A stretch of DNA of 46,855 bases from IMG/VR virus record IMGVR_UViG_3300044858_001239, positions 1-46,855 of that record, one strand, 5' to 3'. The position numbers and the translations under genes were made by a program. Below, piece after piece: positions 1 to 46,855 of the stretch. The notes beneath the pieces are model-generated. The model was given only the letters and a program-made list of their open reading frames with translations, ran no database searches and was not told the DNA's origin. The DNA comes from a virus. Numbering within the stretch: the first letter of the stretch is position 1; every line of letters begins with the position of its first letter.

Positions 1-1230
1 GAGCAGGCTACTTCACAGATATTTCCGTCTGGAAGAATAGGTCCAGAAGCATACTCAACCCAGTACGCTGACCTAATTAACCAAGGCTTACTTGGTTCTG
101 GTTCTGTAGCTGGTCTTACTCAAGGCCAACAAAATCTAAAAAGCGCTGTAGGTGGATTAGGTTTACCGTCTGCTTTTACTAGCGCTGGAGAGTTTGGCAG
201 GGATGCAGCTTCTGGTCTGTCTGCCTTGCAAAATCTGCAGGCTATGGGAGTAAGCGCTCCTGATTTGCTGCAGTATCAAATGACACCGGCTCAACAAGTT
301 TCAGCGGGTTATTACGGTGCGCCCACTATGCAAGCTGCTCAAATGCAGGGGCCGCAGATGTTCGGCGCAGAACAAATGCAGCAGTATATGTCTCCGTATA
401 TGCAGGGCGTAGTTGATGTACAGCAACGTAAAGCTGTTGACGCGGCGCAACGAGCACAGTTAGGAGCTAATCTTGCTGCTGCACGGCAGGGGACATACAG
501 CGGTGCAAGACAAGCAGTGCTTCAAGGTTTGAGAGAATCTGGTCTGCGACAAGAGATGGGTGATATTCAGGCTAAAGGATTACAGTCTGCTTATGATGCC
601 GCGTCTCAACAATTTGAGCGTGATCGCGCTTCTACGATGCAGGCGCAGCTTGCTAACCTAAATGCGGCACAACAGGCGGCTGTACAAAATCAAGCGGCAC
701 AACTACAGACCCAAGGGCTAAATGCTGAACAGGCGATGAGAGCAGCTCTTGCTAACCAACAAGCTGGGTTAACTGTTGGGCAGCAAAATCTTGCCGCCGC
801 TCTCGGTGTACAACAACTGGGTGCTGGTCAGAGTCTTGAGGCTCAAAGGGCAAATCAGTCTGCGGCTCTTCAAGCAGCACAACAGAGACTTGGTGCTGGA
901 CAGGCCCTTGCTGGTCTTTCTCAGACTATGGGTGGTCTGGGTACTCAGCAACTCGCTGGGCAACTGGATATTCTTAAAACTCAAGGCGCATTTGGCGACC
1001 TTGAGCGTGCTATTGAACAACAAAAAATTGACGCTCAGCGCAGGGATCTTATGGAAAAAGCTGAGTACGGCCTCACACAAGTTGGTAACCTATCTAACAT
1101 TTTGCGTGGTATACCTCTTAATAGTAGTACTCAGCAGACTACTACGCCGCCTCCGTCGTTTGCCAGCCAACTTACAGGCATGGGGCTTACCGGTATTGGC
1201 TTGTATAACCTTCTTGGTGGGGGTAGATAA
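1..1230 (+). CDS. Gln/Ala-rich virion-associated protein, 5' partial
   Basis: The reading frame is open from base 1, so the gene begins upstream of the window; 409 residues are visible. The protein is dominated by Ala, Gln, Leu and Gly with long amphipathic stretches (MQAAQMQ, AQQAAVQNQAAQLQ, LGAGQ repeated), which predicts extended coiled coils. The C-terminus turns Gly/Leu-rich and ends in GGGR. It is the first of three tail-to-head genes joined by a TAATG overlap with the next gene. Proteins of this composition are common in phage late operons just before polyvalent or ejection proteins. A tail, needle or ejected internal role is inference from context; I recognise no enzymatic motif. Confidence 0.8.
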   Translation, partial: EQATSQIFPSGRIGPEAYSTQYADLINQGLLGSGSVAGLTQGQQNLKSAVGGLGLPSAFTSAGEFGRDAASGLSALQNLQAMGVSAPDLLQYQMTPAQQVSAGYYGAPTMQAAQMQGPQMFGAEQMQQYMSPYMQGVVDVQQRKAVDAAQRAQLGANLAAARQGTYSGARQAVLQGLRESGLRQEMGDIQAKGLQSAYDAASQQFERDRASTMQAQLANLNAAQQAAVQNQAAQLQTQGLNAEQAMRAALANQQAGLTVGQQNLAAALGVQQLGAGQSLEAQRANQSAALQAAQQRLGAGQALAGLSQTMGGLGTQQLAGQLDILKTQGAFGDLERAIEQQKIDAQRRDLMEKAEYGLTQVGNLSNILRGIPLNSSTQQTTTPPPSFASQLTGMGLTGIGLYNLLGGGR

Positions 1231-2648
1231 TGAGCATTGCGCGCTTAGGCGAAGCTATTGAAAAGCCGTCTGTTACGCAGATTATGGCTGCGTACCCGAC
1301 TAAAAGAGCATTTGATGACGCTGTAAAACAAGGCAAGATTAAGCCGACTACAGAAGCCGGTGTGGTGGCTAACATATACAACCGTATTGTTAACGAAGCG
1401 TTAGCTCAAGAAGTTCAGACGGAGACTACGGTTTTCCAAGACAATACGCAGTCTGCCCCCCAGATGGGCCTAGCCGCAGCGCAACAAATGCAGGGTCAAC
1501 CCGCAGGGCCAGGACTAGATCAGATCCCCGTGCCGGAACAGATGTTTAATCAGCCACAGGGTATGGCTGGCGGCGGGATTGTTGCATTCCAGGCTGGTGG
1601 TCTTAGCATGGATCGCGCTCTTGCGATGATGAATCTAGAAGAACGGGCTAATTACAGACTTACCGGACAACTACCTGCAAGACTTCAAGCTTTAATGCAA
1701 CCCACAGCCACTGATGCGGAGACTGCTAAGTTTTCCCGTCAAGGCACAGGAGTGCCATCGTCTTCTGCTGGACTCGCGGCTCAAGGATTTACCCCGCCTG
1801 CTGCTCCTCCACGCGCAGCATCTAACCTACCCTCTACTGCTCAAGCCGCAGTGCAACAAGCGGCTGTACAACAAGGAACTACTCCGCTTGGGGTAGAAGA
1901 AGAGTTTAATCAAGATTTTGCAATGATCCAGCGTGTTCTTGGTGAAGACCCGACTAGAGCCAGGCTAAAAGCGTTGTATGAGAAGCAAGAGAAAGAAGCA
2001 GAAGCAAATGCCCGTACAGATAATGCAATGCGTCTTATTGAAGCGGGTCTTGCTGTTGCTGGTGGAACCTCTCCCTATGCGGGGGCAAATTTTGCTTTAG
2101 CTGCACCAGCCGTTAGAGGTGCTGGTGAAGATACTCGCGCTCGACGTAAAGAAGCCACTGAGCGTGCCAAGGGTATGGCTGAACTTGAAGGCATGACTCG
2201 TAAAGAGAAAGCTGACATCCTTACTCAGACGATGACTCGGCGTAGGGAAGAAAAGAAGATTAAAGAGGACCGCGAGTTTAGAGAAAAGCTTGTACGTCTT
2301 GAAGCCTCTCTTAAGCCTGAAGACTTTAACCGCTATGCCGCACGTATACTTGAAAAAGGTACGCCAGAGCAGAAGGCTGCGGTAGAAAAATTAATAGCGA
2401 GGAACAGAGGTTCGGAAACCTTTACCTACGAAGACGCGGCTAAACTTGTAGACGATAGAATTGCTAAAGATTCGTTGCTAATAAAACGAATACAGGATAG
2501 AGAAAAAGCCGCCGGTAGACCTGTGCCTGATGAAGATACGGTAAGACGTAGACTTATTGAGCAAGAAAGACGCGCGGCTGGGGCGGGAACAAGCGTTGCT
2601 AACTCAGATTTACTTAGAAGGGCTGACGCAATCATAGGGTCACAGTAA
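1230..2648 (+). CDS. Hypothetical late-operon protein, 472 aa
   Basis: The ATG shares its A with the TAA of the preceding gene, so the two are translationally coupled. The N-terminal ~60 residues look like a small folded module. The middle is disordered and rich in Gln, Pro, Ala and Gly (residues ~70-210), including a GGGIVAFQAGG segment of a type seen in phage virion proteins. The C-terminal half is strongly charged and helical (REEKKIKEDREFREKL), probably coiled coil. It abuts the start of the giant polyvalent gene exactly, with the stop ending at 2648. A structural or ejected role is likely from position, but I do not recognise the family. Confidence 0.75.
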   Translation: MSIARLGEAIEKPSVTQIMAAYPTKRAFDDAVKQGKIKPTTEAGVVANIYNRIVNEALAQEVQTETTVFQDNTQSAPQMGLAAAQQMQGQPAGPGLDQIPVPEQMFNQPQGMAGGGIVAFQAGGLSMDRALAMMNLEERANYRLTGQLPARLQALMQPTATDAETAKFSRQGTGVPSSSAGLAAQGFTPPAAPPRAASNLPSTAQAAVQQAAVQQGTTPLGVEEEFNQDFAMIQRVLGEDPTRARLKALYEKQEKEAEANARTDNAMRLIEAGLAVAGGTSPYAGANFALAAPAVRGAGEDTRARRKEATERAKGMAELEGMTRKEKADILTQTMTRRREEKKIKEDREFREKLVRLEASLKPEDFNRYAARILEKGTPEQKAAVEKLIARNRGSETFTYEDAAKLVDDRIAKDSLLIKRIQDREKAAGRPVPDEDTVRRRLIEQERRAAGAGTSVANSDLLRRADAIIGSQ

Positions 2649-5600
2649 ATGGCTACCTTAGAACAGTATGCTCAATGGTTAGTAAATAACAAAGACAAAA
2701 AAGGTACGCCTGATTTTGAGACTGTAGCGTCAGCGTATAAAGCTTTAAGAAGCCAAGGGCAGATTGAAGAAACCTTCATACAGCCTAAACCCGAAGAACA
2801 GTCAGTCTTCCGTTCAATAGCCGACGTTCCGTTAGCCGTAGGGCGCGGCGCAGTCCAGGGCGTTCGCATGATCGCCGAAGCATTTGGTGCGGGTAATCCC
2901 GTAGCTGAGTCGCTTGTTGGTGTAGAAGGTTACATCGGTGATCTGATGTCAGCGCAGTCTAAGGCTGACGCCCAAGAAGTCTCCAGAATCATGAAGGAGG
3001 CTGAAGACAAAGGTCTTGGCGCACAACTCGGGGCTGCTCTCAAAGCTCTTACCGTTGCCCCTGTAGATTTAGTTTCTCAGGCATTGGGCACTGCCGCACC
3101 TATGATCCTTGGTGGTCTTGCCGGTGTCGGCGCTAGAGGTGTTGCTGCTGGTAGGGCATTGACTGCGGCTGAGAAAGCCTCCACTGCTAGTGGTGTGTCC
3201 ACTGGCCTTGGTGCCACTATGGGTGCCGGTGTTGTTAAGGGCACTATCTATAGTTCTGTCAAAGATGCTCTTATGGAGGCTGGACAGGACGAAGCCACAG
3301 CCGAAGCCAAGGCTCAAGAAGCACAAGCCTACGGTGGTGAAAACTGGGGATCAATTCTTGCTGGTACGGTACTTGGCGGTGTAGCAGGCCGCACCGGTGT
3401 GGAGAAGATGATTCTTGGTAGGTTTGCGGCTAAAGAAGGTGCTGAGCAAGCACTATTACCCGCAGCCGGTAGAGGCGCCGTAACAGAAGCCGTACCCGAA
3501 GCAGTGCAGGCAGGCCAGGAGAAGATGGCTGAGAATATTGCGCTGCAGAAGTTCGCTGATGAGACTGGGGAAGAAGTCCCACTATTCCGTGGCGTAGCAG
3601 GTCAAGCAGCCCTAGAAGGTCTGGTTGGTGGTGCGCTTGGTGCTGGTGTCGGTGCCACTACTCGCACTAGACCTGCCCTTGTTACTCCCACTGGTGAACC
3701 CACTGAACCACAGATTACTGAAGAACAACGCATAGCCGCAGGGCAAGTAAATTTAGGCGATGCTCTAGCACAAGCTCGTGCGGGTGTAACTGATGTTGGC
3801 ACTGATGGAGATACAGATTATCAGGCGTATATGGCTGGACAAACAGCCACCCCTGCTACTCCCACGGCGCCTGTAACAGAAAAACCCAAGCGCGGTAAAA
3901 AAGCTAAGGTAGAACTGTCTGCAGAAGAACAGAAAGCCGTAGACGCATATAACACTGCTGAAGTTGCGGCACAGGCAGAGGCACAGAAGGCCGCTATAGA
4001 TGAACAATTAAGTCTTGATCAAGAGGCGGAAGCAGAGGCTAGACAAGACGCTCGGGAGGGACGCGCCCGTTATGGGGCTGGTGAAACTCTGTCTACTCCT
4101 CAGATAACTGAGGCACCAGTAACAGTTGAGCCAAGTACATTAGAGATAGAACGTAAAGCTAGGATAGCTACGGCTGGTGAGTTTAATCAAATTCAACCGC
4201 CACAACCGCTAATTGATCTCGCAAAAAAAGTTAGAGAAGCGGATGAGAAGGCAAATTATCCGGCAGCAAAAGCGACTGCAACTAAGCTTGGTCGTCGTTT
4301 AAATGGTGAACTAGAAACGTTTGCTCGTCAGGTGTTGGGCAGAGATCCGAGCAACGAAGATATTGGCAAATTATATTCTAGAGTTGATCAATTCATTGAT
4401 CCTAGCTTTTCTGCGCCTACTGAAACAGCCCCGGAGACTACCGCCGCAGTCACCGCTAAAGAAGAGTCTTTAGCTGATAAAAAAGAACGGCTTAAACAAG
4501 CTAAGGCTGCTAGAAACAAAGTTGCTAAGGGTCAGTTGGATATTGGTGAGACCTATGCCCAGACCGACGAAGGGGTAGCCTTAGATAACGAGATTGCCCA
4601 GCTTGAAGATGAAACAAGGATGATCGAGACGTACGAGCGTACTCGTCAGACACTTGGAAAGAGCGAAAAGAATAAGCCTTGGGAAGACTTAAGTGCCGAC
4701 GAAAAGATGGTCTATGAAGATGCTCTTGGCACTAATATCGTCTATGACGAGACCACAAAAGAGGGTATAGTCGAAGGCTTAGAAGACATAGTACTAGGTG
4801 CAATCGGAGAACTTACTGCCTATCGTAAGTCTAAAGGCGAAGGTAAAGGCAAGAAAAACACTGCCATAGCCGCGTATGAAATCAACCGTAAGGCAGAGTC
4901 TAATTACAGAGGCATAAACCTACCCCGCTGGAATTTACTGCCTGAGCCAGCTAAAAAAGCATTCTTAGACAAAGTATTTTCACCAGAAGAATCTAGCCCA
5001 AGCTACGCTGGCCCTACCTATGAAGTTCAGCAGGCTGGGTTTGATGCTGTCCAGGAACTTGTAAAAGAAGAGTTTGCGACTGAGCGGCCTGAGTTAGAGG
5101 CAGCGGCGACGTTAAAAGAATCTGAAGCTGCGGCACAGCGTCGTGTTAGAGCCGAAGAAGAGACTGAGGAACTAAGTCTTAAACAGAAACTACCTGAAGA
5201 TATTGTTCAGATCATTAAAGAGCCTGTTAAAGGTGGTGATACTGGGCAAAAGACTGAAAAAGTTCTTGAGTACTTAAGAAAGAATGCCAAGGGTGTTTAT
5301 AAAGGTAAGGTCAAAGGTCTTTTATTTGATTATTCAGGGCTAGTCGACAAAGTAACTTCTAAGATGAACCGCCTAGTTGCTGGTTCATTGAGTGGTCTTG
5401 GTCTTAAAACCAAGATGCAATATGTCGATACGAACGACTTCATTGCCTACTACGACGCTAAAACAGATACGGTCTATGTTGGTAACCGTGGATTGAACGA
5501 GACGGCTGTACTGCACGAACTTGTCCATGCGGCTACCGTAAAAGTCATATCCGATGTTAAGAACGGCACCGAGAAGAATCCCCAAAGAATTGAAGCGGTA

Positions 5601-8600
5601 AAAAGGCTAGAAGCTTTGATGGCCTTCTCCAAGAAAGATCTTGGGCAAAAATACAGCCGCGCATACAAAAACGTATATGAGTTCATTGCTTATGCAATGA
5701 CAGACCCCAAGTTTCAGGCTGAGTTACAGAAACTCACTGCGCCTGGGCACTTGATTAAATATAGTGATATAAGAGATGAACCGGCTCTAACCGCAGAACA
5801 AACTACTGGGCTTCCGATTAAAGGAACATTCGCTGAAAAGAAATCGGAACAAGCGGAACCCGTTTCATACTCTGCTCTTGGAGACAACCCAAATAACTTG
5901 TATGCGGCTTTCGTTGAAGCTGTCGCTGATGTCATCGGTCTATTTAGACGCGCTGCTACGGTAATCAAGTCTATAGGTGTACCGGCTCAGTTCTTTGAGC
6001 AGGGGCGTACAAAGTCTGCTAAAGAGGTCGAAGAAGACCTTGAGTTGTCTGAAGATGATAAGGCAGAGATTGCCGAAGAGATGGGGGAACGGGCAAAAAA
6101 TATAAGAAAAGAAGGCCGCGTCTATAATCCGCTTATTAAAAAAGCCGATGATCTTAATGGAAGATATACAAAACATTTAGCTGACCAAAGGCTTGCTGAA
6201 GAACGTTTGGTTAAAGAAGCCCAGGCTGAGTTCGGGGCTAAGGGGCCAAAGGCTAAAGACTTTGATGCTCTACGTAAGCTAGTAAACGCTAAACCGGAAA
6301 TGATCCGGTTTCGTCAGGAAGGTAACCAACTAAGAACAGAGATAGAGAAACTCAATAAAGAACTGCGTGATGCAGATCTTGAAGACTTTGAGATTGAAGA
6401 GACCGTAGGGGATAAAAAGTACGGGGTGATGTACTCCGTTACCCCCGGTGCTTTAGGTAATCTATTCTTAGAGGTAGCTGGCGCATTTGACACCATCATT
6501 GCCGCACCGCCTGAGGGTGGGATACCTGCATTTACGGTTGGCCCACTTTATGTTGGTGCGCCACAGCAGACACCTGAGCAGCAAGCACAGGCAGAAAAAG
6601 AACGCCTCATCAATAAGACCGAGAACGACCAGACTAGTTCGTTCAAGCGGTTTGGTGGCGTGATGCGTAATATATTTACCAAGCAAGGCTACAACGATCT
6701 AGTACGCAAGGTGCAGAACCGCACCAGAGAGTTCGTGCTTCTAGAGCGTAACCTCACGCGGCTTGGTATCGCCAATTGGGTTGGCGACAAAATAAATACG
6801 ATCAACACTGTCTACAACAGTGCTATTGGCGTTGCCACCAATAAGAGTAACGAGTTCAAAGAGTTTAATGAAGGCGCGATGGATGCTATCCGTAACATCA
6901 TGCGTCTGCAGGGTAAGAAGTACTCAGAAGTCTTGGCTGATTTGCAGATGTACATGACAGGCCTTCACGACCATGAGCGTCGTATGGAGTTGTTCTACAG
7001 GAACGTGACACTCACCAAGTCAGCCAGTACTCAAAGAGACCTTATATATAAAGAACTTCGTAGCGATGCTTTGGGTAAGCTGCGTAGCAAGAGTGCTAAG
7101 GCTGCGGATAGGCGTGTTAAAGAACTTAAGAACAAGCTTATTCTGTTAGCCACAGACCGTAGTAACTTTGAACCTGGATTGTCAGCTGAGAAGTTTGATC
7201 CTAATTCAGATGAGTACAACCCGCTAAGTTACCCTGCGGCTGTTGCGGCTATATTTAGAGACACCTATAAAGATGCCAGTTCTGAAGTAAAGGCTGAGTT
7301 GGAGAAACTCTTTGGCACAGATACTAAGCCTGGCTTCTTTAAACAGATCATAGACAAGTCTGCTGAAGTAAACGCTGAGGCTAACTACTTTACCGCACCC
7401 GTACAGAACGTAATTAATTTCTACGGGTACAAGCACTACTTCCCGTTTAAGGGTCGTGGCGGTGACACAGATAAGCAAGATAAGGTGGAGTATGTTGACC
7501 CGTTCATGAGTGAGCGGCTAGGCAATGACTTCAAGCAGGGTGAGGCTACGTTCATGGGCCGTCAAACCGCTGCTGATAATCCTGTGCTGCAGATCTTCAC
7601 TGAGTCTACTAAGGCGTCTATGCGGTTTGGGTTTAAGGATGTGCCCATAGCCATGAAGAATCTTCTAGAGCAGAAGATTGTCGCTGGTTCAAGCACGCCG
7701 AAGATCAAGATTAGTTTTGAAGAACGGTCTGCCCCAGGCTTTAAGTTTGCTGATGCTGGCGTTAAGCAGTATGACTTCTTTGTTTATAAAGACGACGGCA
7801 GTATCGACGTGTATGAGATCAATGACCCCAACATGCGTAGAGCGTTTAAGGGCATCTACGAAGATTCGTCTCCGATCATAGATCTTCTGAACAAAGTAAC
7901 CAGCACCATTGGTGCTATGCACACTCGCTACAACCCAGCGTTTGCGCCGCTAGACTTTACTCGTAACTTGATGACCTACGCTGGTTTGTTAGGGTCTAAG
8001 TACGGACCCAAGGCAGCTGGGCAGATGTACGCGGCTATGGCTGGTGTGGTTGCTGACGGTGGCATCCACAAGACTTTTAAATTCTCACGGCTATTTTCTG
8101 CTGGCAACATCAAAGAGATGGAAGCGTTGGCTAAGTCTGACCCTTACTATGCAGATGTCAAAGAGTACTATGACCGTGGTGGGCAGGTAGCTTACATGGA
8201 CGGCCTGACTAACTCTCAGGCGCTTACGGCTGTAGCTAAGAAACTCTCAGCTAATAAGAAGTTTAATCTGGAGAACTTTCAGAACTTCATGGATGCTTAC
8301 ATGGCTATGTTTGAGATTACGTCTCGCGTAGCCGCATTCAGGATACTGAAGAGGCGGTTTGTAGAAGAGGGCATGGACCCTGAGTCTGCTGGCGAAAGAG
8401 CGATGGGTGAAGCCAAAGATTTGGCTAACTTCCAGCAGGTAGGCGAGATAGGTCGTGGATTGGGCGCGTTCTTTATGTTTTGGCGCCCGGCAGCTACTGG
8501 CGCGGTAAAGGCGATTGATGAGGTGGTGATACCCGCGCTAGAAGATTTGTTTACTCCTACTAGTAAAACAATAGAAAGACTGACTGAGTACTACAAGACT

Positions 8601-9713
8601 AGGCCTGGTGCTACGCCTGAGGGTGTGCAGAAAGCTGTAAGAGATCATCTTGAGCAGCGTAAAAATGCACGGTACATGGCGAGTATATTGTTTGGTGCAG
8701 GTGCGTTCACCTATCTGATGGCGTACACCCTTGCGGGTGAAGATGATGAGGGTAGGAATAAGGTACTAACCGATGACCCAAGTCGTTGGGTGAGGTTTGC
8801 CCGTATCAATCTTGGTGTACAAGAAAATGGCAGGGACTTGGTGTTCCAGATACCTTGGGGATTCGGTCCCGGTGCTTTAGCTTCTGCTGGCGCACAGGTT
8901 ATGGCTACGGCTTTTGGCGCACAGAATCCCATGCAGATGGGTGTCAACTTAGTGCAGGCTGGCTCTGAATCTTTTGTACCGTTACCTGTATCCAAGATAG
9001 ACCCGACTCTGAACACCACAGCATTCATAGTAGACAGCGTTATGCCTTCTACGTTGCGACCACTTCTTCAGTTCGCTATGAACACAGACGGTCTGGGCCG
9101 CAAGATATACACGGATAGGCAGTCACGGTTTGCTGATGCTTATCTTGGCGGCGACAATGTGCCTGAGATATACAAAGATATGGCTAAGAATTTCTTTGAG
9201 ATGACAAATGGTGCTGTAGATATTAGCCCTGGCACTGCCTACTTCTTGGCTAATAACTATGTTGATGGCGTCTCTAGGGTGCTGGCTACGAGTTACAACC
9301 TAACAGATGTCATCAAAGGTCAGAAAGAATTTGACGTACGAACAGATACTTTCTTGCTTGATACCTACTTCAAGGCTCCGTCAAACTACGATGCCATTCA
9401 GTTCTCCAAGGCTGAGTCCAAGATCAAGGAGATGGAGAAGAAGATCAAGAGTCTTGAAGGTACTGAGCAGTATGCAGACTATCTTGAGAGTAACCCCATG
9501 GCACCCGCTACGGTTAAGTACTACAACCAAGTAGTGAACGGGCAACTGCGGAACTTGCGGCAGAGGGCTAACGAGATTAGGCGGTCAGACTTGTCTCAGA
9601 AGGAAAAGACAGAACTTCTGCAGCTACTGACTAAGCAACAGAACCAGATCAAGATGGCGTTCGTTAATGCGCTTGAGGGTCTGGAGACTGCGTACACCGG
9701 ATATGAAGAGTAG
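2649..9713 (+). CDS. Giant polyvalent virion protein with zincin (HELVH) motif
   Basis: This 2354-residue protein is the largest in the window. It has glycine/alanine-rich hydrophobic segments at about residues 138-170, 233-250 and 316-337, of the kind seen in ejected inner-membrane-inserting proteins. Long Ala/Glu/Lys-rich helical linkers follow. A metallopeptidase HExxH motif (H956-E-L-V-H960, in LHELVHAAT) lies mid-protein. From about residue 1757 (NPAFAPLDFTRN) to 2000 (FFMFWRPAATG) it resembles the LPD38-type domain of large polyvalent proteins, followed by a hydrophobic helix near 2010. Phage polyvalent proteins are generally packaged and delivered into the host with the genome. The LPD38 assignment is from memory of the family pattern, and substrate and metal use are unknown. 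It ends the late operon and meets the early operon head-on. Confidence 0.85.
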   Translation: MATLEQYAQWLVNNKDKKGTPDFETVASAYKALRSQGQIEETFIQPKPEEQSVFRSIADVPLAVGRGAVQGVRMIAEAFGAGNPVAESLVGVEGYIGDLMSAQSKADAQEVSRIMKEAEDKGLGAQLGAALKALTVAPVDLVSQALGTAAPMILGGLAGVGARGVAAGRALTAAEKASTASGVSTGLGATMGAGVVKGTIYSSVKDALMEAGQDEATAEAKAQEAQAYGGENWGSILAGTVLGGVAGRTGVEKMILGRFAAKEGAEQALLPAAGRGAVTEAVPEAVQAGQEKMAENIALQKFADETGEEVPLFRGVAGQAALEGLVGGALGAGVGATTRTRPALVTPTGEPTEPQITEEQRIAAGQVNLGDALAQARAGVTDVGTDGDTDYQAYMAGQTATPATPTAPVTEKPKRGKKAKVELSAEEQKAVDAYNTAEVAAQAEAQKAAIDEQLSLDQEAEAEARQDAREGRARYGAGETLSTPQITEAPVTVEPSTLEIERKARIATAGEFNQIQPPQPLIDLAKKVREADEKANYPAAKATATKLGRRLNGELETFARQVLGRDPSNEDIGKLYSRVDQFIDPSFSAPTETAPETTAAVTAKEESLADKKERLKQAKAARNKVAKGQLDIGETYAQTDEGVALDNEIAQLEDETRMIETYERTRQTLGKSEKNKPWEDLSADEKMVYEDALGTNIVYDETTKEGIVEGLEDIVLGAIGELTAYRKSKGEGKGKKNTAIAAYEINRKAESNYRGINLPRWNLLPEPAKKAFLDKVFSPEESSPSYAGPTYEVQQAGFDAVQELVKEEFATERPELEAAATLKESEAAAQRRVRAEEETEELSLKQKLPEDIVQIIKEPVKGGDTGQKTEKVLEYLRKNAKGVYKGKVKGLLFDYSGLVDKVTSKMNRLVAGSLSGLGLKTKMQYVDTNDFIAYYDAKTDTVYVGNRGLNETAVLHELVHAATVKVISDVKNGTEKNPQRIEAVKRLEALMAFSKKDLGQKYSRAYKNVYEFIAYAMTDPKFQAELQKLTAPGHLIKYSDIRDEPALTAEQTTGLPIKGTFAEKKSEQAEPVSYSALGDNPNNLYAAFVEAVADVIGLFRRAATVIKSIGVPAQFFEQGRTKSAKEVEEDLELSEDDKAEIAEEMGERAKNIRKEGRVYNPLIKKADDLNGRYTKHLADQRLAEERLVKEAQAEFGAKGPKAKDFDALRKLVNAKPEMIRFRQEGNQLRTEIEKLNKELRDADLEDFEIEETVGDKKYGVMYSVTPGALGNLFLEVAGAFDTIIAAPPEGGIPAFTVGPLYVGAPQQTPEQQAQAEKERLINKTENDQTSSFKRFGGVMRNIFTKQGYNDLVRKVQNRTREFVLLERNLTRLGIANWVGDKINTINTVYNSAIGVATNKSNEFKEFNEGAMDAIRNIMRLQGKKYSEVLADLQMYMTGLHDHERRMELFYRNVTLTKSASTQRDLIYKELRSDALGKLRSKSAKAADRRVKELKNKLILLATDRSNFEPGLSAEKFDPNSDEYNPLSYPAAVAAIFRDTYKDASSEVKAELEKLFGTDTKPGFFKQIIDKSAEVNAEANYFTAPVQNVINFYGYKHYFPFKGRGGDTDKQDKVEYVDPFMSERLGNDFKQGEATFMGRQTAADNPVLQIFTESTKASMRFGFKDVPIAMKNLLEQKIVAGSSTPKIKISFEERSAPGFKFADAGVKQYDFFVYKDDGSIDVYEINDPNMRRAFKGIYEDSSPIIDLLNKVTSTIGAMHTRYNPAFAPLDFTRNLMTYAGLLGSKYGPKAAGQMYAAMAGVVADGGIHKTFKFSRLFSAGNIKEMEALAKSDPYYADVKEYYDRGGQVAYMDGLTNSQALTAVAKKLSANKKFNLENFQNFMDAYMAMFEITSRVAAFRILKRRFVEEGMDPESAGERAMGEAKDLANFQQVGEIGRGLGAFFMFWRPAATGAVKAIDEVVIPALEDLFTPTSKTIERLTEYYKTRPGATPEGVQKAVRDHLEQRKNARYMASILFGAGAFTYLMAYTLAGEDDEGRNKVLTDDPSRWVRFARINLGVQENGRDLVFQIPWGFGPGALASAGAQVMATAFGAQNPMQMGVNLVQAGSESFVPLPVSKIDPTLNTTAFIVDSVMPSTLRPLLQFAMNTDGLGRKIYTDRQSRFADAYLGGDNVPEIYKDMAKNFFEMTNGAVDISPGTAYFLANNYVDGVSRVLATSYNLTDVIKGQKEFDVRTDTFLLDTYFKAPSNYDAIQFSKAESKIKEMEKKIKSLEGTEQYADYLESNPMAPATVKYYNQVVNGQLRNLRQRANEIRRSDLSQKEKTELLQLLTKQQNQIKMAFVNALEGLETAYTGYEE

Positions 9714-9944
9714 TTAGCCGATACGCCAGACCCTGATGCCTAGTATCCCGTCCTCCACACAAGTGTAGGCCTTGACCGGAACCTTAACTCTTTTTGACGT
9801 CACATCTATTATGTAATGCCCGTAGGCTGGGCGCATGGTAGGCATAAAGAAACTCTCCCCTACCTTCATGTACTGGTAGGGGAGTATCCACTCCGGTTCG
9901 GAATAGTCGATTAGCTGGTCAGCTTTCCTGGGGGGCCGCGTCAT
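9714..9944 (-). CDS. Small hypothetical protein, last gene of the early operon
   Basis: A 76-residue protein whose start lies inside the end of the primase-helicase gene (26 bp overlap), consistent with coupled translation. It has a basic, proline-containing N-terminus (MTRPPRKADQ) followed by alternating beta-like segments (YHYIIDVTSK-type, VKVPVKAYTCV). No known motif is recognised. Its stop codon touches the stop codon of the convergent giant gene with no spacer. It is probably a real gene because the frame is intact and starts in the usual coupled configuration, but function cannot be assigned. Confidence 0.6.
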   Translation of the reverse strand: MTRPPRKADQLIDYSEPEWILPYQYMKVGESFFMPTMRPAYGHYIIDVTSKRVKVPVKAYTCVEDGILGIRVWRIG

Positions 9945-12819
9945 TTATCACATCCGATACGTTCATCTTGAACTCATAGGCACGGACATTGAATGTGCCG
10001 GTGGCGTCTTTCCAGTTTGACCCCATACGCTTCTTCACAGACTTCTGCAGGAGAATGCCTCTCTTCATCAGGTCTGTTTCAAATTCGCTTATGTTTACCC
10101 GACGCTTAGCCAAGTATTCTCTGAAGGGTTCACCCGTAATGAAGACTTTGCTGGTATCCACTTCGCACCGCACAAGCAAGGAACCAGACCTAGGCTCGAT
10201 GCTGACTTTGTCGTGGTTAATCGCCAGCAGTGAGTTCATGTTGCTAAGCACGTAATCGTTGACTATGTCTTCGTAGGTCACCCTATCTGAAGTCAGTCGC
10301 TTGTGCTGATCATGAAGGTTCTCAAGAATGTCTCTGAAATGTTCTTCGATACCAAAGTCTACGATTCCGGCACGAAGTGCTATTTCGGCCCCCGCATAGC
10401 AAGCAGCTATACCAGCATTCCAGTAGGTGTAGTTCGTATCGTTTACAAATTCTCGTAGTAATCTGTCGTGCCAATAATCAAAACGTTGCTGTACATAGGG
10501 TAAACCATAACTATAAATACTACGGATTAGTTCTGGCCCAGCGTGTCCGTAATTGTGATTCAACGAGTCAAAAATTTCCTTGCCTTCTGAGTCTGAAAAA
10601 AGCCCCCGATACCGCGTGAGGTCGAACTCAACTAGCCTTCTTAACTCACCGCCTGGGTCTGCCTTGCCAGTCTCAAAAAGCTTCTGTCTATTTGAACTGT
10701 TGGTGGTCAGAAGGGTGATCATCTTTGACCCTTCCATGGTCTTGCGCTCATTGTTGTACGAAGTTTGTAGCCTTAGTTTGCCCTGCTCGTTCATTGGCAA
10801 CCGGTAAATGGCATTAGAGATAACCTTGGGGTCAAAGTTTGAAGTCTCGTCGATGCCTAACATGATGCTATTAAGCACAGATGCTCTCTGATACAAGCCA
10901 CCTTCCGTTGAACCGTCCATGGTTCTGATCATCAGTTTCTTTGCTTCGCCAAATACACTCAAGCCACCGACTAGCGCACCTGTTTTACCAGATCCTTGCG
11001 GCCCTGACAGACTAACGACAAGACCGCCTACGTTACTGAAAGCTACTATTGGAGAACCAAGACCAACTAGAACGCCAATCGAATGAATCCGCATGGGTTT
11101 GGAATTCATGATTTCGTTTATGGCTTCCTTCCAGATATTAAAGTCACCTTTCTCATGTAGTAACGGTGCCACGTTACGCGTTATGGCGGATACTGGACAG
11201 TCAAACTCTCCTACCGGCGTTATTTCTTTAGTGCCTACAACGAACGACCCGTACTCTGGGCTATTGGTCCAACCCATCTGGACCCGCATATCTTCTGCTT
11301 TCTGTGCGTTGACTAGATAGTTACCCCACTTCATAAGATATTCCTTCATTAGCGGTACTCTTGCGTCTGTTAAGAGAATGTTATTTCTAAACAGGAAATC
11401 CTTAAATTTATCCGTAGCCCCTAAGAAGCTAAGCGGCATGATGTGGTCATGCACACCGTCCTTAGGTAGGAAAACCCTCAAGTGCAGACACGCACCTTCG
11501 TACGGACTCGTAAGACGCTTGATAGGAATTAAGTCATAAGGGAAAAGCATGTACGGGGGTTCCGTAACCGTGGTGCCGTCCTTCTTGATCTTTGGTGGCG
11601 GCTGATACCAAACTCCACCACCTACCGGGCGGATAAACGGGAACATAGCATCAGGGAAAACCCTGTACTGATTAGGGAACTTATCTTCTTCCCCGTTGTC
11701 AGTTAGTACTTCTTTTTCTGCATCGGTTGCATCTGCGGGAGCATCAGACCCCGGTTGCGCGATGCGTAGTCGCTTACCAATGTCAATGGGCGAATTGATC
11801 TTGGCTTTGAAAGGGCACCCATTACAGCCGCCGGGGTTTTCCCCTTCAAACTTTTCACATGAGTGTGCCCATCTTGCGTTCTCAAGACTTTGTTGGGCTT
11901 TCTTTTCTGTATTGTCTGGGGAGTAGTCGGGGTGACCCTCTGACATTCCATGTATGGCTGTGTCGCCATCAATACACCGAGCGGCGACAGATAGACCAGC
12001 GTACCACAGTGGCTCCGGGCAAGTAGTGACATTTTCTAGTATCCATTTAATCTGGTTACACCCACGACCCTCAAGAGAGTCAACGGCAATCTTCTCAAAG
12101 ACATACTCAAAGTTATCTAGACCAAGCAACTTACGCTCGTCGTCTGTCAGTCCCTTGCGTACATCCTTGAAGCTGAAGGCTTCATCCGGTTTTTTGACTT
12201 CACCGAAGCATGAAACGATCTTTTCTAGTGGGTAGGTAAATACATCTGTTAAGAGAGTTACATCTGTTACGGGGTCTCCCGGCGTGTACTTCTTGCCGTA
12301 ATTCTTTGTGTCAGGCACCCGTAGAATCCGTGCCGCATCTGCTGGCACGTTCGTGTCAATTATTAGACCTTTCTCAAGACACAGTTCCTTGAATCTTGTG
12401 GCGTAGGGTTGCCACTCTTTCGTCTCAATCTGCTCATCAAAGATCCAGTACGCATGGATGCCGTTGCCTGAGTCAACCACCACAGGCTCAGGTATGCCTG
12501 TGTCTTCTATGAACTTAGCCAGACCTTCAAATGCCGCGTCCTTTGTGTCGTAGCTATTCTTTACCTTACCAACGTCAAGATCTATAAAGAAACTTTTAAG
12601 GTAAATGCTCTCGGTTGCCAACCGAGATAGACCGCTAAACGATGACAGAGCAAAGTATATGTTCCTCCCTTCCTCAAGCTTAAACTTTTCTATCTGCTCG
12701 TATGCCTCATCCAGTGAGGCATTTTCTATGAATCTGAATTTCGGTTTCTCGTCCTTCAGCGTGAATATGCAGTAGTTGCCTTGGCTGGGCAGTACTGTCT
12801 CAAGTAGTTTTTTGTACAT
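9919..12819 (-). CDS. AEP-type primase fused to a superfamily 3/DUF927-like helicase
   Basis: About 966 residues from the chosen ATG. The N-terminal part has archaeo-eukaryotic primase signatures: FFIDLDVG (metal-binding DxD, ~residues 78-85), SGNGIHAYW (nucleotide-binding histidine) and DAARILRVPDT. A Cys-rich linker follows (CNGCPFKAK). The C-terminal half has Walker A GPQGSGKT (~605) and Walker B LGIDE (~656), then a conserved TTNSSNRQKL sensor-like stretch. Together it would prime and unwind DNA for the phage family A polymerase. I chose ATG 12819 over an upstream GTG at 12864 because the extra 15 codons lie across a strong inverted repeat and do not look like the start of the fold. Both starts have weak ribosome sites. 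Confidence 0.88.
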   Translation of the reverse strand: MYKKLLETVLPSQGNYCIFTLKDEKPKFRFIENASLDEAYEQIEKFKLEEGRNIYFALSSFSGLSRLATESIYLKSFFIDLDVGKVKNSYDTKDAAFEGLAKFIEDTGIPEPVVVDSGNGIHAYWIFDEQIETKEWQPYATRFKELCLEKGLIIDTNVPADAARILRVPDTKNYGKKYTPGDPVTDVTLLTDVFTYPLEKIVSCFGEVKKPDEAFSFKDVRKGLTDDERKLLGLDNFEYVFEKIAVDSLEGRGCNQIKWILENVTTCPEPLWYAGLSVAARCIDGDTAIHGMSEGHPDYSPDNTEKKAQQSLENARWAHSCEKFEGENPGGCNGCPFKAKINSPIDIGKRLRIAQPGSDAPADATDAEKEVLTDNGEEDKFPNQYRVFPDAMFPFIRPVGGGVWYQPPPKIKKDGTTVTEPPYMLFPYDLIPIKRLTSPYEGACLHLRVFLPKDGVHDHIMPLSFLGATDKFKDFLFRNNILLTDARVPLMKEYLMKWGNYLVNAQKAEDMRVQMGWTNSPEYGSFVVGTKEITPVGEFDCPVSAITRNVAPLLHEKGDFNIWKEAINEIMNSKPMRIHSIGVLVGLGSPIVAFSNVGGLVVSLSGPQGSGKTGALVGGLSVFGEAKKLMIRTMDGSTEGGLYQRASVLNSIMLGIDETSNFDPKVISNAIYRLPMNEQGKLRLQTSYNNERKTMEGSKMITLLTTNSSNRQKLFETGKADPGGELRRLVEFDLTRYRGLFSDSEGKEIFDSLNHNYGHAGPELIRSIYSYGLPYVQQRFDYWHDRLLREFVNDTNYTYWNAGIAACYAGAEIALRAGIVDFGIEEHFRDILENLHDQHKRLTSDRVTYEDIVNDYVLSNMNSLLAINHDKVSIEPRSGSLLVRCEVDTSKVFITGEPFREYLAKRRVNISEFETDLMKRGILLQKSVKKRMGSNWKDATGTFNVRAYEFKMNVSDVINDAAPQES

Positions 12820-12837
12820 AGCCTGTAGAGACAATAA

Positions 12838-12882
12838 GGGCAGGGACCAGCCCTGCCCGATCACAATAACCCGCTAAGCGGG
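12838..12882 (-). terminator. Two consecutive hairpins between the HTH gene and the primase
   Basis: The first hairpin (12870-12882) is CCCGC-TAA-GCGGG and contains the stop codon of the upstream gene. The second (12838-12858) has 8-bp arms GGGCAGGG/CCCTGCCC with a 5-base loop, followed on the minus strand by TTATTGT rather than a clean U-tract. They sit directly before the primase start. They could be partial terminators, RNA-processing sites or translation-coupling structures. The weak U-tract makes full termination unlikely, which would fit read-through into an essential replication gene. Confidence 0.5.
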
Positions 12883-13185
12883 GCCAGTTAAACTTTTGTA
12901 GTAGGCTTTACTAGACTTGTAATCCTCAAGCGGCAACACTCCTGCCGCTATGTCAGAATCAATAATTGCTATTAGGGCTTTGATGCGAGGCTCCCGTTCT
13001 GGTTGAATCCCTGCACCACGAAACCACATGTGGAGCGTCTGCCTACTAACATCTAGTAGATCAGCAACCATAGTAGACGGTAGGTTTGCGGCTATGCACT
13101 TCTTAGCCAACACAATACCCAGGCCGTCTCTTGCGGTCTTGCGGCGCAAAGACTCAATCAGTTCGGGACTGTAACCTCTAGGCAC
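12874..13185 (-). CDS. Small helix-turn-helix DNA-binding protein
   Basis: A 103-residue protein starting at GTG, overlapping the end of the preceding ssDNA-binding-like gene by 8 bases. Residues ~35-60 (STMVADLLDVSRQTLHMWFRG) read as a helix-turn-helix of the resolvase or transposase-helper type: small helix, turn at LDVSR, recognition helix ending in WF. The C-terminal third is helical (PLEDYKSSKAYYKSLTG). It lies between the ssDNA-binding protein and primase genes, so it may bind the origin or regulate the operon. Those roles are inference; only the HTH pattern is seen. Confidence 0.75.
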   Translation of the reverse strand: MPRGYSPELIESLRRKTARDGLGIVLAKKCIAANLPSTMVADLLDVSRQTLHMWFRGAGIQPEREPRIKALIAIIDSDIAAGVLPLEDYKSSKAYYKSLTGPA

Positions 13186-14008
13186 TCTTCTTCGCCCACT
13201 TCTTAACTAAGTCGTTGGGGGTGCTGTCTACGGGCGCTTCACCCTCTACCCGTTTAGTACTCTCACGCTTAGTAGGCTCAGAAGAATCTGACTCCTCATC
13301 GTTCTGATACACGGTCAACTTCACCGCATTCTCTGCCGCCTGAGACTTACCTTGACGACGGATGATCTCAAGGTCGTTTTGGTCTACTGCACCAGCCGGG
13401 GAGAACAGAACACGGGGCACCTTAGCCTTAGTGTCAAACTGCATCTTAGTAACGACTGCCCCTGCACTCACATTGTGTGAAGCAAGCATCTGCACATACG
13501 GACGGAAAGGCCAACGTCCATTATCTTCTTCACCAAAGGATGAAGTAGCAGGTAACACCAACTGATACACAGGGCCATCAAGCTGCTGCGGCAGAACTAC
13601 TGCAGTGCGCCAAGACAGACGGCAAGCCGTACCCGTACCACCTTGACCAGAACCCTTGATGCTATTCGGGCAGCTATTGCATGTCTGCGCCGGGGGGTTC
13701 TTAACATCGGGGTGCGGCGTCTTGGAGTCTTGTGACCAGCAGGCCGGAGATACCTTCTCGCCTTCTTTGTAAGCCTTCGCGTACCAAGTCCGTGACGGAT
13801 CATGGGACATCTTCACAAAGACAACATTCATATGACGATCTTCAATCGACGCTTGCTCTTTGCCGTTGACCATCATGCGGAAAGTACCACCAGCGATGGA
13901 GATACGTTTGCTACCAATACTGCCAGCGATAGCGGCGGTGTCCTCATCAAGTCCAGTCTGAACCAGTGCGGCGGCGTTATTAAGAATTGTTGCGATCTCT
14001 GTACTCAT
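13178..14008 (-). CDS. Putative single-stranded DNA-binding protein with a four-cysteine metal site
   Basis: A 276-residue protein with a good ribosome site (GGAGCAG before ATG). Cysteines C90, C110, C113 and C129 (the last three in TCNSC and ACR) look like a zinc site inserted in a beta-rich core. The C-terminal ~45 residues are acidic then basic and disordered (NDEESDSSEP), resembling the flexible tail of SSB proteins that recruits partners. It sits between helicase/coil genes and the primase, the usual place for a phage ssDNA-binding protein (T4 gp32 and T7 gp2.5 roles). The family assignment is by pattern and context only; an alternative is a Zn-containing replication accessory factor. 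Confidence 0.6.
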   Translation of the reverse strand: MSTEIATILNNAAALVQTGLDEDTAAIAGSIGSKRISIAGGTFRMMVNGKEQASIEDRHMNVVFVKMSHDPSRTWYAKAYKEGEKVSPACWSQDSKTPHPDVKNPPAQTCNSCPNSIKGSGQGGTGTACRLSWRTAVVLPQQLDGPVYQLVLPATSSFGEEDNGRWPFRPYVQMLASHNVSAGAVVTKMQFDTKAKVPRVLFSPAGAVDQNDLEIIRRQGKSQAAENAVKLTVYQNDEESDSSEPTKRESTKRVEGEAPVDSTPNDLVKKWAKKSA

Positions 14009-14026
14009 TTTTAACTGCTCCTTTAC

Positions 14027-14452
14027 TTAAGCAACTGCTTCAACATTAAAAGACACGGTCTCCTTTGACGGTTTACGAACCGTAATGGTGTACTCACGCG
14101 CCACGTTTATGCCAGGGGGCAGACCTTCTTTCTCCCGTCCGGTCATAAATTCCTCAAAGTTACCCTCATGCACACGCTTCTGGAGAAGCTGGGGGACTCT
14201 ATGCTCGATAACAAATTCATGGAAAGAATCCCAGTCAAGCACATGGAACCGATTCTTGATGTTACGCATCACGGTGCCGCTTGGGGTTCGTATGCTGTCT
14301 GCGCCTTGCTCAGAGCAAAGCTTAAGCATCTCTTGCTCAAGAATAACTTGCTGACTCTTGAGTTCCTCATCTGCTTGTTTGAAGTTAGCGGCAAGCTTGT
14401 CACGCTCAGTGCGGATAGCCATAAAAGCCGACGTTAGATCATTGATATTCAT
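14027..14452 (-). CDS. Coiled-coil replication-region protein
   Basis: A 141-residue protein. Residues ~5-48 form a clear heptad-like helix (RTERDKLAANFKQADEELKS), followed by a compact domain with GTVMRNIKNRFHVLDWDSFHEFV and an LLQKRV helix, then a beta hairpin (REYTITVRKPS). The start ATG follows the helicase stop directly (TGAATG) with GGAGGCG upstream, so it is made together with the helicase. Proteins of this outline recur in phage replication cassettes, often called coil-containing or Gam-like by position. No catalytic residues are seen and function is unassigned. Confidence 0.7.
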   Translation of the reverse strand: MNINDLTSAFMAIRTERDKLAANFKQADEELKSQQVILEQEMLKLCSEQGADSIRTPSGTVMRNIKNRFHVLDWDSFHEFVIEHRVPQLLQKRVHEGNFEEFMTGREKEGLPPGINVAREYTITVRKPSKETVSFNVEAVA

Positions 14453-15829
14453 TCACGCCTCCAATCCAATTTCGTTACGGTATAGGTCTACAAGCTTCTC
14501 ATGTAGGTCGATCTTGTTCTCTAGCATCTTGTACATGCGACGTTCTACTTCAGACCCGACTAGGTGTACAACGGTCATCTTATTTTTCTGTCCCACGCGG
14601 TCTATACGAGCGACGCATTGTATATAAGTTTCGACAGACATGACAGGGGACCAAAAAATAATTGTGTCTGCGGCAGTGAGTGTAACTCCATGCGAGGCCG
14701 ACTGAGGCTGAATAACCAGAACTCTCGGGTTATCACTAGTCTGAAATCGCGTAAAGATATTGTTGCGCTCTGCCGCGCTTACATCACCATGAATAGCTTC
14801 TACAGAATGCCCTCCTTTCTTCAGATGGTTTACGACTAGGTTGATGGTGTGGCGAAACGGCACAAATACAATCACCTTGTTAACCGTTTCATCTAGAACT
14901 TCTTCCATGGCTTTGAACCGTGGCGACACATCAAACTCAAGTACTTCACCTGAGTCCGTGTAGATTGCCCCACCAGACAACTGCAACAACTTACTAAGCT
15001 TTGCGGCGGCGTTAACTGCGCTGACCTCTTCACCAGCCGCCTTGATGAACATGTCAGTCTTTAATTCAGAATAGTATTTCTGTTGCTGAGCAGTCAGCGT
15101 AGTGTCCCTGTACTGATACATCACATCAGGTAGGTCTAAACACTCTTCCTTCGTGTAGCGTATCGCTGGCTGCAATGCGTTAAAGACAATGTCTTTGGAA
15201 CCAGGCTTAGGCGCCCACTTAAACCTACTGATAGGGAACATCACCTTGTCGCGCCATGCGGTAAAGAACTTTGGGACATTGTCAGGGTTCACTAGCTTTG
15301 CTAGACCGTAGGCATCTAGCGGAGACTGAGACGCAGGGGTGCCGGTAAGCATCCATAGCCCTGTGTTGGGCGTCAGTAAAAGCTTCAAGGTTCTCCAGCG
15401 TACGGTGGTTGCTGTCTTGTATGCGTTGGCTTCGTCTATGACTATCAGGTCAAAGTCAGCCTTGCGTATTTCTTCTTTGACGGTAGACACGCCGTCGTAA
15501 TTGATGATGACAAACTCGTAGTCTCCTTCTAATACTTTTTTACGCTTGGCTGTAGTGCCGTACGCTACGGCGGCTTTTCTGTGCATAGCAGTCTTGAAGA
15601 TGTCTGACTGCCATGCCGAATACATAATTGATAGAGGGCAAATTATCAGAACTCTTTTCACTAGGCCCAGATCCATCAGGTAGTCTGCGGCCCACACAAC
15701 TGAAGAGGTCTTGCCCGTACCCGCTTCGTTAAAACAGAATGCACGTTTGTGACTTATAAGAAACTTCGACGTTTCTCGTTGATGGTCAAATGGCTTGAAC
15801 ATCCCAGGCCATGAGTAATCTTTATCCAT
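14453..15829 (-). CDS. SNF2-like superfamily 2 helicase/ATPase
   Basis: A 458-residue SF2 enzyme. The Q-like start FDHQRE and Walker A EAGTGKTSS (~residues 34-42) are followed by the DEAD-type box VIDEAN (~130), the TGTPAS motif III and the C-terminal RecA lobe. That lobe has motif V (SHGVTLTAADTIIFWSP) and motif VI (QCVARIDRVGQKNK). The RxGQ motif and compact size are typical of phage SNF2-family DNA translocases, such as those used for replication-fork remodelling or recombination. The ribosome site GAAAGG lies 5 bases before ATG. It is preceded by an unusual 260-base non-coding stretch, the largest gap inside the operon. Confidence 0.9.
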   Translation of the reverse strand: MDKDYSWPGMFKPFDHQRETSKFLISHKRAFCFNEAGTGKTSSVVWAADYLMDLGLVKRVLIICPLSIMYSAWQSDIFKTAMHRKAAVAYGTTAKRKKVLEGDYEFVIINYDGVSTVKEEIRKADFDLIVIDEANAYKTATTVRWRTLKLLLTPNTGLWMLTGTPASQSPLDAYGLAKLVNPDNVPKFFTAWRDKVMFPISRFKWAPKPGSKDIVFNALQPAIRYTKEECLDLPDVMYQYRDTTLTAQQQKYYSELKTDMFIKAAGEEVSAVNAAAKLSKLLQLSGGAIYTDSGEVLEFDVSPRFKAMEEVLDETVNKVIVFVPFRHTINLVVNHLKKGGHSVEAIHGDVSAAERNNIFTRFQTSDNPRVLVIQPQSASHGVTLTAADTIIFWSPVMSVETYIQCVARIDRVGQKNKMTVVHLVGSEVERRMYKMLENKIDLHEKLVDLYRNEIGLEA

Positions 15830-16090
15830 ACCAACCTTTCACTAAAATTAACTAGGGCACACCTTTATAGTTCTGACGCAACAGCAGGGGGCGAACCCCC
15901 CACCGTGCGGCTAAGCCTGTCGCGCGGAGGCATCACATGAGACGCGGAACGCCGCTTAACTGACGCAGTTACGTAAGACCACTTACGCTCCTTGAGACTC
16001 ACTTACGCCTTACAGTCTCAGGCTACCGGTGAAGGAGAGGGGGAAACCGGTAGGCTCACACCCCTATGATGGGGGCGATTAAAAAATATG
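15830..16090 (-). ncRNA. Structured non-coding stretch inside the operon (candidate RNA)
   Basis: This 261-base gap has no plausible gene although the surrounding operon is packed. In the minus-strand RNA I see several perfect stems: CTACCGGT/ACCGGTAG at 16023-16053 with a pyrimidine loop, GAGACT/AGTCTC near 16000-16021, GTAAG/CTTAC near 15980, and GGGGG-UUCG-CCCCC at 15887-15900. Short repeats (CACTTACGC twice, CTGACGCA twice) add to the pattern. None of the stems is followed by a U-tract, so this is not a simple terminator. A structured leader, an internal small RNA or an RNA-processing site for the helicase message are the main possibilities. Confidence 0.45.
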
Positions 16091-16405
16091 TCAAGTCTTT
16101 TTTCGTTCGCGTTTGCTTTTTTCGGAGACAAGCTTCCTAGAGGAATCCCTTAGGAACGAACGATTGCTACTAGGTGAGACGACTTGATACCCATCTTTGT
16201 TTGACCCGCCCTTTGATAAGGCACGCTTGTGTGCAATGTCTTTGCCTTCACGCATGTCTGCCTTACCGTTACCGTTCTCATCCTTACCGTTCTTGTCAAC
16301 AGCCCTACGCGCACGTTGTCTCTCCATGCGGTTCTCATGCTCACCACGGGCTTTCTGTTGCTGATACTCTTTCTTGTACGGCCTAGGTTTGTTGACGTAC
16401 GGCAT
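16091..16405 (-). CDS. Basic HNH-like protein lacking cysteines
   Basis: A 104-residue, strongly basic protein. The start MPYVNKPRPY is chosen because AAGGA lies 6 bases upstream and the upstream nuclease stops 3 bases before; longer starts overlap that gene. The segment KDIAHKRALSKGGSN...NRSF (~residues 58-85) follows the spacing of an HNH core (D-x-x-H...GG-x-N...N-R-S) but has no zinc cysteines. It could be a degenerate HNH nuclease, or a DNA-binding protein using the same fold. Lys/Arg-rich ends suggest nucleic-acid binding. HNH kinship is inference. Confidence 0.65.
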   Translation of the reverse strand: MPYVNKPRPYKKEYQQQKARGEHENRMERQRARRAVDKNGKDENGNGKADMREGKDIAHKRALSKGGSNKDGYQVVSPSSNRSFLRDSSRKLVSEKSKRERKKT

Positions 16406-16407
16406 GA

Positions 16408-17064
16408 TCATTCCTTGTAAAATTGGCAGGTGTTGACGGGGCAGAACCTGCACAATGCTGACGGGTTCGCAGGCCAGACGTTATTTTCGTATGCCTGTGA
16501 CAATCTTTCAAGATCTGGTGTGAACGCGGCCCACAGTTCGTCGATCATGTCGCGGGTGTACTCCTCATCAATGATCACGTTCTTCATGATGAACATCAAC
16601 GCACCGCTGACCTTTTTGACTTCAGGGTAGTGTGAAAAGACAAGTAGCGCCATAAGCTTTAACTGCTTCGGCTCTGGATACCTCTCGCTACCTGTCTTGT
16701 AGTCAATCACCCGAGCATGGTCGCCGTCTATGATTAGCAAGTCAGCGATGCCGCGCACCCACATATCCTTAGCCGCCCAGGTGCATGGTTGCCTGTCTAC
16801 GGTTAGTGCCATGCGATGCTCAGTTAACTTCTGACCGGGCAGTTGAATCAACGCATCTGCCCAGGCCTTAAACTGCTGATAATTCAGTGGTAACTCAGTG
16901 CCATCCTTCACGTACTTCTCTAACGCCTCATGCACTTTATTACCATAGTGTGCGGCTTCGTTGAACTTCTGTTCAAAGTTCTTGAGTACCTTGACCTCTT
17001 GGTACCTCTTGGGACATCCAATAAAGTCTTTTAAGCCACTAAATGACCACTGAATCGTTTGCAT
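16408..17064 (-). CDS. Cas4/RecB-like PD-(D/E)XK exonuclease with probable Fe-S cluster
   Basis: A 218-residue nuclease. The N-terminal WSFSGLKDFIGCPKRY is the classic RecB-family opening. The active site is seen as GIADLLIIDGDHARVIDYKTG (acidic D, then D-x-K) followed by QLKLMALL (motif QhXXY-like). Four cysteines are placed as in Cas4 and AddB [4Fe-4S] nucleases: C17, then C205, C208 and C213. There is no CRISPR array or cas1 nearby, so it is a stand-alone phage recombination or end-processing nuclease working with the polymerase and helicase on either side. The ribosome site AGAGG precedes ATG. Confidence 0.88.
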   Translation of the reverse strand: MQTIQWSFSGLKDFIGCPKRYQEVKVLKNFEQKFNEAAHYGNKVHEALEKYVKDGTELPLNYQQFKAWADALIQLPGQKLTEHRMALTVDRQPCTWAAKDMWVRGIADLLIIDGDHARVIDYKTGSERYPEPKQLKLMALLVFSHYPEVKKVSGALMFIMKNVIIDEEYTRDMIDELWAAFTPDLERLSQAYENNVWPANPSALCRFCPVNTCQFYKE

Positions 17065-17259
17065 TTAACTACCTCTGTTTTTGTTTTCCAGCATGTAGCA
17101 TAGATCAGTTTTCAGGTCTCGGGAATACATAGTCAGCATGGTGGCCTTCTCAAGACAGCCGGTGTAGTTCTTCTCGTTGAAGTCTACTTCTAGTTCTCGC
17201 ATCAGCTTTTTTACCTGAATGTAGTTAGCGGCAAAGTCAATGGATGTATCAATGTGCAT
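17065..17259 (-). CDS. Small helical hypothetical protein
   Basis: A 64-residue protein whose ATG overlaps the DNA polymerase stop (TAATG), a strong coupling signal; the start two codons further up is rejected for that reason. It is predicted almost fully helical (YIQVKKLMRELEVDFNEKNY, then EKATMLTMYSRDLKTDLCYML). It lies between polymerase and Cas4-like nuclease and could be a small replication accessory factor. No family is recognised. Confidence 0.65.
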   Translation of the reverse strand: MHIDTSIDFAANYIQVKKLMRELEVDFNEKNYTGCLEKATMLTMYSRDLKTDLCYMLENKNRGS

Positions 17260-19130
17260 TAGCAATCTCCGTAAGAACGACCATATTTAGCTTCACAAGT
17301 AATGGGAAGCCCCGGTGCCCAACTAGGGCGTGTACTCATACATTCAACGATAAAGTCTCTTGCTTCCTCGACCTCATCCTCAGGTACGACGCATACTATA
17401 GCGTCATGCACTGTCAGTGCTGGCCTGTACTTCTCCGCAATAAGTAGCATCTGCTCACCGACTACGCAACGGGCAAGTGCCTGAACGACGTTCTCCACCA
17501 CGGAGCCACCCCAGATAGATACCGGTCCTTTTCTAGAGTCATAGACGGTACGCGTCTTAGTCTCGGAAGTATCTTTGCGGATGTTTGGGTAGCGTATGTA
17601 GAAATTATTAGGTAGCAGAATCCCCTGCGGCGTAGCTGTCAGACACTCCTGCACACCTATGTAGTAATCATTCTTGTCCTTGGGCCAGGAGATCAATTGA
17701 TTTAGTAGATCGTCACACTCACCCCATAGTTCTACTATCTTGTTGTTCTCGTCCCGATAGAGATCAACTATGTCTTTGGCTTGACTATCACTTACTACCG
17801 CGCCGGGTGGTTGAGTCTTCAGGGTATGCTGAAGCTTTGCTGAGCCTGTGCCATAGCCAAGCCCGAGGATGCAGGTCTTACCTACAAAGCGTTCTATCGG
17901 ATCTGCCTTACTGATAGGCCTCTTGTATATCTTAGTAGCGAACTCTGAGTAGACATCACGGCCTTCGGCAAAGGCTTCCACCACATCATTCTGACCAGCC
18001 AGCCACGCAAGCACACGGGCTTCTATCTGAGATGAGTCGCAGTTAATCACCATGTAGCCCTCTGGCGCTATCACGGCATTCTTCAAAGTCTTTTTCTTTT
18101 TGTCGCGGCTAGGCAGATTCTGGAAGTTCACTTTGTCTGAACCAGCCCACCGGCCTGTGTGTGCCCCGTAATACTTCAACGGGATAGGCAGCTTGTTGTT
18201 ATTCCTGGCGCCTACATCAATGAACCGCTTGATTCTTGACTCTTCGATTGTTGACTTTGTGCCAAGACGTACCGCGCATAGGTGCTGGATAAAGGTGTCC
18301 TCATGCTCAGTCAGCGCGATGAAGCCCTCGTCATTCTTAGCCAACGCGTAGGTTTGTTTACCGGTGGTCGGGCTTTCCTTCATGGGAACTTCTACTTCCA
18401 GTTCGGTCAACAGATTAGCGAACTGCTTGTTTGATGCCAGTTTTTTGCGTACCGCCTCCTCGTCCTCACACTTGAGTTTCTCTTTCAGGGAACCAAGCAA
18501 CTTAGACTTCTCTTCCCTCAGGTCATCTATCCTATCCAGTAAGATGTCTCTATCCACGTATAGCATGGGACTGATAAACATCCTTAGGGTTAAGTCGATC
18601 AGGCGTATCTCAGACTCTTGGAAGTTAGGCCCCATCAGACTGAACAACTTATGGGTTAGTTCTACATCGTTTTTGCAGTACTCACCGTAGCGGTTTAGTT
18701 CCTCTGGGGTGAAGTCAGCCTTGCGTTTGCCCTTGGCGTTGATCACCTCATCACCCTTCACACCGATCTGATAACGCTCAGACAGCTTAGCCAAAGACCC
18801 ACCAGCATCTACACCATGCAGGGCACGGGCCATAGACAGAGTGTCTAAGTACATCTTTGGATAGACGTTTAAGAACCAAGCAAGTATTGCCGCATCAAAC
18901 ATTGTGTTGTGGCATAAGAGTGCCGAGTCTTTCCAGGGCAGGGACAGTAGGTGCTTATTTAGCGTTTCACGTGACCCTGAAACCCAATATGCCGGTGCAT
19001 CGTTGACCTTTATGCCCACACCGATAACTTCAAAGTCTGGGCTACGGACGTACTCTTCTGTAGTGAGTCTTGATAGAGAGAACCCTGTGTCGTAGAACGT
19101 CTCAAAGTCTAGGCAGATTATGTTGTTCAT
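17259..19130 (-). CDS. Family A DNA polymerase with 3'-5' exonuclease
   Basis: A 623-residue polymerase. The proofreading domain is intact: LDFETF (residues ~5-10, DxE), HNTMFD (~75-80) and YCKNDVEL (Exo III). The palm has motif A CDSSQIEAR (~362-370), an O-helix/motif B region at GKTCILGLGYG (~413) and motif C TVHDAIVCVV (~572). Motif C shows HDA where Pol I has HDE; the catalytic Asp is kept. Length matches phage Pol A enzymes that lack a 5'-3' exonuclease. AAGGA precedes the ATG. It is the replicative polymerase and is flanked by a wHTH gene and a small helical gene. A copy of a dispersed repeat lies in frame near its start. Confidence 0.95.
   Translation of the reverse strand: MNNIICLDFETFYDTGFSLSRLTTEEYVRSPDFEVIGVGIKVNDAPAYWVSGSRETLNKHLLSLPWKDSALLCHNTMFDAAILAWFLNVYPKMYLDTLSMARALHGVDAGGSLAKLSERYQIGVKGDEVINAKGKRKADFTPEELNRYGEYCKNDVELTHKLFSLMGPNFQESEIRLIDLTLRMFISPMLYVDRDILLDRIDDLREEKSKLLGSLKEKLKCEDEEAVRKKLASNKQFANLLTELEVEVPMKESPTTGKQTYALAKNDEGFIALTEHEDTFIQHLCAVRLGTKSTIEESRIKRFIDVGARNNNKLPIPLKYYGAHTGRWAGSDKVNFQNLPSRDKKKKTLKNAVIAPEGYMVINCDSSQIEARVLAWLAGQNDVVEAFAEGRDVYSEFATKIYKRPISKADPIERFVGKTCILGLGYGTGSAKLQHTLKTQPPGAVVSDSQAKDIVDLYRDENNKIVELWGECDDLLNQLISWPKDKNDYYIGVQECLTATPQGILLPNNFYIRYPNIRKDTSETKTRTVYDSRKGPVSIWGGSVVENVVQALARCVVGEQMLLIAEKYRPALTVHDAIVCVVPEDEVEEARDFIVECMSTRPSWAPGLPITCEAKYGRSYGDC
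18956..18985 (-). repeat. Dispersed palindromic element, in-frame copy inside the DNA polymerase
   Basis: The + strand reads TATTTAGC followed by GTTTCA-N8-TGAAAC and CC, the same unit that precedes three early promoters at 32.4-34.3 kb. On the coding strand it is read as Ser-Gly-Ser-Arg-Glu-Thr-Leu-Asn. The core palindrome occupies 18964-18983 and also contains CACGTG. It is a possible binding site of a phage regulator, or an inserted repeat tolerated in frame. Confidence 0.6.
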
Positions 19131-19322
19131 CTAGTCCTTTATCTTGTAAAGAAGCACATTGCCTTGGTAAAACTTATCCACAACTTGTTTCTCGACGAAC
19201 TTGTTCAAGGCTCGGGCCACAGACGGCTGAGACACGATGAAATATTTAGCCAACTGCTTAGATGTCACTGGGCGTTTATGTTCTACCAGATAGTCCCACA
19301 CCTTTTCTTCAATTGTTCTCAC
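19131..19322 (-). CDS. Winged-helix DNA-binding protein
   Basis: A 63-residue protein. AGGAG lies 7 bases before GTG 19322, which decides that start over GTG 19328 one base from the AGGAG. Nearly the whole length is one winged helix: IEEKVWDYLVEHKRPVTSKQLA (helices 1-2), VSQPSVARALNKF (recognition helix) and a wing VVDKFYQGNVLLYKIK. It overlaps the DUF3310 gene end and immediately precedes DNA polymerase. A small transcriptional regulator or origin-binding protein are both possible. Confidence 0.8.
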   Translation of the reverse strand: MRTIEEKVWDYLVEHKRPVTSKQLAKYFIVSQPSVARALNKFVEKQVVDKFYQGNVLLYKIKD

Positions 19323-19605
19323 TCTCACACTCCTGTATTAGTCGGTTCAAATACCACTGTGCTTTCTTGAGATCCTGCAGTGCATCATCTTTGTAACCCG
19401 TGCGGCTTAGATACTTTAGTGCCGTCAGGCGTAGGTGGCCCCTGAACTCTTCGGGTGTTGACTTGGCCTTCATGTAGTCAATCGTCTCGATGCCACCAAC
19501 CTTGTAGTGCGGCGGGTGGTTGACTGCATCTACTGGTACTTTGTAAGGCACGCCACTGACTGCTAGTTTTTCGTCAGTGTACGGCGCTGTTCTAACCATA
19601 GTCAT
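19309..19605 (-). CDS. DUF3310 protein, T7 gp1.7-like nucleotide kinase family
   Basis: A 98-residue protein starting MTMVRTAPYTD; GGAG lies 5 bases before this ATG, so longer starts are rejected. The DUF3310 signature is plain: VNHPPHYKVGGIETIDYM, then LRLTALKYLSRTGYKDDALQDLKKAQWYLNRLI. In T7 the member gp1.7 is a nucleotide (dTMP/dGMP) kinase. Here the domain stands just before polymerase in the transcription order, in line with a nucleotide supply role. Activity in this protein is inferred from the family. Confidence 0.85.
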   Translation of the reverse strand: MTMVRTAPYTDEKLAVSGVPYKVPVDAVNHPPHYKVGGIETIDYMKAKSTPEEFRGHLRLTALKYLSRTGYKDDALQDLKKAQWYLNRLIQECESENN

Positions 19606-19607
19606 AG

Positions 19608-19871
19608 CTACTCCTTCACTGGTTGACGCTCGGCCCACATGTTCATGCAGGTCTGCTCCAATTCTAAACTGGGTGGGTTAGTCTTGATTGCATCCTTCAG
19701 CCCCATGCGGTATGCCTCTACGACATCACGCGGCATGTTGACACTACTTGGGTCTGGCGAATCATTAAGCCGGTCAACCACAAGCACCACTAATAGCATG
19801 ACCATAGCGCCTAGCGCCGCACCCAGCCAATACGACCCGTTCTGTATCTTCTGTTCAAGTGTTGTTTGCAT
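19608..19871 (-). CDS. Single-pass membrane protein
   Basis: An 87-residue protein with a perfect GGAGG six bases before ATG 19871. One transmembrane helix at residues ~13-33 (YWLGAALGAMVMLLVVLVV) is followed by a soluble tail with KTNPPSLELEQTCMNMW, a motif I associate with small uncharacterised phage proteins. Its start lies inside the end of the capsid-arm mimic gene, so the two are coupled. It might anchor something at the membrane, but no function is known. Confidence 0.7.
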   Translation of the reverse strand: MQTTLEQKIQNGSYWLGAALGAMVMLLVVLVVDRLNDSPDPSSVNMPRDVVEAYRMGLKDAIKTNPPSLELEQTCMNMWAERQPVKE

Positions 19872-20037
19872 CACATGCCTCCTTAAAAAGTCTTTGATGC
19901 TCTTCGCTAACTGCCGCATACTCAAGACCAAACAAAGCGTTCAAACCCGGAAGAAGTAATTCAAGCAACCTATTGCGTGCAATCCTAAAACGCCGTCTCG
20001 GCCTGTATTTTTGCCTTGCCGCAAATAAGACGTTCAT
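19855..20037 (-). CDS. Free-standing mimic of the major capsid protein N-terminal arm
   Basis: A 60-residue protein with AGGAG six bases before ATG. Residues 21-51 align without gaps to residues 5-35 of the phage's own major capsid protein (gene at 42135): 19 of 31 are identical, including LLPGLNALFG and EEH. Related DNA is also visible between the two loci. The first 20 residues are unlike capsid and very basic (RPRRRFRIAR). The rest of the capsid fold is absent. Its ATG overlaps (ATGA) the stop of the scaffold-end mimic, and its own end overlaps the membrane protein start. It is expressed from the early/replication operon, far from the late genes. Capsid-assembly modulation, or decoy against a defence that senses capsid, are hypotheses. 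Confidence 0.8.
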   Translation of the reverse strand: MNVLFAARQKYRPRRRFRIARNRLLELLLPGLNALFGLEYAAVSEEHQRLFKEACDANNT

Positions 20038-20216
20038 GCGTTTCTCCTGTAGTGTTCATTTAAGAGTTGTTCAGCATACCTAGCAGGGGGTATGCCTAGC
20101 TTCTTTGCGAGTGCGACTTGAGTCTCGTAAAGCCGAACGACAGGCTTATGGTCTCTCCAGCCGATAGTGTGGTCACTTGGCAGCATGTTGTGCCGTATGC
20201 GTAGTCTTAGTTTCAT
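20034..20216 (-). CDS. Free-standing mimic of the scaffold C-terminal helix-turn-helix
   Basis: A 60-residue protein with GGGAGAA upstream of ATG. Residues 27-52 align ungapped with residues 285-310 of the putative scaffold (gene at 40052): 10 of 26 identical, most others conservative, centred on LAKKLGIPPARYAEQ versus IAKRLGLTPEQYAKE. The N-terminal 20 residues are basic (KLRLRIRH) and unrelated. Scaffold C-termini of this helix-turn-helix shape bind the coat protein arm in P22. The overlap with the capsid-arm mimic repeats the gene order of the late operon. A shared HTH-like motif by chance is the main alternative when this gene is viewed alone. Confidence 0.75.
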   Translation of the reverse strand: MKLRLRIRHNMLPSDHTIGWRDHKPVVRLYETQVALAKKLGIPPARYAEQLLNEHYRRNA

Positions 20217-20422
20217 GCGTTTTTCTCCCTCGCCTTCAGCATGACGTCTGCCACCTTGTACGAATACATTGCAATAGTTTCGATGTCCTGAATACCAATG
20301 CCATCTTTTGAGAACAAAGACTGCATGTACTTAGCTGCAAAGTAATCACGCAGAGTCATACCATGGAAATATTTGACTTCAGTCTGCGTAGGAAACGCTG
20401 GCCCACCGTCTTTAGCTTGCAT
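20213..20422 (-). CDS. Small conserved phage protein of unknown function
   Basis: A 69-residue protein with GGAGAAG before ATG. It opens with DGGPAFP and contains GMTLRDYFAAKYMQSLF, a combination I recognise from many short phage and prophage proteins without assigned function. The C-terminal half is a helix (ETIAMYSYKVADVMLKARE). It overlaps the scaffold-end mimic by an ATGA. No mechanism can be given. Confidence 0.75.
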   Translation of the reverse strand: MQAKDGGPAFPTQTEVKYFHGMTLRDYFAAKYMQSLFSKDGIGIQDIETIAMYSYKVADVMLKAREKNA

Positions 20423-20744
20423 GGTTCTTCTCCTTTATTGAAGGGCGTGTTGCTTTTGCAATGGCGGTACGGGCGGCTTCCACGGCCTTGATCGTTTCGT
20501 CATCCCGTTCCTCGTCGTAACAGCAAGACAACATTCCACGCAAGGCGTTTAGTAAATCAGGGGCAGCGGCTATCAATCGTGCGTTAGCTTGTTGCTCCTC
20601 TGGGGGTATCGTTGCGCGAACCGGAATGTTGGCAATCACGGCAGAATTAACCCCACGCTTACGTGCGCTGATGCTAAAGGGGTGCGTCTTCCAGCCAGAG
20701 TTTTCGTGATAACGCCATTCTTCCTTTGTGTATGACGAATTCAT
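20412..20744 (-). CDS. Small conserved phage protein (ARLIAAAPDLL family)
   Basis: A 110-residue protein with GGAGA before ATG. It has a beta-rich N-terminus (HPFSISARKRGVNSAVIANIPV) and the very widespread phage motif EQQANARLIAAAPDLLNALR, then a helix with CC and acidic residues. Proteins with this motif are found in many prophages and remain uncharacterised. It overlaps both neighbours in the coupled chain of small genes. Confidence 0.75.
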   Translation of the reverse strand: MNSSYTKEEWRYHENSGWKTHPFSISARKRGVNSAVIANIPVRATIPPEEQQANARLIAAAPDLLNALRGMLSCCYDEERDDETIKAVEAARTAIAKATRPSIKEKNHAS

Positions 20745-20938
20745 GTTGTTCTCCTTCCAATTAAGTTAAACGGGTCATGCCACCTAAAGTCCATAGGCAC
20801 GACGTCGTAATACAAAAACATATTAGATGGCCCCTTTTTCTTAGCCATCACCCCCGCCTCGACCTGTCTATCTAGGCGGCTACGAGCAGCCTTCAACGAG
20901 ATCTTTTTCTTCTTGGCGAAGTCCTTAATAGTCATCAT
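20741..20938 (-). CDS. Small winged-helix-like protein
   Basis: A 65-residue protein beginning MMTIKDFAKKKKISLKAARSRLDRQVEAGVM, a compact helix-turn-helix with the recognition helix at ~residues 14-26, then a beta wing (NMFLYYDVVPMDF). The ATG overlaps the stop of the Rap1a-like gene. Probably DNA-binding, perhaps a repressor of early genes; the target is unknown. Confidence 0.65.
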   Translation of the reverse strand: MMTIKDFAKKKKISLKAARSRLDRQVEAGVMAKKKGPSNMFLYYDVVPMDFRWHDPFNLIGRRTT

Positions 20939-21252
20939 GTGCCGCGCCCCCTACTGCAAGGCCAGATAGCTTCCAGCTTGTTACGAATAAGACTATCTGC
21001 CGTGAAGTGCCGAGACGCAGGGTTATCTTCTAGGTGCTTCTTGATAATGTCTTGCACCTGACCAGAAGTGATGCCGCTAGGTGGGCAGACTGTCACAGTC
21101 GTAAATGTATCTGTAACTCCCATGACATAGCCCAGTGCCAGCATCTGACGCATGTTGCTACCGTTCATATCAGACAAAAGATTGTTACCAGACATGAACT
21201 CAGCCTGTGCCATAGCTGGCACGAACAGTAATGTGGCAATAAGTTTTCTCAT
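20935..21252 (-). CDS. Secreted Rap1a/Tai-family protein
   Basis: A 105-residue protein starting MRKLIATLLFVPAMAQA, a textbook Sec signal peptide with an AQA cleavage site. GGAG lies before this ATG, so the 18-residue longer start is rejected. The mature part has the Rap1a/Tai pattern: GYVMGVTDTF, CPPSGITSGQVQDIIKKHLEDNP, then SLIRNKLEAIWPC. Rap1a/Tai members include periplasmic immunity proteins against type VI secretion effectors of Serratia, but many members are of unknown role. In a phage it could act in the periplasm, for instance on cell-wall enzymes or superinfection; that is inference. Cysteines may form a disulfide. Confidence 0.78.
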   Translation of the reverse strand: MRKLIATLLFVPAMAQAEFMSGNNLLSDMNGSNMRQMLALGYVMGVTDTFTTVTVCPPSGITSGQVQDIIKKHLEDNPASRHFTADSLIRNKLEAIWPCSRGRGT

Positions 21253-21536
21253 GACCACTCCTTTATTAAGTTTATGCCCAAATCGGTAACAGCAATGTAG
21301 TGGCAACGCTCGTCTTGGTCTTTGACATGAACATCTTTGATGAGCCTTCGACGCTTCAGCCTAGCCACGTACTTGTGTGTAGTGGCCTGACTGGATATGT
21401 TTTCTCTCATGGCGTCATTGACTAGCTGTTGAGTTAAGACTTCTTTGGGGTATGTGGTCATCTGCTCTAGGAGCATTAACTCTTTGAAGTCCAGGTTCTT
21501 GTCTTTCATGAAACGGAAGGCTTGCTTTGGTGTCAT
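21249..21536 (-). CDS. MarR-like winged-helix regulator
   Basis: A 95-residue protein. It shows KNLDFKELMLLEQMTTYPKE, then ENISSQATTHKYVARLKRRRLIKDV (recognition helix plus wing) and a beta segment CHYIAVTDLGINLIKEW, very like the core of MarR-type winged helices. Overlaps its neighbours by 4 bases at each end. One of five small wHTH/HTH proteins in this operon; it may be an early regulator. Confidence 0.72.
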   Translation of the reverse strand: MTPKQAFRFMKDKNLDFKELMLLEQMTTYPKEVLTQQLVNDAMRENISSQATTHKYVARLKRRRLIKDVHVKDQDERCHYIAVTDLGINLIKEWS

Positions 21537-21724
21537 AGCGGTGACTCCTCATGGGAAGCCGCAGTGTGCTTCATCTTCTTCACACACTTACGCGGCACAA
21601 TGATGTAAAGGGGGAAGGGCCAGTCCACTTGTGGAATGCGGATAGTTACTTGTTCACCATCCGGTGAAATGCTACTCACAACCCCTGCCTGATCGTTAAC
21701 TGTTACCCAGTCATCAGGCTTCAT
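21533..21724 (-). CDS. Small SH3/KOW-like hypothetical protein
   Basis: A 63-residue protein with strand-rich sequence MKPDDWVTVNDQAGVVSSI, EQVTIRIPQV and LYIIVPRKCVKKM, which looks like a small beta barrel of the KOW/SH3 type. It ends in a polar tail. The frame is intact and coupled to both neighbours. Function unknown. Confidence 0.6.
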   Translation of the reverse strand: MKPDDWVTVNDQAGVVSSISPDGEQVTIRIPQVDWPFPLYIIVPRKCVKKMKHTAASHEESPL

Positions 21725-22073
21725 TAGTCAATTTTTTTATCTGCTTAAGCAAGTAAATATACTCGTATACCGCTTTATCTAAATTATCTGTCAGACGCTC
21801 ACGCTCTTCTTCAAGATACTTTAGAACTTCTTTTGACACAGTTGCTTCGCGCGGTGCTTCGGAAGTTTCCTTATCGTCCTCAGGCCACTTCAAGCCAGGA
21901 TTCCAAAGCAGAATTTGCTTACCGTCTTTCTTTACTTTGTTCTCTTTGACCATCTTAGCTACTAACTGATACACACCTTTGACCTTGGTCACTCTTGCTA
22001 ACTCAGCCTGAGTCATCGGTCCTGTTTCTTTTAGTGCGTTAAGAATCTTCTGCTCACTTGTTTGCTTCTTCAT
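21714..22073 (-). CDS. wHTH protein with C-terminal coiled coil
   Basis: A 119-residue protein starting MKKQTSEQKIL (ATG preferred over TTG 22091; GGAG is 9 bases upstream). Residues 5-55 form a winged helix: EQKILNALKETGPMTQAELARVTKVKGVYQ and the wing KKDGKQILLWNPG. Residues ~80-119 are a long charged coiled coil (EVLKYLEEERERLTDNLDKAV) likely to dimerise. A dimeric early transcription factor or nucleoid-type protein is plausible. Confidence 0.7.
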   Translation of the reverse strand: MKKQTSEQKILNALKETGPMTQAELARVTKVKGVYQLVAKMVKENKVKKDGKQILLWNPGLKWPEDDKETSEAPREATVSKEVLKYLEEERERLTDNLDKAVYEYIYLLKQIKKLTNEA

Positions 22074-22371
22074 AGTTTGACACTCCTTCAATAAGTAATT
22101 GACTTAGTTGAACTACATTGAACTCGTTTATCACCAAGGCTTGCCCACCAGCTTCGACTATGGACCTCAGGTTCTTTAACTGCAATGCAGTCACCTTACC
22201 TTTGTTAGCCTTACACTCAATACCGACAAACCTGCCTCCATAACAAACGAGAAAGTCAGGTGCCCCTGAATTACCATACCCGCCCGTGACCGGCATGACA
22301 TGGTATGCACCTGCGTTAGTTAAAACGTCACGAACCTTCTTCTTTACTAGCGCCTCAGGCGTCGCTCCCAT
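22054..22371 (-). CDS. VRR-NUC domain nuclease
   Basis: A 105-residue protein. The VRR-NUC pattern is visible: GGYGNSGAPDFLVCYGGRFVGIECKANKGKVTALQLKNL, that is the catalytic PD...EXK arrangement (D in APDF, E and K in IECKA), followed by a helix with QLKNL. These stand-alone domains are structure-specific nucleases similar to phage and FAN1 nucleases that cut Holliday or flap DNA. In this phage it would resolve recombination or replication intermediates. Overlaps both neighbours. Confidence 0.88.
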   Translation of the reverse strand: MGATPEALVKKKVRDVLTNAGAYHVMPVTGGYGNSGAPDFLVCYGGRFVGIECKANKGKVTALQLKNLRSIVEAGGQALVINEFNVVQLSQLLIEGVSNYEEANK

Positions 22372-22790
22372 CTAAAGTCCTCTAGATATCTAAGGGTTGG
22401 TCGATCATTCGCAATATGACTACCACCGATAGTGCGAAAAGCTAACTTATACTCCCCGCCCCTCAAATATGTCAAGTACCTACTAGGTAAAACCACTACA
22501 AAAAGATTTGTTGCCACTTGCCAGCCAATCTCATACGTATGGCTCTTGGGGTCTCCTTCATAGATGTGTTGAATGGTAGCCAGCTTCATGTCAAAGTCAG
22601 GCGGCTCTATAGTTGCGGCTCTGATCATTGTCAGACGAGACTTTATTTCGTCTGGTAGATCATCCTCTGTAAAGAGTCTGATGAAGTTGTCGCCGACATA
22701 TACTTCATATTTGCCATGTATATGGGCCACTGGCACACGATGATGATCGTTAAGAGTCGCATGTTGTATGGGCGACAGTTTAGTTTGCAT
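22347..22790 (-). CDS. Hypothetical protein sharing a domain with its upstream neighbour
   Basis: A 147-residue protein starting within the end of the 323-residue gene (ATGCAAACTAA overlap). It contains GKYEVYVGDNFIRLFTEDDLPDEI then a helix with MIRA, and ends in a beta strand LFVVVLPSRYLTYL. The same order (GKYTF..., FNEEDLPSEV, MHRI, YYIYIFP) is seen at the end of the 323-residue neighbour, so the two appear to share a duplicated domain. No known family is recognised; it belongs to the block with MoxR and VWA. Confidence 0.65.
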   Translation of the reverse strand: MQTKLSPIQHATLNDHHRVPVAHIHGKYEVYVGDNFIRLFTEDDLPDEIKSRLTMIRAATIEPPDFDMKLATIQHIYEGDPKSHTYEIGWQVATNLFVVVLPSRYLTYLRGGEYKLAFRTIGGSHIANDRPTLRYLEDFRWERRLRR

Positions 22791-23751
22791 CGCTAGTTTC
22801 TTTGTATGGGAAGATGTATATGTAGTAAGTTCCTATCGTTGAAGAAAAATGTGTGTAGTAGGTAACAGTCTCAAAGTCTTCGTCATAGTTATCCTGTCGT
22901 AACAGTAGCCCGTGCATAGGCGTAGGTCCTATCGTTGGATAGCCTTTGTACAACTCATCTTTAGATATCCTGTGCATCTTCATGTGGACAGCCACTTCTG
23001 ATGGTAGATCTTCCTCGTTAAAACAGGGTTTCACCTCACCCTGAAACGTATACTTACCTCCTTCTTTCTGGGCTACACCATAGACAATTGGTGTAGTTTC
23101 TGAACCGGTAATTACGTGTACGCGGTCAAACTTACTTAGTTCTTGCTTGAGCGCGGCAATAGTTCCCTCAGTTTTTTGGTGTTTATCAAAATACTCTTTA
23201 AGCTTACTCATGTGATAGTTATCTATCGGTTTGTCATCAAATATATGCTGTAGTATTTCCCACTCCATATCGCCGTTTATAAAGCTTTGATGATAGCTAG
23301 AGCCATAGCTACTACCTTTTCTTAGGCTACTCTCAATCGTAGACTTGATTGCGTCATGTTCGACACGAATTTTAGTCGGTCTTTCATGCTCTGGTTTGAA
23401 ATCAGAAAAGTCTTGCTTTAGCTGACGAATCAAGAACTTCAGGTTCTCAGACCTACGTATAAACCTATCGTCACCACGACCACGTTCTTTTTTGACATAG
23501 CTAGATCTGACTGAGTAGATCATACGATCTTGTTTGGCTTTCTCATTCCAGGTTACGCCAGCATCTACAAGGGCAATATCTTCATGGTTACGACTGACAA
23601 GCATCACTTGACCATTGCGCTTACAGAATGCCTTTAGAAAGAAGTGATGGCACATCTCAGCAACCAAGGCTTTGAGTTCCTTGTTGCTCTCCACATGAGC
23701 CTTGAGTTCGTCTGACGCGAAAGGGTGAAAGATGTCATAGGTATGTGTCAT
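22780..23751 (-). CDS. Hypothetical protein of the MoxR/VWA block, 323 aa
   Basis: Starts with an ATGA overlap after the 266-residue gene. The N-terminal half is helical and charged (ELKAHVESNKELKALVAEM, RSENLKFLIRQLKQDF), with a serine-rich segment near ~150 (GSSYGSSYHQSF). The C-terminal ~110 residues carry the domain shared with the following gene (EEDLPSE). Tight coupling to the VWA and MoxR genes suggests a substrate or adaptor of that machine, but nothing in the sequence proves it. Confidence 0.7.
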   Translation of the reverse strand: MTHTYDIFHPFASDELKAHVESNKELKALVAEMCHHFFLKAFCKRNGQVMLVSRNHEDIALVDAGVTWNEKAKQDRMIYSVRSSYVKKERGRGDDRFIRRSENLKFLIRQLKQDFSDFKPEHERPTKIRVEHDAIKSTIESSLRKGSSYGSSYHQSFINGDMEWEILQHIFDDKPIDNYHMSKLKEYFDKHQKTEGTIAALKQELSKFDRVHVITGSETTPIVYGVAQKEGGKYTFQGEVKPCFNEEDLPSEVAVHMKMHRISKDELYKGYPTIGPTPMHGLLLRQDNYDEDFETVTYYTHFSSTIGTYYIYIFPYKETSDAN

Positions 23752-24548
23752 AGAGCCTCCTTGTTAAAAAGTTTTACAACATTGATACCCCAACTACCTG
23801 GCGGTATGGTTGCACCAGCAGGTATCCGGTGATACTTAAACGGTTCTTCATCACGGTAGATCTCTTCCAAATACTCTCTTCTAATTAGGTCAAACAAAGT
23901 CTTTCTATTAGTGTCGCCACGCAATACGCCAGCACGCGTCCAAGACTCTTTTAAGATTTCTCTTTGATAACCTATGCGGCAGAAGTTAACGAACGGATCG
24001 TCCCTTGTCTCTCTGTCTTTTGAGGCTTCAATGATCTGTTTCTCGTCTGATGCCATGAAGAAAGCTTTGATCATGTTTATCTCAGGCTCTACTCTTTCGC
24101 GGATAACTTTAGTCTTAGCTCTGTCTAACATTGCGACTTCTATCTCGTATGGTGTTGTAGCGTGAACCGTACGAGTTTTAAGATCAAACCGTAGACCATC
24201 AAAGATCAAGTACTCTTTCTTGTCTCCAGGCACGGATGCTACGACGCCACCTTTCTCGCCGCGTATGTTTACGCTAAAACTAGGCCAGAACATACTAGTA
24301 AGTAGCATGTTGTCACCGTTGCCGTAGTGTGCGGTTACGAACTCCACAGACTCATCTTCATGTACATGGCACAGAAGGGAGTTGTAGTAGTAAACATCGG
24401 CACGATTGCCGTGCCAACGAAAGTTACGACCCTTGTACTTACGGTTGCCAAGCGGGAAGATATTTGTAGTACCACGGTACGGCTTGACCGTGGCGGCGAT
24501 CTTCTTCAATGAAGCAAAGCTAGTTTGTTCACAATCTCTAAAACTCAT
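23748..24548 (-). CDS. Hypothetical protein of the MoxR/VWA block, 266 aa
   Basis: A 266-residue protein directly after the VWA-metallopeptidase gene. The N-terminal half is beta-rich with many aromatics (NFRWHGNRADVYYYNSLLCHVHED), the second half helical (ETRDDPFVNFCRIGYQREIL). It ends with a WGINVVKLF strand. The preserved adjacency to MoxR, VWA and two further orphans suggests a dedicated partner. No family or catalytic motif is recognised. Confidence 0.68.
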   Translation of the reverse strand: MSFRDCEQTSFASLKKIAATVKPYRGTTNIFPLGNRKYKGRNFRWHGNRADVYYYNSLLCHVHEDESVEFVTAHYGNGDNMLLTSMFWPSFSVNIRGEKGGVVASVPGDKKEYLIFDGLRFDLKTRTVHATTPYEIEVAMLDRAKTKVIRERVEPEINMIKAFFMASDEKQIIEASKDRETRDDPFVNFCRIGYQREILKESWTRAGVLRGDTNRKTLFDLIRREYLEEIYRDEEPFKYHRIPAGATIPPGSWGINVVKLFNKEAL

Positions 24549-24549
24549 A

Positions 24550-25815
24550 TCACACCTCCTTCTCTACAAAGACTTTTTTACCAACAGGCGGCACGAAGTT
24601 TTTATTCTGCGTGACCATCCACAAGACCGGTGCGGCGTGGTTCCAATTGATGCTGCTCTCCACATGACCATCGGTGAAGACCACGACACACTCGGCGTTT
24701 ACTGACTTCTTGATTAAGTATTCACTGACAGATGAAACCTTAGTTCCGCCGCCACCCACGGGTTTGAGTGCCGTAGCGATACTCTGGTAGTTGCCTTTGA
24801 AGTTCTGCTCTGCGTGAACCTTGGTGTCCCACCACAAAACGCGCACAGCTTCAGGCGAGACAGAATCGCAAATAGAGACCAGTTCTCCGGCAAACTCTGC
24901 GAGTTCCTTGCCACCGATAGACCCGCTAGTGTCAATAGCAACGACAATCTCACCCACACTCTCGCTGATCGTGGCTGGCATGTAGACATCGTTAGCCACC
25001 AGACGCCGGTTGAACTTGCGCCATGTGTACTCGTCCTTGCCTACCGTGTGTGATGTGATGAAATCACGCATGACCTCACGCCAGTTGATCTTCGGCTCAA
25101 GCAGTTCCTCAATGCTTCTATCCTTTTTAGCACCGAGGATGCCAGCCAGTATGCCGCCCTGACGCAAGGCTCTGTCGATCTTCTCGCCCATCTCCTTCTC
25201 GTCTAGTTCAGCACCAGCCTCGATGTCATGCTCATCGAACTGCGGCTCGTTGCCTAGGTTCTTCAGTAGCTGATCAATGTCTGTCTGCTGAGGTTTGTCT
25301 GACTTGTCGCTATTTAGCGTTTCACCTGACCCTGAACCCTTACCTTGCGAACCACCTTGCTTGTCAAGTTCCTGCTTGCGTTTGCGTAGATAGTCAAACA
25401 CTTGAACGACTGACCAGTCTCTGAATTGTAGATTCCACAGCGCACCAGGGGGTAACTGCACCTCTTTGATGTCTAGCCTGACGATCATGTCATTGACCAC
25501 AAAGTCTGCGGCACAGTTTGCTATCTGCCTATCTTCGTGGAAGAGACGCTTGTGGTGCGTCACATGCCGGTAGAACACATGACCGTTCTCGTGCATGATC
25601 AAGCCGTTGACCTGCGCATCGTCAAGACCTTCCATGAACTTAGCGCCGTAACGCTTGTTCAGACCGTCGGTGTACGCAGTGGGCACATTCTCCTCTACGC
25701 TTGAGTTGCCCAACAAGATCACACCAGAAAGCATGGCGATCTTGGGGTGACGGAGCAGGAAGTTGTGACACCGAGTCAGCCTCTCCCTCTGCTTCTCTAC
25801 TATGTTTGTTTTCAT
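24550..25815 (-). CDS. VWA-like protein with zincin metallopeptidase domain (DUF2201 type)
   Basis: A 421-residue protein with TAAGGAGG before ATG. The N-terminal domain has the metallopeptidase motif H75-E-N-G-H79 (LIMHENGHVFYRH). A low-complexity linker (KQGGSQGKGSGSGET) contains a copy of the dispersed repeat. The C-terminal VWA-like domain keeps MIDAS residues: DTSGS (295-299), the GGGGTKV threonine and FTDG (~377). This is the architecture of DUF2201 proteins that pair with MoxR-type AAA+ ATPases. The next upstream gene is exactly such an ATPase, so the two probably form a chaperone or metal-insertion machine (RavA-ViaA or CobS-CobT style). The target in a phage infection is unknown. Confidence 0.88.
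   Translation of the reverse strand: MKTNIVEKQRERLTRCHNFLLRHPKIAMLSGVILLGNSSVEENVPTAYTDGLNKRYGAKFMEGLDDAQVNGLIMHENGHVFYRHVTHHKRLFHEDRQIANCAADFVVNDMIVRLDIKEVQLPPGALWNLQFRDWSVVQVFDYLRKRKQELDKQGGSQGKGSGSGETLNSDKSDKPQQTDIDQLLKNLGNEPQFDEHDIEAGAELDEKEMGEKIDRALRQGGILAGILGAKKDRSIEELLEPKINWREVMRDFITSHTVGKDEYTWRKFNRRLVANDVYMPATISESVGEIVVAIDTSGSIGGKELAEFAGELVSICDSVSPEAVRVLWWDTKVHAEQNFKGNYQSIATALKPVGGGGTKVSSVSEYLIKKSVNAECVVVFTDGHVESSINWNHAAPVLWMVTQNKNFVPPVGKKVFVEKEV
25311..25339 (-). repeat. Dispersed palindromic element, in-frame copy inside the VWA gene
   Basis: The + strand reads TATTTAGC then GTTTCA-N8-TGAACC (core 25319-25338). In the coding strand it is read as Ser-Gly-Ser-Gly-Glu-Thr-Leu-Asn, the same phase and nearly the same peptide as the copy inside DNA polymerase. 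It lies in the disordered linker of the protein, where an insertion would be tolerated. Confidence 0.58.
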
Positions 25816-25825
25816 GCTTACCTCC

Positions 25826-26899
25826 TTAGATCAGGTGATGATTCTCAAGCGCCCACTTCTGTACCTCTGGGTTAGTACGGGCGAACTTGGCCTTGGAACT
25901 ACGCAACAACACAACAAACCACACAGACTGCACCTCTTGGCTCTTGATGCGATTGATGAACCGCTGGAACTTATTGAGCGCATCCTGACTGTCGATATGG
26001 TCAATGGCCTGGAAGATCATCAACAGAAGCGGTGCGACATCATCTTCATTGGGCAGTGGTACGCCTTCAGGATTCTTTATGACATCTTCGATCTTCGTAA
26101 CCTTAGACTCCATCGAGATGAACGCAGTCATATCTCTCGCCGCTCGTTCGCCGATAGTGCCAGCCAGTAATCCAAGAGTTATGTCCTCAGACAGTCTGGC
26201 CTTCACAACAAAGTCAGCCTTGTGCAATGACCGTGGAGATACGAAAGACATCTTGGTCATTGACGGCTGGAAGATATACGGATTGTCTGCTTGGTCCTCG
26301 TCCATGTAAGACTTCAGCATCCGTGGGTACATCGCCACAGTTGCACGAACCACCGTGCTGATACCCGCATCAGTCGCCCAGCCCAGCCACTCACGCATCG
26401 TTGGCTTGCTCATCTTCACGATAGCTAGCCGGTTCGCCGTGTGTGCTGGCAGTGAGTCACCCACACCATCGCTTGTATTGTTAGATGTTGCGAACACGAA
26501 AGACCCTTTGGGCAGAGGCTCGTCACCCACCGTACGTTCTAGATACATCCGTGTGTAGATCGGCTGCATCAGCTTGGGAACCTTCAGCGCCTCGTCGATC
26601 ATGATGACCTTCTTCTTGCCGTTACCCATCTTGAACAGTGACGCCACGTAATACTCCAGCGCCTTGGTCTCATGGTTGGGAATGCTTGCGGCAATGTCCA
26701 TCATTTCTTTGTTGGGACCGTCAACATAGATGAAGTCATACTCCTCGGTTCCCATCTCACGCTCAAGGTCGTGCAGGATGGCAGTCTTGCCACAGCCAGG
26801 CTCGGACAAGATCATCACAGTTACATCCATGCCAATGGCTTTGATAGCCTCTTTGACTTGGTCACGGGTAAGGGTGGGGTAAGTTGTAATAGCAGACAT
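25826..26899 (-). CDS. MoxR-like AAA+ ATPase
   Basis: A 357-residue ATPase starting MSAITTYPTL; AAGGAGG six bases upstream fixes this start over one 24 codons earlier. Walker A is SEPGCGKT (~30-37), Walker B VIMIDEA (~97-103), followed by a sensor FATSNNTSDGVGDSLPAH and an arginine-bearing segment. The fold and lid match MoxR/CobS-type chaperone ATPases, which act with VWA proteins to remodel complexes or insert metals. The VWA partner is the next gene. The RBS region matches that of three other early genes (GGAGGTATCACATG type), suggesting matched expression. Confidence 0.9.
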   Translation of the reverse strand: MSAITTYPTLTRDQVKEAIKAIGMDVTVMILSEPGCGKTAILHDLEREMGTEEYDFIYVDGPNKEMMDIAASIPNHETKALEYYVASLFKMGNGKKKVIMIDEALKVPKLMQPIYTRMYLERTVGDEPLPKGSFVFATSNNTSDGVGDSLPAHTANRLAIVKMSKPTMREWLGWATDAGISTVVRATVAMYPRMLKSYMDEDQADNPYIFQPSMTKMSFVSPRSLHKADFVVKARLSEDITLGLLAGTIGERAARDMTAFISMESKVTKIEDVIKNPEGVPLPNEDDVAPLLLMIFQAIDHIDSQDALNKFQRFINRIKSQEVQSVWFVVLLRSSKAKFARTNPEVQKWALENHHLI

Positions 26900-26910
26900 G
26901 TGATACCTCC

Positions 26911-27117
26911 TTATTTGATGGTTGAATACTTCTTGACTAACTTCTGAATAAACTTCTTTTCGTATGCCCAACGACTGTCATCATCCATGTAGTACTCACC
27001 GAGACCTTCGTGTGGGCCATGCTTTTTACGCATGTCTTTCTCAAACTGCATACCTATTTTCCAGTACCCATCGTCTAAGTCTTCCCAGACTTTTTTCCAA
27101 TCAATCACTATCCTCAT
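26911..27117 (-). CDS. Small charged hypothetical protein
   Basis: A 68-residue protein with TAGGAGGTATCAC before ATG. It is rich in Trp, Tyr, Asp and Lys (WKKVWEDLDDGYWKIGM, GEYYMDDDSRW) and mostly helical. It sits between the DUF3150-like and MoxR genes. It might be an adaptor of that module, but no family is recognised. Confidence 0.65.
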   Translation of the reverse strand: MRIVIDWKKVWEDLDDGYWKIGMQFEKDMRKKHGPHEGLGEYYMDDDSRWAYEKKFIQKLVKKYSTIK

Positions 27118-27139
27118 GTGATACCTCCTAGTTAGTGAT

Positions 27140-28024
27140 TCAGGCTAGGGTGATGTTGAATTTAGAGAGGATGTCATCCATCCCATCCTTCACGGTGGCA
27201 CGCACGGCATCAGAGTCTCGGATGTCGTCAGCCGTCAAGTTACCTATTACTCGCATCGCGTCCTTTCTCATATCGTCAAGTACTTCATCGTTGGTCACAT
27301 TGAACTTCTCTAACATTGAGCATAGCTCCTTGACCTGATTAAGCGTCGAGTCATACACCTTGGGCTTGCGCTTGCCTTCTTCTGGCTCACTACACGCATG
27401 GGCCACACGCTTAATTAAATCTGTCAGTTGCTCACCCACAGTACGCATGATGCCCCGCACCGCATCCGTAGCACACCGCTCGTAGTGTTGCTTCAGATCT
27501 TCAGCGATATCCTCGGCGATAGCACACCGGAAGTCATTTGCGGCTACGGGCTGGATGTTCAAGTGCATAGAGAACCGATTACCTATCTCAGCCACAGACG
27601 GGTACTCAGAACTGTCGAACATGTCGCCTTGCTTGAATGCCATCTCAGCAATGATGTCGGGATAGCGGCGCTTGAACTCTTCGATAAGTATTGTGTGTTC
27701 AGCCTCAAACTCACGCCACTCTTGCTTGTACTTATCAATCATGACAAAGGGCAGGATGCGGTTGTCACCAGCCCAGTCGTATGTGCGGCGCTTGTTCCAG
27801 TTGTAGATTGACTGACGGTGCAGCAAGATCTTCTTGTGGGTTGGGTCATCTGCCAAAAGATTCTTGGTGAACTTACCCGCAGAACGCGAGGCTTTGTATG
27901 CGTCTGTCACCTCACCAGAGATGCGTTTGTCCTGTTTTGTTGCAGACCACACACGCACATCGACGTTGACAACGAGTGAACTAGTAGCAAGAGACAAAAG
28001 ATAGTCAGGTTTCTGAAGTTCCAT
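27140..28024 (-). CDS. DUF3150-like protein of the MoxR/VWA module
   Basis: A 294-residue protein from ATG 28024, two bases after a microprotein stop (TGAAATG). The N-terminus VRVWSATKQDKRISGEV, then SAGKFTKNLL and NRILPFVMIDKYKQEW, matches my memory of the DUF3150 family, which is encoded beside MoxR ATPases in phages and plasmids. The C-terminal part is helical. It probably completes a MoxR-VWA complex; the biochemical role is unknown. A longer start 13 codons up would run through the microprotein and is rejected. Confidence 0.75.
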   Translation of the reverse strand: MELQKPDYLLSLATSSLVVNVDVRVWSATKQDKRISGEVTDAYKASRSAGKFTKNLLADDPTHKKILLHRQSIYNWNKRRTYDWAGDNRILPFVMIDKYKQEWREFEAEHTILIEEFKRRYPDIIAEMAFKQGDMFDSSEYPSVAEIGNRFSMHLNIQPVAANDFRCAIAEDIAEDLKQHYERCATDAVRGIMRTVGEQLTDLIKRVAHACSEPEEGKRKPKVYDSTLNQVKELCSMLEKFNVTNDEVLDDMRKDAMRVIGNLTADDIRDSDAVRATVKDGMDDILSKFNITLA

Positions 28025-28025
28025 T

Positions 28026-28109
28026 TCACACCCCCATGATGTTGAGATAAAGGATACCGGCACAGATAGCCAGCACGATGAAGTAAAAGATAAAGATCAT
28101 TTGACCCAC
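28026..28109 (-). CDS. 27-residue single-span membrane microprotein
   Basis: Too short for ordinary ORF calling. From GTG 28109 the frame reads 27 residues, almost all hydrophobic (MIFIFYFIVLAICAGILYL), ending GV-stop two bases before the DUF3150-like ATG. GGAGG lies 7 bases before the GTG. The spacing and coupling match the surrounding genes, and the region would otherwise be a gap. A role at the inner membrane (toxin-like, holin-like or regulator) is possible but not shown. Confidence 0.62.
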   Translation of the reverse strand: MGQMIFIFYFIVLAICAGILYLNIMGV

Positions 28110-28111
28110 GG

Positions 28112-28411
28112 TTACACCTCCATAAGTTCGTTAGGTACTTCGACTTCGTCACCGAGTCGGCTTGCGACATAGCACCGCATGGCGGCAATGAGTGGGGTCG
28201 GGCCTATTGCTTCGGAAATAGCAGGGTCTTCAATGCGTGTAGCAAGCCACCCCTCATCCCAAGTGTCTAGTGCTATTCTTTCCCGCTCAATGATCGGCCC
28301 ACCTTGTACCCAGTCGGTTGAAAACATAGGGGTGAACGGGTCATCGCAACACTCCTCTATTTGATTCACCGCCCAGTCAAGTGCGGCACCTTGTAGTTCA
28401 CTTGTTTTCAT
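28112..28411 (-). CDS. DUF2591-family phage protein
   Basis: A 99-residue protein with AAGGAGG before ATG. The family signature is clear: KTSELQGAALDWAVNQIEE, STDWVQGGPIIERERI and GPTPLIAAMRCYVASRLGDEVEVP. Members are widespread in phages and prophages (NinX-like genes) and lack a known activity. It precedes the membrane microprotein in the transcript. Confidence 0.88.
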   Translation of the reverse strand: MKTSELQGAALDWAVNQIEECCDDPFTPMFSTDWVQGGPIIERERIALDTWDEGWLATRIEDPAISEAIGPTPLIAAMRCYVASRLGDEVEVPNELMEV

Positions 28412-28422
28412 CTCACGCCTCC

Positions 28423-28800
28423 TTAGTTAACCCGAAGTATTGTGATCTCGGTTCTGTCTGCATTGAACTCAGTCATGTAGTTCTTAGACCCAAACAATCT
28501 ACGACCTGAGTTGCACACGACTGAGCGCATGGTGTCAGGGTGGTACTTGCATGGGATCGTCGCCGTCTGCCCAGGCTCAAGCGGGGCGATGTACTCATTA
28601 ACATATTCAGACGGCTCACCCCTCTTTGCCTCAGGGTTGCGAGTTTTAACGTTTATGGTCTTAACTTTCTTCTGCGGCTCGATGATGCCGTTGGGGTCGT
28701 GCAGTACTACTTCACCGTCAGCAAGAATAACTTTGAACGATGCGCCACTGTTGCGCAGAAATGTGAGTTGCGACTCCGTCGCTTTGCGGATGATGTTCAT
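28423..28800 (-). CDS. Hypothetical beta-rich protein
   Basis: A 125-residue protein rich in strands (FKVILADGEVVLHDPNGI, KVKTINVKTRNPEA, GQTATIPCKYHPD), resembling a small double-barrel. The RBS AGGAG is rather far from the ATG (about 12 bases), so expression may be modest. No family is recognised. Confidence 0.65.
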   Translation of the reverse strand: MNIIRKATESQLTFLRNSGASFKVILADGEVVLHDPNGIIEPQKKVKTINVKTRNPEAKRGEPSEYVNEYIAPLEPGQTATIPCKYHPDTMRSVVCNSGRRLFGSKNYMTEFNADRTEITILRVN

Positions 28801-28807
28801 GATGGTT

Positions 28808-29065
28808 TCACTCTCCTATGAAATAACAATTAAAGGTCTTGGCTGGGACATCCACGAAGTAGTGGTTCTCGCACATGCTCGTTGCTTGCACCGTACTCTT
28901 GAACTCGTCCCATCCGGTCACGTAGTAGGTCTTACCGCGTATGTCTACAACGATGTCACCTACTTCTAACTGCTCGGTCTTACCGTTCAAGTACTTCCTC
29001 ATTAACTTCATTGGCATCATACGAACCTCTCTTTCTTTAATGTCTTGCTCTGTCCACAAATTCAT
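28808..29065 (-). CDS. Hypothetical SH3-like small protein
   Basis: An 85-residue frame. ATG 29065 overlaps the upstream stop as ATGA, but GAGAGG lies five bases before an internal ATG at 29020 (MMPMKLMRKYLNG), so a 70-residue product is equally possible. The core LEVGDIVVDIRGKTYYVTGWDEF reads as a small beta barrel. Unknown function. Confidence 0.6.
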   Translation of the reverse strand: MNLWTEQDIKEREVRMMPMKLMRKYLNGKTEQLEVGDIVVDIRGKTYYVTGWDEFKSTVQATSMCENHYFVDVPAKTFNCYFIGE

Positions 29066-29385
29066 GGCCTACCGTCACTTCCTACCCAGCCCATACCTAC
29101 GTAATCACTTGGGTCTTCGTAGTTATCAACCATGTCTATGTAATCAGCGATAGTCCACACGGGCTTCTGCTTGCCATCGAACCCGAACGCTCTCCACTTG
29201 TACAACGCGAACGGCACGCATGAGTGATGCTCACCTCCTTTCATGGCATTAACCAGCCGCCAATTCCAATGCTTTGTTACTCGGTTGGAATGGTTGTATG
29301 CCCATGTCCACGGCTGTGGTCGTTTCTGTACCCGTTTTTTTACAAATCTGCTCCAGGGTTGTGGGCGCTTGCTGAATCTGTTCAT
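29062..29385 (-). CDS. Basic hypothetical protein with repeated RPQPW motif
   Basis: A 107-residue protein from ATG 29385 (GAGGAGG upstream). The N-terminus repeats KRPQPW twice (FSKRPQPWSRF, QKRPQPWTWA) and is rich in Arg and Trp, suggesting RNA or DNA contact. The C-terminal half is more acidic (IADYIDMVDNYEDPSDY). No family is recognised. Confidence 0.62.
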   Translation of the reverse strand: MNRFSKRPQPWSRFVKKRVQKRPQPWTWAYNHSNRVTKHWNWRLVNAMKGGEHHSCVPFALYKWRAFGFDGKQKPVWTIADYIDMVDNYEDPSDYVGMGWVGSDGRP

Positions 29386-29386
29386 C

Positions 29387-29542
29387 TCACACCTCCTCGT
29401 CTTTAGCTGACACAAAGATTTCTAACGATCCACCTAAACACTCTTCTGCATAGATGGTGTCGATCTTCCCCTCGTCGTTCATCTTCTTGAGCATCTCCAT
29501 CAGTTGCTCAAATGTGACGATGTTTTGTTTGAACACGCTCAT
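29387..29542 (-). CDS. Small early protein, 51 aa
   Basis: Below the length of standard ORF lists. From ATG 29542 (AGGAGGG upstream) the frame gives 51 residues: MSVFKQNIVTFEQLMEMLKK, an acidic segment NDEGKIDT, and a beta strand SLEIFVSAKD. The stop is separated by one base from the next ATG (TGAGATG). The coupling and coding character support a real gene; no function is known. Confidence 0.68.
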   Translation of the reverse strand: MSVFKQNIVTFEQLMEMLKKMNDEGKIDTIYAEECLGGSLEIFVSAKDEEV

Positions 29543-29543
29543 C

Positions 29544-29720
29544 TCACGATCCCTCCTTAAAAGAAACTACAGGTTTGCAATAGATACGGGCGTACCTCAA
29601 GTCTTCGCTTTCACCAGGAAACACCACTCGTGCATACCGCTCGGCTTCGATCTTTGTCTCAAACACATGAGAAACAAGATGAAACCCTTCGCCTTCGTCC
29701 ACATACCAAATCTCGCTCAT
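29544..29720 (-). CDS. Small early protein, 58 aa
   Basis: From ATG 29720, with the same GGAGGGATCGTGAG leader as the next gene. It opens MSEIWYVDEGEGFHLVSHVF and continues with ETKIEAERYARVVFPGE and RYARIYCKPVVSF, a compact alpha/beta shape. The ATG overlaps the stop of the zinc-finger gene. Shared leaders with its neighbour suggest a local duplication of the translation-initiation region. Unknown function. Confidence 0.68.
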   Translation of the reverse strand: MSEIWYVDEGEGFHLVSHVFETKIEAERYARVVFPGESEDLRYARIYCKPVVSFKEGS

Positions 29721-29932
29721 CTCACGATCCCTCCTTTGTTGTTGATACCCACCAAGTCTTCACGATTAAATGCAGGGAAGTAGTGACCCTTGTGCATCGG
29801 CACGACAGTGAACTGCACCATCCGCGCACTCTTCTCCCCACACGCCATGCACATGACTGGCTTGCCCTCTGCCACAAGCCACGCGGCACGGCGACTATCT
29901 ACGTCTTCACCACAGTGTGAACAGCTATTCAT
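29717..29932 (-). CDS. DksA/TraR-like C4 zinc-finger protein
   Basis: A 71-residue protein from ATG 29932 (GAGGAG upstream). CSHCGEDVDSRRAAWLVAEG and CMACGEKSAR form a C-x2-C ... C-x2-C zinc finger like that of short TraR/DksA proteins, which insert into the RNA polymerase secondary channel in phages and plasmids. The remainder is beta-rich. An RNA polymerase role is an attractive early-gene function, but zinc ribbon of another kind remains possible. Confidence 0.65.
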   Translation of the reverse strand: MNSCSHCGEDVDSRRAAWLVAEGKPVMCMACGEKSARMVQFTVVPMHKGHYFPAFNREDLVGINNKGGIVR

Positions 29933-30395
29933 CGTCCTTCTCCTCGTCGAAACAATCGTATGAGACATTCAGATATGCACTTCTTCGCACATCCAATATC
30001 TCCCACATCTCAAAGTAAGTCTTAGCTTCTTCGTCTACTTCTACATCGTTGTAGTCTTCGCCAATACGCACGAACCTGTAGTTACCGGTGTAGTACTCAT
30101 TGGCTTTCTTTAAAACTTCCTGATGCCACTTGACGTCTGCAAAGGAGTCGTACCACTTGACATCCTCCACCTCAAACAACATAAGCAGGGCTGAACCGGA
30201 CCACTTGATGAGTCTGTCTTCGTTCGCATATGTGTGAGTACGCATTACGTTTAGTGGTGTAGACGCATCGGATACTGAGATGGTGTGTTTGTTCTTCACC
30301 CAGTCCTGAAACGCTATGTAGTCGGCAAACGCTTTCTCGGGTTGGTCGTTGTGGTAGAACTTCACGACATAGGCCACATCTGATCTGTATCCCAT
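29925..30395 (-). CDS. Conserved phage protein of unknown function (MGYRSDVAY family)
   Basis: A 156-residue protein with GGAGGGACTAG before ATG. The opening MGYRSDVAYVVKF is a recurring phage and bacterial sequence without assigned function. It continues with acidic alpha/beta segments (SALLMLFEVEDVKWYDSF, NYRFVRIGEDYNDVEV). The end overlaps the zinc-finger gene. No catalytic motif is seen. Confidence 0.75.
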   Translation of the reverse strand: MGYRSDVAYVVKFYHNDQPEKAFADYIAFQDWVKNKHTISVSDASTPLNVMRTHTYANEDRLIKWSGSALLMLFEVEDVKWYDSFADVKWHQEVLKKANEYYTGNYRFVRIGEDYNDVEVDEEAKTYFEMWEILDVRRSAYLNVSYDCFDEEKDDE

Positions 30396-30397
30396 CT

Positions 30398-30586
30398 CTA
30401 GTCCCTCCAGAGCTGACCAATCAATAGGCCATCTTCAAAGACATCGTAAAGAAATGCTTTTGTACGCTTGAACGACAAACCACTTTTGCGTTGGTGTGGT
30501 GGCAGTTGTTTGGGTGGTGGGGTGACTGAGTGTTTACGCTTGAGTTGCACACGGTCGGCTTTTGACTGGATGTTGCGGTGTTTCAT
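30398..30586 (-). CDS. First gene of the long early operon, basic 62-aa protein
   Basis: From ATG 30586 with the leader TAGGAGGTATCACC. The product is very basic (MKHRNIQSKADRVQLKRKH, HQRKSGLSFKRTKAF) and ends in an acidic VFEDGLLIGQLW. It is the first translated frame after a 560-base structured leader, so it would be made first from the main early promoter. A nucleic-acid-binding or anti-termination role would fit its position but is inference. Confidence 0.65.
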   Translation of the reverse strand: MKHRNIQSKADRVQLKRKHSVTPPPKQLPPHQRKSGLSFKRTKAFLYDVFEDGLLIGQLWRD

Positions 30587-31147
30587 GGTGATACCTCCTA
30601 GGTTGGGTGTTGATGCAGAGCGCATCAAGGGAAGCACGACCGGCCGGCCATGCTTCCGAAGTTGAACTCTGATGATGTCGTAGAGATACGCTTTTGTGTT
30701 CCCAGCTATTTATGCTGTCACCTGTAGGTGAAAGGTTAGGAACTGAGTCAGGGCCAGATTGCCAGTCTGGTTATGCAGTGCCGCCTCTCATGGGGCGACC
30801 TTGGTGTTGACTGCGCTGACTCTTACATGCCGGTACTGCTCGGTAACTATTTGCTTTTTGCACTGCTTGGCTTTTTGTCGTGTGGACGGGCATACAGGGA
30901 CTACCCTGTTATGGCATTGCGGTTCGTACTGCTCCGTCTTGTGATGCCTGACTTGGTATGGGGTTGCTGTCCCCGCTCCGTAACGGCACACGATAGAGGT
31001 GTGCAAATAGCGTTTCACCCCACCGTGAAATGAGAATGAAACCCTACGCCTACGGCACGCTGGCGTAAAAGACGCCAGACACTAGATTGTTAAAGAACGA
31101 TTCAGCGGGGTGTGAACTGCTAATCAAGAAACAACAAACAACGCCCT
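30587..31147 (-). ncRNA. Highly folded leader of the main early transcript
   Basis: About 560 bases between the early promoter and the first gene hold no convincing frame but at least seven perfect hairpins: 31060-31078, 30986-31004 (GCACAC/GTGTGC), 30894-30909 (ACAGGG/CCCTGT), 30754-30770 (CCAGA/TCTGG), 30718-30731 (TCACCT/AGGTGA), 30630-30657 (GGAAGCA/TGCTTCC) and 30610-30628 (TTGATGC/GCATCAA). A copy of the dispersed palindrome lies at 31012-31031. None has a U-tract. A regulatory leader or stable small RNA is likely. Confidence 0.5.
31060..31099 (-). promoter_or_regulatory. Nut-like anti-termination site (boxA plus hairpin)
   Basis: The minus strand reads CGTTCTTTAACAAT at 31086-31099, one mismatch from the rrn boxA consensus (YGCTCTTTAACA), then seven bases later the perfect hairpin CTGGCGT-CTTTT-ACGCCAG at 31060-31078, in the position of a boxB. 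It lies about 50 bases after the expected start of the main early transcript, the location expected for a NusB/NusE-loaded anti-termination site on a 20-kb operon. Confidence 0.6.
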
Positions 31148-31158
31148 GCCGAAATCGT

Positions 31159-31187
31159 ATTATATCACATATTATGTAATAGCGCAA
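31159..31187 (-). promoter_or_regulatory. Main leftward early promoter, extended -10
   Basis: On the minus strand TTGCGC (31182-31187) is followed after exactly 17 bases by TATAAT (31159-31164), with the extended -10 TGA directly before it. Predicted start is near 31150. The perfect -10 makes this the strongest sigma70-type promoter in the window; it drives the leader and the chain of genes to 9714. Confidence 0.75.
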
Positions 31188-31234
31188 GGCCTTTATCTGA
31201 CTATTTAATTCGTGGGGCCAGGGTCGTGGCGGTG

Positions 31235-31608
31235 TGTTCCGCGTGTTCCGGCTGTGTTCCAGCTGAGTGGAACAAGAAAAGTGTGAGGATTATAGGGAGT
31301 TTGGTTCTGTAAGTTGTTGAATAATAATAAATAAATATATATATATATAGAGAGAGAAGGGAAAAAATAGTGAAATGTTCCAATGTTCCAGCAAAATTGG
31401 AGAACGATCCCCTTTTGCGTTTTTTTTGTGTTTGCGAATTTTGCATCGCTCGGCTTCCCTCCCTTTTGCATTTTTTCTTCCAAACCCCTCTCTTCTCCGA
31501 AAACACTGGAACATTGGAACAAGGTGGGTTAAGTCTATGATTGCAAAGGGAAAACCCTGTTCCAGTCCACTGGAACAAAAAGGCCTTTTTTGCCCCATTC
31601 GTGTTCCA
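31235..31608. other. Candidate replication origin: TGTTCCA repeat field with AT-rich tract
   Basis: Eleven TGTTCC/GGAACA copies lie in 374 bases: at 31235, 31244, 31255, 31268, 31376, 31384, 31508, 31516, 31558, 31571 and 31602. They form two inverted pairs (31255/31268 and 31558/31571, both 13 bases apart) and two direct pairs (31376/31384 and 31508/31516, both 8 apart, in opposite orientation), a nearly mirror-symmetric layout. An AT tract with ATATATATAT (31320-31350) and long pyrimidine runs lie between. No gene is credible here. Iterons plus an AT-rich unwinding tract are the hallmark of an origin; operators for a phage regulator are the alternative. Confidence 0.55.
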
Positions 31609-31623
31609 ACGAGGCTAAATTAG

Positions 31624-31643
31624 TGTTCAGGGTGCCGTGAATC
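31624..31643 (-). repeat. Dispersed palindromic element, intergenic copy
   Basis: The + strand reads TGTTCAGGGTGCCGTGAATC followed by GCTAAATA, matching the GTTTCA-N8-TGAAAC unit with three changes. No convincing promoter follows it, so it may be an orphan site. It lies beside the repeat field of the candidate origin. Confidence 0.5.
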
Positions 31644-31764
31644 GCTAAATAGTGGTCTTGCCTCTTGACAACCAGGCCAAAAAAGATTACGCTGTGGCTC
31701 ACAGCGTAACCCAGACCAAGCGCGTTCCACCACGCGCGCGCACAGAATAAGAACTGGCTTCAAT

Positions 31765-31794
31765 CGCCCCGCCAAACTTTCGTCTGGCGGGGCG
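31765..31794 (-). terminator. Strong hairpin after the 194-aa gene
   Basis: Arms CGCCCCGCCA/TGGCGGGGCG (10 bp, all G/C-rich) with a 10-base loop lie 5 bases after the stop of the leftward gene. There is no U-tract, so it may act as a weak terminator or 3'-end stabiliser. Confidence 0.6.
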
Positions 31795-31799
31795 GGTTA

Positions 31800-32384
31800 C
31801 TACTTCACAGCAAAGAAGGCCTTGATCTGGCGATCAAGTAAGGCGAGGTCTGCCGTGGCATCTCCTCTGGCCTTCGCGTTTTTGCAACGCGTCTTGATAT
31901 CGTCCATCTCTGAAAGTATCCAGACCGCAAAGTCTGCCGTTGCCGCGCGGGTTCGCTCGGTCGGGTCAATCAATTGCTTGATCGCCTTGCGTATCGCGCC
32001 CAGGACATTGCCCTTGTACTTATTGAAGGCAGTGCGCCATTTGCTATGGATACCATGTAACAGCGGATCAGTGTTTTTCATCTGACCATGTTGCTGTTGA
32101 CTGTAGGCCATGACCGAGAAGATGCTGACCTCTACCTTCTCGCCCTTCTCTGCTACCTTACCCTTGCACAAGACTAGGTTGCCGTCTACGCGCAGGTAAG
32201 TCTGGGCAGGGTGTCGCTCAGAATATCTGAGCATGATCCCGTCCACGATTTCCGCCATTACATCATCAGGCGGGCTGTCCAAGAATGTTGGGCAGTTATC
32301 GAAGATGAACTTGGCAGAGTCTGCCACAGTGTCACCGGCCTTGGCTGCGTTGTAAGACGCATCCTTGTATGACTTAATAGTCAT
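31800..32384 (-). CDS. Early paralogous protein A, 194 aa
   Basis: Leader TAGGAGGTATCACC before ATG, own promoter at 32431-32459 and own hairpin. The protein is homologous along most of its length to the 245-residue protein encoded next door: DGIMLRYSERHPAQTYLRVDG aligns with REGYMLRFNEIKPAVTYVAVD, then SIFSVMAYSQQQHGQMKN with HTAFAYTQQAFGALKN, and GIHSKWRTAFNKY with EIRTKFNKYVSN. A basic helix follows. No known family is recognised. Duplicated, individually promoted early genes often act on host functions; DNA binding is possible. Confidence 0.75.
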   Translation of the reverse strand: MTIKSYKDASYNAAKAGDTVADSAKFIFDNCPTFLDSPPDDVMAEIVDGIMLRYSERHPAQTYLRVDGNLVLCKGKVAEKGEKVEVSIFSVMAYSQQQHGQMKNTDPLLHGIHSKWRTAFNKYKGNVLGAIRKAIKQLIDPTERTRAATADFAVWILSEMDDIKTRCKNAKARGDATADLALLDRQIKAFFAVK

Positions 32385-32430
32385 GGTGATACCTCCTAAA
32401 AAACCAGAATCCGTCTGGCGCGGTGATTAT

Positions 32431-32481
32431 GTTGTATGACATTCTTGGACGATTGTCTAGGGTTTCAGGGTGTCGTGAATC
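32431..32481 (-). promoter_or_regulatory. Early promoter with upstream palindrome (gene at 32384)
   Basis: On the minus strand: palindrome GATTCA-N8-TGAAAC (32462-32481), two bases, -35 TAGACA (32454-32459), a 17-base spacer and -10 TACAAC (32431-32436). The layout is identical to the promoters at 33413 and 34226. Confidence 0.65.
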
Positions 32482-32549
32482 GCTAAATAACGCGCTTGCC
32501 CACCCACACGCGCGCACAAACACAGAACTGGTATCAAAACGCTGGGCGC

Positions 32550-32592
32550 AAAAAAAGGCGCACCAGTCAAGCCGAAGCCTGACTGGTGCGCC
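32550..32592 (-). terminator. Rho-independent terminator after paralogue B
   Basis: On the minus strand a 13-bp perfect stem GGCGCACCAGTCA/TGACTGGTGCGCC with a 10-base loop is followed by seven T residues. It lies 5 bases after the stop of the 245-residue gene and is the cleanest terminator on this strand. Confidence 0.85.
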
Positions 32593-32597
32593 GAAGG

Positions 32598-33335
32598 TTA
32601 CTTCGTCGTTTCCTGATACTTAGTGATCACGCCTTTGAAAGCCGCGATTGCATCGTCGATTACCTTGGTAGGCAAGGCGGTATCATCTTTGCCTACCGAT
32701 GACGCGTTAATCGCGCGCTGTCTGATAACCGCAAGAATCGACTTATTCGGGTCTTTTTTCGGGCCCGTCAGAAGCCATTCGATAAAGGAAACCGATTCCC
32801 GTGTCGCGGTAATCCCGTTATCTTCGCGGTATATCCTAGCCGCATCGCGTTTTAGATCTTTGAGCCGGTTCGATACATACTTATTAAACTTAGTACGAAT
32901 CTCGCCGAGAATCGAGTGCTTGCCCGGTTCCTCATTCTTCAGCGCGCCGAAGGCTTGCTGAGTGTAGGCAAAGGCGGTATGCACACTAGCCTCAAACCGT
33001 TCGGCTTTTGCTGGTGGCTTCGCAAGGTCTGATTCTTTGACCCATTGATTATCAACCGCGACATAAGTAACCGCCGGCTTGATTTCGTTGAACCGAAGCA
33101 TATAGCCTTCCCTTAGTTCAGTCTTATGCTCATCGCTGAACGGCTCATCGACTGAACCTAAGCCGGGAATCAACCGCATCAAGCCGCGCGTCACGCCTTC
33201 GGACACACCAGCGACTTTGGCTTGCTGGTAGCCGCCGTCGCGAACCGTCGCGATGTTAAGGTTAATGCTTACCGTATCGGAAACGGCGGCGGAGACTGCG
33301 GGTACTGATACTTCGGTTTTAATGGCTTTAGCCAT
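32598..33335 (-). CDS. Early paralogous protein B, 245 aa
   Basis: Starts MAKAIKTEVSVPAV at ATG 33335; GGAGA seven bases upstream rejects a longer start. After a small-residue N-terminus it shares its central and C-terminal helices with paralogue A (VTYVAVDNQWVKE, FAYTQQAFGALKNEEPGKHSILGEIRTKFNKY). It has its own palindrome-associated promoter and a strong terminator, forming a single-gene unit. The C-terminal helical part is basic. Family unknown; a regulator or host-takeover protein made at high level is possible. Confidence 0.78.
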   Translation of the reverse strand: MAKAIKTEVSVPAVSAAVSDTVSINLNIATVRDGGYQQAKVAGVSEGVTRGLMRLIPGLGSVDEPFSDEHKTELREGYMLRFNEIKPAVTYVAVDNQWVKESDLAKPPAKAERFEASVHTAFAYTQQAFGALKNEEPGKHSILGEIRTKFNKYVSNRLKDLKRDAARIYREDNGITATRESVSFIEWLLTGPKKDPNKSILAVIRQRAINASSVGKDDTALPTKVIDDAIAAFKGVITKYQETTK

Positions 33336-33412
33336 GATGTTTCTCCAAAAATACTCTCGCTTTGCCCCGGCGGAGAGCGAACCGTACCGGCTCAACCATG
33401 AGCCGATGATTT

Positions 33413-33463
33413 CTTATATGATGTTTCTAAGGAATTGTCTAGGGTTTCAGGGTACGCTGAAAC
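33413..33463 (-). promoter_or_regulatory. Early promoter with upstream palindrome (gene at 33335)
   Basis: On the minus strand: palindrome GTTTCA-N8-TGAAAC (33444-33463, perfect arms), two bases, -35 TAGACA (33436-33441), exactly 17 bases and -10 TATAAG (33413-33418). The site just upstream of -35 is the place of an activator, or of a repressor blocking polymerase entry. Confidence 0.7.
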
Positions 33464-33517
33464 GCTAATCAGTCACGCGCACACACCGCGCGCGCCCACG
33501 GACACATAACTGGTATC

Positions 33518-33534
33518 AAAGGGGCCGAAGCCCC
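33518..33534 (-). terminator. Terminator after the 81-aa gene
   Basis: On the minus strand GGGGC-TTCG-GCCCC (33521-33534) followed by TTT. The stable UUCG tetraloop and position six bases after the stop support termination; the U-run is short. Confidence 0.65.
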
Positions 33535-33539
33535 AATGA

Positions 33540-33785
33540 CTAACCCCAGGTCCCAATCCTTACAGGGTCTGGATACCACATGACCGAGAGGTCACTATGT
33601 CTGACATGGTCGACATTCGTCTCCACGAAGGCACACGCTAGTTTGTGTGCATCGTTATAGGTGACGCCATGCCGCGTGAACAGGGTAACCATGCGACTAC
33701 CCTTTGTAAAAACATTCTCCTCATCACCCGTCACCGAAGGATCAAGGACCTCGATCTTTACTACCAATTTGCCATATGCACTCAT
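33540..33785 (-). CDS. Small early protein, 81 aa
   Basis: GGAGA six bases before ATG. The sequence is strand-rich with GKLVVKIEVLDPSV, SRMVTLFTRHGVTYND, then a helix AHKLACAFVETNVD, similar in outline to small phage host-modulating proteins. It lies after a hairpin/U-tract that sits directly in front of its ribosome site, so it may be less expressed than the genes before it. No family is recognised. Confidence 0.68.
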   Translation of the reverse strand: MSAYGKLVVKIEVLDPSVTGDEENVFTKGSRMVTLFTRHGVTYNDAHKLACAFVETNVDHVRHSDLSVMWYPDPVRIGTWG

Positions 33786-33799
33786 GATGCTCTCCTAAG

Positions 33800-33818
33800 A
33801 AAAAGGGACCGAAGCCCC
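33800..33818 (-). terminator. Hairpin and U-tract overlapping a ribosome site (attenuator-like)
   Basis: On the minus strand GGGGC-TTCG-GTCCC is followed by TTTTT, then immediately by the ribosome site of the next gene. It divides the 53/67-residue pair from the 81-residue gene. Partial termination, or occlusion of the RBS, would lower expression of the downstream gene. Confidence 0.55.
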
Positions 33819-33822
33819 ATGG

Positions 33823-34026
33823 TTAAAGTAACTTCATAATTTCTTGTTTGTACCGCTCTTGCTCTCGCCTGATGTTTCCTATCTTTCGCTGAGTAAGCAT
33901 ACGAATCTCTAATACCCTCGATGCTTCGGGTCTGCGTTTCAATCTCAAATCCAATACTTCTTGTGCCGTAAGACTCATCGCGTACCGGATTATGTCCAGT
34001 TCAGGGAATAGTTCTAACTGTTTCAT
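33823..34026 (-). CDS. Small early protein with sliding-clamp motif QLELF
   Basis: A 67-residue protein (GGAGA upstream; ATG overlaps the upstream stop as ATGA). It begins MKQLELFPELD. QLELF is close to the beta-sliding-clamp-binding consensus QL[S/D]LF and sits at the exposed N-terminus. The rest is helical and basic (EVLDLRLKRRPEASRVLEIRM, then a coiled coil). With its neighbour carrying QLDLF, a clamp-targeting role (recruiting or blocking host replication) is likely enough to test. It could also be a coincidental small early protein. Confidence 0.7.
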   Translation of the reverse strand: MKQLELFPELDIIRYAMSLTAQEVLDLRLKRRPEASRVLEIRMLTQRKIGNIRREQERYKQEIMKLL

Positions 34027-34184
34027 TGCTGTTTCTCCTCTTCTAAGTTAACCAACGAATACCAATCAATCGTGTATTGCTCATGCTTCGCTTGCTCTAG
34101 TTCCTCGGGGAATAGATCTAACTGAATAAAGCCTGTGTATCTGTACTGGATCAATTGATCCATAGTCATTACTGTCTGGGTCAT
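34023..34184 (-). CDS. Small early protein with sliding-clamp motif QLDLF
   Basis: Below usual ORF length. From ATG 34184 (GGAGAGCATC upstream) 53 residues: MTQTVMTMDQLIQYRYTG, then QLDLFPEELEQAKH (residues 21-34) and an acidic end LEEEKQQ. The pentapeptide QLDLF is the ideal bacterial DnaN-binding motif. The first gene of its transcript, directly under the palindrome promoter at 34226. It overlaps the QLELF gene by ATGA. Intact frame, RBS and shared QL[DE]LFPE motif support a true gene. Confidence 0.72.
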   Translation of the reverse strand: MTQTVMTMDQLIQYRYTGFIQLDLFPEELEQAKHEQYTIDWYSLVNLEEEKQQ

Positions 34185-34225
34185 GATGCTCTCCGATGAT
34201 TACCGGAACATACCGGCATGAGTTT

Positions 34226-34276
34226 GTTATATGACAGCCTAGGGGATAAGTAAATGGTTTCAGGGTGACCCTACCT
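34226..34276 (-). promoter_or_regulatory. Early promoter with palindrome-derived element (genes 34184-33540)
   Basis: On the minus strand: ACCCTGAAAC half of the element (within 34257-34276), two bases, -35 TTTACT (34249-34254), 17 bases and -10 TATAAC (34226-34231). Spacing equals the promoters at 33413 and 32431, but the distal palindrome arm has decayed. Confidence 0.65.
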
Positions 34277-34799
34277 ACCCCCTACCCCCCTAACCGCCCA
34301 GATGGGACCCGCCGCCCCCAATACCCCATGATTTATACAAATCGCGCCACACTTCTCAAAACTTTTTCCGCCAAGACGTACTTAACTCTCTTTTTTCCGC
34401 CAAGACGTACCTAACTTTCCCCTACAAAATCATATAGTTACAGCAACTCCGCGCCCCTTCAGACATAAAAATTAAAAAAGCCGGCTTTTTAAAAACGGCA
34501 TTAAGTACCTTTAAATTCGCTATCAAACCCGCGTGGCTAAGCCAATCTCCGTACCTCTCCAAATAAACCTATCTCGGGTCCTCAACTCCGTACGTTGTCA
34601 AACACAATACTTTCAGGGTACGCTTCTCTCGGGGGTAGGTAGTCGGCGCGGCGACTCTAAATAGCCCGTAACCTTTGGCTGAAGGTGCAAATGAACCCTA
34701 CCCCCTCCCCTATCAAATTTCTCAGTATTATTTGATACCCCCGTACTTACGAAACACCCCCCTTGTGTTTTTTGGTTCCATGGTGTATTTTCGGGACCC
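34277..34799. other. Divergent intergenic region before the late operon
   Basis: About 520 bases without a gene, C/T-rich on the + strand. It holds a 28-base tandem repeat (34362-34420), a palindrome AAAAAGCCGGCTTTTT near 34475-34490, and a decayed copy of the dispersed element at 34610-34629 (TTTCAGGGTACGC). It lies directly before the putative small terminase, where cos or pac sites are often found. A weak TTGTGT-N17-TATTTT (34763-34791) would start the late transcript one or two bases before the ATG; this is uncertain. Confidence 0.5.
34362..34420 (+). repeat. Two-copy tandem repeat, about 28-base period
   Basis: The units share TTTTTCCGCCAAGACGTAC followed by T/C-TAACT. Both lie upstream of the terminase genes. 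They could be sites for terminase or for a late activator. Confidence 0.7.
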
Positions 34800-35390
34800 A
34801 TGTCTACATACATATTAGGCGTGGATGAGAACGTGCCGTTGCCCCCTAACGCAACTGATGCACTACCCCCTATGTCTGCAAAAGAAGAGCTTGAGGTACG
34901 CGCCCGTACTATTAAGTTAATTGCCGATTTGCAGGGCAAGACTATAGAACCTGACGAGCAGGACAAAGAACAAGCTCGTGAACTAGCCAAGAAAATGATG
35001 TCTGACCCTGTGGCTAACATCGACTTTGCCAATTACCGTAACGAGACGCTTGCCTATCTAGCAGGTATGGTGTCTCAGTATGATCAGATGCTGGTCAAAG
35101 ACCTAGCAGACTACAAGCTTTACGTGGTTAATAAGCTGGTAGAACAAAGCGCGAACCCAGACCCTAAGTATGCTCTCCCCGCTATTAAAGCTCTGGGTGA
35201 AGTAGATGGTGTGGATGCGTTTAAGAAGAGATCTGAAGTAACGGTGCAGGTTAAACCTCTAGATCAAGTAGAGAAAGATCTGTTGGCTAAGCTGGAAAAA
35301 CTTGAGCGATTGACCAATAGAAGCCAAGCTCAAGACATTGTCGATGTAGAAACCACAAATGCTGACCCCAGAGAAGATACAGAAGCTTAA
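34800..35390 (+). CDS. Putative small terminase subunit
   Basis: A 196-residue protein, first gene of the rightward late operon, overlapping the large terminase by 32 bases. It is acidic and helical (SAKEELEVRARTIKLIADLQGK, YDQMLVKDLADYKLYVVNKL) with a charged disordered tail. Position strongly suggests TerS, although I cannot identify a DNA-binding motif by eye. The ribosome site is poor (GGGACCC directly before ATG) and the region upstream allows a nearly leaderless transcript. Confidence 0.68.
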   Translation: MSTYILGVDENVPLPPNATDALPPMSAKEELEVRARTIKLIADLQGKTIEPDEQDKEQARELAKKMMSDPVANIDFANYRNETLAYLAGMVSQYDQMLVKDLADYKLYVVNKLVEQSANPDPKYALPAIKALGEVDGVDAFKKRSEVTVQVKPLDQVEKDLLAKLEKLERLTNRSQAQDIVDVETTNADPREDTEA

Positions 35391-36867
35391 AAGTCTCGTT
35401 CCATTGATGTCTCCCGACGAGAAACGGGAGTTTTTGGCTGATTTAGAGGTCTGGGAGAGAAACCAAATTCAGAATTTGGGGCAGGAAGACCTCCTTTCTT
35501 TTGCAGAACACGTCTATCCTGGCTACAAAATAGGCCCACACCACCGCAGACTGGCAAAAATCTTTGAAGATATTGCCAACGGCAAGAAAAAACGGGTCGT
35601 AGTCAACATTGCCCCCCGTCACGGCAAGTCAGAACTCATCTCTTACCTCGCGCCAGCGTGGTTTTTGGGCAAATACCCGCATAAAAAGGTCATCATGGCC
35701 TCCCACACAGCAGATTTGGCGGTGAATTTCGGTAGGAGGGTGCGAAATCTTGTCAATATGGACTCGTATAGGGACATATTTCCTCAAATTGAGCTTCAGC
35801 AGGACTCTAAATCAGCGTCTCGCTGGGGTACGAACTTCAATGGAGAGTATTTCGCAATTGGGGTTGGTGGCGCTCTTGCTGGTCGGGGTGCTGATTTGTT
35901 CATTATTGATGACCCGCACTCTGAACAAGAGGCTAAACAAGGAAGACCTGATGTTTTTTTGCCTGCTTGGGAGTGGTTTCAGTCTGGCCCTATTCAGCGT
36001 CTTATGCCTGGCGGTGCTATCGTTGTTGTCATGACCCGGTGGAGTAAATTAGACCTAACCGGACAGATTGTTAACCACATGACCCAGAATGAAGATGCAG
36101 ATCAGTGGGAAGTGGTGGAATTTCCAGCGATTTTGCCTTCTGGCAAACCGTTATGGCCTGATTTTTGGTCGTATGAAGAGCTAGAGTCTAAGCGGGTTGG
36201 CATGGACCCAAGATACTGGCAAGCCCAGTATATGCAGGACCCCACGGCTGAAGAAGGGGCACTAATAAAAAGAGAATGGTGGCAGATTTGGGATAAAGAA
36301 GACCCACCACATTGCGAATACGTGATTATGTCTTTAGACGCCGCACAAGAAACTAATACTCGTGCTGACTACAACGCGCTAACTACATGGGGTGTATTTT
36401 TTAATGAAGAAACTAATAACTACAACATTATCCTTCTTAACTCAATTAAGAAGAGGCTTGAGTTCCCTGAGCTTAAGAAGCTTGTCATTGAAGAATATAA
36501 GGAATGGGAGCCGGACTCGTTCATCGTCGAAAAGAAATCCAACGGTGCGGCCCTATATCAGGAGTTACGCCGCATGGGAGTCCCCGTGGGAGAGTTCACA
36601 CCCAGCAAGGGCCAGGACAAGATTGCGCGAGTAAACGCAGTGTCAGATTTATTTTCCTCCGGTATAGTGTGGGCACCAGATAAGAGGTGGGCTAAGGAGG
36701 TTATAGAGGAGTGCAACGACTTCCCCAGTGGGTCAAACGATGACCTGGTTGACTCAACAACACAAGCCCTATTAAGGTTTAGACAAGGTGGGTTTATCAG
36801 ACTGCCAAGTGATGAACCTGAGGAAGAAAGATATTTTAAGAGCCGCAGAGCGGTTGGATTCTATTAA
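35359..36867 (+). CDS. terL: Terminase large subunit
   Basis: A 502-residue packaging motor. ATPase domain: Walker A APRHGKSE (~85-92), coupling/C-motif around GRGADLF and Walker B FIIDDP (~182-187), then VVVMTRWS. Nuclease domain (RNase H-like): MSLDAAQETN (~325), DSFIVEKKSNG, and SNDDLVDSTTQALLRF (~458-473) with the catalytic acids. It cuts and pumps DNA into the prohead through the portal encoded next. The fold is of the large terminases of headful or cos phages; the packaging type cannot be told by eye. Confidence 0.95.
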   Translation: MLTPEKIQKLKSLVPLMSPDEKREFLADLEVWERNQIQNLGQEDLLSFAEHVYPGYKIGPHHRRLAKIFEDIANGKKKRVVVNIAPRHGKSELISYLAPAWFLGKYPHKKVIMASHTADLAVNFGRRVRNLVNMDSYRDIFPQIELQQDSKSASRWGTNFNGEYFAIGVGGALAGRGADLFIIDDPHSEQEAKQGRPDVFLPAWEWFQSGPIQRLMPGGAIVVVMTRWSKLDLTGQIVNHMTQNEDADQWEVVEFPAILPSGKPLWPDFWSYEELESKRVGMDPRYWQAQYMQDPTAEEGALIKREWWQIWDKEDPPHCEYVIMSLDAAQETNTRADYNALTTWGVFFNEETNNYNIILLNSIKKRLEFPELKKLVIEEYKEWEPDSFIVEKKSNGAALYQELRRMGVPVGEFTPSKGQDKIARVNAVSDLFSSGIVWAPDKRWAKEVIEECNDFPSGSNDDLVDSTTQALLRFRQGGFIRLPSDEPEEERYFKSRRAVGFY

Positions 36868-36876
36868 GGATAAATC

Positions 36877-39450
36877 ATGGCAATCGAGAAAGCCCTAAAC
36901 CCGGCCCCTCTTGGGTTAACTGATGAAGTAGAACAAGAGCCGCCGATAGAAATTGAGATCGAAGATCCCGAGCGCGTAGAGATTGGGATTGGTGGGCTAG
37001 AAATTATTCTAGAACCTGGCAAAGAAACAGACGATGACTTTGACGCTAACCTTGCCGAGTATATTGACGCTGATGAGTTAACACAGCTTGCCTCTGATCT
37101 TATTAGTAGTTTTGATGATGATATTTCCAGCCGCAAAGACTGGATGCAAACATATGTAGATGGCCTAGAACTTCTTGGATTGAAGATCGAAGAGCGCACA
37201 GAGCCTTGGCCTGGTGCTTGCGGTGTGTATCACCCCCTCCTCTCTGAGTCATTAGTGCGGTTCCAAGCCGAGACAATGATGGAGACGTTCCCCGCAGCTG
37301 GGCCTGTAAAGACGCAGATTATCGGGGTTGAGACAGTAGAGAAGATGGAAGCAGCTCAGCGTGTCAAGGACGACATGAACTATGAGCTAACAGAGGTGAT
37401 GGTTGAGTACCGGCCTGAGCATGAGCGGATGCTCTGGGGCCTGGGTCTATCGGGTAACGCGTTTAAGAAGGTCTACTTTGACCCTAACTTGGATCGGCAG
37501 GCTTCGATTTACGTACCGGCAGAAGATGTTGTGGTGCCATACGGCGCTTCAAGTCTAGAGACAGCTGAGCGCGTCACACATGTGATGCGTAAGACACCTA
37601 ACGAGATGAGAAAGTTGCAGGTTGCTGGCTTCTATAGAGACATTGAGCTTGGTGACCCTGTAGATACGTTTGACGATGTCGAGAAGAAAATTGCTGAGAA
37701 GATGGGATTTAAGGCATCTTCAGATGATCGGTACAAGATCCTTGAGATGCACGTGGACCTCGACCTCCCTGGCTACGAGGACAAAGACAAAAAGGGCAAG
37801 CCGACAGGCATTGCACTTCCTTACGTCGTCACTATTGAGAAGCACACGCAAGAAATCTTAGCCATACGCCGTAATTGGCACCCAGAAGATGAACTAAAAC
37901 AAAAGCGCCAGCACTTCGTACATTACCCGTACATCCCTGGGTTTGGCTTCTACGCGTTTGGTTTAATCCACTTAATCGGTGCGTTTGCTAAGTCTGGCAC
38001 GTCTATTATTCGTCAGTTGGTAGATGCTGGCACACTATCTAACTTGCCCGGTGGCTTCAAAACTAAGGGTCTGCGAGTTAAGGGTGATGACACACCGATT
38101 GCACCTGCAGAGTGGCGAGATGTAGACGTAGCTTCTGGCACTATTAAAGACAACATCATGGCTCTGCCCTATAAGGAGCCAAGCCAGGTTCTCTACACTC
38201 TTCTAGGTACTATTGTCGAAGAGGGCCGCAGGTTCGCAAGCGCAGCGGATCTTAAAGTCTCAGATATGAGCGCTCAGTCTCCGGTAGGCACTACGCTTGC
38301 CATATTAGAGCGCACATTGAAAGTGATGTCAGCGGTTCAGGCGCGCATTCATTACGCGATGAAGCAGGAGTTTAAGCTCCTTAAGAACATCATCCGTGAC
38401 TATACGCCCGAAGAGTACGCATATGAACCGATGGATGCGTTACCTCCTGCTAAGCGCTCTGACTATGACATGGTGGAGGTTATTCCTGTCTCCGACCCCA
38501 ACGCAGCAACAATGTCGCAAAAAGTCGTGCAATACCAGGCAGTGTTGCAGTTAGCTCAGACCGCGCCTCAGTTGTATGACCTACCGTTGTTGCACCGCCA
38601 GATGCTAGAAGTATTGGGTATCAAGAACGCAGCCAAGCTTGTACCGACGGAAGATGACCAGAAACCCACAGATCCTGTGTCTGAGAATATGGATATGTTT
38701 ACGGGTAAACCTGTGAAAGCGTTCATTTATCAGGATCACGCAGCCCACATTACGGTTCACATGACGGCTCTGCAAGATCCGATAACGGCACAGATTCTGG
38801 GGCAGAACCCTCAAGCTCAACAGGTTGGCGCGGCGTTTATGGCGCATATCATGGAGCATTTTGCCTTCCAATACCGCAAGAATGTTGAAGAAAAGATTGG
38901 CGTGCCTTATCCGAAGCCAAACGAAGAGATGCCTGAAGACATGGAAGTTGAGATTTCTCGCCTTGCAGCCGCAGGCGCACAGAAGCTTCTACAGGCTAAC
39001 CAGGCAATGATGGCGCAGCAACAAGCCCAACAACAGGCCCAGGATCCGATTGTGCAGATGCAGCAACAAGAGCTACAGCTTAAACAGGCGGAGATTCAAC
39101 GTAAAGCACAGAAAGATCAAGCTGACGCGCAGCTTAAGGCAGCGCAGATCGAAACTGAGCGTATGCGGATACAGACTCAGTCTGAGATTGATGGGGCACG
39201 GTTGGGCGCTCAGATAGCTAAAGATAGAACAGAACAGCAGTTTAAGCAGGCTGTACAAGCAGTAGATCAAGAAATTGAAGGCGCTCGTTTAGGCGTTCAG
39301 ATAGCACAACAAAAAGCTCAGCAGAGTGCAACTATGGCTACGCAGGCTTCACGAGAAGAAATTGAAGGCGCTCGTTTAGGCGTTCAAATAGCTCAGCAAA
39401 GGGCACAACAGCAGCAAAATCAGAAACCTGAACAAAAGGAAAGTAAATGA
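36877..39450 (+). CDS. Portal protein with Gln-rich, repeat-bearing C-terminus
   Basis: An 857-residue protein (AAGGA before ATG). The acidic N-terminus is followed by the typical portal core (WPGACGVYHPLLSESLVRFQAETMMETFPAAG, NMRKLQVAGF-like and GFYAFGLIHLIG segments). It ends in a long Gln/Ala coiled coil. Residues ~770-855 hold three 29-residue repeats (EIEGARLGVQIAQQ). It sits between TerL and scaffold as expected, forming the packaging vertex. The large size resembles podovirus portals with extended barrels. Assigned by position and composition, and by the RNWHPEDE/PYIPGFGFYAFG motifs common in these portals. Confidence 0.88.
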   Translation: MAIEKALNPAPLGLTDEVEQEPPIEIEIEDPERVEIGIGGLEIILEPGKETDDDFDANLAEYIDADELTQLASDLISSFDDDISSRKDWMQTYVDGLELLGLKIEERTEPWPGACGVYHPLLSESLVRFQAETMMETFPAAGPVKTQIIGVETVEKMEAAQRVKDDMNYELTEVMVEYRPEHERMLWGLGLSGNAFKKVYFDPNLDRQASIYVPAEDVVVPYGASSLETAERVTHVMRKTPNEMRKLQVAGFYRDIELGDPVDTFDDVEKKIAEKMGFKASSDDRYKILEMHVDLDLPGYEDKDKKGKPTGIALPYVVTIEKHTQEILAIRRNWHPEDELKQKRQHFVHYPYIPGFGFYAFGLIHLIGAFAKSGTSIIRQLVDAGTLSNLPGGFKTKGLRVKGDDTPIAPAEWRDVDVASGTIKDNIMALPYKEPSQVLYTLLGTIVEEGRRFASAADLKVSDMSAQSPVGTTLAILERTLKVMSAVQARIHYAMKQEFKLLKNIIRDYTPEEYAYEPMDALPPAKRSDYDMVEVIPVSDPNAATMSQKVVQYQAVLQLAQTAPQLYDLPLLHRQMLEVLGIKNAAKLVPTEDDQKPTDPVSENMDMFTGKPVKAFIYQDHAAHITVHMTALQDPITAQILGQNPQAQQVGAAFMAHIMEHFAFQYRKNVEEKIGVPYPKPNEEMPEDMEVEISRLAAAGAQKLLQANQAMMAQQQAQQQAQDPIVQMQQQELQLKQAEIQRKAQKDQADAQLKAAQIETERMRIQTQSEIDGARLGAQIAKDRTEQQFKQAVQAVDQEIEGARLGVQIAQQKAQQSATMATQASREEIEGARLGVQIAQQRAQQQQNQKPEQKESK
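39184..39420 (+). repeat. 87-base (29-residue) tandem repeats in the portal barrel region
   Basis: GAAATTGAAGGCGCTCGTTTAGG and following bases occur at 39271 and 39358, with a diverged copy at 39184, all 87 bases apart. The two later copies are nearly identical in DNA, indicating recent expansion of a coiled-coil segment. Confidence 0.8.
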
Positions 39451-39641
39451 GCAAAGATGTATTGAAGTATTTGTCTGAACAACTCCAGAAGGAACGTCTT
39501 CGGATTATTGAAGATTTAGGAGATGGGAAGGCGAAAGACCATGCGGAATACAGATACTCCGCTGGTGTAGTGCGTGGCTTATTAATAGCTAATAACTTAA
39601 TTGCTGAAACAGCAGAAAGGTTGGAAAACTCAGATGAGTGA
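39447..39641 (+). CDS. Small helical head-operon protein
   Basis: A 64-residue protein overlapping the portal stop by ATGA. It is helical and charged (VLKYLSEQLQKERLRIIEDLGDGKAKDHAEYRY, SAGVVRGLLIANNLIAETAER). Small coil proteins of this type follow the portal in related phages; no function is known. Confidence 0.72.
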   Translation: MSKDVLKYLSEQLQKERLRIIEDLGDGKAKDHAEYRYSAGVVRGLLIANNLIAETAERLENSDE

Positions 39642-40041
39642 ACTATTAATCGGTTCTACAAGCGATCCGAACGAAGCAACAGTATTACCAGCAAGCGCAG
39701 AAGAGAAGGCTAGGCAAGTACCAGACCCGTCTGGATACCGCATCCTGTGTGGGATTCCAGAAATTGAGGATAAATTTGACAGTGGTCTAGTTAAGGCAGA
39801 TATAACCATGCAGCATGAAGAATTGCTGACTACGGTTTTGTTTGTTATGAAAATGGGTCCAGATTGTTATAAAGACCCAGCTAGGTTCCCGTCAGGTCCG
39901 TGGTGCAAAGAGGGTGATTTTGTATTAGTTCGCCCTCACGCCGGTACACGTCTGAAGATTCATGGGCGCGAGTTTCGGATTATTAACGATGATTCTGTAG
40001 AGGGTGTAGTAGAAGATCCTCGCGGCATCAGTCGCAAATAA
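39634..40041 (+). CDS. GroES-like co-chaperonin
   Basis: A 135-residue protein starting MSELLIGSTSD at ATG 39634, inside the end of the previous gene. After an N-terminal extension it has the Cpn10 pattern: GYRILCGIPEIEDKFDSGL (first strand and mobile-loop region), then CKEGDFVLVRPHAGTRLKI, GREFRIINDDSVEGVVEDP, closely matching GroES (GDKVLF..AGTEVK..G.EY.I...DDI). T4 gp31 replaces GroES to fold capsid protein with host GroEL. Its place between portal and scaffold/capsid fits such a task. The alternative is a structural protein using the same fold. Confidence 0.75.
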   Translation: MSELLIGSTSDPNEATVLPASAEEKARQVPDPSGYRILCGIPEIEDKFDSGLVKADITMQHEELLTTVLFVMKMGPDCYKDPARFPSGPWCKEGDFVLVRPHAGTRLKIHGREFRIINDDSVEGVVEDPRGISRK

Positions 40042-40051
40042 GGAGTAGAAA

Positions 40052-41005
40052 ATGGCAGATACTGAAAATATTAAAGAGCAGGAACCAGCAGTAGAAGATA
40101 AGGATTTTGAACTAGAAATAGAGGATGACACGCCTGAAGAGGACCGTGGGCGTCAGCCGCTACCGAAAGAAGTGGTCGAAGAGCTAGAGCAAGATGAGCT
40201 AGAAGACTACTCTGAGAAGGTAAAAACTCGTCTGAAACAGATGAAAAAGGTCTGGCACGACGAGCGGCGGGAGAAAGAAAGGGCACTGCGGGAGCAACAA
40301 GAAGCCTTAGCTATGGCCCAAAAAGCCCTAGAAGAGAATAAAGCTCTCAGAAATAAGCTGAGTGAAGGGGAAAAATCTCTAGTATTGACAGCTACTAGCG
40401 CTGCAGAGATTGAGTTGGAGATGGCTAAACGAGCCTACAAAGAGGCTTATGAGGCCGGAGATTCTGACAAGCTAGTAGATGCTCAGGCTAAGCTTAATTC
40501 TGTGAATTTTAGGTTGGAAAAGTTAAAAGGATATAAACCCCCTTTACAAACTCAACAAACTCCTGATATAAATACATCAAGGCCGCAACCTCCGGCTCCG
40601 CAGTTAGACCAGAAAACTGCCAACTGGCGTAACAAAAATACGTGGTTTGGGCAGGACGAAGAGATGACTGCAACGGCGCTAGGGTTGCATCAGAAATTAG
40701 AAAAACAGTACGGAGCTGGTTATGTCGGTACTGACGAATATTGGAGTACGGTCGATAAGACCATGAAGAAACGATTCCCTGAGTACTTTGGGGAAGAGGA
40801 AGAAGTAGAAACGACTGACAGGGGCGGCAAGCCTGCTCAGCGCACTGAGATGAAACCGGCTAATGTTGTGGCTCCGGTATCAAGAAGCACTTCTGCCAAG
40901 AGGATAGTGCTAAAGCAATCGCAGTTAGCAATTGCGAAGAGGCTTGGGTTAACGCCTGAGCAATATGCGAAAGAAATGATACGACTGGAGAAACAAAATG
41001 GCTGA
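40052..41005 (+). CDS. Putative capsid scaffolding protein
   Basis: A 317-residue, very acidic helical protein (AAGGAG before ATG). N-terminus EDKDFELEIEDDTPEEDRGR, central coiled coil with WHDERREKERALREQQEALAMAQ, an Ala/Pro linker, and a C-terminal helix-turn-helix-like end QLAIAKRLGLTPEQYAKEMI. Composition, coil and location before the major capsid gene are typical of scaffolds, whose C-terminus binds coat protein. That C-terminus is copied in the small gene at 20034. Confidence 0.8.
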   Translation: MADTENIKEQEPAVEDKDFELEIEDDTPEEDRGRQPLPKEVVEELEQDELEDYSEKVKTRLKQMKKVWHDERREKERALREQQEALAMAQKALEENKALRNKLSEGEKSLVLTATSAAEIELEMAKRAYKEAYEAGDSDKLVDAQAKLNSVNFRLEKLKGYKPPLQTQQTPDINTSRPQPPAPQLDQKTANWRNKNTWFGQDEEMTATALGLHQKLEKQYGAGYVGTDEYWSTVDKTMKKRFPEYFGEEEEVETTDRGGKPAQRTEMKPANVVAPVSRSTSAKRIVLKQSQLAIAKRLGLTPEQYAKEMIRLEKQNG

Positions 41006-41447
41006 AAATAGACTTGCACGCGAACTTGAGAGTAGAGAAAAATCTGAGAGACCTAAGCAGTGGCAGCGCCCAGAAACGCTACCGCAGCCTACTAAACAAC
41101 CTGGTTATGCATATCGTTGGATTCGCATATCTGCAAATGGGCAGTTAGACGCTAAAAACGTCTCTGCTAAGTTTAGAGAGGGCTGGGAGCCAGTGCGTAT
41201 TGAGGAGCAACCCCAGTTTAAGTTTCTCGTAGACTCTAACAGCAGGTTCAAAGACAACATCGAAGTCGCTGGGCTGTTACTCTGCAAAATGCCAGAAGAG
41301 TTCGTGGACCAACGTGCGGCGTATTTCGCCAAAACGACCAAGGACAATATGGACGCTGTAGACAGCAGCTTTATGAAAGATAACGATCCGAGGATGCCGC
41401 TATTTAAAGAGCGTAGATCCACGACATCGTTTGGCAAAGGCATTTAA
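40998..41447 (+). CDS. Head-operon protein of unknown function, 149 aa
   Basis: Overlaps the scaffold end by 8 bases. It is rich in charged and aromatic residues and has GYAYRWIRISANGQLDAKNVSAKFREGWEPVRIEE, a pattern I associate with proteins next to capsid genes in many phages. The rest has LLLCKMPEEFVDQRAAYFAK. It might be a head completion or minor capsid protein. Confidence 0.75.
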   Translation: MAENRLARELESREKSERPKQWQRPETLPQPTKQPGYAYRWIRISANGQLDAKNVSAKFREGWEPVRIEEQPQFKFLVDSNSRFKDNIEVAGLLLCKMPEEFVDQRAAYFAKTTKDNMDAVDSSFMKDNDPRMPLFKERRSTTSFGKGI

Positions 41448-41465
41448 CTTTTAACGAGGTCAACT

Positions 41466-42122
41466 ATGGCTTATCCTACTGTTAATGGCCCCTATGGGCT
41501 AATTCCGATCAACTTGATCGGCGGTCAGGTGTTTGCTGGTGCTACTCGTCAGATCCCCATCGCCTCAGCCTATGGCACCGGAATTTTCTTCGGTGACGTA
41601 GTTAAGCTGTCCAGTGATGGTGTTCTGGTGAAAGAGACCGGTACTACTACCGCTACTCCTGTTGGTGTTTTCCTTGGCTGCTCTTACACCGATCCTACCT
41701 ACGGTAAGGTGTTTCGCCAGAACTATCCGTCTGGCACGGTCGCTGCAGACATTCAGGCTTATGTCCAGGATGATCCTGATGCGCTGTATAAAGTAGCTAT
41801 CGTTTCTTCCGGTACGACTATCGGTACTGTCCAGCGTACGGTTGTTGGCAACAACGCTGCTCTGGTTCAGAACCCCGGTAATACGACCACTGGTAACTCT
41901 GGTGTGGCTATTGACGACACCGTTGCTACTACGGCTTCCCTCCCGATTCGTATTATTGATCTCGTTCCTGAGACTTCGTACGTGTCTGGCGGTAATGTCG
42001 TGTATCAAGAGGCAATTGTTAAGTGGAATGCTCCGTACGTGGTTTCGACCTCTGACGGTGGCGTTACTACCACTAGCGTTGTGACCGGCGGACACCAATA
42101 TCTCAACCCCGTTGGCGTCTAA
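41466..42122 (+). CDS. Putative capsid decoration or minor head protein
   Basis: A 218-residue beta-rich protein directly before the major capsid gene (GAGGTC before ATG). It is rich in Gly, Thr and Val (NGPYGLIPINLIGGQVFAGA, GVFLGCSYTDPTYGKVF, YVSGGNVVYQE) with no charge clusters. Decoration proteins are usually of this type, but the position before the capsid gene rather than after it leaves the role open. Confidence 0.7.
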   Translation: MAYPTVNGPYGLIPINLIGGQVFAGATRQIPIASAYGTGIFFGDVVKLSSDGVLVKETGTTTATPVGVFLGCSYTDPTYGKVFRQNYPSGTVAADIQAYVQDDPDALYKVAIVSSGTTIGTVQRTVVGNNAALVQNPGNTTTGNSGVAIDDTVATTASLPIRIIDLVPETSYVSGGNVVYQEAIVKWNAPYVVSTSDGGVTTTSVVTGGHQYLNPVGV

Positions 42123-42134
42123 GGAGAAACTTAA

Positions 42135-43043
42135 ATGGCTATTTCACGCGCACAACTACTTAAAGAACTCCTTCCTGGTCTGAACGCTCTGTTCGGTATG
42201 GAATATGCACGCTACGGCGAAGAGCATAAGGAGATTTACGAGACCGAGACCTCCGAGCGTTCGTTTGAAGAGGAAACCAAACTGTCTGGCTTCTCCGCCG
42301 CACCGGTGAAGAACGAAGGCAGTGCAATTGCCTACGATAACGCGCAAGAGGCTTGGACGGCACGCTATACGCACGAGACGATTGCTCTTGGTTTCTCGCT
42401 GACGGAAGAGGCTATTGAGGACAACCTCTATGACTCCCTGTCTTCGCGCTATACCAAGTCTTTGGCTCGCGCTATGGCTTACACCAAGCAAGTTAAGGCT
42501 GCGGCTATCCTTAACAATGGCTTTGACACTGCCTACCCCGGTGGTGACGGTAAGCCCTTGTTTGCAACGGATCACCCCCTTGTGTCCGGTGGCGTCAACT
42601 CTAACGAGCCTGCTACCCCGGCTGATCTTAACGAGACTTCTCTTGAAGCCGCTGTTATTCAGATCGCCGCATGGACAGATGAGCGTGGTCTCTTGATCGC
42701 TGCTCGCCCCCGCAAGCTGATTATTCCTCCGTCATTGCAGTTCGTTGCAACCCGCCTGTTGGATACTGAACTCCGCGTGGCTACGGCTGACAACGACATC
42801 AACGCGCTGAAGAATAACGGCTCGATCCCCGAGGGCTATGCCATTAATCACTGGTTGACGGATACCGACGCATGGTTCCTGACGACCGATGTGCCCAATG
42901 GTATGAAGCACTTTGTTCGTACCCCGCTGGCTCAGTCCATGGACGGCGATTTCGACACTGGCAACGTTCGTTACAAAGCCCGTGAGCGTTATTCGTTCGG
43001 TTGGTCTGATCCGCTTGGTATGTTCGGCTCGCCCGGCGCTTAA
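42135..43043 (+). CDS. Major capsid protein (HK97-like fold)
   Basis: A 302-residue protein with AAGGAGAAAC before ATG. The N-terminal arm RAQLLKELLPGLNALFG is followed by SERSFEEETKLSGFSAAPV, WTARYTHETIALGFSLTEEA, then TKQVKAAAILNNGF and PGGDGKPLFATDHPLVSGG, the Mu gpT/HK97-type capsid pattern known in many phages. Ends FGWSDPLGMFGSPGA. Its arm (residues 5-35) is copied in the small gene at 19855. A strong terminator follows, as expected for the most abundant late product. Codon use is markedly C-ending and clean, in keeping with high expression. Confidence 0.93.
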   Translation: MAISRAQLLKELLPGLNALFGMEYARYGEEHKEIYETETSERSFEEETKLSGFSAAPVKNEGSAIAYDNAQEAWTARYTHETIALGFSLTEEAIEDNLYDSLSSRYTKSLARAMAYTKQVKAAAILNNGFDTAYPGGDGKPLFATDHPLVSGGVNSNEPATPADLNETSLEAAVIQIAAWTDERGLLIAARPRKLIIPPSLQFVATRLLDTELRVATADNDINALKNNGSIPEGYAINHWLTDTDAWFLTTDVPNGMKHFVRTPLAQSMDGDFDTGNVRYKARERYSFGWSDPLGMFGSPGA

Positions 43044-43051
43044 TCTGGGTA

Positions 43052-43080
43052 GAAAGGGGGCTTGTGCCCCCTTTCTTTTT
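43052..43080 (+). terminator. Rho-independent terminator after the major capsid gene
   Basis: GAAAGGGGGC-TTGT-GCCCCCTTTC followed by TTTTT: a 10-bp perfect stem, four-base loop and a U-run. It may partly end the transcript so that capsid protein is made in excess over later genes. Confidence 0.9.
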
Positions 43081-43113
43081 GCTGTACTGTTGTTTCTAGT
43101 CCAAGATTTTTTA

Positions 43114-43156
43114 CTCATATCGACAGGCTTGGCTGACTTAGTAGAGACGATATGAG
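43114..43156 (+). other. Inverted repeat in the leader after the capsid terminator
   Basis: CTCATATCG at 43114-43122 and CGATATGAG at 43148-43156 are perfect 9-base complements, 25 bases apart, in the 100-base gap before the next gene. They could form a regulatory stem, or mark a promoter restarting transcription after the terminator. Confidence 0.5.
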
Positions 43157-43186
43157 GATGTGCTACTACACGAAAGGAAGCCAAAC

Positions 43187-43372
43187 ATGGCTCAAACCTC
43201 GTTCTCCGGCCCAGTAAACCTGGGTGTCTATACCGTCGCTACGGCCCCCACAGCTACTACTGGCTCTGTCGCTTACTTTAGCAATGGCGCTGCTGGTCAG
43301 CCCGTTCTCGCTTTCTATAACGGCACCAACTGGCTCCGCGTAGATACTCTCGCTGCTATTTCCGCATCGTAA
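43187..43372 (+). CDS. Small beta-structured virion protein
   Basis: A 61-residue protein from ATG 43187 (AAAGGAAG upstream; longer start rejected). All strands and turns: SGPVNLGVYTVATAPTATTG, VLAFYNGTNWLRVDTL. The NGTNWLRVDT end recalls fibre or decoration domains. It follows the capsid gene and is probably a head-surface or fibre-like protein. Confidence 0.68.
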   Translation: MAQTSFSGPVNLGVYTVATAPTATTGSVAYFSNGAAGQPVLAFYNGTNWLRVDTLAAISAS

Positions 43373-43384
43373 TAGGAGGCTCAA

Positions 43385-43696
43385 ATGCCTACTATGCAAT
43401 ATGACGTACTAGCGACTAAGCCGCTAGAGTCTACGGGTAACTTTCTAGACCAGAATAACAATGCCATTCAACGGGCGCGGATTAAGACTATTTACGCTGT
43501 TAATGGCGGTAGTGCTGGTTCTGTTGTTATCCGTGAAGGCGGTGCTAGTGGAAAGATTCTAGCCACTATTAACACGGCTGCTAGTACAACTGCTGGTTAT
43601 ACGATCATCCCTATGCCTGGTGAAGGAATCCTTTGTGAGTCTGGACTGCACGGGACTGTGACCAACACAACCTCGATGACATTGATCTATGGCTAA
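43385..43696 (+). CDS. Beta-rich virion protein, 103 aa
   Basis: AGGAGG before ATG. Strand-turn sequence with many Gly, Ala and Thr (IYAVNGGSAGSVVIREGGASGKILATI, TSMTLIYG) typical of small phage surface proteins. It overlaps the next gene by 8 bases. No family is recognised. Confidence 0.68.
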   Translation: MPTMQYDVLATKPLESTGNFLDQNNNAIQRARIKTIYAVNGGSAGSVVIREGGASGKILATINTAASTTAGYTIIPMPGEGILCESGLHGTVTNTTSMTLIYG

Positions 43697-43943
43697 GACC
43701 CCTGCTTGGCAGCGCAAAGAAGGTAAGAACCCCAAAGGCGGTTTAAACGCCAAGGGGCGTGCTTCCTATAACGCTGCTAATCCAGGTAAGCCGGGGTTAA
43801 AAGCTCCGCAGCCAGAAGGCGGTAAACGGCGTGACTCGTTTTGCGCCAGGATGAAAGGCATGAAGAAGAAGCTCACCTCTGCTAAGACTGCCAATGATCC
43901 TAATAGCCGCATCAATAAATCGCTACGTGCATGGAAGTGCTAA
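43689..43943 (+). CDS. DUF6321-like basic phage protein
   Basis: An 84-residue basic protein. It shows the family pattern KEGKNPKGGLNAKGRASYNAANPG, then GKRRDSFCARMKGMKKKLTSAKTANDPNSRINKSLRAW, seen in many phage late operons. Likely a DNA-contacting or head-associated structural protein, but its function is unknown. DUF number is from memory. Confidence 0.82.
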   Translation: MAKTPAWQRKEGKNPKGGLNAKGRASYNAANPGKPGLKAPQPEGGKRRDSFCARMKGMKKKLTSAKTANDPNSRINKSLRAWKC

Positions 43944-44192
43944 ATGGAGATGATGCTTTGGAATATCGCCCTCAGTGCGATAGTGGCGGTGATGGGTATG
44001 TTGCTTAAGGGCAAGTTCGATGAGCTTCAACGCATCAGCATTCTGCTTAACAGAACGCGTGAAGAAGTTGCTCGTGACCACATTACCCGTGCAGAAGTCA
44101 GGGCAGACCTAGAGAAGATCCGTGAGCATTTTGACAACGGATTTAAACGGTTAGAAGACAAAATTGACGCCTTAGGGCAGAGGAAAGTATGA
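43944..44192 (+). CDS. Small membrane protein with coiled coil (holin-like?)
   Basis: An 82-residue protein abutting the previous gene. A hydrophobic N-terminal helix (LWNIALSAIVAVMGMLL) is followed by a long charged coil (SILLNRTREEVARDHITRA, FKRLEDKIDALGQ). This resembles XhlA/holin-associated proteins, which would place a lysis function here, but no endolysin is visible in the window and a virion role is possible. Confidence 0.62.
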   Translation: MEMMLWNIALSAIVAVMGMLLKGKFDELQRISILLNRTREEVARDHITRAEVRADLEKIREHFDNGFKRLEDKIDALGQRKV

Positions 44193-44743
44193 AGAAGCGT
44201 AAATTTTCTGAAGGCGGTTACGCAGACTCTGACGACGCCAAAAATCTTTTAGAAGCTGAAGAGCGTGAAAAGAAAGAGTATGAGCGTAGCCAGATGAGTG
44301 ATGAGCCTGGTACTACTGAAAGTATCAAAGATTTTGTGGCTCGTACTAACAAACCAGCCGCGCCCAAGGCTACTGCGCCTAAGGCTACTGCGCCTAAGGC
44401 TAAACCTAAAGCAGCCGCACCTAAAGTAACTGATACAGGCGATGAAACATCACGTCTGGCTAAGCGTGGTACGGCTTCTAAAGCAGCTGATGCTACGCCT
44501 AAGCGTATGACCCCTGCAGAGAAACTACGTAACTTACGGGCAAGCCTACCTGAACAAAAAAAGGCTGATATCAAGCCTGATGCTGCCCCAGAAAAAGGGT
44601 CTCCTTTGGATAAGGCGCGCCGTCTTGTACGTGGTTTGAGAGTTCCAGAGCGTACTAGCTATAAGTCTGGTGGTTCCGTATCAGCATCTAGACGTGCTGA
44701 TGGTTGTGCAACGAAGGGTAAAACGAAAGGAAAAATGGTATGA
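44189..44743 (+). CDS. Lys/Ala/Pro-rich histone-like phage protein
   Basis: A 184-residue basic, disordered protein overlapping the previous stop by ATGA. It has tandem PKATA repeats (a 15-base DNA repeat near 44366-44400) and ends GSVSASRRADGCATKGKTKGKMV-stop (last motif shared with the next gene). Such sequences bind DNA or act as internal head proteins; assignment is by composition. Confidence 0.72.
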   Translation: MKKRKFSEGGYADSDDAKNLLEAEEREKKEYERSQMSDEPGTTESIKDFVARTNKPAAPKATAPKATAPKAKPKAAAPKVTDTGDETSRLAKRGTASKAADATPKRMTPAEKLRNLRASLPEQKKADIKPDAAPEKGSPLDKARRLVRGLRVPERTSYKSGGSVSASRRADGCATKGKTKGKMV

Positions 44744-44904
44744 AAAAGATGACTGGCATGGGCGCTACCAAAATGGGCGCTGTTAAGACTGCTGCTCCTA
44801 GCCGTGACGGTGTGGCTTCTAAGGGCAAAACCAAAGGCAAGATGGTCAAGATGATGAACGGCGGTATGCCCAAGACCAAGATGGCTGGCGGCGGGAAGTG
44901 CTAA
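44740..44904 (+). CDS. Short basic protein sharing the KGKTKGKMV motif
   Basis: Below ordinary ORF length. From ATG 44740 (ATGA overlap) 54 residues, rich in Lys, Gly and Met: MKKMTGMGATKMGAVKTA, SRDGVASKGKTKGKMV, ending GGGKC. The SR-DG-ASKGKTKGKMV motif repeats the end of the preceding protein, and together they fill the gap exactly. Probably a DNA-binding head peptide. Confidence 0.7.
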   Translation: MKKMTGMGATKMGAVKTAAPSRDGVASKGKTKGKMVKMMNGGMPKTKMAGGGKC

Positions 44905-45192
44905 ATGAGACCTTCACGCGGGATGGGTGATATTCGCCCATCTAAAATGCCCAAGGCTAAAAAAGCCACTCGTAGGGATAACCCTAATTCTTTCACGCAG
45001 TATGCTGAAGGCGGAAAGGTTAAATCTCGTGTCAATGAAGCAGGCACTTATACGAAGCCGGGAATGCGTAAGAGTCTTTTTGAAAAGATTAAAGGCTCCG
45101 CCACTCAAGGGACTGCTGCGGGTCAATGGTCAGCAAGAAAAGCACAACTCTTGGCTAAGCAGTACAAAGCTAAGGGGGGTGGATATAAGTGA
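44905..45192 (+). CDS. Conserved basic phage protein (WSARKAQLLAKQYKAKGGGYK type)
   Basis: A 95-residue basic protein whose ATG directly follows the previous stop. It contains GDIRPSKMPKAKK, RVNEAGTYTKPGMRKSLFEKIKG and a C-terminal GQWSARKAQLLAKQYKAKGG, a very common phage sequence of unknown role, probably structural or DNA-contacting. Highly conserved late-gene neighbours suggest virion function. Confidence 0.8.
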   Translation: MRPSRGMGDIRPSKMPKAKKATRRDNPNSFTQYAEGGKVKSRVNEAGTYTKPGMRKSLFEKIKGSATQGTAAGQWSARKAQLLAKQYKAKGGGYK

Positions 45193-45353
45193 TTCGGGCA
45201 CCGGTGTACGACCCGAAGAGAGACGGAAATGTGTTTTCGTGGGTTTTAAGAGCTGCGGAAGTTTACCGGATGAGAAAAAGGACTGAGCGAGATGCCGCTA
45301 AAGAAGCCGCAGCAGAGCTTGAAAGACTGGACAGCACAAAAGTGGAGAACTAA
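45189..45353 (+). CDS. Short hypothetical protein, 54 aa, starting at GTG
   Basis: Not visible at usual length cut-offs. GTG 45189 overlaps the preceding stop (GTGA). The frame reads VIRAPVYDPKRDGNVFSWVLRAAE then a charged helix (RMRKRTERDAAKEAAAELERL) and runs 62 bases into the next gene. The coding character (IRAPVYDP, FSWVLRAA) looks real, but the long overlap makes it less sure. Confidence 0.5.
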   Translation: MIRAPVYDPKRDGNVFSWVLRAAEVYRMRKRTERDAAKEAAAELERLDSTKVEN

Positions 45354-45531
45354 GAGTGGGAAACCGTCTTCCGTTACTGGCGAGCGTTACCTCCCAACGT
45401 CAGCGATCAACGCACTATCTCCAGCTGAGTATGCAGCGACGACAAGAGCGAAAAGAGCTGGCAAAGCTTCTGGAAAACAATTCGTTAAACAACCAGCAGG
45501 AATTGCAAAGAAGACAGCGAGGTTCCGATAA
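45292..45531 (+). CDS. DUF5872-like basic phage protein
   Basis: A 79-residue basic protein: SLKDWTAQKWRTKSGKPSSVTGERYLPTSAINALSPAEYAATTRAKRAG and GKQFVKQPAGIAKKTARF. The WTxQKWRTKSGKPS / RYLP / ALSPAEYAATTRAK pattern matches what I recall as DUF5872, found in phage and algal-virus genomes; probably nucleic-acid binding. The previous small gene overlaps its start. DUF number is from memory. Confidence 0.8.
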   Translation: MPLKKPQQSLKDWTAQKWRTKSGKPSSVTGERYLPTSAINALSPAEYAATTRAKRAGKASGKQFVKQPAGIAKKTARFR

Positions 45532-45890
45532 TGGCTGAAGAAAAGAAAACAGAAGATAAGCGTTCTAGCCGTACCAAGTGGTTAGATTCGCTACCAGACA
45601 ACGCCATGACAAAGGCTTCCCGTGTGATAAGCCGGGCTGGAGATGCTGTTGGTATTACTCAGGAAGAGCATTACAAGGCTAAGAAGTACCAAGTACCTGA
45701 GAAGACCGAGAAAAAAGCCAAGGGTGGTTGGATCCAGAAGGCTATTAAGAAGCCTGGCGCACTGCGTGAGCAGCTTGGCATCAAGGGTAAGAAAAAGATC
45801 CCCGCTAAGATGCTGGACCGAGCTACAAAAGCACCGGGTAAGCTAGGGCAGAGAGCGCGTCTGGCTAAGACCTTGAGAGGAATGAAGTGA
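45531..45890 (+). CDS. Basic conserved phage protein, 119 aa
   Basis: A 119-residue basic protein overlapping both neighbours. The acidic-basic N-terminus (EEKKTEDKRSSRTKW) and the second half GGWIQKAIKKPGALREQLGIKGKKKIPAKMLDRA form a common phage-virion motif (KKPGALR...GLR-like), followed by KAPGKLGQRARLAKTLRG. Possible internal head or DNA-bound protein; unknown. Confidence 0.78.
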   Translation: MAEEKKTEDKRSSRTKWLDSLPDNAMTKASRVISRAGDAVGITQEEHYKAKKYQVPEKTEKKAKGGWIQKAIKKPGALREQLGIKGKKKIPAKMLDRATKAPGKLGQRARLAKTLRGMK

Positions 45891-46630
45891 CCACTTCAGG
45901 CACCAATAGTTTCAACCTAGACTTCAACGAGATTATCGAAGAAGCCTTTGAGCGTTGTGGCTTAGAGCTACGCACGGGCTATGAGTTCCGTACAGCGCGT
46001 AGATCTCTGAACCTGCTGACTATTGAGTGGGCTAACCGTGGTATTAACCTCTGGACTATTGAGCAGGGGTCGATTCCGATGGTGCAGGGGCAGATTACCT
46101 ATGCTCTACCTGTAGACACTATTGACCTTTTGGATAGCGTAATACGGACTCAGACAGGCGCTGAGCAGACTGACATCAACATCAGCCGTATTAGCGTTTC
46201 TACCTACGCCACGATACCGAACAAGAACGCGCAAGGCCGACCCATTCAGGTCTGGATTAACCGGCAGTCTGGTGCTACATACCCCATAAACGGCAACCAG
46301 CCTAATACGACTAACCCCTCCACTGGGGTGAACCCACCGAATATTAATGTCTGGCCTGCGCCAGACCAGAGTAACTTCTACACCTATGTTTACTGGAGGC
46401 TGCGTCGTATACAGGACGCAGGCAACGGGGTAAACACTCAGGACATTCCGTTCCGTCTGTTGCCTTGCTTGGTAGCTGGGCTGGCTTATTACCTGTCGAT
46501 GAAGATTCCTGAGGCGCTCCCAAGGTTAGAAATGCTCAAGATGTCGTATGAAGAGCAGTGGGCGTTGGCATCGTCTGAAGACCGTGAGAAGGCTTCTCTG
46601 CGGTTAGCGCCGCGTGAGATGTTCTATTAA
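45887..46630 (+). CDS. Head-to-tail neck (tail tube/adaptor-like) protein
   Basis: A 247-residue protein. FNEIIEEAFERCGLELRTGYEFRTARRSLNLLTIEWANRGINLWTIEQG is the start of a frequent podovirus neck protein, in the place of T7 gp11-like or P22 gp4-like adaptors. The middle is beta-rich (ITYALPVDTIDLLDSVI) and the end is helical (RLEMLKMSYEEQWALASSED). It would join the portal to the tail. Assignment by position and pattern. Confidence 0.78.
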   Translation: MTTSGTNSFNLDFNEIIEEAFERCGLELRTGYEFRTARRSLNLLTIEWANRGINLWTIEQGSIPMVQGQITYALPVDTIDLLDSVIRTQTGAEQTDINISRISVSTYATIPNKNAQGRPIQVWINRQSGATYPINGNQPNTTNPSTGVNPPNINVWPAPDQSNFYTYVYWRLRRIQDAGNGVNTQDIPFRLLPCLVAGLAYYLSMKIPEALPRLEMLKMSYEEQWALASSEDREKASLRLAPREMFY

Positions 46631-46855
46631 TGCCTACCAAGTTTGCCTCTGGTAAATGGGCCATATCGCAGTGCGATAGGTGTGGTTTCCGTTATAAGCT
46701 AAAACAGCTTAAAAGCATTGTTATTAAGCCAAAGAACGTAAATCTTCTTGTCTGCCCTACATGTTGGGAACCAGATCAGCCGCAGTTGCAGTTGGGTATG
46801 TATCCGGTAAATGATCCGCAGGCTATCCGTAACCCACGCCCAGATACTACTTACC
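46630..46855 (+). CDS. Zinc-ribbon virion protein, 3' partial
   Basis: The ATG shares its A with the preceding stop (TAATG). The visible 75 residues contain QCDRCGFRYKLKQL and LVCPTCWEPDQPQ, a C-x2-C...C-x2-C zinc ribbon, followed by LQLGMYPVNDPQAIRNPRPDTTY. Such proteins occur in phage tail regions, where zinc ribbons stabilise hub or fibre parts. The frame is open to the window end. Confidence 0.8.
   Translation, partial: MPTKFASGKWAISQCDRCGFRYKLKQLKSIVIKPKNVNLLVCPTCWEPDQPQLQLGMYPVNDPQAIRNPRPDTTY

Follow-up and report, generated by a model that had tools for sequence, protein, structure and literature searches.

The DNA analysed here, called the window throughout, is the IMG/VR record IMGVR_UViG_3300044858_001239, a virus sequence of 46,855 bases. 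Its leftward early region carries three early promoters, P1 to P3, which are all read on the minus strand and have spacers of 17 nt. P1 (34226-34254) combines a -35 box TTTACT (34249-34254) with a -10 box TATAAC (34226-34231), P2 (33413-33441) has TAGACA (33436-33441) and TATAAG (33413-33418), and P3 (32431-32459) has TAGACA (32454-32459) and TACAAC (32431-32436). They look like ordinary sigma-70 promoters that would require no activator. Under P2 stands an early minus-strand gene at 32598-33338 (ORF 32598-33395) and under P3 a second one at 31800-32384, also on the minus strand. The two are paralogues, with 29% identity between 31800-32384 and the ORF 32598-33395, and the family occurs in nearly all genomes with the array described below. 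Between the divergent early and late genes, a non-coding stretch holds two copies of a direct repeat, TTTTTCCGCCAAGACGTACYTAACT (34363-34416), possibly a late-promoter or regulatory element. The plus (late) strand bears a single ORF of 2354 aa (2649-9713).

An initial annotation of this DNA had described a palindrome, GTTTCA-N8-TGAAAC, with one decayed copy, that ends two bases before the -35 box of three promoters with 17-base spacers, and this arrangement was confirmed on the sequence. The predicted operator of P2 (33444-33463) has no mismatches and a distal flank GCTAAT; it is kept in the relatives L009, L010 and L012, and the arrangement recurs upstream of the same gene family. That of P3 (32462-32481) has one mismatch and the distal flank GCTAAATAAC, and is kept in L009 and L010. 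At P1 we predict a half operator (34257-34276), wherein the promoter-proximal TGAAAC (34257-34262) is kept and the distal half (34271-34276) has been lost; the close relatives L009 and L010 show the same half-only state, and the segment adjoining the half-site is kept in L009, L010 and L013. The two nucleotides between palindrome and -35 box are CC at P2 and P3, and CA at P1.

The link between the motif and these three promoters is real but proved too narrow, since most copies lie away from promoters and the element itself extends further, into CTAnnTAG flanks. Allowing three mismatches at most, the 12-base pattern matches the window 46 times against 23.6 +/- 5.4 in shuffled sequences, none of 100 shuffles reaching 46. 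We also ran an unbiased scan, with no motif given, that paired each short word with its reverse complement at all gaps from 0 to 20. The top dyad word of the window was TTCA-N8-TGAA, with 19 copies against 1.33 expected, nearly all of them in early DNA and most away from promoters. A reversed control pattern was near zero in the loci. A weight matrix was seeded with the best copies of the window and trained on such sites, and therefore the unbiased dyad scan is the independent test. About 15-20 copies of a 16-bp dyad lie along the leftward early region, at promoters, before genes and inside genes.

The weight matrix located further predicted operators in the window. Three of these occupy non-coding DNA: one downstream of the gene 31800-32384 (31624-31643; 31 bits, both flanks), which has counterparts in L009, L032 and L040, another at 31099-31118, with a similar site in G002 at 53437, and a third at 31012-31031, kept in L009. 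The long non-coding stretch at 31237-31620 contains many GTTCCA and TGGAAC words, and stretches likewise rich in TTCCA flank the matching site of L091 and L097. Other copies are predicted within genes, namely in polA (18964-18983, a position kept in six genomes), in the ORF 22780-23751 (23028-23047, with perfect arms) and in the linker of the VWA (DUF2201) gene (25319-25338; 32 bits). Weaker sites were found inside the ORF 29925-30395 (30293-30312, kept in L009) and at the 3' end of the gene 27140-28063 (27137-27156; 23 bits); the latter has the same gene-end place in G002 and lies near the matching boundary in G009, G011 and G015. Probable weaker operators stand at 21651-21670 (about 20 bits, in both orientations) and 29904-29923 (20 bits, both flanks), and a possible weak one before the ORF 28423-28800 (28805-28824; 14-18 bits). 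The VWA gene possibly holds a second operator (24719-24738), 172-184 nt from the stop in six genomes; it overlies a stretch that is apparently conserved in the protein too, where codon constraint is possible, and was not counted as strong. A match at 17816 in polA was dropped, as it overlies a conserved protein stretch. The conservation of intragenic sites over conserved codons (17816, 24719) may be due in part to the protein. The VWA-like metallopeptidase (DUF2201), an AAA ATPase and a conserved 307-aa protein follow one another in a row (24550-28063) that is kept in 21 of 21 genomes, and the Planktothrix phage Pag-Yong1 has homologues of the VWA and 307-aa proteins.

Relatives of the window, in records of up to 60-65 kb, were gathered by terminase and polA searches, and are not independent samples. 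The unbiased scan finds the same N8 geometry in about 20 of them, whereas the word drifts by lineage: TTCA in most, CTCA in G007, TCCA in G029 and G033, and CCCA in G032. The family-wide dyad is YYCA-N8-TGRR, and the version of the window is TTCASS-N4-SSTGAA with CTAnnTAG flanks. Summed over 20 genomes, the class words form 250 dyads at gap 8 against about 22 at each other gap; these words were picked from the gap-8 scan, and the same words at other gaps serve as the control. Early DNA of the 20 genomes holds 230 of the gap-8 dyads in 450 kb, and late DNA 20 in 511 kb. Seven genomes that were compared have 13-18 sites each. A second dyad, ATGT-N8-ACAT, is enriched in L135, L136, L137, L145 and L187, which are contigs with the CCCA word or the same type of helix-turn-helix (HTH) protein.

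A nucleotide search of the window against the phage collection gave no match, and a search for copies in bacterial genomes found one relative only, on an uncultured bin contig. The array was not found in the stretches read from the nearest cultured relatives by terminase (DSL-LC04, 023Pt_psg01, HTVC027P and Pag-Yong1), nor in the Pseudomonas phages KPP25 and Rollin. It is present in the cultured Rhizobium phage RHph_TM3_14A (L250), which has a similar early gene set and a polA 34% identical. Here the dyad TTAC-N8-GTAA (GTTACC-N6-GGTAAC) occurs 26 times against 0.38 expected, with the same geometry, and many copies lie 11-15 nt before start codons. The early family 31800/32598 shows no similarity to the first early gene of this phage. 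A 'putative integrase protein' annotated in RHph_TM3_14A (30601-33684) matches the primase/helicase family of the window (9919-12864; E 7.8e-85), and this annotation looks wrong.

The placement of the sites is conserved as well. Upstream of the early family 31800/32598, a dyad is present in 56 of 67 promoter regions, and in 27 of these 56 the best -10 box is 24-25 nt away. The element occupies an equivalent position at orthologous promoters, whatever the specificity class, with an AT-rich flank, GCTATTTAGC, kept upstream in all classes; absence of the motif from such promoters was looked for in relatives and did not occur. Within genes, the distance between dyad and stop codon is 1712-1732 nt for polA in six genomes, and 730-782 nt for the VWA linker in all of the seven that were compared. 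For the dyad at 23028 this distance is 210-258 nt, both here and in G004, G009, G011 and G015, though the protein of this ORF has only 24% identity to its G004 homologue and no blastp match in G009, G011 and G015. An exact polA dyad occurs in 12 of 85 polA genes, and on the contigs with it 92 further dyads were counted where 4.6 would be expected. The polA dyad of L158 lies 9 nt from where it normally is, still in that part of the gene. Sites that are not completely contained within an ORF amount to 26%, against 7% of random places, although most sites are still intragenic, and those before ribosome-binding sites to 17% against 9%.

Across 186 distinct cores the left and right half-sites change almost without regard to each other, as fits a DNA dyad read by a dimer rather than an RNA stem. 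CTAnnTAG-like flanks exceed the background on both sides, and the extended half-site, TGAAAC-S-CTA, reaches into the -35 hexamer. Among 215 non-promoter sites the better flank is upstream in 108 and downstream in 64, with 43 ties, so that their orientation is mixed. In the window alone, internal sites seemed to face opposite to the promoter sites, as a polar roadblock would have them; this possibility was rejected on the mixed orientation of the 215.

Which protein would bind the dyads is a separate question. The initial annotation had looked to several small HTH proteins of the early operon, but the small winged-helix genes at 19131, 20741, 21249 and 21714 are not conserved across the array genomes, and were rejected as a common binder. 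One other HTH protein, of 103 aa (12874-13185, minus strand), is conserved: its family occurs in 20 of 21 genomes compared, the exception being a 20-kb piece, and among those proteins of the window's early region that can be recognised as DNA-binding, it alone is conserved wherever that region is covered. It matches HTH_3 with an E value of 3e-4, below the curated cut-off, and HTH_3 is matched by 16 of 28 family members. We regard it as the leading candidate, a tentative choice whose chances we put a little short of even.

Co-variation tests did not single out this protein, and the operator class varies together with many columns of several proteins, not those of the HTH family alone; for this family a partial distance correlation gave 0.01. 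Co-variation of the recognition helix was set aside as proof: the match between Ser/Thr at residue 47 and operator base 2 fails in just one of 28 contigs, but columns of other proteins follow that base as well. The HTH family was not found in the stretch read of RHph_TM3_14A, though the array is present there, and its match to gene 045 of that phage is weak (probability 54%). A relative of the HTH protein from L187 had no tblastn match in 50,697 phage records, and a PDB sequence search with both candidate families, the HTH one and 31800/32598, returned nothing convincing. Other universal early families without a known fold are possible binders.

We favour, with somewhat more confidence than doubt, a reading in which these dyads are dispersed operators for a dimeric regulator encoded by the phage, which would serve to shut off early transcription. 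A homodimer of HTH type would bind the dyads, whose half-sites are about one helical turn apart. At P1 to P3 the promoter-proximal arm abuts and partly overlaps the -35 box, and a bound dimer would exclude the host RNA polymerase. Elsewhere in the early region the many bound sites would add to the silencing, by acting as roadblocks on elongation or through cooperative binding. As the regulator, probably encoded in the early operon, accumulates, early transcription would be turned off. The drift of the word between related phages makes a phage-encoded binder the most likely one. Repression is preferred to activation, since P1 to P3 are sigma-70-like, an operator arm enters the -35 box and most sites are not at promoters. 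The phage regulator of the initial annotation is well supported by the drifting word, the fixed geometry and the maintained placement at promoters, but the contact with RNA polymerase that it derived from the constant phasing is not established, as occlusion fits this placement equally.

A tyrosine or serine integrase was not found in 17 records, some of them maybe incomplete, and so prophage silencing does not readily suggest itself as the purpose. Early shut-off during lytic growth would be the simplest one, though lysogeny in an extrachromosomal state may occur.

Other explanations have to be weighed against repression by a phage dimer. An activator made by the phage and touching RNA polymerase at early promoters, with the other copies as decoys or at unseen promoters, would suit a dyad centred near -47, and would account for the 24-25 nt held between dyad and -10 box and for the AT-rich flank kept in all classes. 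However, the fixed spacing across relatives fits activation and repression alike, P1 to P3 already have both boxes at 17-nt spacing, and the many sites away from promoters are not predicted by such a model; an activator of the first genes would moreover have to be produced before their transcription. We consider this reading unlikely, although with a real share of the probability. Slightly more doubtful is the proposal that the sites organise or partition early DNA or its replication, through a ParB/KorB-like clamp, a nucleoid protein or an origin complex, with effects on promoters being secondary. In its favour are the many sites dispersed inside and between genes, and a resemblance of the half-site GTTTCA(C) to parS and of the flank GCTAAA to the KorB operator. 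Against it, the sites end at the early/late boundary, N8 is the only enriched gap, which a contiguous parS palindrome would not give, and no ParB-type Pfam match was obtained among the early families of the window that were scanned.

That the phage exploits the sites of a host transcription factor seems quite improbable. Phages with many host-factor sites do exist, such as those with CtrA sites in alphaproteobacteria (PMC9437464), but here related phages differ in the word at constant geometry, and the sites span the whole early region, largely within genes, instead of being concentrated at promoters. Chance, duplication of repeats or codon usage can hardly have made the palindromes. P2 and P3 precede paralogous genes and could share ancestry, and the match at 17816 overlies conserved codons; but cores differ between sites while the arms are kept, and the excess at gap 8 over other gaps is more than 10-fold in 20 genomes. 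It is just as hard to credit an RNA hairpin in the early mRNA: a 6-bp inverted repeat can fold, but compensatory changes of the arms were looked for and were absent, with near independence over the 186 cores, and at P1 to P3 the element precedes the transcription start of the promoter to which it belongs.

Under the preferred reading, of operators for a phage repressor, the wider meaning of the array lies in its setting. Temperate phages are known to use dispersed operators to keep a prophage silent. Here a palindromic version occurs in the early regions of a large and mostly uncultured group of phages. No integrase was found in this group, within which the word has drifted into at least four forms, and the cultured Rhizobium phage has a further one. 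Why a phage that is possibly never lysogenic maintains 15-20 operators within and around its replication genes becomes a testable question, for which RHph_TM3_14A, being cultured and having 26 strong copies, offers a ready system. A bolder suggestion, to which we give rather little credence, is that of a widespread lytic family without integrases that uses a self-specific operator code. Its regulator would silence the early region of its own phage and of close superinfecting ones, an immunity-like exclusion without lysogeny, from which lineages would escape through new words at constant geometry.

Several known systems use one regulator at many scattered sites. The temperate phage phiC31 has many conserved inverted repeats, bound by the phage repressor, at early promoters and elsewhere; the array is alike in having many inverted repeats at early promoters and beyond, while the type of phage, the sequence and the repressor differ. 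The c1 sites of phage P1 are asymmetric and the KorB sites of RK2 are contiguous 13-bp palindromes. Both resemble the array in being scattered over promoter and non-promoter places, but here the half-sites are N8 apart. parS is likewise contiguous, as a 16-bp palindrome, unlike the dyad described here, for which N8 is the only enriched gap. The CtrA-site arrays of alphaproteobacterial phages serve a host factor and are mainly intergenic, with a high density of sites (PMC9437464); the density of regulator sites is alike, but here the geometry is constant and the word drifts.

The closest parallel is found in Cluster A mycobacteriophages such as L5 and Bxb1, which have 20-30 copies of one site throughout their genomes, placed at the early promoter and in the short gaps between genes, with a word that drifts between relatives (PMC6550527, PMC9283540). 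The array likewise has many dispersed copies, sites at early promoters, and a drifting word. Cluster A phages are temperate and have an immunity repressor, and their sites, when bound, halt RNA polymerase during elongation. The stoperators of L5 are, however, 13-bp, asymmetric sites bound by a monomer and mostly in one orientation (PMC9283540), whereas the sites described here are palindromic with two equal half-sites, occur in mixed orientation and in phages where no integrase was found, and are largely intragenic and confined to the early region. Judged from its sequence, the array would work like the mycobacteriophage stoperators, yet it is not a member of that system.
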